Notes under the pieces: model-generated
What the model was told of the DNA's origin: nothing
Seen by the model: the letters and a program-made list of their open reading frames with translations, nothing else
Database searches by the model: none
Source: Rikenellaceae bacterium
GTDB taxonomy: Bacteria; Bacteroidota; Bacteroidia; Bacteroidales; Rikenellaceae
Assembly (NCBI GenBank): GCA_017425655.1
Contig: JAFPAT010000031.1
Location: 1-32,794 of the forward strand
Direction: 5' to 3'
Length of the DNA: 32,794 nt
Shown here: positions 1-32,794 of the stretch, in pieces
How the letters are laid out: each line of letters opens with the position of its first letter
Position numbering within the stretch: the first letter of the stretch is position 1
Position numbers and translations under genes: made by a program

Positions 1-9
1 AATCTATAT

Positions 10-1266
10 ATGCGCAAGGTGTTAATTTCATTCCTGGGAACGGGCCCTAAGGATCGTAATTATAAAACAGCAAATTATCGGTTCAGTTCAGGAAATCAAT
101 ATGAAACGCATTTCGTTGCTGCCGCTATACGTCAAGAATATAAAATCGACAAGATGATTATGATCGGTACAATGCACTCGATGTGGGAGTGCGTGTATGA
201 TCATTATGCCAAACAAAATAATCAGTTCGATGAGAATATCTGTTACGAGATTTACGAACAAGTTGGTGATAAGGCAAATCACCAGACTGAGATTGGCGAA
301 GTCAAACATCAGACTGAAATTGAACGCCAAATGGGTGGCGGGTCGAAGATTGTGACGATTCATTATGGACTGAATGACGAGGAAATCGCTAAAAATTCGG
401 AAACGATATTGGGATTGGAGCAATATTTGGAGCAGAATGATGAACTGATTATCGACATCACGCACGGATTCCGATCGCTGCCGTTGTATATAATGAACTT
501 GATTATATATCTTCAAAATGTAAGTGAAAAGAGACTCAAGATTAAACATATCTGTTATGGCATGCTTGATGTGTCGCAAGAAATGGGCTACACGCCAATT
601 GTTGAGATGACGGATGTTTTAACGGTAAATAAATGGATTGCCGGTGCTTATAGTTTTAAACGTTTTGGCAATGCTGACCAAATCGCAGAGCTGGTGAAAG
701 AGCTTGATAAAGGGTTGAGTAAAAAGTTGGATCAATTCTCGGATGTGAAGAATTTGAATCACTTGGCTGCACTTGAACAACAAAGTAAGCAATTGCGCGA
801 ATTGATTAGACAAGGCAATATGCCACAAATGGCGAAAATGATTATTACGCCTGTCGTTAAAGACTTTTGCAAGCAACTTAATGTGCTTGTAGACTCAATA
901 ACTCCGCATTCAGACTTTCAATATAAATTGGCTTGCTGGCAATATAGCAAGGATAATTATTTAGCCGCATATACTTCGCTTTTTGAGGCAATAGTAACAC
1001 GTTTTTGTGAAGAAGAGCATATCTCTTATGAGCACTGCGATTATGAGATGAGACAAAAAATACAGAATAAATATTTTTACACTAAAGACGAGAAAATTAA
1101 AAGCCAAGTTCGCACTTGGAGCACTTTGTTCCATAAAGTACGCGAGGTGAGAAATGCATTGGCGCATAATGCAGATACTGAACTTACACCAGCTATAATG
1201 ATCCAAAAATTAGGCAGTTTCCTAGATCGATATGGAGAATTGTCAGGTTTAAAGAAAAAGAAATAG
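10..1266 (+). CDS. csx1: Csx1-like CARF-HEPN ribonuclease (type III CRISPR ancillary, TM1812/Csx2 group)
   Basis: This 418-aa protein has the layout of type III CRISPR ancillary RNases. The N-terminal Rossmann-type CARF half opens with ISFLGTG (residues 6-12). The family-diagnostic DITHGFRSLP lies at residues 149-158. The C-terminal HEPN half carries an R-x4-H active site, R381 to H386 in the string RNALAH. In this family, cyclic oligoadenylate made by Cas10 binds the CARF domain and switches on nonspecific RNA cleavage by a HEPN dimer. The ATG at 10 follows an AT-rich stretch cut by the window edge, so an upstream operon partner is possible. The next gene starts 1 nt after the stop, so the two are co-transcribed. 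Cas10, the cyclic nucleotide producer, is not visible and should lie to the left. The family assignment is firm; the exact activator ring size cannot be read from sequence. Confidence 0.88.
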   Translation: MRKVLISFLGTGPKDRNYKTANYRFSSGNQYETHFVAAAIRQEYKIDKMIMIGTMHSMWECVYDHYAKQNNQFDENICYEIYEQVGDKANHQTEIGEVKHQTEIERQMGGGSKIVTIHYGLNDEEIAKNSETILGLEQYLEQNDELIIDITHGFRSLPLYIMNLIIYLQNVSEKRLKIKHICYGMLDVSQEMGYTPIVEMTDVLTVNKWIAGAYSFKRFGNADQIAELVKELDKGLSKKLDQFSDVKNLNHLAALEQQSKQLRELIRQGNMPQMAKMIITPVVKDFCKQLNVLVDSITPHSDFQYKLACWQYSKDNYLAAYTSLFEAIVTRFCEEEHISYEHCDYEMRQKIQNKYFYTKDEKIKSQVRTWSTLFHKVREVRNALAHNADTELTPAIMIQKLGSFLDRYGELSGLKKKK

Positions 1267-1267
1267 A

Positions 1268-1630
1268 ATGTTGATAAACATATCAAATCATCCCAGCGCA
1301 CATTGGGAAAAACGACAAATAGACGAGGCAACCCGACGTTGGGGTGGGGTGGTTGATATGCAGTTTCCGAGTATTGACCCGAAATGGGGTTATGAACGCG
1401 TAGAACAAGAGGCGCAGAAACATATAATGGGCTACCGACGCGAAATCGCTAAATATGATCAACCTTCGGCATTTCATATTATGGGAGAGTTGGTCTATTG
1501 TTTTTGTGTTGTGCAGCTGCTTTTAAAGGGAGGGTATATGGTTGTGGCTTCTACGACCGAACGTGATGTGGTAATGCATAACGGCGAAAAAGTGTCGCGG
1601 TTTAAGTTTGTACAGTTTAGAGAGTATTAG
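1268..1630 (+). CDS. Small CRISPR-associated protein (Csx-type, candidate CARF-related/ring-nuclease-like)
   Basis: A 120-aa soluble protein lies between csx1 (1-nt gap) and cas6 (2-nt gap), so it belongs to the CRISPR operon. It opens with MLINISNHPS and W13, has a conserved-looking FPSIDP segment near residues 34-39, HIMGE near residue 74 and a VVASTTER segment near residue 95. The alternation of hydrophobic strands and helices suits a small Rossmann-like fold. I recall proteins with this N-terminus as small accessory genes of Bacteroidota type III loci, but cannot give a firm family name. By analogy with the small Csx15/Csx16/Csx20-type proteins, it could bind or degrade cyclic oligoadenylate and so damp the Csx1 response. 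That function is inference from size, fold pattern and position. Membership of the CRISPR operon is well supported. Confidence 0.7.
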   Translation: MLINISNHPSAHWEKRQIDEATRRWGGVVDMQFPSIDPKWGYERVEQEAQKHIMGYRREIAKYDQPSAFHIMGELVYCFCVVQLLLKGGYMVVASTTERDVVMHNGEKVSRFKFVQFREY

Positions 1631-1632
1631 CT

Positions 1633-2334
1633 ATGGAAAAAGTATTGAGAATAATGACTATAATCTTCGACTTGCCGCTCGCCCATCGCGAATTGAGTAA
1701 GTTTAGAGGTGCAGTGATCAAGTGTGCAGGTAAAGAGAAAACTTTGTTCCATAACCATATAGAGAACGGTTTCGCTTATCGATATCCAATGATTCAGTAT
1801 CGAATTATTGGGGGTAATGCAGCTTTGGTGTGTATTAATGAGGGTATCGAACAAGCGCAGACACTTTTCGCAAGAGGATTTGTGGGAAGCACAATTGAGA
1901 TAGGTGATGATATGCACGAAGTGAAGATAAATAGCATTAGACAGAATGAAATAGCGCTGCGAATGGTAGATGAAGAACTCAAATATCGAATTGTACGATG
2001 GTTGCCTCTCAATCAACAGAATTATAAAGCGTGGCGAGAGCTAGATAAGGAGCAACGCATTGAGCAGTTGAATAAAATGATGGTTGGTAATATATTATCA
2101 TTTGCTAAGGGCGTTCATTGGCAGCTTTGCGATAGGATAGAATGTAGCATTGACCCTAATTCTATAGAAACAAAGCATGTTCAATATAAAGACCAACAAT
2201 TGATAGCGTTTAATGCGGAATTCTCCACCAATGTCTTCTTGCCGATAGGTATCGGTCTCGGTAAAAGTGTATCTTTGAATAAAGGAATAGTACTACGTCT
2301 TCATAGAGACGAAATTATCAATGAATTCGAATAA
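1633..2334 (+). CDS. cas6: Cas6b-type CRISPR RNA endoribonuclease
   Basis: A 233-aa protein with the two-part Cas6b layout common in Bacteroidota. The N-terminal domain contains LFHNH (residues 38-42) and YRYPMIQY (residues 49-56). The C-terminal domain ends with a glycine-rich loop G206-I-G-L-G-K-S, followed by a basic strand near the C-terminus, the usual Cas6 RNA-binding loop. Cas6 cuts the precursor CRISPR transcript within each repeat to release crRNAs. It is the last gene of the three-gene operon, 2 nt after the small Csx gene. H40 and H42 are possible catalytic histidines, but the residue cannot be fixed by eye. No CRISPR repeat array is seen in the 177 bp that follow, nor anywhere else in the window, so the array it serves must be outside. 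Confidence 0.85.
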   Translation: MEKVLRIMTIIFDLPLAHRELSKFRGAVIKCAGKEKTLFHNHIENGFAYRYPMIQYRIIGGNAALVCINEGIEQAQTLFARGFVGSTIEIGDDMHEVKINSIRQNEIALRMVDEELKYRIVRWLPLNQQNYKAWRELDKEQRIEQLNKMMVGNILSFAKGVHWQLCDRIECSIDPNSIETKHVQYKDQQLIAFNAEFSTNVFLPIGIGLGKSVSLNKGIVLRLHRDEIINEFE

Positions 2335-2454
2335 AATTTGTGTAAGCTATTGCAAATCTCAAAAACGATTTCTAATTTTGTGGAACGAAACCATAAAAAC
2401 GATAACAAGAAACAGATATATTTTTAGACATTATCTCTGACCCCAATCGGGACT

Positions 2455-2505
2455 CCCTGACTGGTTTTTATTCATATTTTAATTTATAAAAACATTAAAA
2501 CAGGG
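2455..2505 (+). other. Two-part hairpin just upstream of a small orphan gene
   Basis: CCCTG (2455-2459) pairs with CAGGG (2501-2505), and GTTTTTAT (2464-2471) pairs perfectly with ATAAAAAC (2486-2493), leaving a 14-nt loop and an asymmetric internal loop. It ends 6 nt before the ATG at 2512, so it would cover the ribosome-binding region of that gene. It is not followed by a T-run, so it is not a terminator. It could be a translational control element or a recombination site; the function is unknown. Confidence 0.5.
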
Positions 2506-2511
2506 ATTGCT

Positions 2512-2850
2512 ATGTTTAAAAATGTAGAGTTGTCGTTACTAAGCGTACGACGTTTTTTTGAGCGAAATAGAATCGCTTACACACTTGGCAAGGGCGTTCT
2601 GCTCTTCAATCGCCAATTCACTAACAACAAGTCGAAGTGCACCTACAACTACGTCGCATTTGTCGATGGCGTTGATTTGGTTGGTCGTCAGCACATCACC
2701 TTCGGGCGCGTGACGATTGATGGCAACGGCACAAAACGTGTCGAGCGAGAACGGGCAAGCCATTGCACCGATATGGCTTTCTTCGCTTTTCACTTTCACG
2801 ACTTGTATCGCGAACTCTATCCACGCAACGAATATCGTAGCGAGCGATAG
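2512..2850 (+). CDS. Small orphan protein, function unknown
   Basis: A 112-aa basic, soluble protein without signal peptide or membrane segment that I do not recognise. Features include RRFFERNR (residues 13-20), a cysteine at 43 and a C-terminal histidine/aromatic cluster HCTDMAFFAFHFHDLY. Third codon positions are rich in C and G (TAC, AAC, TTC, GGC), unlike the AT-rich CRISPR genes before it. A long open frame also exists on the opposite strand (2539-2880), but its start codon would sit in the loop of the terminator at 2863-2904, which is oriented to end plus-strand transcription. This favours the plus-strand gene. It has its own upstream hairpin and its own terminator, so it looks like a single-gene unit, possibly island cargo. 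Confidence 0.5.
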   Translation: MFKNVELSLLSVRRFFERNRIAYTLGKGVLLFNRQFTNNKSKCTYNYVAFVDGVDLVGRQHITFGRVTIDGNGTKRVERERASHCTDMAFFAFHFHDLYRELYPRNEYRSER

Positions 2851-2862
2851 TACACTCTTTTG

Positions 2863-2904
2863 ACTCCGCGTTGTGGGCATAGTCCTACGACGTCGGAGTT
2901 TTTT
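2863..2904 (+). terminator. Rho-independent terminator
   Basis: ACTCCG (2863-2868) continues into CGTTGTGGG and pairs with CCTACGACG (2884-2892, two wobbles), then, after one bulged T, CGGAGT (2894-2899). A run of six T follows. It ends transcription of the small orphan gene 12 nt after its stop codon. Confidence 0.8.
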
Positions 2905-2929
2905 GTAACCTAAAAAATATAAAAATAAT

Positions 2930-3538
2930 ATGAAAAAATTTTTGAAGAAATTGGGTATTACCCTTGTGATTTTATCTGTGATCGTATTTGCAAATGGTTG
3001 TTACTTTGTCTTTGATGGACAGTTCAAAGCTGCCGAAAAGATTAAAAACAAACAGGAACTGAATCTTTACGAGATATCGAGTATATACACAATGCATATG
3101 GCGATATGTACCATAGGCTGGATTTATAGTCCCGAAGCTACAAAAGAGATAATCGCGATGTCTTTTAAGAAGAATCGTGATATCGAAAAGTATGTTGAAA
3201 ACGACTTCTTTTTGGAGAGCCCCAAAGTGCGCCAAGCGGCGCAAAATTTGACTCCGGGAGTAGAGAAGCGAGTAGCATTCACAGATAGTTGCTACTCTCT
3301 GTTTGATCCCAACCACACTGTTGCACTGGCTGTTAATCCCGGGTTCTTGAAGATCGAGGGCAATCGACTGACATTTAGAGCCCCTATTGACTACCCGACA
3401 TATAGCCTCACAAAGATATATGTAACCAAAACGAAGTATATTTTGATCCACGAATCCTTGTTTGACTACCTGGAAAGGGTGGGTGTATTGCATCCATATA
3501 CAATCGTATATTACACCGACTATCCGCTTAAAAAGTAA
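2930..3538 (+). CDS. Membrane-anchored orphan protein
   Basis: A 202-aa protein with a positively charged start (MKKFLKKLG) and one hydrophobic segment at about residues 9-23 ending in FANGC. This could be a signal anchor or a noncanonical lipoprotein signal with Cys24; the -3 and -2 residues (A, N) fit the usual lipobox poorly. The rest is a mixed alpha/beta extracytoplasmic domain with two cysteines only (C60 and one near residue 120). No family is recognised. It starts 26 nt after the terminator of the preceding gene without a clear promoter, and ends 59 nt before the TPR lipoprotein gene, so it may be the first gene of that unit. Confidence 0.65.
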   Translation: MKKFLKKLGITLVILSVIVFANGCYFVFDGQFKAAEKIKNKQELNLYEISSIYTMHMAICTIGWIYSPEATKEIIAMSFKKNRDIEKYVENDFFLESPKVRQAAQNLTPGVEKRVAFTDSCYSLFDPNHTVALAVNPGFLKIEGNRLTFRAPIDYPTYSLTKIYVTKTKYILIHESLFDYLERVGVLHPYTIVYYTDYPLKK

Positions 3539-3597
3539 GTTAGCTGCTAAAAAGTCCCTAAACATTAATTAGATCTTGAATAATAATCAATACTACT

Positions 3598-4638
3598 ATG
3601 AAAAACATTTTCACCCTTTTGGCGATGATGATTATCGCCGTATTGTTTACTAATTGTCGATCGACTGCTCCTGAGTCGGATCAACTGTTACTTGAGGCTG
3701 ATTCGTTGCTCTGTTGCGAGAATCCTGAGGATCGAGCCAAGGGACGTGAAATGCTCCGCAAGTTGGAACGCGACTACCCTCGTTACAGCGATTTGCTGGT
3801 ATTCCTCGGCAACTATGCGCTCGACGATGAACAGTATGACGTGGCTGTTGATTATTTTACGCGCGCTATCAAATGCTATGGCAAAGCGAGTAAATTCGAT
3901 CACTATTATCTTTACGGAATCCGTGCTTTTGCTTATCGTGATATGGGCAATTATGAAGCGGCTGTGTGTGATCTCAACAAATCCTATGAACTTGCACTCG
4001 ATGATGAGCCCGAAGCTGCAATAAGAGCAATTCTTTATCGTGCTGACGTGCGTTATAAGCAACAAATGTATGATGAATCGAATGCTGATTGCGAGTGGAT
4101 CTTGTCGCAAGATTCTCTGAATTATGAGGCTATAATTTGCATTGCGCGCAATCATAATGCGCAAGGGCTCTATTCAGAAGCAATCGAGCTGGTAAATAAG
4201 AGCGAGCAGATCAACCCTGACTATTATGCTATTTCCAAAATACGTATGCAGAGCTATCTCGGTTTGGGCGAAAATCACAAAGCAATTGATGACGCTGTGC
4301 GATTCATTGATGTAAATGATTTCAATGATTTGAGTGCTACGGATTCAATTATGATGGCCGATTTTGCCTATGCGCATCAGTGCGTAGATGCGAAGATCAA
4401 GACAGATGATCGTGCCGAAATTTGGCAATATTTCAAGGCTAATCTCTATTCGTTAGCGGGCGAGTATGACAAGTGCCTGGCCTATATCGAGACATTGGAG
4501 CAGAAGTACGGAACCACATTTGAGATTATAATTTGTCGTGCAGCTTGTTATAAGCTTATGGGCGACATCGAAAAGGAGCAGGCAGAGTTGGCAAAAGCGT
4601 TCGAGAACTATCCGTTGGATGATATAAATGAGGAGTAA
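3598..4638 (+). CDS. TPR-repeat lipoprotein
   Basis: A 346-aa protein with a lipoprotein signal: a hydrophobic stretch at residues 4-18 and a lipobox-like LFTNC with Cys20 as the likely acylated residue. The remainder is a chain of tetratricopeptide-like helix pairs, clearest around residues 62-180: a YALDDEQYDVAVDYFTRAI unit, an AYRDMGNYEAAVCDLNKS unit, then two or three degenerate units to about residue 330. TPR superhelices bind partner proteins, so this is probably a scaffold on the periplasmic or outer-membrane face. Its stop codon overlaps the next start (TAATG), so the next gene is translated in tandem. Function beyond binding is not deducible. Confidence 0.75.
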   Translation: MKNIFTLLAMMIIAVLFTNCRSTAPESDQLLLEADSLLCCENPEDRAKGREMLRKLERDYPRYSDLLVFLGNYALDDEQYDVAVDYFTRAIKCYGKASKFDHYYLYGIRAFAYRDMGNYEAAVCDLNKSYELALDDEPEAAIRAILYRADVRYKQQMYDESNADCEWILSQDSLNYEAIICIARNHNAQGLYSEAIELVNKSEQINPDYYAISKIRMQSYLGLGENHKAIDDAVRFIDVNDFNDLSATDSIMMADFAYAHQCVDAKIKTDDRAEIWQYFKANLYSLAGEYDKCLAYIETLEQKYGTTFEIIICRAACYKLMGDIEKEQAELAKAFENYPLDDINEE

Positions 4639-6023
4639 TGGGCAAATCACAAAACACAGACCCACAGTGCATTGAGTCATCTAAACCAAAAACCGAAAAT
4701 GAAAGTGGGCTAAATAACAGATCGGTCTATTGGGTATTTGCGTCAGCTGCAATCATTACTTTTACATCTTTTTTTGGACTGATTGCAGAGTGGGAAACAA
4801 CTCCGACAGGACTTTGGGGATTCTTAATCTTCGTTGCGGTGCTATTGATTGGTGCCGCAGTTGTTACCTACTATCAGATCAAAAACAGAGCTTACACCCT
4901 TACTCCGCTCAATCAAGAAATGATTTGGAGGATTCTTTGCGAGGAAGGTTTTGAACCTCAATCTAACAACGATCATATTGATATTAGTATCGCGTTAGAA
5001 GTAGGTCAGTATAATATCTCTATTGGTTATCACTATCCTCGCCTCAATATGTGGTATGGGTTTACACATAGAGATATGGATTTATCTGCGGCACAGATGA
5101 TCGCAGATAAAATCACCAACGAATTGATAATGATACAAGCTGATGTGAAGCCCTCTAACGATAACCAAGATGTGAACGTATGCTTCTACATAGCGGCATT
5201 GTGCCATTATGAGGCAGAATTTAGAGATGCATTGAGAGATTATATTCATCTTTTAGCGATCGCGATAATAATGTATGCCGATGAGGTTTCGCCAATGGGG
5301 GAATCCGACGCCAAGATTAAACGACAGCATATATATTATTCCATATACCGTTTGCTACCAAATCTTTTTAGTTGTGTGAGCAAGGGTAAAATCCGGATAG
5401 AGGCTCTAACAGATGAGGCTTGGATTCGATTAATGATAAATGCAAAATTAAAGGAGATCTATATTGCAAACCAGGCGAGTGATTGGGACTCATTCAAAAT
5501 CAATCGAGTGGAGAACTTTGGCGGGTATAAACTCATAGTCTATCAGTTCCCTGATCCAAAGTTCGTACCTGAAGCGAAATATGGTGTGGTGATGCTGAAT
5601 ACAACCACACTCACCATCGACTACTACACTATGGAGCTTTCGTTTGACGGACAATGGGCATATTGTAGCTGTACAACCGAACGACATTACAACTATGGCT
5701 CGTTCGATAGTGGAGAGTTAGACGATTTCCTCAAATGGGTGCTGGAAGATAAGGAGCAGTTGCAGTGCTCTACAGATTGGAAAACAGGTGAGATCAAGCC
5801 CGCAGAACCTGATAGTGGGAAAGACAAGGATGCTGAGCCGCAAGCCCAGCCAAATTATGACATAGTGGCCGATGGCGAAGATGTCCCTGCTCCCAAACCT
5901 CGCAATGAGTTATTAGAAAAAATCAAAGAATTTGGTTTCGCTATTAGATTCATCGTTGTGCTTGCTGCGTTAGTTCTTATTTATTTTGTCTTATTAGGGT
6001 TAACCGTATATGGAAATAAGTGA
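4638..6023 (+). CDS. Three-TM membrane protein of unknown function
   Basis: A 461-aa protein starting at the TAATG overlap with the TPR gene; AGGAG directly before the start is an unusually good ribosome site here. Two membrane segments lie near the N-terminus (about residues 28-50 and 57-77) and one at the C-terminus (about 436-457), enclosing a soluble domain of about 350 residues. The first part of that domain (about 90-220) reads like the alpha/beta YbjN or type III chaperone-like fold, only a weak visual resemblance. A Pro/Glu/Asp-rich linker (about 383-420) precedes the last TM. The 3' end overlaps the HD-domain gene by 14 nt, so the membrane protein and the HD enzyme are translationally linked. 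I cannot assign a function. Confidence 0.7.
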   Translation: MGKSQNTDPQCIESSKPKTENESGLNNRSVYWVFASAAIITFTSFFGLIAEWETTPTGLWGFLIFVAVLLIGAAVVTYYQIKNRAYTLTPLNQEMIWRILCEEGFEPQSNNDHIDISIALEVGQYNISIGYHYPRLNMWYGFTHRDMDLSAAQMIADKITNELIMIQADVKPSNDNQDVNVCFYIAALCHYEAEFRDALRDYIHLLAIAIIMYADEVSPMGESDAKIKRQHIYYSIYRLLPNLFSCVSKGKIRIEALTDEAWIRLMINAKLKEIYIANQASDWDSFKINRVENFGGYKLIVYQFPDPKFVPEAKYGVVMLNTTTLTIDYYTMELSFDGQWAYCSCTTERHYNYGSFDSGELDDFLKWVLEDKEQLQCSTDWKTGEIKPAEPDSGKDKDAEPQAQPNYDIVADGEDVPAPKPRNELLEKIKEFGFAIRFIVVLAALVLIYFVLLGLTVYGNK

Positions 6024-6615
6024 CAAGATCAGCTCGGATATATACCAATCACTTGCTTACATCGGAGCCGATCCGTCAGATTTTGCCCTTGCCAACTCGA
6101 TGTTTTCGCGCCCAAAGCATTCGCCGATGCACGGCATTGGGCATATCTTTCGCACGATGATTGGTTGTGCCTTGCTTGGTGAGTTGCTCCAAAAGCCGAG
6201 AGAGGGGTTACTTGCTTTTTGTGGCGCCTATATTCACGACCTCGGACGAGTGCACGATGGACGCGATCCGCAGCACGGTACAAATGCGGCAAATAGACAC
6301 TTCTCGAAGTTTAACCACTTGTGGGATAAGTACCAACTGACCGATAAGGAACGAATTTATGTTCGATGGGCCGTGGAGCAACATTGTTGTCGCCAATGGA
6401 TACAACGTGGCGAGGAGGGTTATGATGTAATGGCGATATTGAAGGACGCGGACGCGCTGGATCGCTGCCGCTTTCGAACAAACAACCTACGCCCCGAGTG
6501 GCTGCTATATCGAGAGAGTAAGCTGTTGATCCCAATCCTCGAAAGCATTTGCCGAAGAACGAATACGGTCAATGAAGACATGTCGCTTTCTAACTTTATC
6601 AAACTGTTAGACTAA
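6010..6615 (+). CDS. HD-domain phosphohydrolase family protein
   Basis: A 201-aa cytoplasmic protein with the metal-binding pattern of the HD superfamily: H45 (in GIGHIFR), H76-D77 (in YIHDLGR), H125 (in EQHCC) and D148 (in KDADALDR). H82, D83 and H89 are further possible ligands. HD enzymes hydrolyse phosphate esters, including nucleotides and cyclic nucleotides; the substrate here is unknown. The ATG at 6010 lies inside the end of the upstream membrane-protein gene (14-nt overlap), so expression is coupled. It is the last gene before a strong terminator and before the tRNA-Lys attachment site, so it is inferred to be island cargo. Cas10 HD domains and standalone HD enzymes are structurally related, but no CRISPR role can be claimed. 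Confidence 0.8.
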   Translation: MEISDKISSDIYQSLAYIGADPSDFALANSMFSRPKHSPMHGIGHIFRTMIGCALLGELLQKPREGLLAFCGAYIHDLGRVHDGRDPQHGTNAANRHFSKFNHLWDKYQLTDKERIYVRWAVEQHCCRQWIQRGEEGYDVMAILKDADALDRCRFRTNNLRPEWLLYRESKLLIPILESICRRTNTVNEDMSLSNFIKLLD

Positions 6616-6633
6616 GACCATCATCAACTTCAC

Positions 6634-6666
6634 AGCCCATTGTTTTTGAAAACGGTGGGCTTTTTA
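6634..6666 (+). terminator. Rho-independent terminator after the HD gene
   Basis: A 13-bp stem (6634-6646 with 6649-6661, two G-T wobbles, outer arm AGCCCA/TGGGCT) is followed by a T-rich tail. It closes the TPR / membrane protein / HD unit. Confidence 0.85.
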
Positions 6667-6707
6667 TTGATTGTTTAACCCGCAAATTTGCTATAAAGTG
6701 TGCTGCC

Positions 6708-6729
6708 CACGATATTGTCCACAATCGTG
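6708..6729. other. Imperfect palindrome near the attachment site
   Basis: CACGA (6708-6712) and TTGT (6715-6718) mirror ACAA (6721-6724) and TCGTG (6725-6729) around a central CC, with a TA bulge. It lies about 75-95 bp from the tRNA-Lys junction inside the putative island. It could be a recombinase or excisionase arm site or an operator. It has no T-run and no adjacent gene. Confidence 0.35.
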
Positions 6730-6804
6730 ATTTGATTTAAGGAGTAGAAGATAATGATCTGGTACTCAATAGGGTAGATAAGCACGAAAATGCGTTTTAA
6801 TTCC

Positions 6805-6846
6805 CTTTTAATGTTGGGGCCCCGGGTTCGAGCCCCGGCCGGATCA
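6805..6846 (+). other. 3' half of tRNA-Lys(UUU): probable island attachment site
   Basis: The sequence reads as a perfect tRNA from the anticodon loop onward: loop CTTTTAA (6805-6811, anticodon TTT), 3' anticodon stem TGTTG, a 5-nt variable region, T-stem CCGGG (6822-6826), T-loop TTCGAGC, CCCGG (6834-6838), acceptor strand CCGGATC (6839-6845) and discriminator A6846. Nothing upstream pairs with the anticodon stem (AATTC instead of the needed CAACA) and no GATCCGG acceptor 5' strand is present. So this is a half gene with the break at the anticodon loop, where many tyrosine integrases cross over. Given the orientation, the integrated element lies to the left, and an intact tRNA-Lys with the integrase is expected beyond the left edge. 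Confidence 0.85.
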
Positions 6847-6852
6847 CCTGAT

Positions 6853-6895
6853 AATATCTCTGATAATCACACGATTGTCAGAGATATTTTTGTTT
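6853..6895 (+). terminator. Terminator of the (truncated) tRNA-Lys
   Basis: A 16-bp stem (6853-6868 with 6873-6888, one wobble) with loop ACAC is followed by TTTTTGTTTT. It begins 6 nt after the tRNA 3' end, so it is the native terminator of the tRNA gene, retained on the chromosomal side of the attachment site. Confidence 0.88.
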
Positions 6896-6968
6896 TATGG
6901 CCTTTCTTAAAATCTGTTTTTGGGCTTAAATCTCGAGGACTTTTAGGTGTTTCTGGTGTGATTTACCC

Positions 6969-7098
6969 TTGAATTTGAGCCTTCTTATTGAGGCTTTAGA
7001 AGGTGCAGTGAACTCTTTGGGCGGTGAGAATAATATTGTTGTGAGCGCGACTGAAAACGAAAACGACGCTATAGAGTCAGATATCATCGACTATCACC
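6969..7098 (+). pseudogene. Possible gene fragment running into a tRNA-Asp repeat
   Basis: From TTG at 6969 an open frame of about 43 codons has protein-like composition (helical LLIEALEGAVNSLGG, then an acidic tail). It then runs straight into the duplicated tRNA-Asp 3' end at 7098, where it becomes nonsense. There is no ATG start and no ribosome site. It could be the tail of a gene cut by the rearrangements here, or a chance frame. The 80 bp before it (6896-6968) show nothing recognisable. Confidence 0.25.
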
Positions 7099-7165
7099 CA
7101 AAAACAAATAAGTCCGAAGAGAGATCTTCGGACTTTCTGCGGTATGGACGAGACTCGAGCCCGCG
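7098..7165 (-). repeat. Second copy of the tRNA-Asp 3' end plus terminator
   Basis: This 68-bp segment matches 7262-7329 almost base for base, including the whole terminator arms, the acceptor 3' strand and half the T-arm of tRNA-Asp. The main difference is the terminator loop region, which is the exact reverse complement of the intact one, plus a few substitutions at the ends. On the minus strand it lies downstream of the intact tRNA-Asp, offset by 164 bp. It cannot form a tRNA. It is likely an integration scar or a local duplication. Confidence 0.85.
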
Positions 7166-7261
7166 CTTCGCGCGTGCTGGCTCGCGATGTTTTTATTGAC
7201 ATCCCCACCAAACCTCCCCTTGTAAAGGGGAGGCTTCGGAGGTCGCGAGTTCGATTACAAT
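7166..7261. repeat. Inserted palindromic sequence inside the tRNA-Asp copy
   Basis: This 96-bp G/C-rich stretch sits between the two tRNA-Asp 3' copies. It holds a perfect hairpin, CCTCCCCTT (7213-7221) with AAGGGGAGG (7225-7233), and near its right end GGTCGCGAGTTCGA (7241-7254), an exact inverted copy of the tRNA-Asp T-arm bases at 7319-7332. It has no open frame of note. Short palindromic intergenic repeats of the CCTCCCCTT type are known to me from Bacteroidota genomes; whether this one is multicopy cannot be seen from one window. Confidence 0.5.
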
Positions 7262-7271
7262 CCAAAAACAA

Positions 7272-7300
7272 AAAAGCCCGAAGATCTCTCTTCGGACTTT
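7272..7300 (-). terminator. tRNA-Asp terminator
   Basis: On the minus strand GTCCGAAGA, a short loop and TCTTCGGGC are followed by a T-run (plus-strand A-run near 7270-7275). It starts a few bases after the tRNA 3' end. Confidence 0.8.
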
Positions 7301-7303
7301 CTG

Positions 7304-7377
7304 CGGTATGGACGAGACTCGAACTCGCGACCCCCTGCGTGACAGGCAGGTATTCTAACCAACTGAACTACCACACC
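7304..7377 (-). tRNA. tRNA-Asp(GUC)
   Basis: A complete 74-nt cloverleaf on the minus strand. Acceptor arms GGTGTGG and CCATACC pair with one wobble, the anticodon stem CCTGC/GCAGG encloses loop CTGTCAC with anticodon GTC, and the T-arm has GAGTTCGAGTCTC. The discriminator is G (7304) and CCA is not encoded. Its 3' end is duplicated at 7098-7165. Confidence 0.95.
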
Positions 7378-7396
7378 GTTTTGCTGTTTGCGAGTG

Positions 7397-7426
7397 CAAA
7401 AGTAATACAAATTTTGCAATTTGCAA
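7397..7426 (-). promoter_or_regulatory. Promoter of tRNA-Asp
   Basis: On the minus strand a TTG (plus CAA 7424-7426) and TACTTTTG (plus 7397-7404, TAnnTTTG) are spaced 19 bp apart, about 20 nt before the tRNA 5' end. Confidence 0.65.
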
Positions 7427-7464
7427 ACCATAGGGCGATTTTTTTGCGCTTTTCGAGTAAATCA

Positions 7465-7496
7465 ATTGCAATTCTCGCTCCGAATAGCTACATTTG
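7465..7496 (+). promoter_or_regulatory. Promoter of the DUF805 gene
   Basis: TTG (7465-7467) and TACATTTG (7489-7496) are 21 bp apart, matching the Bacteroidota sigma consensus. The start codon follows 24 bp after the -7 element. Confidence 0.65.
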
Positions 7497-7519
7497 TGAT
7501 AACTACAAATCCTATCACA

Positions 7520-8017
7520 ATGAAAAGTTATATCGATATTTGGAAACATAGTTTCGATTTTCGCGGCTCGTTGACATGCCGCCCGTTCTGGACTTACGTG
7601 TGCATTACGCTATGGCTCTATATCGTCGTTGCAGCAATTGATGTCTTCGTGCTTAATGAAGTTATGCCCTTCCCATTCCTGCTGACTGCAATATTCTCAG
7701 CTCTCAATTTTATTACGGGATTATCTGCAATGGTGCGCCGTCTGCACGATACATCGCGGAGCGGTTGGTGGTTGCTGGTACTATTGGTCCCTATTGTTGG
7801 CCAGATACTTATGATTACTTACCTCGTGCAACGTACTACAGCCGAGGAGGAGTATGAGAATCGTGGTTTCGGAACGATGGAGGTTGATGAAGAGTTTGAT
7901 CCCGAAGAGGTCTATGGAAAGGATTTCTGGGATGTTGAAGAGGAGGAAGTTGCCGAAGGGGAGAGTGAAGGCGATGCATTGAGTGTCGAAAATCACATCC
8001 CGGGCAAGATCTTCTAA
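7520..8017 (+). CDS. DUF805 family inner-membrane protein
   Basis: A 165-aa protein with an N-terminal FRGSLTCRPFW segment, about three membrane helices (roughly residues 22-40, 47-66 and 82-100) and the family signature VRRLHDTSRSGWW (residues 74-86). A long acidic tail (about residues 108-155, rich in Glu/Asp) follows the membrane domain and is longer than in many DUF805 proteins. The frame is open upstream to 7421, but the ATG at 7520 lies just after a good promoter and begins the family homology. The function of DUF805 is unknown. It is a single-gene unit between the tRNA-Asp promoter and a bidirectional terminator. Confidence 0.85.
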   Translation: MKSYIDIWKHSFDFRGSLTCRPFWTYVCITLWLYIVVAAIDVFVLNEVMPFPFLLTAIFSALNFITGLSAMVRRLHDTSRSGWWLLVLLVPIVGQILMITYLVQRTTAEEEYENRGFGTMEVDEEFDPEEVYGKDFWDVEEEEVAEGESEGDALSVENHIPGKIF

Positions 8018-8039
8018 ACGGTTAAACCATATATGATTT

Positions 8040-8077
8040 CGAGGGCTTGAATTTTATGATTTGAGCCCTCGTTTTTT
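8040..8077. terminator. Shared convergent terminator
   Basis: CGAGGGCT (8040-8047) pairs with AGCCCTCG (8064-8071), followed by TTTTTT on the plus strand. The right arm lies inside the last codons of the minus-strand FUSC-like gene, so the hairpin mainly serves the DUF805 gene. Confidence 0.75.
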
Positions 8078-8593
8078 ATTGTGGTAGTTCTGAATCTGTT
8101 CAACAATCCATAGCTCTCCTATACCGATAAAGACTCCAACCGTACCCTCGACAAAGCGTAGAACTCCATTTTTCAGCGGCGGCAGATCAGGAATCTCCTG
8201 CGAGATGACAGAGATGATGATAAGCGTCATCGCGGCGACGGTACCGCCATCTGGGACCTTCAGCATCATACATATAGCCTCTAAAATACAGAATGAAATT
8301 GCTAATCCGTGAAGCGAAAACGGAAATATTTGCAGATATGAGGTGGCTATAACTGCGCCGATAAGTGTGCCGAGTACGCGCAGCCATCCTTTATGGATTG
8401 ATTCTCGCACGTTTTCGGACTGTATAACGACGATTGTCGATGTACAAGCGAGCATGGCTCCCATATAACTCGATGCGTGGAAACGGCCCGTAATATGTGC
8501 GCCAACGGCGTATGCAATCACAATCGCTATGCAATGAAGTGCGATTTGTGATATTGATATGCGTTTTAATACTTTGTGTAATGAATTGCCCAT
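8054..8593 (-). CDS. FUSC / aromatic acid exporter-like membrane protein
   Basis: A 179-aa integral membrane protein with five or six hydrophobic segments and the motif RVLGTLIGAVIATS, which, with the preceding NVRESIHKGW, is typical of the N-terminal membrane half of FUSC and ArAE-type exporters. Only the membrane half is present; the large cytoplasmic domain of full-length efflux members is missing, as in the short family members. The frame is open to a GTG at 8650, but the ATG at 8593 (MGNSLHKVLKR) is preferred because the extra 19 residues are not hydrophobic and the family usually begins shortly before the first helix. It follows the carboxypeptidase-regulatory-like gene on the same strand and is probably co-transcribed. 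The substrate is unknown. Confidence 0.75.
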   Translation of the reverse strand: MGNSLHKVLKRISISQIALHCIAIVIAYAVGAHITGRFHASSYMGAMLACTSTIVVIQSENVRESIHKGWLRVLGTLIGAVIATSYLQIFPFSLHGLAISFCILEAICMMLKVPDGGTVAAMTLIIISVISQEIPDLPPLKNGVLRFVEGTVGVFIGIGELWIVEQIQNYHNKKRGLKS

Positions 8594-8687
8594 TGCAACC
8601 GAAGTTCTGTGTATGACACTTTTTCGGTCAGCGAGCTGCAATAAGCGCACCGAAACGGCTTTTAGATCGTCTTAAAACGGAATATCG

Positions 8688-9683
8688 TTAGCGTTTTTTC
8701 TCGGTCGGAGTGATCTCGATTTGATCAAGCAACAGATCCAGATCGGCATACTTCGTCTTATAGTCGTATGTCAGACGAGTGGGGCATAACGCCGGAATTT
8801 TACTCTTCTTTGTCGGCAGAAATGCACAAAGATCAGCATCGATCTGTTTGAGAATAGAGGTGTTACGATCATATATAATGGTTGAAACAGCCGTTACGCT
8901 TTTTGTTGCGACATCGACTGTGGCAATGATCTGTGTCGCTTTCGAAGCCAACATCGGGAATGAGATTCGGTAGTATTGTGTTTGACCGTCAGTGCTCTGT
9001 CCGAGGAGAGCGTAGTCGGGGCGATATTTGTAAAAATGGCGATTATGTCCGATTGCTGCAACTGCAAAATTCAACTCCGAAAGAGCGTAGTGGAGCGATT
9101 CGTCAAGTTTGTGAAATGTACTTTGTGCGCTATCTTCGGTTGCGTTGCGTTGAATGGGCAGGTGAAACCACCCCTCGGAACGGAAATACGCGAGCTCCTT
9201 GCTATCGACAAGATTTTCAGCCTCGATAGTTCCCTCGGAGTGAAATTTCATATAATCGAAATCGAAATGAGCCTTCATTTTGCAATTGAAATCCATTGCA
9301 GTCGATTCGCCAGCACACTCTTCAAACATTGCACGTGCCTGATCCGATGTGCGATCCACATTCGTATCAGCAATAATACCATCATTAATTTTTAGAACAT
9401 ATTCAATCTCACCACTTTGCATCGCCTCGGTCCCTACCTCTTGTTCGAAGGTCTGGTAGCCGACTGCGTGGGCTGCGAGCTTATATTCGGGGCGAATACG
9501 GCGGAAATCGATATTGACCACGCCGTCAATATCGGTAACAGCGCGAGGTACGCCTTCAATCGTGATAATTGCATACGAAATAGGCATTCGCATCTCATTT
9601 ACGACACGAATATTGAAATCCTGCCCGACAGCGTTAAATGCAATGGCAAGCGTAAATATGAGTAGTGTGGCAATTCGTTTCAT
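8688..9683 (-). CDS. Secreted carboxypeptidase-regulatory-like domain protein
   Basis: A 331-aa exported protein. The signal peptide (residues 1-20) ends in AVGQ. A CarboxypepD_reg-like beta-sandwich follows (about residues 23-95, with ISYAIITIEG and AVTDIDGVVNI), the domain that also opens SusC-type receptors. The C-terminal half (about 120-325) is an alpha/beta region of unknown fold; together this resembles the DUF/CarboxypepD_reg proteins of the Bacteroidota envelope. No protease active site is present. The start has a TATCTTTG element about 25 nt upstream. The FUSC-like gene follows on the same strand. Confidence 0.75.
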   Translation of the reverse strand: MKRIATLLIFTLAIAFNAVGQDFNIRVVNEMRMPISYAIITIEGVPRAVTDIDGVVNIDFRRIRPEYKLAAHAVGYQTFEQEVGTEAMQSGEIEYVLKINDGIIADTNVDRTSDQARAMFEECAGESTAMDFNCKMKAHFDFDYMKFHSEGTIEAENLVDSKELAYFRSEGWFHLPIQRNATEDSAQSTFHKLDESLHYALSELNFAVAAIGHNRHFYKYRPDYALLGQSTDGQTQYYRISFPMLASKATQIIATVDVATKSVTAVSTIIYDRNTSILKQIDADLCAFLPTKKSKIPALCPTRLTYDYKTKYADLDLLLDQIEITPTEKKR

Positions 9684-9708
9684 TAGCGAGTATTGTTTTG
9701 TTATATTA

Positions 9709-9716
9709 CAAAGATA
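9709..9716 (-). promoter_or_regulatory. Promoter -7 element of the CarboxypepD_reg-like gene
   Basis: The plus strand reads CAAAGATA, which is TATCTTTG on the minus strand. No good -33 TTG is seen at the expected distance. Confidence 0.5.
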
Positions 9717-9723
9717 GATAATT

Positions 9724-9766
9724 ATAAATAAAAATGGATGCCTCCCAGCGGAAAGACATCCATTTT
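9724..9766 (-). terminator. Terminator of the nspC-manA operon
   Basis: AAAATGGATG (9731-9740) pairs with CATCCATTTT (9757-9766). On the minus strand the T-rich tail follows toward lower coordinates. It begins 22 nt after the manA stop. Confidence 0.8.
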
Positions 9767-9787
9767 GTCGGTACTATACAATCTCTA

Positions 9788-10762
9788 TTACTCGATATAG
9801 ACCTCCAATATGCGGCCCTTGCCTGTGATTGTAACTTCGTTTATCTCGGCTGGAATGAGCACTAATTCGCCTGCTGCGATCTTTTCAGAACCACCATCGG
9901 TCGAGATTGTGAATTCACCTTCGGCTGCAATATAGACCGTGAAAGTGTCAAATTTTGCGAGGTCGCAAACATATTCACCATTAATAGCTATAAGATTGGT
10001 AATGAAATGATCACGCCTGATTAACTCAACCGAAGAATTAACTTCGGGAGATTTAGTCAGCACGTACTCCTCTTCGCTCTCAAAATCGATAGCATCGATC
10101 GCCAATGCGGTGTGCAATTCACGTGGACGGCCTTCCGAATCAACACGATCCCAATCATAGACACGATATGTAATATCGGATGCCTGCTGAATCTCGATTA
10201 ACTCGATTCCTTTGCCGATAGTGTGGATTGTTCCAGAAGGGATATAATATACGTCGCCGCGCTTAACCTCATAGCGATTAAGCAATTCGGGAAGGCGATT
10301 GGTTACAACGGCATCAATAAACTCCTCACGCGAAACGGGACGTTTGAAGCCGATATATAACTCGGCCCCTTCACTGCAATTGGTGATGTACCACATTTCG
10401 CTTTTGCCATATGAGTTATGACGCTCGGCAGCCAATTCGTCGTCAGGATGTACCTGAATCGATAACGTGTCTTGAGCGTCTAATGTTTTGAACAGCAGAG
10501 GAAAGACAACGCCAAAACGCTCGAAAATCTTCTCGCCGACCAAATCACCCATATAGACTTCGATCAACTCCTCGATGTTGTTACCCTTGAGCATTCCGTT
10601 GGTAACCACCGAGAGGTCGCCACGAATGCCCGATAAATCCCAGCTTTCTCCATATTGGCGGCTACGGTCAATACGCAACCCTTTGCCTTTTTTGGCAATG
10701 AGCGTAGAACCTCCCCAGATGCGAGGCTTCAAACGAGGGCGGAATTTTAACGGATATAGCAT
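9788..10762 (-). CDS. manA: Mannose-6-phosphate isomerase, class I
   Basis: A 324-aa cupin zinc enzyme that interconverts mannose 6-phosphate and fructose 6-phosphate, feeding GDP-mannose and surface sugar synthesis. The zinc ligands are visible: Q103 and H105 in SIQVHPDD, E122 in GKSEMWY and H180 in PSGTIHTIGKG. The catalytic-region YRVYDWDR (residues 199-206) and RELH follow. Length fits the short bacterial class I form. It is the third gene of the nspC operon, 33 nt after the cysteate-synthase-like gene, and ends at a strong terminator. Confidence 0.93.
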   Translation of the reverse strand: MLYPLKFRPRLKPRIWGGSTLIAKKGKGLRIDRSRQYGESWDLSGIRGDLSVVTNGMLKGNNIEELIEVYMGDLVGEKIFERFGVVFPLLFKTLDAQDTLSIQVHPDDELAAERHNSYGKSEMWYITNCSEGAELYIGFKRPVSREEFIDAVVTNRLPELLNRYEVKRGDVYYIPSGTIHTIGKGIELIEIQQASDITYRVYDWDRVDSEGRPRELHTALAIDAIDFESEEEYVLTKSPEVNSSVELIRRDHFITNLIAINGEYVCDLAKFDTFTVYIAAEGEFTISTDGGSEKIAAGELVLIPAEINEVTITGKGRILEVYIE

Positions 10763-10795
10763 CGTTAAAAACGTGTGTTAATGTTAAATTAAGTT

Positions 10796-12100
10796 TTACT
10801 TATCTTGTTTGCTAAACATAGCTTCTACTTTCGCAATTACATCTTCCACTTCGGGATTGAGTGAGAAGACGTGTGTAGGCTTCAAGTGCCACAACTCCTT
10901 GCCTTCTTGCGCTTTGCGCTCGCCACCACCGGTGATGTTGAGCATAACGATCTTCTCCTTATCGACCTTGCCGTCGGCAACAGCCTTGATAAGTGAAGCC
11001 GTTGCAACTGCAGCTGCCGAATAGATGTCGCAACCCTCTGTCTGTTCAAACAATTCGGCTGCTCTCTTTGCTGCGGCATTCGTTATTGCAAATATCTCGC
11101 CATCAGTATCTTTCAATGCGTCATACAAGCCGCCGATAATGCCATAAGGAGGTTTGCGATTCGATAGAACTTTGGCGTTTATGATCTCCGCATCACGACG
11201 AGCCTTATTGTCATCGTAAGGCAGCATTTCTCGCGAATCAACTCTCCAAGCGTCAAACATCGGAACGAAAGGAGCATTCTGCGATACCATCAACTTGGCC
11301 TTTGTCGTGCCAAAACGTCCATCTTCGATCAATCGCATGTTTGCTTCCCACGCTGCAATTGCACCCGTACCACTACCAACAGCTTGGAAATAGTAGTCAG
11401 GGATCTGTCCGATTGTGGTTGCTGCTGACAGCATAGTTGTAGCCATACCATCGCGACGGGCGATATTCTTTGCACCACCTTCGGCATAGAATTTCTTCGA
11501 TTTCAGTGCTAAATTGCTCAAATGGATAGCATCGAAATAGTCGCCGCCCTTTTCGCATGAGATCAATTTAACGCAGGGATTCAGCGGCTTCTCAAACCAC
11601 AGAGCCGACAAATTGTCCGAAGGGACACTCAACAACAGCGGAATATTGTTATCAGAGCATACCTTTGCAAATGCACGCGCAGTGTTGCCTGCTGATGCTA
11701 CAACGAGGACTTTGTCGTTAGACGGATCGATACGACCACAAACCGAGTATGCCTCGGTCTCCTTAAACGAACAGGTGGTCATCTTTGCTCCAATAGCGGG
11801 GTTGTAACCGTTAAAGGTGATATATAGATTTTTCAAGCCGAGAGCCTCGGCCAAACCTTTACTTCGATAGGTAACGGGAGCCGAAGAGCCTTCGAGCATA
11901 CGGCTGATCGGTAACCAATCGGCAAACTTGTAGATGCCATAACTGTTATCGCGTACCTCAATTTGCTTCTTTGCGTAGATTGCACGCACCAACGACGGCG
12001 ACTTGCACTCTTTATCGTCAAGCACCCAACCTGTGTCCTCGAATTCACGACCCGTGGCAACACATTGCAGTATATATTGTGTAGGCTTAAATTCTTCCAT
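10796..12100 (-). CDS. PLP-dependent threonine-synthase-fold enzyme, probable cysteate synthase
   Basis: A 434-aa fold type II PLP enzyme. The lysine that binds PLP is K113 in CSFKETEAYSV, the phosphate/cofactor loop is ASAGNT (135-140), and a TGGG motif near the C-terminus completes the site. It differs from the usual Bacteroidota ThrC, which begins with a different domain and has SFKDRG; SFKE-x-EA and the length fit the cysteate synthase branch. Cysteate synthase makes L-cysteate from O-phosphoserine and sulfite. In Alistipes-type bacteria cysteate is the head-group precursor of sulfonolipids (capnine, sulfobacin). The acyltransferase that would follow in that pathway is not adjacent. The substrate is inferred from motif and organism; a threonine synthase paralogue remains possible. 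It lies between nspC and manA in one operon. Confidence 0.65.
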   Translation of the reverse strand: MEEFKPTQYILQCVATGREFEDTGWVLDDKECKSPSLVRAIYAKKQIEVRDNSYGIYKFADWLPISRMLEGSSAPVTYRSKGLAEALGLKNLYITFNGYNPAIGAKMTTCSFKETEAYSVCGRIDPSNDKVLVVASAGNTARAFAKVCSDNNIPLLLSVPSDNLSALWFEKPLNPCVKLISCEKGGDYFDAIHLSNLALKSKKFYAEGGAKNIARRDGMATTMLSAATTIGQIPDYYFQAVGSGTGAIAAWEANMRLIEDGRFGTTKAKLMVSQNAPFVPMFDAWRVDSREMLPYDDNKARRDAEIINAKVLSNRKPPYGIIGGLYDALKDTDGEIFAITNAAAKRAAELFEQTEGCDIYSAAAVATASLIKAVADGKVDKEKIVMLNITGGGERKAQEGKELWHLKPTHVFSLNPEVEDVIAKVEAMFSKQDK

Positions 12101-12154
12101 ATCTTTATATTATGGTTGTTACTTAATCTTTTTGTTTAATTCGATGTTTTACAA

Positions 12155-13285
12155 CTACGACATACGATCACGATAATCCTCATAGCCAAATTTGCGTACT
12201 ACATCGAAACTATCGTCTTCGTGCCAGATGGCGATCGAGGGATGTTCAACTCCATTAAACATTGTTGTCTTGACCATCGTATAGTGGATCATATCCTCGA
12301 ATACAATACGGTCGCCAACCTTCGGGTCAACCTCAAAAGCCCAATCGCCGTAGAAATCGCCAGCCAGACAGCTATTGCCACCCATACGCCATTTTCGTTC
12401 ATTCTCTTCGGGATCGTGAGCACCCATAATTGCGGGCTTATATGGCATCTCCAAACAATCGGGCATATGGCATGCAAACGAGACATCCAACATCGCAGTA
12501 TTAACGCCGCCGCTTTGAATAACATCTTCTACCGTTGATACAAGGTAACCCGTACGCCAAGTAAATGCACTGCCTGGTTCAAGTATCAGACGCAGATGAG
12601 GATGACGCTCGCGGAAGCTATTTAAGACTTCAATCAATTCGTCGCAGTTATAATCTTTATGTGTCATCAGGTGCCCGCCTCCCATATTGAGCCACTTAAT
12701 CTGTGGCAGGAGATGCCCGAAATGTTTTTCAACTGCCTCCAAAGCCAAACGTAGGTGTTCGGGTCGCGACTCGCAAAGTACATGGAAATGCAGACCTTCA
12801 ATGCCTGCGGGCAACTCTTTCATCTCTTCAGCTCGAATACCAAGACGTGATCCTGCAACACAAGGGTTGTAGAGATCTGTCTCAACGGGCGAATATTCGG
12901 GATTGATTCTCAATCCGCACGAAATTCCGCGCAGTAGTGCTTGTGCGCCGAAGCGGGCGAACTGACCGAGCGAGTTGAAAGTGATATGGCTGCTACATTG
13001 CAGAACCTCTGCGAATGAGCGATCGGTATATGTAGGTGCGTATGTGTGAGCCATTTGTCCATACTTCTCCATAACCAGTCGCGCCTCGGCAGCCGACGAT
13101 GCGGTTGCTCCGTCAGAGTGCTGGGCGAGGGTGGGGAAGATGCTCCACATTGCGCACGCTTTCAATGCAACAATAATCTCCGCACCCGTAGCTTTACGGA
13201 CACGGTCAATAATCTCCATATTTTTGGCGAGCAATGTCTCGTCAAGCACAAAACAGGGAGATGGTAATTTTCGGAAATCTATCAT
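12155..13285 (-). CDS. nspC: Carboxynorspermidine decarboxylase
   Basis: A 376-aa PLP-dependent alanine-racemase-fold decarboxylase that converts carboxy(nor)spermidine to (nor)spermidine, the last step of the carboxyspermidine polyamine route used by Bacteroidota. The PLP lysine is K42 in ALKACAMW. Other family marks are HFHVLCE, NMGGGH, LILEPGSA and the substrate-site GNSCLAGD near residue 307, whose cysteine is the conserved decarboxylase cysteine. Length is normal. It is the first gene of an operon with the cysteate-synthase-like gene (54-nt gap) and manA. A clear promoter with an inverted repeat over its -33 box lies upstream. Confidence 0.93.
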   Translation of the reverse strand: MIDFRKLPSPCFVLDETLLAKNMEIIDRVRKATGAEIIVALKACAMWSIFPTLAQHSDGATASSAAEARLVMEKYGQMAHTYAPTYTDRSFAEVLQCSSHITFNSLGQFARFGAQALLRGISCGLRINPEYSPVETDLYNPCVAGSRLGIRAEEMKELPAGIEGLHFHVLCESRPEHLRLALEAVEKHFGHLLPQIKWLNMGGGHLMTHKDYNCDELIEVLNSFRERHPHLRLILEPGSAFTWRTGYLVSTVEDVIQSGGVNTAMLDVSFACHMPDCLEMPYKPAIMGAHDPEENERKWRMGGNSCLAGDFYGDWAFEVDPKVGDRIVFEDMIHYTMVKTTMFNGVEHPSIAIWHEDDSFDVVRKFGYEDYRDRMS

Positions 13286-13313
13286 CTGCCGAATATCTCT
13301 ATAAAATATTATG

Positions 13314-13343
13314 CAAAAATAACAAAATTCGACTATTTCCCAA
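13314..13343 (-). promoter_or_regulatory. Promoter of the nspC operon
   Basis: On the minus strand TTG (plus CAA 13341-13343) and TATTTTTG (plus 13314-13321) are 19 bp apart, with the nspC start codon 28 nt downstream. Confidence 0.65.
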
Positions 13344-13387
13344 CTATTTAAGCTCTAAATAAGTATAAATACTCCGGTAAATAGTTG
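13341..13387. promoter_or_regulatory. Inverted repeat overlapping the nspC -33 box (possible operator)
   Basis: CAACTATTTA (13341-13350) and TAAATAGTTG (13378-13387) form a perfect 10-bp inverted repeat. The space between holds a smaller dyad, AGTAT/ATACT (13362-13373). The left arm includes the -33 TTG. This is the usual geometry of a repressor or activator site. The rest of the 311-bp gap, about 13388-13530, shows no gene. Confidence 0.5.
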
Positions 13388-13528
13388 ATATTAAGTCTAA
13401 CAAGAATGAAAATAGACGTAGATCTATACCTAATGTCGATTTATCTCTGTTTCGAATTGGTTTCAGCGGGAAATTCTAGAAGCCGGCATATGGAAATAAT
13501 ATGCGTTATTTGATGTTTTCGGGTTAAA

Positions 13529-13566
13529 AAGAAAGCGATCGTAATCTAAATCGGATTACGATCGCT
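13529..13566 (-). terminator. Terminator of the rsmD operon
   Basis: A perfect 13-bp stem, AGCGATCGTAATC (13534-13546) with GATTACGATCGCT (13554-13566), has a 7-nt loop. On the minus strand TTTCTTTTT follows. Confidence 0.88.
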
Positions 13567-13596
13567 ATTTGAATGAAGAACTGACGCTTATAACGA

Positions 13597-14130
13597 TTAC
13601 TTACGGAAGAACGCGAACTGCACGCTGCCATAGCTGCGTTGCTGCTCAAATAGGGGGTGGTTGGAGTAATCCTGCCCTTTCGGATGCTCAAAAATGAGCA
13701 GTCCGCCTTCACGTAGAAGGTTGCGCTCAAATACCAATTTTATAACCTCTTCGCTACCATCCAAATCGTAGGGAGCATCAGAGAAAATAATATCGAACTG
13801 TTTCGGGCAACTCTTCAAATAGAGGAAAACATTTGCGCGAGTGGGATACATCTGCTTGAAACCGAGATCCGATGCTGTACGTTTGATAAAATTGTAATGC
13901 ACGGCATTGATCTCTACCGAGGTAACACTCTTTGCTCCGCGGGAGCAGAACTCGTAACTAATCGATCCCGTGCCGGCAAATAGATCCAGCACATCACACT
14001 CCTCGAAATCGACCATATTACCCAGCACATTAAACAGATTCTCCTTCGCAAAATCAGTTGTGGGGCGAGCTCGAAGATTATTGGGCGGATTGATTATACG
14101 TCCGCGATGTGTTCCGCTAATTATTCGCAT
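13597..14130 (-). CDS. rsmD: 16S rRNA (guanine-966 N2)-methyltransferase RsmD
   Basis: A 177-aa class I SAM methyltransferase that modifies G966 of 16S rRNA. It has the RsmD opening MRIISGTHRGR, the RPTTDFAKENLFN substrate region (22-34), the SAM loop DLFAGTGS (49-56), VEIN (72-75) and motif IV at 118-121. Motif IV here is DAPY where the family nearly always has DPPY/F. The start overlaps the end of the DUF3822 gene by 10 nt, so it is translationally coupled. It is the last gene of the operon. Confidence 0.9.
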   Translation of the reverse strand: MRIISGTHRGRIINPPNNLRARPTTDFAKENLFNVLGNMVDFEECDVLDLFAGTGSISYEFCSRGAKSVTSVEINAVHYNFIKRTASDLGFKQMYPTRANVFLYLKSCPKQFDIIFSDAPYDLDGSEEVIKLVFERNLLREGGLLIFEHPKGQDYSNHPLFEQQRSYGSVQFAFFRK

Positions 14131-14708
14131 ACTACCTTCTTGTAATATTTACTCAATGTTTTTGCTGTTTCGCGAGCCTCATCTGCGAAGCCGTTGGCTC
14201 CTTCGATAACAATCTTAAAATGCTTCAAGTCAAACTGCTTGTCAATTGCAGCCGTATAATAGAGTGTGTCGGTCTCTTTTTTTCGAGGTAAAACCTCTGC
14301 CATTCGCAATTTGCCATCGCTCCATACCTTTATATATATAATGCGCTCGGCAAGATAGAGCCACGCAGTTGGTTCCGTGCAGATACGACTGCGCAAAAGC
14401 GGGGTAGAGAAGAGGTGATTATCACCGTAACGCTCCTGTGCTGCCGCAATTAAGTTGTTTGGAAGAGCCAATGCCGCGACTATCTGTTGCTGTTCATCGG
14501 GTACTGTAACAACTGACTCGTTCTCATTCAGAGTAATTCCGTTTATTGCTAATATCTCTACGGGATTGACCTCTTCGAATAGTTCAAATGGTATCAAAAC
14601 CACACGGCTACTCAATACCTCGATCTCGACGAATTGTTTGTCGGTCGAGAGTTTCGGTAGATCGGAGCGTGAAAAAGAATGTCCACTCAACGTGAGCTGA
14701 ATGGACAT
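14121..14708 (-). CDS. DUF3822 family protein
   Basis: A 195-aa protein of the Bacteroidota DUF3822 family (actin-like ATPase-like fold in some annotations), commonly encoded next to rsmD, as here. The start is placed at the ATG at 14708 (MSIQLTLSGHSFSRSDL); the frame is open further upstream but would run into the preceding gene and the extra residues are Ser/Arg-rich nonsense. It overlaps rsmD by 10 nt and follows the pilin-like gene by 22 nt. Biochemical role unknown; conserved linkage suggests a function tied to ribosome maturation or to the adjacent membrane protein. Confidence 0.8.
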   Translation of the reverse strand: MSIQLTLSGHSFSRSDLPKLSTDKQFVEIEVLSSRVVLIPFELFEEVNPVEILAINGITLNENESVVTVPDEQQQIVAALALPNNLIAAAQERYGDNHLFSTPLLRSRICTEPTAWLYLAERIIYIKVWSDGKLRMAEVLPRKKETDTLYYTAAIDKQFDLKHFKIVIEGANGFADEARETAKTLSKYYKKVVCE

Positions 14709-14730
14709 TCTGTTCGCAGTGGGCGAAATA

Positions 14731-15363
14731 TTACTCCCAGTTACCTGCCTCATTGTTAGGCTGATCCAAGTCGCCGACCTTGATGCCGGGGTACTTGTTA
14801 TAGATATTCTTGCACTCGTCAACCAAGTTGATCAACTCCTGGCGATACTTAACGGTGTCGAGGAAGAGCTTATAGGGAGCCTTGCAAACCATAACGGGAA
14901 CGGGAACGTTACCTACGGTTACTACGCCTGCGTCCATAAGAAACTCAGCCTGGCTGTTGGTACCGGGGATAAAGCGGAAGTTGCGAACGTCCTGCTCGGT
15001 GAGCTTCTTGGGCGAGAAGATGGTGTCGATAACTGCCATCGAGAACTTCTCAACGTTCTTAATCTTCTTTGCTTTCAGAGCTGCCATTGCAACCGAGTCA
15101 TCCTCATCAACGAGCTTACGCTCCATAACGAGCGAGTCATTCAAAACGAATTCGATCAGCGAGTCGAAATCAGCGGTGAAGTGCTGGTACTTCGACTTGA
15201 AAGCACGCTGAGCGCTACGGATGTCCTTAATGCGCTCGATAACGGCTGCTTCCTTGCGGCCCTTCTCTGCCTCAAACTCGATAGGTGTTGCAACCTGACG
15301 GTAAACAACATAAACTAATGCGACGATAACGATCGCAAGAATCAATTGGAGTACTTTTTTCAT
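14731..15363 (-). CDS. Membrane-anchored, pilin-like conserved protein
   Basis: A 210-aa protein with a single N-terminal membrane helix (about residues 5-22) followed by a charged helix (EAEKGRKEAAVIERIKDIR) that continues from it, as in type IV pilin or pseudopilin N-termini, then a small alpha/beta domain. There is no prepilin peptidase site with Gly-Phe before the helix, so it is probably just anchored. It heads the operon with DUF3822 and rsmD. G/C-richer third codon positions than its neighbours suggest high expression. Function unknown. Confidence 0.75.
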   Translation of the reverse strand: MKKVLQLILAIVIVALVYVVYRQVATPIEFEAEKGRKEAAVIERIKDIRSAQRAFKSKYQHFTADFDSLIEFVLNDSLVMERKLVDEDDSVAMAALKAKKIKNVEKFSMAVIDTIFSPKKLTEQDVRNFRFIPGTNSQAEFLMDAGVVTVGNVPVPVMVCKAPYKLFLDTVKYRQELINLVDECKNIYNKYPGIKVGDLDQPNNEAGNWE

Positions 15364-15435
15364 TTGTTGTTATAATTTATTAAGTTTGTACAAAATTTTT
15401 GACATGTGCTATCAGCTTAAAATTTGATTAAAAGT

Positions 15436-16866
15436 ATGCTTAACACACATATCGCGACCCAAATTTACGCAAATTTTAGTTTTGTACCAACTTTTGGGCA
15501 AAAAAAAATCGTAGAAAAATTTTCCGATTTTCTTTGTGATGCCGATTTTAGTCGAATTTTCATTATTAACGGATATGCCGGCACGGGTAAAACATCGTTG
15601 GTGGCAGCCTTTGTGTCGGCACTCAAAGAGTTGAATATCAAACCGATACTTCTTGCGCCAACTGGTAGGGCCGCAAAAGTCCTTGCCGGATATGCTTCGC
15701 AATCGGCTCAAACTGTGCATAAACGAATTTATCGTCAAAATAGTACAACTTCTTACGAATCTCGCTTCTCATTAGCTCCAAATAAGGAGCATGACGCTTG
15801 TTTCATCGTAGATGAGGCTTCGATGCTCTCAAACTTTTCGCGCGAGGAGTCGATCTTCGGAACAGGTAATTTGATTAGTGATTTGGTGCAGTATGTTCGT
15901 GGTGGTAAGCGATGTCGCTTGGTGTTAGTGGGGGATAGTGCCCAACTGCCGCCAATTGGCGATGAACGAAGCCCTGCGCTCGATCCCGACTATATGTCTG
16001 CTTATGGCGATGTGGAGTATTGTACGCTTGACGAGGTGGTCCGTCAGCAGATGGATTCGGGTATTCTGTTCAATGCTACACTTACGCGCTGTATGCTCGA
16101 AAAAGGGATCTATGAGCCACCTCGTTTCGATATGTCGTTCGCCGATTTTGAGGCTATTTCGGGCATGGAATTTATGGAGAAACTCGAAGAGTGTTATTCG
16201 CGTTATGGCAAGGATGAAACCATCGTTATCACTCGCTCCAATAAGCGGGCAAATCGTTTCAATGCGGGTATTCGTCGGCAGGTGCTATATGCAGAGGAGG
16301 AGATCGAGAGTGGCGATATGTTGATGGTTGTGAAAAATAATTATCACTTCACAGAACGTGAGGAGGATTGCAAGATTGATTTTATCGCCAATGGAGATAT
16401 TGTCCGCTTGCGTCGCCTGCGCCGTTTCGAGGAATTGTATGGTTTTCATTTTGCTGAAGCAGTGCTTCAACTCATTGATTATGATGATTATGAACTCGAA
16501 TGTAAAGTGTTGCTTGATACGGTCAGTTCCGAGTCGCCCTCTCTCACGCGCGAAGAGAGTTCGCGTCTGTTTTATGCAGTAGAGGAGGATTATCAGGATA
16601 TTCGCAGCAAAGCCAAACGCTATAAGGAGATTATGGAATCACCTTATTATAATGCCGTACAGATCAAATTTGCATACGCCGTAACGTGTCATAAGGCACA
16701 GGGTGGTCAGTGGAGTGCTGTGTTTATCGATCGAATGTTGTTTGGCGATGAGCCGATGACACGCGATTTGATGCGTTGGCTCTATACGGCACTTACACGA
16801 GCCACCGAGAAGGTATATCTGGTCAATTTCGATGAGAAATTTGTAGGGGAGCGTGAAGATTTTTAA
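15436..16866 (+). CDS. RecD-like SF1B DNA helicase
   Basis: A 476-aa ATPase with all main helicase motifs: Walker A GYAGTGKTS (46-54), LLAPTGRAAKVL (motif Ia, about 73-84), Walker B VDEAS (125-129), GDSAQLPP (166-173), a VITRSNKRAN segment, and VTCHKAQGGQW (416-426) with the ALTRA box near the end. This is the SF1B RecD/Pif1-type core without RecB or RecC partners, as in the Bacteroidota AAA/exodeoxyribonuclease V alpha-like proteins. It probably unwinds DNA 5' to 3' in repair. A TTG at 15424 would add four residues; the ATG at 15436 is preferred. It is divergent from the pilin-like operon with only 72 nt between. Confidence 0.85.
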   Translation: MLNTHIATQIYANFSFVPTFGQKKIVEKFSDFLCDADFSRIFIINGYAGTGKTSLVAAFVSALKELNIKPILLAPTGRAAKVLAGYASQSAQTVHKRIYRQNSTTSYESRFSLAPNKEHDACFIVDEASMLSNFSREESIFGTGNLISDLVQYVRGGKRCRLVLVGDSAQLPPIGDERSPALDPDYMSAYGDVEYCTLDEVVRQQMDSGILFNATLTRCMLEKGIYEPPRFDMSFADFEAISGMEFMEKLEECYSRYGKDETIVITRSNKRANRFNAGIRRQVLYAEEEIESGDMLMVVKNNYHFTEREEDCKIDFIANGDIVRLRRLRRFEELYGFHFAEAVLQLIDYDDYELECKVLLDTVSSESPSLTREESSRLFYAVEEDYQDIRSKAKRYKEIMESPYYNAVQIKFAYAVTCHKAQGGQWSAVFIDRMLFGDEPMTRDLMRWLYTALTRATEKVYLVNFDEKFVGEREDF

Positions 16867-16895
16867 TAATATTCGCGAAATAATTGTACTATGTG

Positions 16896-16926
16896 TTGCA
16901 TAGTAATAGGAAAATTTATAGATTTG
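16896..16926 (+). promoter_or_regulatory. Promoter of the DUF2807 gene
   Basis: TTG (16896-16898) and TAGATTTG (16919-16926) are 20 bp apart, 55 nt before the start codon. Confidence 0.65.
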
Positions 16927-16980
16927 CACTATCGAAAAGATTCAAAAGCAGATTTATAAATTAAAGAATAAGCAACACGT

Positions 16981-17769
16981 ATGAAAAAGTTATTTGTAAC
17001 AATGATGATCGTAGTGGCTTCGTTATCCGCTACGACGGTTATGGCAGGTAATGTTGTAACCGAAACCTATCCGATAAAGAGTAACTACACTGCAATTTCG
17101 GCTACGAATATGATCGAAGTGGTGCTCTTGGACACTCCGAAGAATTCGGTTCGCGTCGAGATTGACGAGTTACTGTTGCCTCATTTGCAGATTACAGTCA
17201 AAAGTGGTGTTCTGCATTTCTCCTACGCCAATCGGCGCGAGGTGGAGCGTCTGCGCAAGCGCAACCGCGACATCAAAGAGGCGCACATCTACGTTTCGGC
17301 GTATGGAGTCGATACCTTCGTGGCATCGGGCATGGCTGAGTTTGAATCAGATATGCCCCTTAACATTAATGTTCTGACAATCAATGCATCGGGAATGGCA
17401 AAGTTTGATCTTGAAAGGGTAGAGTGCAAAACCTTTAATGTGTCGATTTCGGGAATGGCAGAAGTAGATACCGAGGTAAATGCCGAGGAGTGTAAATTCG
17501 AAATTTCGGGAATGTCGGATGTCGATATTGAAGGTCGCACCAATCACCTGTCGCTCGGATTGAGTGGAATGAGTGAGGTCTCGTTTGAAGAGTTGATAGC
17601 GCGTACTGCCAAAGTGAATGTGTCGGGTATGAGTTCGGCAGAAATATGCGCAAACGAAAGTATTACGGGTGGCGTTAGTGGAATGAGCAAATTGACAAGC
17701 TATGGTCAGGCTGGCAAGATCAATGTCTCAACAAGCGGCGGCTCGTCGCACAAACATATCAAGAGATAA
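16981..17769 (+). CDS. Exported DUF2807 (head GIN domain-like) protein
   Basis: A 262-aa protein with a signal peptide (residues 1-22, cleavage after VMA). The body is the DUF2807 beta-helix: seven SGM triplets from residue 116 to 235, spaced about 20 residues apart, each at the turn of a right-handed coil. Homologues are called putative auto-transporter adhesins or head GIN domain proteins, but there is no transporter domain and the role is unproven. It probably stays in the periplasm or on the surface. Single gene with its own promoter and terminator. Confidence 0.85.
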   Translation: MKKLFVTMMIVVASLSATTVMAGNVVTETYPIKSNYTAISATNMIEVVLLDTPKNSVRVEIDELLLPHLQITVKSGVLHFSYANRREVERLRKRNRDIKEAHIYVSAYGVDTFVASGMAEFESDMPLNINVLTINASGMAKFDLERVECKTFNVSISGMAEVDTEVNAEECKFEISGMSDVDIEGRTNHLSLGLSGMSEVSFEELIARTAKVNVSGMSSAEICANESITGGVSGMSKLTSYGQAGKINVSTSGGSSHKHIKR

Positions 17770-17788
17770 TCATCATAGATTAACGATC

Positions 17789-17831
17789 AAAAAAGCAGGA
17801 TTCTCAATTATCGTGGGAATCCTGCTTTTTT
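17789..17831 (+). terminator. Strong terminator after the DUF2807 gene
   Basis: AAAAAAGCAGGATTC (17789-17803) pairs perfectly over 15 bp with 17817-17831, which ends in a T-run. It could act on both strands. Confidence 0.9.
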
Positions 17832-17842
17832 GTGTGAATATA

Positions 17843-17874
17843 TTGGTTGAGAAATGGAAAAATTACTATCTTTG
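17843..17874 (+). promoter_or_regulatory. Promoter of mutS
   Basis: TTG (17843-17845) and TATCTTTG (17867-17874) are 21 bp apart. The mutS ATG is only 15 nt after the -7 element, so the mRNA leader is very short. Confidence 0.75.
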
Positions 17875-17888
17875 CTTATTAAATACTA

Positions 17889-20588
17889 ATGCTGACCGCT
17901 GTGAGTAAGAAAGAGAAGACAACCGAAAAGAAATATGTCGAAACCCCGCTGATGAAGCAATACTATTCGTTCAAGGCTTCGCACCCTGACGCTGTGTTGC
18001 TGTTCCGCGTGGGCGACTTCTACGAAACCTTTGGTGATGACGCGATTAAGGCGAGTTCTATTTTGGGCATTACGCTCACTCGACGTGCCAATGGATCGGC
18101 CTCATCGGTTGAGTTGGCGGGATTCCCTCACCATGCGCTGGATACCTATCTGCCCAAATTGGTGCGAGCAGGTGAGCGTGTGGCTATTTGTGAGCAGCTG
18201 GAAGATCCCAAAATGGTCAAAGGTATTGTCAAGCGTGGTATCATCGAATTGGTTACTCCAGGCGTTGTTCTTGGAGATAACGTGTTAGCTGGCAAGGAGA
18301 ATACATTCCTTGCAGCGGTCTATTTCGGTAAGCAGCAGACGGGTATTGCATTTCTTGATCTCTCGACAGGTGAATTTTATGCCGCCGAGGGCGAAGATCA
18401 ATATATCGATAAATTGATGTCAAATCTTGCGCCGAAAGAGGTTATCTATCAGCGTGGTGCAGACAGCCGATTTACAAGCGCATTTGGTACGCGTTACTAC
18501 ACTTATCGTCTTGATGAGTGGGTATTTTCGGAAGAGGTCAATCGCGGCAAACTTTGCAAACAGTTCGGAACAACATCGCTTAAAGGTTTCGGTATCGAGC
18601 AGATGCATGAAGGTATTTCGGCCGCAGGTGCAATTCTTCACTATCTGGAATATACCGAACATCGTGATATCAGCCATATCGCCTCTATCGCTCGTATTGA
18701 TCGCGATGAGTATGTTTGGATCGATAAATTTTCAATTCGCAATCTTGAACTTTTTGCATCAAATTCGGGTTGCGATCGTAGCGGTTTTGTCGGCGTTATT
18801 GATCGAACGCTTTCACCTATGGGTGGTCGAATGATGAAACGATGGGTGGCAATGCCGTTGTTGTCGGTCGATCGTATTAATCGCCGATTGGATGTTGTTG
18901 AATATTTTACCAAACATAAATCACAGACCGAGGATCTGCGCGATCAACTATCGGAGGTGGGCGATTTGGAGCGTATCGGCTCGCGCATTGCAGCGCGTAG
19001 AGTTCTACCTCGTGAGATAGTTCAGTTACATAACTCTTTGGATGCAATTGCAACTATGCGAGAGCAGTTGCTTGGTAGCGATAATACTCAACTTGCGCAA
19101 CTTGCCGAGGCTATCGATACAATGTCAGAGGTGCGCGAACGTATTGCTACACAGGTATATCCAGACCCTCATAATAACAATATCTTAAAGGGTGGAGTTA
19201 TTGCCGATGGAGTCGATATGGAGCTCGATGACCTGCGCCGCGTAGCCCTGCACGGCAAAGATGTGTTGATGTCTATTCAACGCCGAGAGAGTGAAGCAAC
19301 GGGTATTCCCTCGCTCAAAATCAGCTATAACAACGTCTTTGGTTACTATATCGAAGTACGCAATACTCACAAGGATAAGGTGCCTGAAGATTGGATTCGC
19401 AAGCAGACGCTGACCGCAGCCGAGCGATATATCACAGCCGAATTGAAGGAGTACGAGGAGAAGATACTTGGTGCCGAAGAGAAAATTTTGGCAATTGAGC
19501 AACGTATCTATGCCGAGTTGCTGGACTATCTCGAAATGTGGTTGAAGCCGTTGCAGCGCAATGCGTCGATTGTTGCCCAAATCGACTGCCTGCAATCTTT
19601 TGCGCGTATTGCAACCGAGCGTGGATATTGCCGTCCGACACTCGACGATAGTCGCGTGATTGACATTAAGGCTGGTCGCCACCCTGTGATTGAAACCCTT
19701 ATGCCCGTTGGCGAGGAGTATATCCCTAATGATACCTATCTCGATAACGAGAAACAGCAGATAATGATGATTACCGGACCCAATATGTCGGGTAAATCAG
19801 CTCTATTGCGTCAGACAGCACTGATTGTTTTGATGGCGCAGATGGGATCGTTTGTGCCTGCGAAGTCGGCTCGAATTGGTATTGTGGATAAGATATTTAC
19901 GCGTGTTGGAGCATCGGACAATATCTCGCAAGGCGAATCGACATTTATGGTCGAGATGCTCGAATCGGCGTCGATTCTAAATAACATTTCGGATCGTAGC
20001 CTTGTCTTGCTTGATGAGATCGGTCGTGGTACAAGTACCTATGACGGCATCTCGATTGCGTGGGCGATGGTCGAGTATCTGCACAACAATCCTGCGGCAC
20101 ACGCTCGCACGTTGTTTGCAACTCACTATCACGAGCTTAACGAGATGGAACAGATGTGCCAACGCGTTAAGAATTTCCATGTTTCGGTTAAGGAGATCGA
20201 CCGTACGATTGTCTTCCTGCGCAAGTTGGAGCGTGGTGGTACGGAGCACTCGTTTGGTATCCACGTGGCGAAGATGGCTGGTATGCCGCGCTCGATTGTC
20301 GATCGTGCCGAGGAGATTTTGCGTAACCTCGAATTGGTCTATGGCAATAATGAGATCGTGCCGAGCAGTAGCCCTACACGTCGCAAGAAATCGGCAAAGG
20401 CAAATGCCGCTGCGACGGTACGCACAGCAGCAGAAAGTGCACCGTCGATGCAGTTGAGCATGTTCCAACTTGACGATCCCGTACTGGTCCAGATCCGAGA
20501 TCAGATTAAGGGTATCGATATCAATTCGTTCACTCCGCTCGAAGCTCTCAATAAATTGAACGAAATCAAGAAGATTACGGGAATTTAA
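17889..20588 (+). CDS. mutS: DNA mismatch repair protein MutS
   Basis: A full-length 899-aa MutS. The mismatch-contacting F-x-E is present as FYETF (44-48). The connector, core and clamp domains follow. The ATPase has Walker [10 protein letters not shown] (630-638), a [12 protein letters not shown] Walker B/signature region and an ATHYHEL H-loop. The C-terminus keeps the tetramerisation tail that ends in LNEIKK. It recognises mispairs and recruits MutL; MutL is not adjacent. Start chosen at the ATG directly after the promoter. Confidence 0.97.
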
Positions 20589-20607
20589 TGCTCCTTATCT
20601 AAATAAC

Positions 20608-20637
20608 GAAACGCGATCCTCGAAAGGGTCGCGTTTC
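20608..20637. terminator. Convergent hairpin between mutS and udk
   Basis: GAAACGCGA (20608-20616) pairs with TCGCGTTTC (20629-20637) and the stem extends inward to 12 bp with a TCGAAA loop. There is no strong T-run on either side. It probably serves both convergent genes. Confidence 0.65.
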
Positions 20638-20658
20638 TGTTAATAGTATGTTTTCGGC

Positions 20659-21279
20659 TTATTTATTGCGAATCAACGAGCGAATATTCTCGATCAACAT
20701 CGAAACTGCAACCGAGTTGAAACCGCCCTCGGGGATAATTACGTCAGCATATTTCTTGCTCGGCTCGACGAACTCCTCGTGCATCGGCTTAACTGTCGTA
20801 GTATACTGATCAATAACTGACTGCATCGTGCGACCACGATCGCAAACATCGCGCAAAATGCGACGTGCCAAACGCAAATCGGCATCGGTATCGACAAACA
20901 CCTTGATATCCATCATATCGCGCAGTTCCTTATTCTCGAAGATCAGAATACCATCGACAATAATCACACGCGAGGGTTTCACCGTAACCGTTTCCGCCAT
21001 ACGGTTGTGCTCGACAAACGAATAGACGGGATGCTCGATAGGCACGTTGTTCTTCAATGCCTTCAAGTGATCGACCAACATATGCGTATCGAACGCCTGC
21101 GGGTGGTCGTAATTGAGTTTTGTGCGCTCCTCGTAGGTCAAATCGTTATGCGCCTTATAGTAGAAGTCGTGGCAGAGGGTTACAACGTCGTCGCCCTCGA
21201 AAGCCTCGCGAAGACGTTTTACCAATGTGCTCTTGCCCGAGCCCGTTCCGCCAGCAACGCCAATGATCGTTACGTTCAT
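20659..21279 (-). CDS. udk: Uridine kinase
   Basis: A 206-aa P-loop kinase that phosphorylates uridine and cytidine for pyrimidine salvage. The P-loop GVAGGTGSGKST spans 7-18. HDFYYK carries the nucleoside-site aspartate, and NYDHPQAFD and IIVDGILIFE follow. RRILRDVCDRGRT is the lid. Length and order match bacterial Udk. Single gene between mutS and gyrB; no clear promoter seen. Confidence 0.95.
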   Translation of the reverse strand: MNVTIIGVAGGTGSGKSTLVKRLREAFEGDDVVTLCHDFYYKAHNDLTYEERTKLNYDHPQAFDTHMLVDHLKALKNNVPIEHPVYSFVEHNRMAETVTVKPSRVIIVDGILIFENKELRDMMDIKVFVDTDADLRLARRILRDVCDRGRTMQSVIDQYTTTVKPMHEEFVEPSKKYADVIIPEGGFNSVAVSMLIENIRSLIRNK

Positions 21280-21310
21280 AGTGGGTAGTTGTTTTAATTA
21301 GTTTTTATAT

Positions 21311-21353
21311 GAAAAGATTGGAAACTCCACATCGTAATGGGCGTTCCCAATCT
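21311..21353 (-). terminator. Terminator of gyrB
   Basis: AGATTGG (21315-21321) pairs with CCAATCT (21347-21353) with a partly paired interior. On the minus strand TTTTC follows. Confidence 0.7.
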
Positions 21354-21370
21354 CTCATTGTTAATAGTCG

Positions 21371-23332
21371 TTATGCGTCAATATTTGCGTAGCGAGCGTT
21401 CTTCTCGATAAATTCACGACGAGGAGGCACCTCATCGCCCATCAGCATAGAGAAGATACGATCTGCCTCGGCTGCATTCTCGATCGTAACCTGGCGCAGA
21501 ATACGTGTCTCGGGATTCATCGTAGTCTCCCACAACTGCTCTGCGTTCATCTCACCAAGACCTTTATATCGCTGGATGTGCAGACCCTTACCTCCCAATT
21601 CGGCCGAGATAGCGTCGCGCTCCTCATCAGTCCAGCAATAACGCTGTACGTTACCCTTCTTAACCATATAGAGGGGCGGAGTAGCGATATAGATATGACC
21701 ATTCTCGATCAGCGCCTTCATCTTGCGGAAGAAGAAGGTCAGCATAAGCGTCGCAATATGGCTACCATCGACATCGGCATCGGTCATAATGATAATCTTG
21801 TCGTAGCGCAGTTTATCGAGGTTCAGTGCCTTGTTGTCCTCCTCGGTGCCAATCGTAACACCCAAAGCGATAAACATATTCTTGATCTCCTCGTTTTCCC
21901 ACATCTTATGCTCCTGTGCTTTCTCGATGTTCAGAATCTTACCGCGCAGAGGCATAATAGCCTGGAACTGACGGTCGCGACCCTGCTTTGCAGTACCACC
22001 TGCCGAATCACCCTCGACGAAGAAGATCTCGGCAATCGAACGATCGCGGCTCGAACAGTCAGCCAACTTGCCCGGCAGGCCCGAACCTGACAGCGGAGTC
22101 TTGCGCTGCACCAATTCGCGTGCGTGGCGAGCAGCATGGCGAGCAGTCGCAGCCAGAATAACCTTCTGTACAATTGCGCGAGCATCCTTCGGGTGCTCCT
22201 CCAAATAGAGCGACAGAGCCTGCGAAACAGCTGCATCAACCGACGCAACAACTTCACTGTTGCCTAACTTGGTCTTGGTCTGACCCTCGAACTGGGGCTC
22301 TGCAACCTTAACCGAGATAACAGCTGTAAGGCCCTCGCGGAAGTCATCACCACTGATGTCAAACTTCAACTTTGCCAACATGCCCGACTCATCTGCATAC
22401 TTTTTCAGCGTGCGGGTCAATGCGCGGCGGAAGCCTGTGAGATGGGTACCACCCTCGATAGTGTTGATATTATTTACATACGAATGTACATTCTCCGAGA
22501 AAGAGTTGTTGTACTGCATAGCAACCTCGACGGGCACGCCATCGCGCTCGGTGTCAATATAGATAACCGACTCGATCAACTGCTCACCGCGCGTTGCATC
22601 GAGATATTTGACAAACTCCTTCAAACCATCGTGCGAGAAGAAAGTCTCGCTACGGAATTCGCCATTCTCGTCCTTCTGACGACGGTCTGTAAGTATCAAC
22701 TTAATGCCCTTATTGAGGTATGCCAACTCGCGCAGACGTGCTGCCAGAATATCGTACTTATACTCGGTCGTAATGAAAATATCTGCATCGGGTTTGAAAG
22801 TTACAATCGTACCCGTAGTATCAATATTGCCTACAATTTCCATAGCCGAGGTCGGAGCACCTTTGCTATATGACTGACGATAGATGTTGCCGTTGCGATG
22901 CACCTCTGCAATCAACTTGACTGAAAGTGCATTTACGCACGAAACACCGACACCGTGCAAACCGCCCGATACCTTGTAGCTGTCCTTATTGAATTTACCG
23001 CCGGCGTGCAATACCGTAAGCACAACTTCGAGAGCCGACTTGCCCTCTTTTTCGTGCATGTCGGTAGGAATACCACGACCATTATCCTCGACGGTAATCG
23101 AGTCATCTTCATTGATGGTTACTTTGATGTCGGTGCAATAGCCCGCCAGCGCCTCGTCGATCGAGTTATCGACAACCTCATAGACCAAGTGGTGCAGACC
23201 CTTTTCGCCTACATCGCCAATATACATTGCGGGTCTTTTGCGTACCGCTTCAAGACCTTCCAACACCTGAATACTGGAAGCTGAATACTCCTCCTCGTTG
23301 TGTTGCTTTACCTTTTCCAAATCGTTGTTCAT
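21371..23332 (-). CDS. gyrB: DNA gyrase subunit B
   Basis: A 653-aa GyrB. The GHKL ATPase has EVVDNSIDEALAG, DNGRGIP and GLHGVGVSCVNALS. The transducer domain contains the QTKTKLGN loop. The Toprim domain carries EGDSAGG (about 440-446) and TDADVDGSH (about 517-525), which bind the catalytic magnesium. IQRYKGLGEMN follows. The length is the short form without the insertion of proteobacterial GyrB. It supplies the energy for negative supercoiling with GyrA, encoded elsewhere. It has its own promoter and terminator. Confidence 0.97.
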   Translation of the reverse strand: MNNDLEKVKQHNEEEYSASSIQVLEGLEAVRKRPAMYIGDVGEKGLHHLVYEVVDNSIDEALAGYCTDIKVTINEDDSITVEDNGRGIPTDMHEKEGKSALEVVLTVLHAGGKFNKDSYKVSGGLHGVGVSCVNALSVKLIAEVHRNGNIYRQSYSKGAPTSAMEIVGNIDTTGTIVTFKPDADIFITTEYKYDILAARLRELAYLNKGIKLILTDRRQKDENGEFRSETFFSHDGLKEFVKYLDATRGEQLIESVIYIDTERDGVPVEVAMQYNNSFSENVHSYVNNINTIEGGTHLTGFRRALTRTLKKYADESGMLAKLKFDISGDDFREGLTAVISVKVAEPQFEGQTKTKLGNSEVVASVDAAVSQALSLYLEEHPKDARAIVQKVILAATARHAARHARELVQRKTPLSGSGLPGKLADCSSRDRSIAEIFFVEGDSAGGTAKQGRDRQFQAIMPLRGKILNIEKAQEHKMWENEEIKNMFIALGVTIGTEEDNKALNLDKLRYDKIIIMTDADVDGSHIATLMLTFFFRKMKALIENGHIYIATPPLYMVKKGNVQRYCWTDEERDAISAELGGKGLHIQRYKGLGEMNAEQLWETTMNPETRILRQVTIENAAEADRIFSMLMGDEVPPRREFIEKNARYANIDA

Positions 23333-23352
23333 CGTTGATTAAATAATTCTTG

Positions 23353-23383
23353 CAAATTTACGATTTATTTGGATAAACAACAA
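23353..23383 (-). promoter_or_regulatory. Promoter of gyrB
   Basis: On the minus strand TTG (plus CAA 23381-23383) and TAAATTTG (plus 23353-23360) are 20 bp apart, about 20 nt before the start codon. Confidence 0.7.
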
Positions 23384-23440
23384 CTTTTCAAAGCTAAAAA
23401 ACATCCTATTAAGCGTAAAAAATCGATTTTTTTCAGGCAA

Positions 23441-24082
23441 TTATTCTACCTGTTCGACCATAATGTCGGGATTGGTGTGCAGAACCTCGATAAAGCCCTT
23501 TTCGTCGTTGCCGATAAGCGAGCGCACAACGACTTCGATTCGGTAGCTTTTATTGTCGTCAAGACGGCTCATCTCGTAAGAGATGACTTGATATCCGACG
23601 CGTTGCAAATCGCTATAAACCCTCTGTACTACTTCGTGCTTGGTGGTTAAGAACGAGATGTAGATTCTACGCGCACCGAGTTTGCGGAAGAGTACATTAA
23701 AGAGCTCTAAACCGATAAGTGTGAGTATTGTTGCTGCAACAGCTACCGAATACAGACCGCCACCTGCTGCCATACCGATACCCGATACGGCCCAAAGGCT
23801 GGCCGCCGTGGTTAACCCGCGTACTACCTGTCGTTGGAAAATGATCGTTCCTGCGCCGATAAATCCGATTCCGCTGACAACTTGTGCGGCCACGCGACTG
23901 AAATCGACCTGTGTCGAATTATCGAATCCATAGCGCGAAATAATCATGAACAATGCGCTACCGAGTGCAACAAGAAAGTGTGTTTTTACTCCCGCATCTT
24001 TTGCTCGATATTCTCGATCGAGACCAACAAAAATCGAGAGCAGGCCGGCAATTGATAATCGCCCGATAAGATCCCATTCCAT
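23441..24082 (-). CDS. MgtC/SapB family membrane protein
   Basis: A 213-aa protein with four or five membrane helices and MgtC marks: GLDREYRAK after the first helix, HFLVALGSALFMI, VVSGIGFIGAGTI and RGLTTAASLWAVSGIGMAAG. A C-terminal soluble ACT-like part (about 145-213) follows. Family members are linked to magnesium limitation and acid tolerance, though transport is unproven. The frame is open upstream to a TTG at 24121, but the ATG at 24082 (MEWDLIGRL) fits the family and removes a Lys/Ile-rich run. Confidence 0.88.
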   Translation of the reverse strand: MEWDLIGRLSIAGLLSIFVGLDREYRAKDAGVKTHFLVALGSALFMIISRYGFDNSTQVDFSRVAAQVVSGIGFIGAGTIIFQRQVVRGLTTAASLWAVSGIGMAAGGGLYSVAVAATILTLIGLELFNVLFRKLGARRIYISFLTTKHEVVQRVYSDLQRVGYQVISYEMSRLDDNKSYRIEVVVRSLIGNDEKGFIEVLHTNPDIMVEQVE

Positions 24083-24179
24083 ATGCTTGCTGATTTTGAT
24101 TTTTTTTGATTGTATGAGCAAATATGGTGCATTTGGTGGTGGGGAGTTGTCTTAATGGCGGATAAATCGTATTTAGATA

Positions 24180-24209
24180 TTGTTTTATCTAATATTTTAC
24201 ATATATTTG
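24180..24209 (+). promoter_or_regulatory. Promoter of the beta-barrel gene
   Basis: TTG (24180-24182) and TATATTTG (24202-24209) are 19 bp apart. It implies an mRNA leader of about 205 nt. Confidence 0.55.
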
Positions 24210-24215
24210 CAAGTG

Positions 24216-24422
24216 GAAACATTTGGCGCACAGATGTTTGGAGTAAATAAGTGTGGCTATAATTAAATTCGTAACTTATTGAGGGGGGGGGAATTTGCGA
24301 CACACTTATTCAACCACTTCATGAGGTAAAACTATCGCCTCAATAGTTATTAAATGAAGAGGTAGGCGAAATTGAGATTTAAGATATGTTTAATTGAAAA
24401 CTTAAATAAATATTGAATTGAT
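24216..24422 (+). other. Long leader with a G9 tract and dyads
   Basis: There is no open frame. A run of nine G occupies 24283-24291. TTATTGAGG just before and into it is mirrored by CCTCAATA about 50 nt downstream, and TCGCC at about 24324 is mirrored by GGCGA at about 24366. The leader could fold to control translation, and the G tract could vary in length. Confidence 0.45.
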
Positions 24423-24929
24423 ATGAAGAAATTTTTACTTGTTTTGGCAGTTGTGTTTGGTTTGAGCACGACGGCTATGGCCCAGCAGAAGGGCGATAAA
24501 TTTATTGGCGGAGCGATTTCAGCTACAACAGTTAATGCTGCCACCTTCAATTTAGGTGTAGCTATTGAGGGAGGTGGCTTTGTCGCAGATCGATGGGCAC
24601 TTAGCGGGACAGCATCATATGCTCTACTCAACCGCGATGATCATATGCTTGTTGTAGCTCCCCAAGTTGCATACTATGTGCGTTTGGCTGATAAATTTTA
24701 TTATACTCCCTCGTTGATAGTTGGAGGTGTTTTTACAAGTACTGATGGTTACAATACAGGCGGTTTAGCCTCAAAAATAGCTCCATTTGCAGTGGAGTTC
24801 CGTCCGACAAAACACTTTGGATTGGGAGTAAATATGTTCTCATTCACTTATTACTTTATTGAAGGTCAAAGTGTTTTTTCGCTTAATTTATTATCGGACG
24901 TTTCGGTTTCGTTCCGCTACTATTTCTAA
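24423..24929 (+). CDS. Small outer-membrane beta-barrel protein
   Basis: A 168-aa protein with a signal peptide (residues 1-20, ending AMAQ) and about eight amphipathic strands rich in Gly, Tyr and Phe. The last strand ends in SVSFRYYF, with the terminal Phe that the Bam machinery recognises. This is the size of OmpA/OmpW-like eight-stranded barrels. No partner genes. Function unknown; surface exposure plus the G9 leader suggests variable expression. Confidence 0.8.
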   Translation: MKKFLLVLAVVFGLSTTAMAQQKGDKFIGGAISATTVNAATFNLGVAIEGGGFVADRWALSGTASYALLNRDDHMLVVAPQVAYYVRLADKFYYTPSLIVGGVFTSTDGYNTGGLASKIAPFAVEFRPTKHFGLGVNMFSFTYYFIEGQSVFSLNLLSDVSVSFRYYF

Positions 24930-24948
24930 TAGCTACTAAACGCAATTT

Positions 24949-24976
24949 TGAATTCTGAATTGTGAATTGTGAATTT
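24949..24976. repeat. Four tandem heptamers TGAATTN
   Basis: TGAATTC, TGAATTG, TGAATTG and TGAATTT follow each other without gap. They end just before the bidirectional terminator that limits the tmRNA region. Confidence 0.7.
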
Positions 24977-24980
24977 CGAA

Positions 24981-25018
24981 AAATAAAAACGCTCGGCGCA
25001 AACCGAGCGTTTTTATTT
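24981..25018. terminator. Bidirectional terminator
   Basis: A perfect 16-bp stem (24981-24996 with 25003-25018) with loop CGCAAA and core ACGCTCGG/CCGAGCGT has A/T tracts on both sides. It can end both the beta-barrel transcript and readthrough from the tmRNA region. Confidence 0.88.
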
Positions 25019-25028
25019 TCTCCATATT

Positions 25029-25143
25029 GTGGAGGTGGCGGGAGTCGAACCGAGGTCGCCAGCAGGCGGGTGAGGTCATCGAAGGCGTGCCGCAGTCGCC
25101 ATAGGCGGTGCGGGAAAACACGCCGAGATAACCCGCGTCCAAA
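25029..25143 (-). repeat. Interrupted second copy of the tmRNA 3' end
   Basis: Bases 25029-25051 are identical to 25193-25215 (acceptor 3' strand and half the T-arm of the tmRNA). Bases 25131-25143 are identical to 25213-25225 (the other half). Between them lie 79 unrelated bp (25052-25130) flanked by ACC on both sides. So the copy is broken in the T-loop. It is downstream of the tmRNA on the minus strand and cannot form the tRNA-like domain. Confidence 0.85.
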
Positions 25144-25175
25144 GAAAAACAGCGTCCGAATTTCTCGAACGCTGT
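25144..25175 (-). terminator. tmRNA terminator
   Basis: ACAGCGT (25149-25155) and ACGCTGT (25169-25175) form the stem with a partly paired TCGA/TTCG interior. On the minus strand TTTTTC follows. Confidence 0.8.
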
Positions 25176-25191
25176 CAAAAAGTCCTCACTC

Positions 25192-25594
<403 letters not shown>

Positions 25595-25633
25595 AAACTT
25601 TTGTTCGTTGGGCGAACTACTGTAATAACAGCG

Positions 25634-25641
25634 CAAAGATA
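25634..25641 (-). promoter_or_regulatory. Promoter -7 element of ssrA
   Basis: TATCTTTG on the minus strand, about 40 nt before the mature tmRNA 5' end. No good -33 TTG is seen. Confidence 0.55.
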
Positions 25642-25660
25642 GTGCATTTTCGTGGAATTA

Positions 25661-25691
25661 TTGCGTTTAATCGACAAAAACACTATCTTTG
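25661..25691 (+). promoter_or_regulatory. Promoter of ftsE
   Basis: TTG (25661-25663) and TATCTTTG (25684-25691) are 20 bp apart, with the start codon 22 nt further. It is divergent from the ssrA promoter. Confidence 0.75.
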
Positions 25692-25712
25692 TTCTAAACT
25701 TTTACTTCAAAG

Positions 25713-26447
25713 ATGGAACAGAATAGTGTAATTTCACTTCGTGGAGTGTCGATATATCATGCTACGCCTGGCATTGGTCCGAAGGCCCAGGAGCGCGCCG
25801 TAAAGGAGGGTGAGCTGGTGTTGGCTGACGTGAATTTGGAGGTCGGTCGTGGTGAGTTGGTATATTTGATTGGTCGCGTCGGTAGCGGCAAATCGACTCT
25901 TTTGAAGACACTCTATGCCGAGGTGTCGCTTCTGACGGGCGAGGGTAGTATCGCAGGTTTTGATCTGCGCAAATTGCGCCGAAAGGATATCCCTCATCTG
26001 CGCCGTAAGATCGGTATTGTTTTTCAAGATTATCAATTGCTTAATGATCGCAATGTATTCCAGAACCTATATTTCGTAATGAAAGCTACGGGATGGAAGA
26101 ATGAGACCGATATGCGTCGTCGTGCCGACGAGGTGATGAAATTGGTCGGCTTGGAGAATAAACTTCATAAAATGCCCTTTGAATTGTCGGGTGGCGAGCA
26201 GCAGCGTTTGGTTATTGCTCGTGCTTTGCTCAACAATCCCGAGGTGGTGTTGGCCGACGAGCCTACGGGCAATCTCGATCCCGTTTCGGCCGAAGGAATT
26301 ATGGAACTTTTCCAGAAAATTGTCGAGGGTGGGTGCTCGGTAGTTATGTCCACGCACAACACAAACATTTTGGAGGACTATCCTTCGCGTGCAATTCTCT
26401 TTTCAGGCGGACATATTAAAGAGGTACAGATATCGGCTGAAAAGTAA
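25713..26447 (+). CDS. ftsE: Cell division ATP-binding protein FtsE
   Basis: A 244-aa ABC ATPase. Walker A is GRVGSGKST (54-62), the Q-loop is VFQDYQLL, the signature LSGGEQQR starts at 158, Walker B ends in ADEPTGN (D182, E183) and the H-loop is MSTHN. VFQDYQLLNDRNVFQN is the typical FtsE stretch. Compared with E. coli, the N-terminus has an extra loop (about residues 16-34), seen in Bacteroidota FtsE. FtsE works with FtsX to control septal peptidoglycan hydrolases; ftsX is not adjacent, which is usual in this phylum. Confidence 0.88.
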   Translation: MEQNSVISLRGVSIYHATPGIGPKAQERAVKEGELVLADVNLEVGRGELVYLIGRVGSGKSTLLKTLYAEVSLLTGEGSIAGFDLRKLRRKDIPHLRRKIGIVFQDYQLLNDRNVFQNLYFVMKATGWKNETDMRRRADEVMKLVGLENKLHKMPFELSGGEQQRLVIARALLNNPEVVLADEPTGNLDPVSAEGIMELFQKIVEGGCSVVMSTHNTNILEDYPSRAILFSGGHIKEVQISAEK

Positions 26448-26469
26448 CGCTAATCGGCTAAATACACAT

Positions 26470-26512
26470 AAAAAAAGGAACCGATCACGAAAACGATCGA
26501 TTCCTTTTTTTT
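26470..26512. terminator. Convergent terminator after ftsE
   Basis: AAAAAAAGGAA (26470-26480) pairs with TTCCTTTTTTT, with an inner GATC/GATC. T-runs on both strands let it serve ftsE and the opposite transporter gene. Confidence 0.85.
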
Positions 26513-26534
26513 ATTGTATGCAGTCAGCCTTGTC

Positions 26535-28199
26535 CTACAAAGCCAATAGGATAAATATTTGCGCAGTCAATACTCGTAAGAACATCACAAACGGATATAC
26601 GGTTGCGTAGCTTACAGCGGGCATATCGTTACCTGCTGTCGAGTTCGAGTAGGCCAGAGCCGCAGGATTTGTCATACTGCCTGCAACCACGCCCATAAGC
26701 GTAAAGTAGTCAATTTTATAGAACTTGCGCGCAATTGATCCGACAAGCAGCAGAGGTAACATAGTAATAATGATACCATAGAGCACCCAAATATAACCTC
26801 CCTGATTTATCACCGTATCAATAAAGCCCTCTCCTGCGCTAATGCCGACCGCTGCAAGGAAGAGCGAAATGCCCACTTCGCGCAACATCAGATTGGCACT
26901 CATAGTCGTATATGTAACAAGATGATAGTGTGCGCCAAAACGGCTGATCAGAATTGCAATAATCAGAGGGCCACCTGCCAGACCGAGCTTTACAGCCTGC
27001 GGCATGCCGGGAATTGCAATAGGAATTGAACCCACTAAAACGCCCAAGAAAATACCTAGGAAAATTGAAATCAGATTAGGCTCACGCAGACGACGCATTG
27101 AGTTACCCAATGCCTTTGCGACAGCTTCAATAGCCATCTCCGAACCAACAACCGTCAAACGGTCGCCAATCTGCAATTCGAGATTATGTACGGGAATCAG
27201 ATCCACGCCCGAACGATTGACTCGCGTTACATTGACTGCATAATTACTACGCAGGCGCAACTCGCCGATGGTCTTGCCGTTAATGTGGGGCTGTGTAATG
27301 ATAATTCGGCGCGAAATAAATTGCTGATCAAGATTGATCCAGTCCGAATGTTGCATATCGATCTGATGTCCGAGCATCATCTCAATAGCTTCGACATCTT
27401 CGCTGGCGCAGATAATCAACATCTTGTCGCCTTCGTGTAGAGTTGTCGTGGCATTTGCAATCTCGATATGACCATCAGCGCGACAAACGCGTGAAACGAC
27501 AAATGAGCGATTAATCAAACCGCGAGTCTCGAGTACTGTACGACCAAAGAGATTGGTGTTGGTAAGTTCAATCGAGATTTTAGCGGCATATTTCGAATCG
27601 TTTGCGCTATCCAAAGCCTCCTTCTCCTTGTCGAGTTTAATGCGGAAGAAGACACGCAACAAAGCGATAGAGACGATAATACCTACAACACCCAAAGGAT
27701 ATGCTACGGCGTAGCCCATTGCAATTGAGGGATCATTTGTTCCCACTGCATCAGTATATGCCTGCTGTGCTGCACCAAGACCGGGTGTGTTGGTAACTGC
27801 GCCCGAAAGCACGCCGACCATGGTCGGAATAGGAGTTCCGGTTATAAGGTGAATTACATAGGCTGTTACTACACCTAATAATACCATTGCTGTTGCGATA
27901 CCGACCAGGCGCATACCTCCCTGCTTAAATGCCGAGAAGAAACTCGGACCGACCTGCATGCCGACCGAATATACAAACAAGATCAGACCGAACTCCTTGA
28001 TAAAGCTTACGATAATAGGGTCGATCTGCATGCCGAAACTACCCAGCGCAATACCGACAAAGAGAATCCAAGTGATACCAAATGAGATACCGGCAATTTT
28101 AATTTTGCCCAATGCGATACCCACCGCGATTGCTATCGCCAAGATGAATACTGTATGTGCGATGCTATTGCCAAAAAATAGCGATGTAAACCAATCCAT
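26535..28199 (-). CDS. AspT/YidE/YbjL-type transporter
   Basis: A 554-aa membrane protein with the family's symmetric layout: an N-terminal membrane half (about 1-185, with FGLILFVYSVGMQVGPSFF and SGAVTNTPGLGAAQQA), two RCK_C/TrkA-C regulatory domains (about 200-285 and 285-370), and a C-terminal membrane half (about 375-554, with GISLFLAAVGISAG and VAGSMTNPAALAY). AspT-like proteins exchange dicarboxylates or amino acids, and the RCK domains suggest ligand control. The substrate is unknown. Single gene with a TATCTTTG element upstream. Confidence 0.88.
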   Translation of the reverse strand: MDWFTSLFFGNSIAHTVFILAIAIAVGIALGKIKIAGISFGITWILFVGIALGSFGMQIDPIIVSFIKEFGLILFVYSVGMQVGPSFFSAFKQGGMRLVGIATAMVLLGVVTAYVIHLITGTPIPTMVGVLSGAVTNTPGLGAAQQAYTDAVGTNDPSIAMGYAVAYPLGVVGIIVSIALLRVFFRIKLDKEKEALDSANDSKYAAKISIELTNTNLFGRTVLETRGLINRSFVVSRVCRADGHIEIANATTTLHEGDKMLIICASEDVEAIEMMLGHQIDMQHSDWINLDQQFISRRIIITQPHINGKTIGELRLRSNYAVNVTRVNRSGVDLIPVHNLELQIGDRLTVVGSEMAIEAVAKALGNSMRRLREPNLISIFLGIFLGVLVGSIPIAIPGMPQAVKLGLAGGPLIIAILISRFGAHYHLVTYTTMSANLMLREVGISLFLAAVGISAGEGFIDTVINQGGYIWVLYGIIITMLPLLLVGSIARKFYKIDYFTLMGVVAGSMTNPAALAYSNSTAGNDMPAVSYATVYPFVMFLRVLTAQIFILLAL

Positions 28200-28236
28200 A
28201 TCTTTGATATAATTTATAACCTAACTAAAACCGCTG

Positions 28237-28244
28237 CAAAGATA
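28237..28244 (-). promoter_or_regulatory. Promoter -7 element of the transporter gene
   Basis: TATCTTTG on the minus strand, 37 nt before the start codon. No clear -33 element. Confidence 0.5.
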
Positions 28245-28311
28245 GGCTTTTTTTAATATTTTTTAATAATAAAAAGAGGATAAAAATCGTCTTTCGGATA
28301 GATTGCAGGGG

Positions 28312-28512
28312 CTATTTCGCTCTTTTTTCGTTGCATTTCGACGATTGATGCTTCATTCGAGTCTTTTGTGCAGATGGGCACTTGTCTGCCATAGCGCAAC
28401 CACAACATCCATCAGCAACCTTGCCGTTGCGGATAAGACGCACCAATTTCGCTCCGAAATATGTAACGAGCAAAACTCCGACGACGGCTACTGCCCAATC
28501 CTGCCAAGTCAT
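28312..28512 (-). CDS. FeoB-associated Cys-rich membrane protein
   Basis: A 66-aa protein with one membrane helix (about residues 5-25) and a short tail with cysteines at 36, 37, 39, 45 and 60 (CCGC and a KC motif). This is the pattern of the small FeoB-associated family, thought to help ferrous iron uptake. Its ATG overlaps the feoB stop by one base (TAATG), so the two are coupled. The frame is open to 28557, but that start lies inside feoB and the preferred start matches the family. Confidence 0.85.
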   Translation of the reverse strand: MTWQDWAVAVVGVLLVTYFGAKLVRLIRNGKVADGCCGCAMADKCPSAQKTRMKHQSSKCNEKRAK

Positions 28513-30908
28513 TAGAATAGTCCTCCGATAAGATAGGTGATAAAGGCTGCAACCCACGCGACAGCCGTATTATAGAAGACCGTTGCTGCAGCCCAATACC
28601 AACGACCTGTCTCCTTTGCAATAGCGATAAGAGTTGCGATGCAAGGGAAGTATAGTAGAATAAATACCATAAATGCTACAGCTGTGCGCGTGTCAAAATC
28701 GCCCGATGCAACCAATTTTGCGCCGAGTGATGCATCTTCCGACAGCTCGCCATTTTCATCAGTAGGAATGGGCTCGGCTGCATATAGGACTCCCAATGTG
28801 CTAACGACAATCTCCTTTGCCGTAGCTCCCGACAGAATAGCCACACAGCCTTTCCAATTCAAGCCGATAGGTTTCATTATTGGTTCGCACACCTTGCCGA
28901 TTCGTCCCAAATAGGAGTTTGAATAGTCGGGCGTTGTCTGCTCGGTTTGAGTGGCAACGCTTTCACTTGCAACCTGCGGGCGCGGGTAGTAACTTAAAAA
29001 CCAAATAATCAGCGAACCTACCAGAATAACGCCACCCATCTTACGGAGATATTGCGCACCCTTCTCCCACATGTGGCGCAGTGTTGCCTGCAATGTCGGG
29101 ATGCGATAAGGAGGCAACTCCATTACGAACGGTGTTTCATCAACGGGATAGAGAAAGCGTCGCATAAGTTTGGCCGTTATGATTGCCACAATAATACCGA
29201 GGATATAGAGTGAAATCAGAACCAGACTCGCATACGACGGGAAGAATGTTCCGATAAGCAATATATAGATCGGCAGTCGCGCACTACACGACATAAAGGG
29301 AGAAATAAGTATTGTAATGATGCGACTTGAACGGCTCTCAATTGTGCGGCATGCCATAATTGCAGGCACGTTGCAACCGAAGCTCATCAACAACGGAATA
29401 AACGACTTGCCGTGCAGTCCGATGCGGTGCATCAATTTATCCATAATAAATGCGGCGCGAGCCATATATCCCGAATCCTCCATCAGCGAGATAAAGAGGT
29501 ATAAAATTAGGATATTTGGAAGAAATACAATCACACTGCCAACGCCGCCGATTACGCCATTTACGATCAAATCCTTAAATGCGCCATCACTCATCAACGA
29601 TCCAATCGTATTTGACAACCACTCGACCCCGGATTCAATCCAATCCTGCGGATATGCGCCCAGAGTAAATGTAGCGGCGAACATCAACCACATCAGCAAG
29701 AAGAAGATCGGGAAACCCAATACTCGGTGTGTTACAATTGTGTCGATGATCGTTGTCGTCGCGATCGGATTCTCCTCGCCCTTTTGGTATGTTTCGCGCA
29801 AAGCACCTGCAATAAAACCATACTTCTCGCTCGTTACTGCCATCTCAACATCCTCGCCAAGCTGTTTCTCGATGCGCTCGACCTCGCGATCGCGCACCTC
29901 AATCCATTCGGCGAAACCCTCAATCGGCTGCAACATCTGCTCGGCCTCTTTGTCGCGTTCCAGAAGTTTAATAGCCCAATATCGCGGTGGAAAGTGTTTA
30001 GGTAGTTGATCACGTACGGGACGCATCACGCTCTGCAATGCAGCAATGCCACTCTCGATAATAGCACCGTGATTAATGTGGATATGACGCACACGACTAT
30101 CGCGGTTCTCATATACATTAATAACCGTATCCAGCAGACGCTCCAATCCTCGATTCTCTCGCGCTACAACCGGTACCATCGGCACACCGAGCATACCGCC
30201 CAACTGCTCATAGTCGAGCTGATCGCCACGATGCTCCAACTCGTCGTACATGTTGAGTGCGACAACCATATTGGGGTTGATGTCAATCAGTTCGGTCGTA
30301 AGATACAGATTTCGTTCGAGGTTCGATGCGACAACGGCGTTGATTACAACGTCGGGTGTATTCTCAACCAAGTGGCGACGGACATATATCTCTTCGGGTG
30401 AATATGCCGATAGAGCATAGGTGCCTGGAAGGTCCGTGATATTGAAGCGATAACCCTTGTATCGGAATGTGCCCGATTTGGCATCGACCGTTACGCCACT
30501 ATAATTTCCAACGTGCTCATGGCCACCAGACAAAGCATTAAACAGTGAAGTCTTGCCACTATTGGGGTTGCCGACCAGAGCGACATTAATCACGCGACGG
30601 TGAGTCGATATAACCTCCTCGAAAAGTTCCTCTTCGGTCAAGACATTGCGATCTTCCAACTTTTCGATCATATCCTTTGCCTCGGCCTCGGTGATCACTT
30701 CAACCATTTCGGCCTCACTGCGGCGCAACGAGACCTCATAATCCATAATCTTATACTTGATCGGATCGCGCAAAGGGGCATTAAGAAGGACTTCTACTCG
30801 CTTACCACGAACAAAGCCCATCTCCATAACACGGCGACGGAAACCGCCGTAGCCCAAAACTTTGAGCACGATGGCTGTCTGGCCGGTAGGTATATCGGAG
30901 AGTCGCAT
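28512..30908 (-). CDS. feoB: Ferrous iron transporter, FeoA-FeoB fusion
   Basis: A 798-aa protein with an N-terminal FeoA SH3-like domain (about residues 1-72) fused to FeoB. The G domain has G1 GNPNSGKTS (113-121), the G2 region NYSGVTVD, G3 DLPG and G4 NMYD. The membrane part has two Gate regions and the conserved SFGCNVPAI and SCSARLPIY stretches, whose cysteines line the Fe(II) path. The FeoA-FeoB fusion is the usual Bacteroidota form. It imports Fe(II) across the inner membrane. The Cys-rich partner follows with a 1-nt overlap. Confidence 0.95.
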   Translation of the reverse strand: MRLSDIPTGQTAIVLKVLGYGGFRRRVMEMGFVRGKRVEVLLNAPLRDPIKYKIMDYEVSLRRSEAEMVEVITEAEAKDMIEKLEDRNVLTEEELFEEVISTHRRVINVALVGNPNSGKTSLFNALSGGHEHVGNYSGVTVDAKSGTFRYKGYRFNITDLPGTYALSAYSPEEIYVRRHLVENTPDVVINAVVASNLERNLYLTTELIDINPNMVVALNMYDELEHRGDQLDYEQLGGMLGVPMVPVVARENRGLERLLDTVINVYENRDSRVRHIHINHGAIIESGIAALQSVMRPVRDQLPKHFPPRYWAIKLLERDKEAEQMLQPIEGFAEWIEVRDREVERIEKQLGEDVEMAVTSEKYGFIAGALRETYQKGEENPIATTTIIDTIVTHRVLGFPIFFLLMWLMFAATFTLGAYPQDWIESGVEWLSNTIGSLMSDGAFKDLIVNGVIGGVGSVIVFLPNILILYLFISLMEDSGYMARAAFIMDKLMHRIGLHGKSFIPLLMSFGCNVPAIMACRTIESRSSRIITILISPFMSCSARLPIYILLIGTFFPSYASLVLISLYILGIIVAIITAKLMRRFLYPVDETPFVMELPPYRIPTLQATLRHMWEKGAQYLRKMGGVILVGSLIIWFLSYYPRPQVASESVATQTEQTTPDYSNSYLGRIGKVCEPIMKPIGLNWKGCVAILSGATAKEIVVSTLGVLYAAEPIPTDENGELSEDASLGAKLVASGDFDTRTAVAFMVFILLYFPCIATLIAIAKETGRWYWAAATVFYNTAVAWVAAFITYLIGGLF

Positions 30909-30936
30909 ATTATCTTTTAACCCATTTTTTCGGGTA

Positions 30937-30944
30937 CAAAGATA
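30937..30944 (-). promoter_or_regulatory. Promoter -7 element of feoB
   Basis: TATCTTTG on the minus strand, 28 nt before the start codon. No Fur or DtxR-type box is obvious by eye. Confidence 0.5.
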
Positions 30945-31028
30945 ATATTTTAATGTGCTTTTACATCACTATTCACAACTATTTTTCGAGGTTGTACGTG
31001 CCCGCATTGCGTTATTTGCCATAAAATC

Positions 31029-32396
31029 TTACCAACCTCCGCCCAACGCCTTGAATAACGACACGTATGCGATATATTGCTGTGCCCGCACTTCGGCGTA
31101 TGCCATCTGTGAATCGTAGAGTGTTCTCTCGGCATCAAGCAGGTCGGTATAGCTATTCATACCTCCGCGATAAAGTGCCGCAGACATCTCCAAAATACGT
31201 TGATCAGAGGCAACCATCGAGGCGGATCTATCGGCCTCGCGCCCATAGGTTGATATCTGCGACAATGCATCGCTGACATCTGCAAAAGCTTGCAAGATCG
31301 ATTGCTCATATTGCTTTATGGCTTGATAGTAACCCTCACGTGCCGACAATTCATCTCGTTTCAACTTTCCAAAAGCGTATATCGGCTGGAGAAGTTTTAC
31401 GGCGGCACTCCACGAAAAGGGATTATCAGCCGTCAGCCCTTTTATTGTTGAAGAGAGCACACCGCCTGAAGCGGTTAATGCTAATGAAGGGAAGCGGGCC
31501 GCACGTTTCAAATTGACCTCGGCGGCCGCCTTCTCGACAGCATAGTAGCTCTCCAAAACATCGGGACGGCGCTCGAGCAGAGAGGAGGGTAGCCCGATCG
31601 GAATTGTCGGAGGTAATTTATCTGCTTTGAGCGACAATGAAGATTCAACAATCGAATCAACGGCATATCGTCCTAAAAGCGTATTCAACGCCGATGCAGT
31701 CTGTACAATGGCACGTTCGTAGTTCGGAATATCGACTGCGGCCGATGCTTCCAAACTATATGCTTGTTGTTTTTCGACAGCCGAGACGAACCCATATCGC
31801 AACATAGAGTCCATCAATGCAGCCGATTTTTGTCGAGAAAGATATGTCCTGCGAGCCGTTTCAAGACAACTGCGATATTGTAACAACGTGAAATAAGATG
31901 TTGCTACTTCGGCCGTAAGCGAAAGCATAATGCCTCGGAAAGCCCATTTAGTTGAGTTCAAATCGGCATAAGCCGCTGCCTTTGAGTTGCGCAGAGAGCC
32001 AAATAGAGGGATCTCCCAACTGACTGCGGGATTGATCGTATATTGTTGCTCGATCTTGGTCTCGCGGGTATAGTTGCCCTCGGCCGACATCTCGAACATA
32101 AACGATGGAAGGTATTGCGAACGGACATTTCCTAACTCTATGCGTGCCTGCTCAATTCGTGAGGCTGCAACAAGCAGGTCGCGATTGCCTGCTATGGCAC
32201 GCATAATAAGGTTGTTGAGTGTTGAATCTCCAAACTCCTCCCACCATGCGAAATCAACACCGAGAGAATCGGTCGGCAGGCCATCCGTAAAACTATATTC
32301 CGCCGGAATTGAGATGCGTGGCGGAGTGAGTCTGGCATTGCATCCGTAAAAGAGGAGAATGATCGTAAGTGTCAATATAATTCTTAAAGTTCTCAT
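31029..32396 (-). CDS. RND efflux outer-membrane channel, NodT/OprM family
   Basis: A 455-aa outer-membrane factor with a lipoprotein signal (lipobox ending FYGC, Cys19). It has the two-fold repeat of TolC-like proteins: an N-terminal DSTLNNLIMRAIAGNRDLLVAASRIEQARIE helix and a matching second half with GLPSSLLERRPDVLESYYAVEKAAAEVN, which is the family signature. It forms the exit duct of a tripartite pump. The start overlaps the end of the RND pump gene by 4 nt (ATGA). It is the last gene of the operon in the window. Confidence 0.93.
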   Translation of the reverse strand: MRTLRIILTLTIILLFYGCNARLTPPRISIPAEYSFTDGLPTDSLGVDFAWWEEFGDSTLNNLIMRAIAGNRDLLVAASRIEQARIELGNVRSQYLPSFMFEMSAEGNYTRETKIEQQYTINPAVSWEIPLFGSLRNSKAAAYADLNSTKWAFRGIMLSLTAEVATSYFTLLQYRSCLETARRTYLSRQKSAALMDSMLRYGFVSAVEKQQAYSLEASAAVDIPNYERAIVQTASALNTLLGRYAVDSIVESSLSLKADKLPPTIPIGLPSSLLERRPDVLESYYAVEKAAAEVNLKRAARFPSLALTASGGVLSSTIKGLTADNPFSWSAAVKLLQPIYAFGKLKRDELSAREGYYQAIKQYEQSILQAFADVSDALSQISTYGREADRSASMVASDQRILEMSAALYRGGMNSYTDLLDAERTLYDSQMAYAEVRAQQYIAYVSLFKALGGGW

Positions 32397-32794
32397 AACG
32401 CTTCATTTTGTTTTTTCTCACGACGACGTTCCAAATGCCCCCAACGACCTATAAGATAGTAAAGAGCGGGGTAGAGAAATATACCGAAAAGTGTTGCTAT
32501 TAACATGCCTCCGACCAATGCTACGCCCATTGTGTTGCGTGCAATGGCATAGGCTCCGTGGGCAAATATCAGTGGCGAAACGCCAAAAATAAAGGCGAAT
32601 GCAGTCATCAATATAGGTCGCACACGTAATTTAGCTGCGCCAATAGCTGAATCGATAAGTGGCATCTTCTGTTCGAAGAATAGTCGGTCGGCATACTCGA
32701 CAATAAGGATTGAGTTCTTTGCGGCCAATCCGATTAACAACACAATCGAAATCTGCATAAAGATATCGTTGATAAATTTAGCTTCAAAAAGATG
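32393..32794 (-). CDS. RND efflux pump (AcrB/HAE1 family), C-terminal part, truncated by the window edge
   Basis: The last 133 residues of an inner-membrane proton-driven multidrug pump. The frame is open to the edge (HLFEAKFINDIFMQ...), so the ATG at 32758 is internal. It contains LIGLAAKNSILIVEYAD and RPILMTAFAFIFGVSPL, the conserved TM10-TM11 region of AcrB-type pumps, then the last helices and a basic tail. The periplasmic adaptor gene should precede it outside the window. The gene is 5'-truncated by the window edge only; nothing suggests a pseudogene. Confidence 0.92.
   Translation of the reverse strand, partial: HLFEAKFINDIFMQISIVLLIGLAAKNSILIVEYADRLFFEQKMPLIDSAIGAAKLRVRPILMTAFAFIFGVSPLIFAHGAYAIARNTMGVALVGGMLIATLFGIFLYPALYYLIGRWGHLERRREKKQNEAL

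What the first reader, a model, noticed from the sequence alone, without database searches (positions are those of the whole stretch)
6805..6846. Half tRNA-Lys(UUU) marks the right end of an integrated island
The bases form a perfect tRNA-Lys from the anticodon loop to the discriminator base, followed by the native terminator, but no 5' half exists. The break falls exactly at the anticodon loop. By known tyrosine-integrase behaviour, the element lies on the 5' side, so the CRISPR accessory genes and the TPR/membrane/HD genes are likely its cargo. The left flank is visibly AT-richer than the right.
Basis: partly seen in the sequence, partly recalled or inferred. Interest (0 to 1): 0.75.

Follow-up and report, generated by a model that had tools for sequence, protein, structure and literature searches.

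The report
Half tRNA-Lys marking a genomic island
The half tRNA gene is the mark left where a DNA island carrying CRISPR genes inserted into a lysine tRNA gene of a gut bacterium; this is a well-known way for islands to insert, here backed by an occupied and an unoccupied copy of the same site in close relatives.

Summary
Window 6805-6846 matches 41 of 42 bases of the 3' part of an intact tRNA-Lys(UUU) on contig C69 of the same draft; C69 stops right at that tRNA's 3' end. Two close relatives show the arrangement. In G111, C69 genes, an intact tRNA-Lys and the genes right of the half lie on one contig, with no half copy. In G113 the same flanks enclose 18.5 kb that begins with tRNA-Lys and a tyrosine integrase and ends with a half tRNA like the window's. 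So the half is attR, and window 1-6804 is the right end of an island. Its cargo: Csx1, Csx20 and Cas6b of a type III CRISPR system, then TPR, unassigned and HD genes. The island's left part, with integrase and CRISPR effector, was not found in the draft. Corrections: about 75 bases just right of the terminator resemble the integrase-side arm of such an element, perhaps a trace of an earlier integration, and a weak 5'-half-like sequence precedes the half. A well-documented case of a known mechanism.

The parts
1..6804 (+). right part of the integrated island (the contig begins inside it)
   Evidence: on the element side of attR; none of its 8 ORFs searched matched the fetched stretches of G111, G113 and G098; G+C 0.412 against 0.463
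10..1266 (+). Csx1 (CARF-HEPN), type III CRISPR accessory ribonuclease
   Evidence: PADLOC CARF2--CARF_HEPN E=2.7e-112; TIGR02221 above cut-off
1268..1630 (+). Csx20
   Evidence: PADLOC Csx20 E=1.8e-32; NCBIfam Csx20 29.6 bits, below its cut-off of 70
1633..2334 (+). Cas6b, crRNA processing
   Evidence: Pfam Cas6b_C and Cas6b_N above cut-off
2512..2850 (+). 112 aa ORF, no family found
2930..3538 (+). 202 aa ORF, no family above a cut-off
   Evidence: none; one NCBIfam match far below its cut-off
3598..4638 (+). TPR protein
   Evidence: Pfam TPR families above cut-off
4638..6023 (+).
   Evidence: no Pfam, NCBIfam, PADLOC or PHROG match
6010..6615 (+). HD-domain protein
   Evidence: Pfam HD E=2.6e-5, above cut-off; 2 of 101 genus genomes, own included
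6739..6804 (+). right arm of the element next to the crossover
   Evidence: 66 of 66 identical in G098, related in G113; among the listed matches of a search of 180 genomes only these two and the own genome extend into it
6805..6846 (+). displaced 3' part of tRNA-Lys(UUU), attR
   Evidence: 41 of 42 identical to intact tRNA-Lys at G000:C69
6853..6888 (+). terminator-like hairpin following the tRNA
   Evidence: self-complementary 36 bases; same hairpin after intact tRNA-Lys in G001, G014, G111 and G113
6903..6976 (+). possible remnant of the integrase-side arm of an earlier element
   Evidence: aligns to the arm between tRNA-Lys and integrase of G113, score 45; best of 842 control segments 29
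7303..7377 (-). tRNA-Asp, near the start of the conserved right flank
   Evidence: ARAGORN; same order in G111, G113, G098
7520..32794 (.). chromosomal flank (DUF805, FUSC, PMI, PALP, decarboxylase, MutS, GyrB and others)
   Evidence: collinear as far as fetched: 12 of 12 window ORFs in G111, 16 of 16 in G113, 14 of 15 in G098; Pfam

Best explanation
An element with a tyrosine integrase integrated by crossover in the anticodon loop of tRNA-Lys(UUU). The element's attP carried a copy of the 3' part of the gene, so the tRNA was rebuilt on the left (contig C69), and the host's own 3' part was pushed to the right end, where it lies at 6805-6846 as attR. The element lies to the left and carries Csx1, Csx20 and Cas6b of a type III CRISPR system (the effector operon may lie beyond the contig start) plus TPR, unassigned and HD genes. 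The site may have been used more than once: bases 6903-6976, right of attR, look like the integrase-side arm of another such element. Shown: half and intact tRNA, an unoccupied and an occupied site in relatives, an integrase beside the tRNA in a relative. Inferred: the integrase and left end of this island, the order C69 - island - C13, and the earlier occupant.
For: Intact tRNA-Lys(ttt) at G000:C69:1-74 and half at 6805-6846, 41 of 42 identical, starting at the anticodon loop. G111: 5 of 8 C69 ORFs searched, intact tRNA-Lys, tRNA-Asp and 12 of 12 right-flank ORFs within reach on one contig; its genome shows no half copy (2 matches only). G113: 8 of 8 C69 ORFs, tRNA-Lys, integrase 200 bases downstream (Arm-DNA-bind_5, Phage_int_SAM_5, Phage_integrase), half tRNA 18.5 kb on, then 16 of 16 right-flank ORFs. 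The element arm 6739-6804 is shared with G098 (66 of 66) and, more loosely, G113. Rare cargo: Cas6b 4 of 180, HD 2 of 101. Lower G+C on the island side in the window and in G113, 0.409 against 0.493 and 0.486. Integrases 3' of tRNA-Lys in further congeners.
Against: No contig of the draft joins C69 to C13. None of the three integrases found in the draft (C65, C51, C93) lies beside tRNA-Lys; the one on C51 lies beside tRNA-Gly. No RAMP protein was found in the draft, so the CRISPR effector is missing too. The window's cargo was seen in no other tRNA-Lys island; in the three congeners with Cas6b the Csx1-Csx20-Cas6b block lies on fetched 19-20 kb stretches without a tRNA gene. G111 is not a clean empty site: a surE-rplS block of about 1.5 kb lies between tRNA-Lys and the shared right flank, and this block was beside tRNA-Lys in no other fetched locus.
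Confidence: 0.93

Rival explanations
1. The half tRNA is an old pseudogene or a rearrangement breakpoint: tRNA-Lys was broken by a chromosomal rearrangement and the genes to its left are core genes that moved, with no mobile element involved.
For: Gene order around tRNA-Lys does vary in the genus: in several congeners saccharopine dehydrogenase lies next to relatives of the window's 12155-13285 and 10796-12100 genes, and a surE-rplS block differs in place between G111, G113 and the own genome.
Against: Both flanks lie in order on one contig in G111 and in G113. The break falls exactly at the anticodon loop, G113 has the same half with a related arm at the end of an integrase-bearing insert, and the two left genes tested are rare in the genus.
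Confidence: 0.04
2. An extension of the best explanation, not exclusive of it: the site has held several elements. What lies right of 6846 is the remainder of a second element of the same kind, so the site saw serial or tandem integration.
For: 6903-6976 resembles the arm between tRNA-Lys and integrase in G113 (score 45, best of 842 controls 29). In G113 itself the sequences from the two tRNA 3' copies onward agree at 181 of 201 aligned bases, well past the terminator. Of 49 tRNA-Lys sites scored for the arm, only G113's own scored 302; the next was 26. A tandem of an IME and a slightly decayed ICE in tRNA-Lys is described in Streptococcus agalactiae (PMC5704250, passages seen).
Against: No ORF of 90 aa or more that looks like an element gene lies between 6846 and tRNA-Asp at 7303, and the draft shows no further half tRNA-Lys. 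The arm is absent after the half in G098 (score 14) and in G111. It could instead be host flank once captured by the element.
Confidence: 0.45

Closest known systems
Genomic islands in tRNA genes as mapped by Islander (anticodon-centred class)
   Same: Intact tRNA gene plus displaced 3' fragment, integrase beside the intact gene (seen in G113), crossover at the anticodon loop. PMC4383910 (abstract and passages seen) counts 2083 anticodon-centred among 3919 islands and 3760 with a 3' fragment.
   Different: In the window's own draft the two ends are on different contigs and no integrase of this island was found, so Islander's integrase filter could not be passed.
Integrative mobilizable elements such as IME_Sag2603_tRNAlys, NBU1, NBU2
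   Same: Integration in the 3' end of a tRNA gene (tRNA-Lys, tRNA-Leu, tRNA-Ser), with a tandem of IME and decayed ICE at tRNA-Lys in S. agalactiae (PMC5704250, passages seen).
   Different: No relaxase was recognised in the window's island part or in the 10 G113 island proteins scanned with Pfam; mode of transfer unknown.
Type III CRISPR-Cas loci of congeners
   Same: Csx1, Csx20 and Cas6b in the same order as in G113:C2, G068 and G034; in G113:C2 the neighbours are Cas10, Csm2, Csm3, Csm4, Csm5 by PADLOC, i.e. type III-A.
   Different: In the window the block is cut off from any effector by the contig start and sits at the end of a tRNA-Lys island, which was not seen in those three.

Membership tests
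Genomic island in a tRNA gene (Islander definition) | intact tRNA gene with a displaced 3' fragment of the same gene | tested here: met
   G000:C69:1-74 intact, 6805-6846 fragment, 41 of 42
Genomic island in a tRNA gene (Islander definition) | fragment downstream of the tRNA gene, same orientation, island between | tested here: inconclusive
   the two are on different contigs in the own draft; met in G113, 18.5 kb apart, with the same flanking genes
Genomic island in a tRNA gene (Islander definition) | tyrosine integrase gene within the island | tested here: inconclusive
   not in the part held by the window, and none of the 3 integrases of the draft is beside tRNA-Lys; present in G113
Genomic island in a tRNA gene (Islander definition) | unoccupied site in a relative (supporting test, not part of Islander's filters) | tested here: met
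   G111, both flanks on one contig, no half copy; a surE-rplS block lies between
Complete type III CRISPR-Cas locus | RAMP effector genes | tested here: not met
   no PF03787 match in the own draft, 88% complete; only Csx1, Csx20, Cas6b at the contig edge
Complete type III CRISPR-Cas locus | Cas10 | not tested
   no Cas10 search of the own draft was made; none among the window's left 8 ORFs
Integrative conjugative or mobilizable element | relaxase or conjugation genes | tested here: inconclusive
   none recognised in the 6.8 kb held; left part missing

The most novel reading that the evidence does not exclude
tRNA-Lys(UUU) in this Rikenellaceae genus is a dock where related elements with a shared attachment arm replace one another and bring different CRISPR immune systems: a type III module in the window's strain, Cas9 with a short array and no recognised Cas1 or Cas2 in G113, the latter on a backbone that in the window's own genome sits at tRNA-Gly with another integrase.
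Probability: 0.3. Interest if true: 0.5.

Novelty: new member of a known kind. Interest (0 to 1): 0.35.

Why it matters
One mechanism explains a half tRNA, a broken draft, an occupied site and an unoccupied site. It also places CRISPR genes of two types on elements that use the same tRNA gene in sister species, so one can ask directly how immune systems are exchanged by tRNA-targeting elements in gut Bacteroidales. The half tRNA itself is ordinary.

Tried and rejected
Looked for the island's own integrase: PF00589 gave three places in the draft, C65, C51 (beside tRNA-Gly) and C93 (contig edge), none beside tRNA-Lys. Looked for the CRISPR effector with PF03787: none. PF12987 was not found in the own draft, but it rang in none of the 14 control genomes either, so this says nothing. 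Looked for viral or circular forms carrying the element arm joined to the tRNA half: two exact patterns in viral contigs, no match. Tested whether the sequence before the half is a decayed or interrupted tRNA 5' half: weak, and not kept in G113. G001 was first taken as an empty site and dropped, because a divergent integrase begins about 0.4-0.5 kb downstream of its tRNA-Lys. Direct repeats in window 1-6800 show no CRISPR array. A megablast of the G113 left end against plasmids matched 7 records; the 5 rows listed cover only 67-75 bases of tRNA.

The integrase count is not an unbiased one: 7 of 50 distinct tRNA-Lys sites have an integrase on the 3' side and 0 of 50 on the 5' side, within what was held (0 to 5 kb a side), but 6 of these 7 had already been found and were themselves seeds of the profile; only the one in G005 was new. 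The same script merged G111 and G113 into one site, so G113's own integrase (also a seed) is not among the 7.

Paper searches (listings seen, passages of three papers read) showed no report of this element; that is a limited search of open-licence papers.

Full report
What is there. The window is the whole of contig C13 of a draft genome of 1,658,101 bases in 103 contigs, 88% complete. The MutS protein (17889-20588) is 90-91% identical to those of three Rikenellaceae genomes from the gut of dairy cattle, roe deer and goat. At 6805-6846 stands the 3' part of a tRNA-Lys, from the first base of the anticodon loop to the discriminator base. ARAGORN and Rfam find no complete tRNA there. The intact tRNA-Lys(ttt) of the draft is at C69:1-74, minus strand, and the contig stops right at its 3' end. 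The two sequences agree at 41 of 42 positions, the exception being T to C in the variable loop. The other tRNA-Lys matched is the ctt gene on C100.

Where the flanks belong. Of the 180 genomes of the genus searched with 6805-6900, 169 matched at E up to 0.001, many of them only through tRNA-Lys genes. Three close relatives were used for gene order. In G111, 5 of the 8 C69 ORFs searched, an intact tRNA-Lys, tRNA-Asp and 12 of 12 right-flank ORFs within reach lie in order on one contig; the genome shows no half copy. Between tRNA-Lys and the shared right flank G111 has a surE-rplS block of about 1.5 kb, which lies elsewhere in the own genome and in G113 and was beside tRNA-Lys in no other fetched locus, so the site is unoccupied but not identical. 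In G113, 8 of 8 C69 ORFs and 16 of 16 right-flank ORFs enclose an insert: tRNA-Lys at 13845-13919 of the stretch, an integrase at 14119-15339, and a half tRNA from 32403. The integrase has the Arm-DNA-bind_5, Phage_int_SAM_5 and Phage_integrase domains. In G098 contig C17 ends inside tRNA-Lys and contig C65 starts 66 bases before a half tRNA, the same broken picture as in the window's genome.

The element side. The 66 bases before the half, 6739-6804, are identical in G098 and recognisably related in G113. In a search of 180 genomes with 6735-6846, only the own genome, G098 and G113 among the listed matches extend into this arm; the list is cut off at its weak end. This is what the right arm of one element family would look like. 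The island side has lower G+C: 0.412 against 0.463 in the window, 0.409 against 0.493 and 0.486 in G113. The genes are Csx1, Csx20 and Cas6b, then two unassigned ORFs, a TPR protein, a 461 aa protein without family, and an HD protein. None of these 8 matched the fetched stretches of G111, G113 and G098. Cas6b has relatives in 4 of 180 genomes and the HD gene in 2 of 101, own included in both. In the three other genomes with Cas6b the block Csx1-Csx20-Cas6b has the same order. In G113:C2 the neighbours are Cas10, Csm2, Csm3, Csm4 and Csm5 by PADLOC; in the other two the neighbours were only judged from ORF starts. So the missing left part of the window's island may hold a Csm operon; the draft has no RAMP match.

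How it most likely works. A tyrosine integrase recombines the element's attP, which carries a copy of the tRNA 3' part, with the anticodon loop of the gene. The gene is rebuilt at the integrase end and the host's own 3' part is displaced to the other end. This is the textbook arrangement; the Islander paper counts 2083 anticodon-centred islands of 3919 (PMC4383910, passages seen). Integrases also lie just 3' of tRNA-Lys in other congeners: 7 of 50 distinct sites and none on the 5' side, a biased sample in which 6 of the 7 were known beforehand and seeded the profile.

A correction and an addition. The hairpin does follow intact tRNA-Lys in G111, G001 and G014. But beyond it window 6903-6976 aligns with the arm between tRNA-Lys and integrase of G113, score 45 against at most 29 in 842 control segments. 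Of 49 tRNA-Lys sites scored for that arm, G113's own scored 302 and the next 26; G098 after its half scored 14. In G113 the sequences from the half and from the intact copy onward agree at 181 of 201 aligned bases. One reading is that an earlier element of the same kind sat here and was lost apart from this arm; capture of host flank by the element is not excluded. A tandem of an IME and a slightly decayed ICE in tRNA-Lys is described in S. agalactiae (PMC5704250, passages seen).

Against this reading. No contig joins C69 to C13, the own integrase was not found, and no other tRNA-Lys island was seen with the same cargo. Contig C51 of the draft carries at tRNA-Gly an element of which four backbone proteins (one of them cut by the contig end) are 86-100% identical to those of G113's tRNA-Lys element, while the integrases are 50% identical. 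Two elements with one backbone in one genome could be why the assembly broke; this was not tested.

Verdict. What interest there is lies in the exchange of CRISPR systems at one tRNA gene, not in the half tRNA.

Noticed in passing
L170:2296-6416 (G113 island): The G113 tRNA-Lys island carries Cas9 followed by four copies of a repeat at 76-77 base spacing. No Cas1 or Cas2 was recognised among the 15 of 15 island ORFs that were scanned with PADLOC; one ORF (L170:10415-11014) matched the candidate defence model PDC-M72A.
   Followed up: partly
L216 (G000:C51): An element at tRNA-Gly in the own genome shares its backbone with G113's tRNA-Lys element (four proteins 86-100% identical, one cut by the contig end), but the integrases are only 50% identical: same backbone, different tRNA target.
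   Followed up: partly
window 7087-7400: Repeated sequence with a fragment like the tRNA-Asp 3' end; 96% copy at G000:C37:6976-7289 and 93% part copy at G000:C16:12316-12442; window 7087-7165 and 7251-7329 are 85% alike.
   Followed up: no
window 6756-6804: The element arm resembles a degraded tRNA 5' half with a paired acceptor stem (Rfam tRNA 23.4 bits, cut-off 29); 11 of 1854 control segments score as well and G113's arm shows no tRNA-family match.
   Followed up: yes
L172:16354-17823 (G111): A surE-rplS block lies next to tRNA-Lys in G111 but elsewhere in the own genome (C85) and G113 (C9), with the tRNA-Asp-type repeat beside it in G113.
   Followed up: partly
window 10796-13285 and L005:296-1486: In L044, L051, L052, L056 and L179, L180 saccharopine dehydrogenase, beside tRNA-Lys, lies next to relatives of the window's decarboxylase and PALP genes; in G111 and G113 they are on opposite sides of tRNA-Lys.
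   Followed up: no
L214:9006-10163 (G070): A 58-59% relative of the HD protein lies in G070 within a longer ORF (385 aa); no tRNA and no match to the tRNA-adjacent integrases in the fetched stretch.
   Followed up: no
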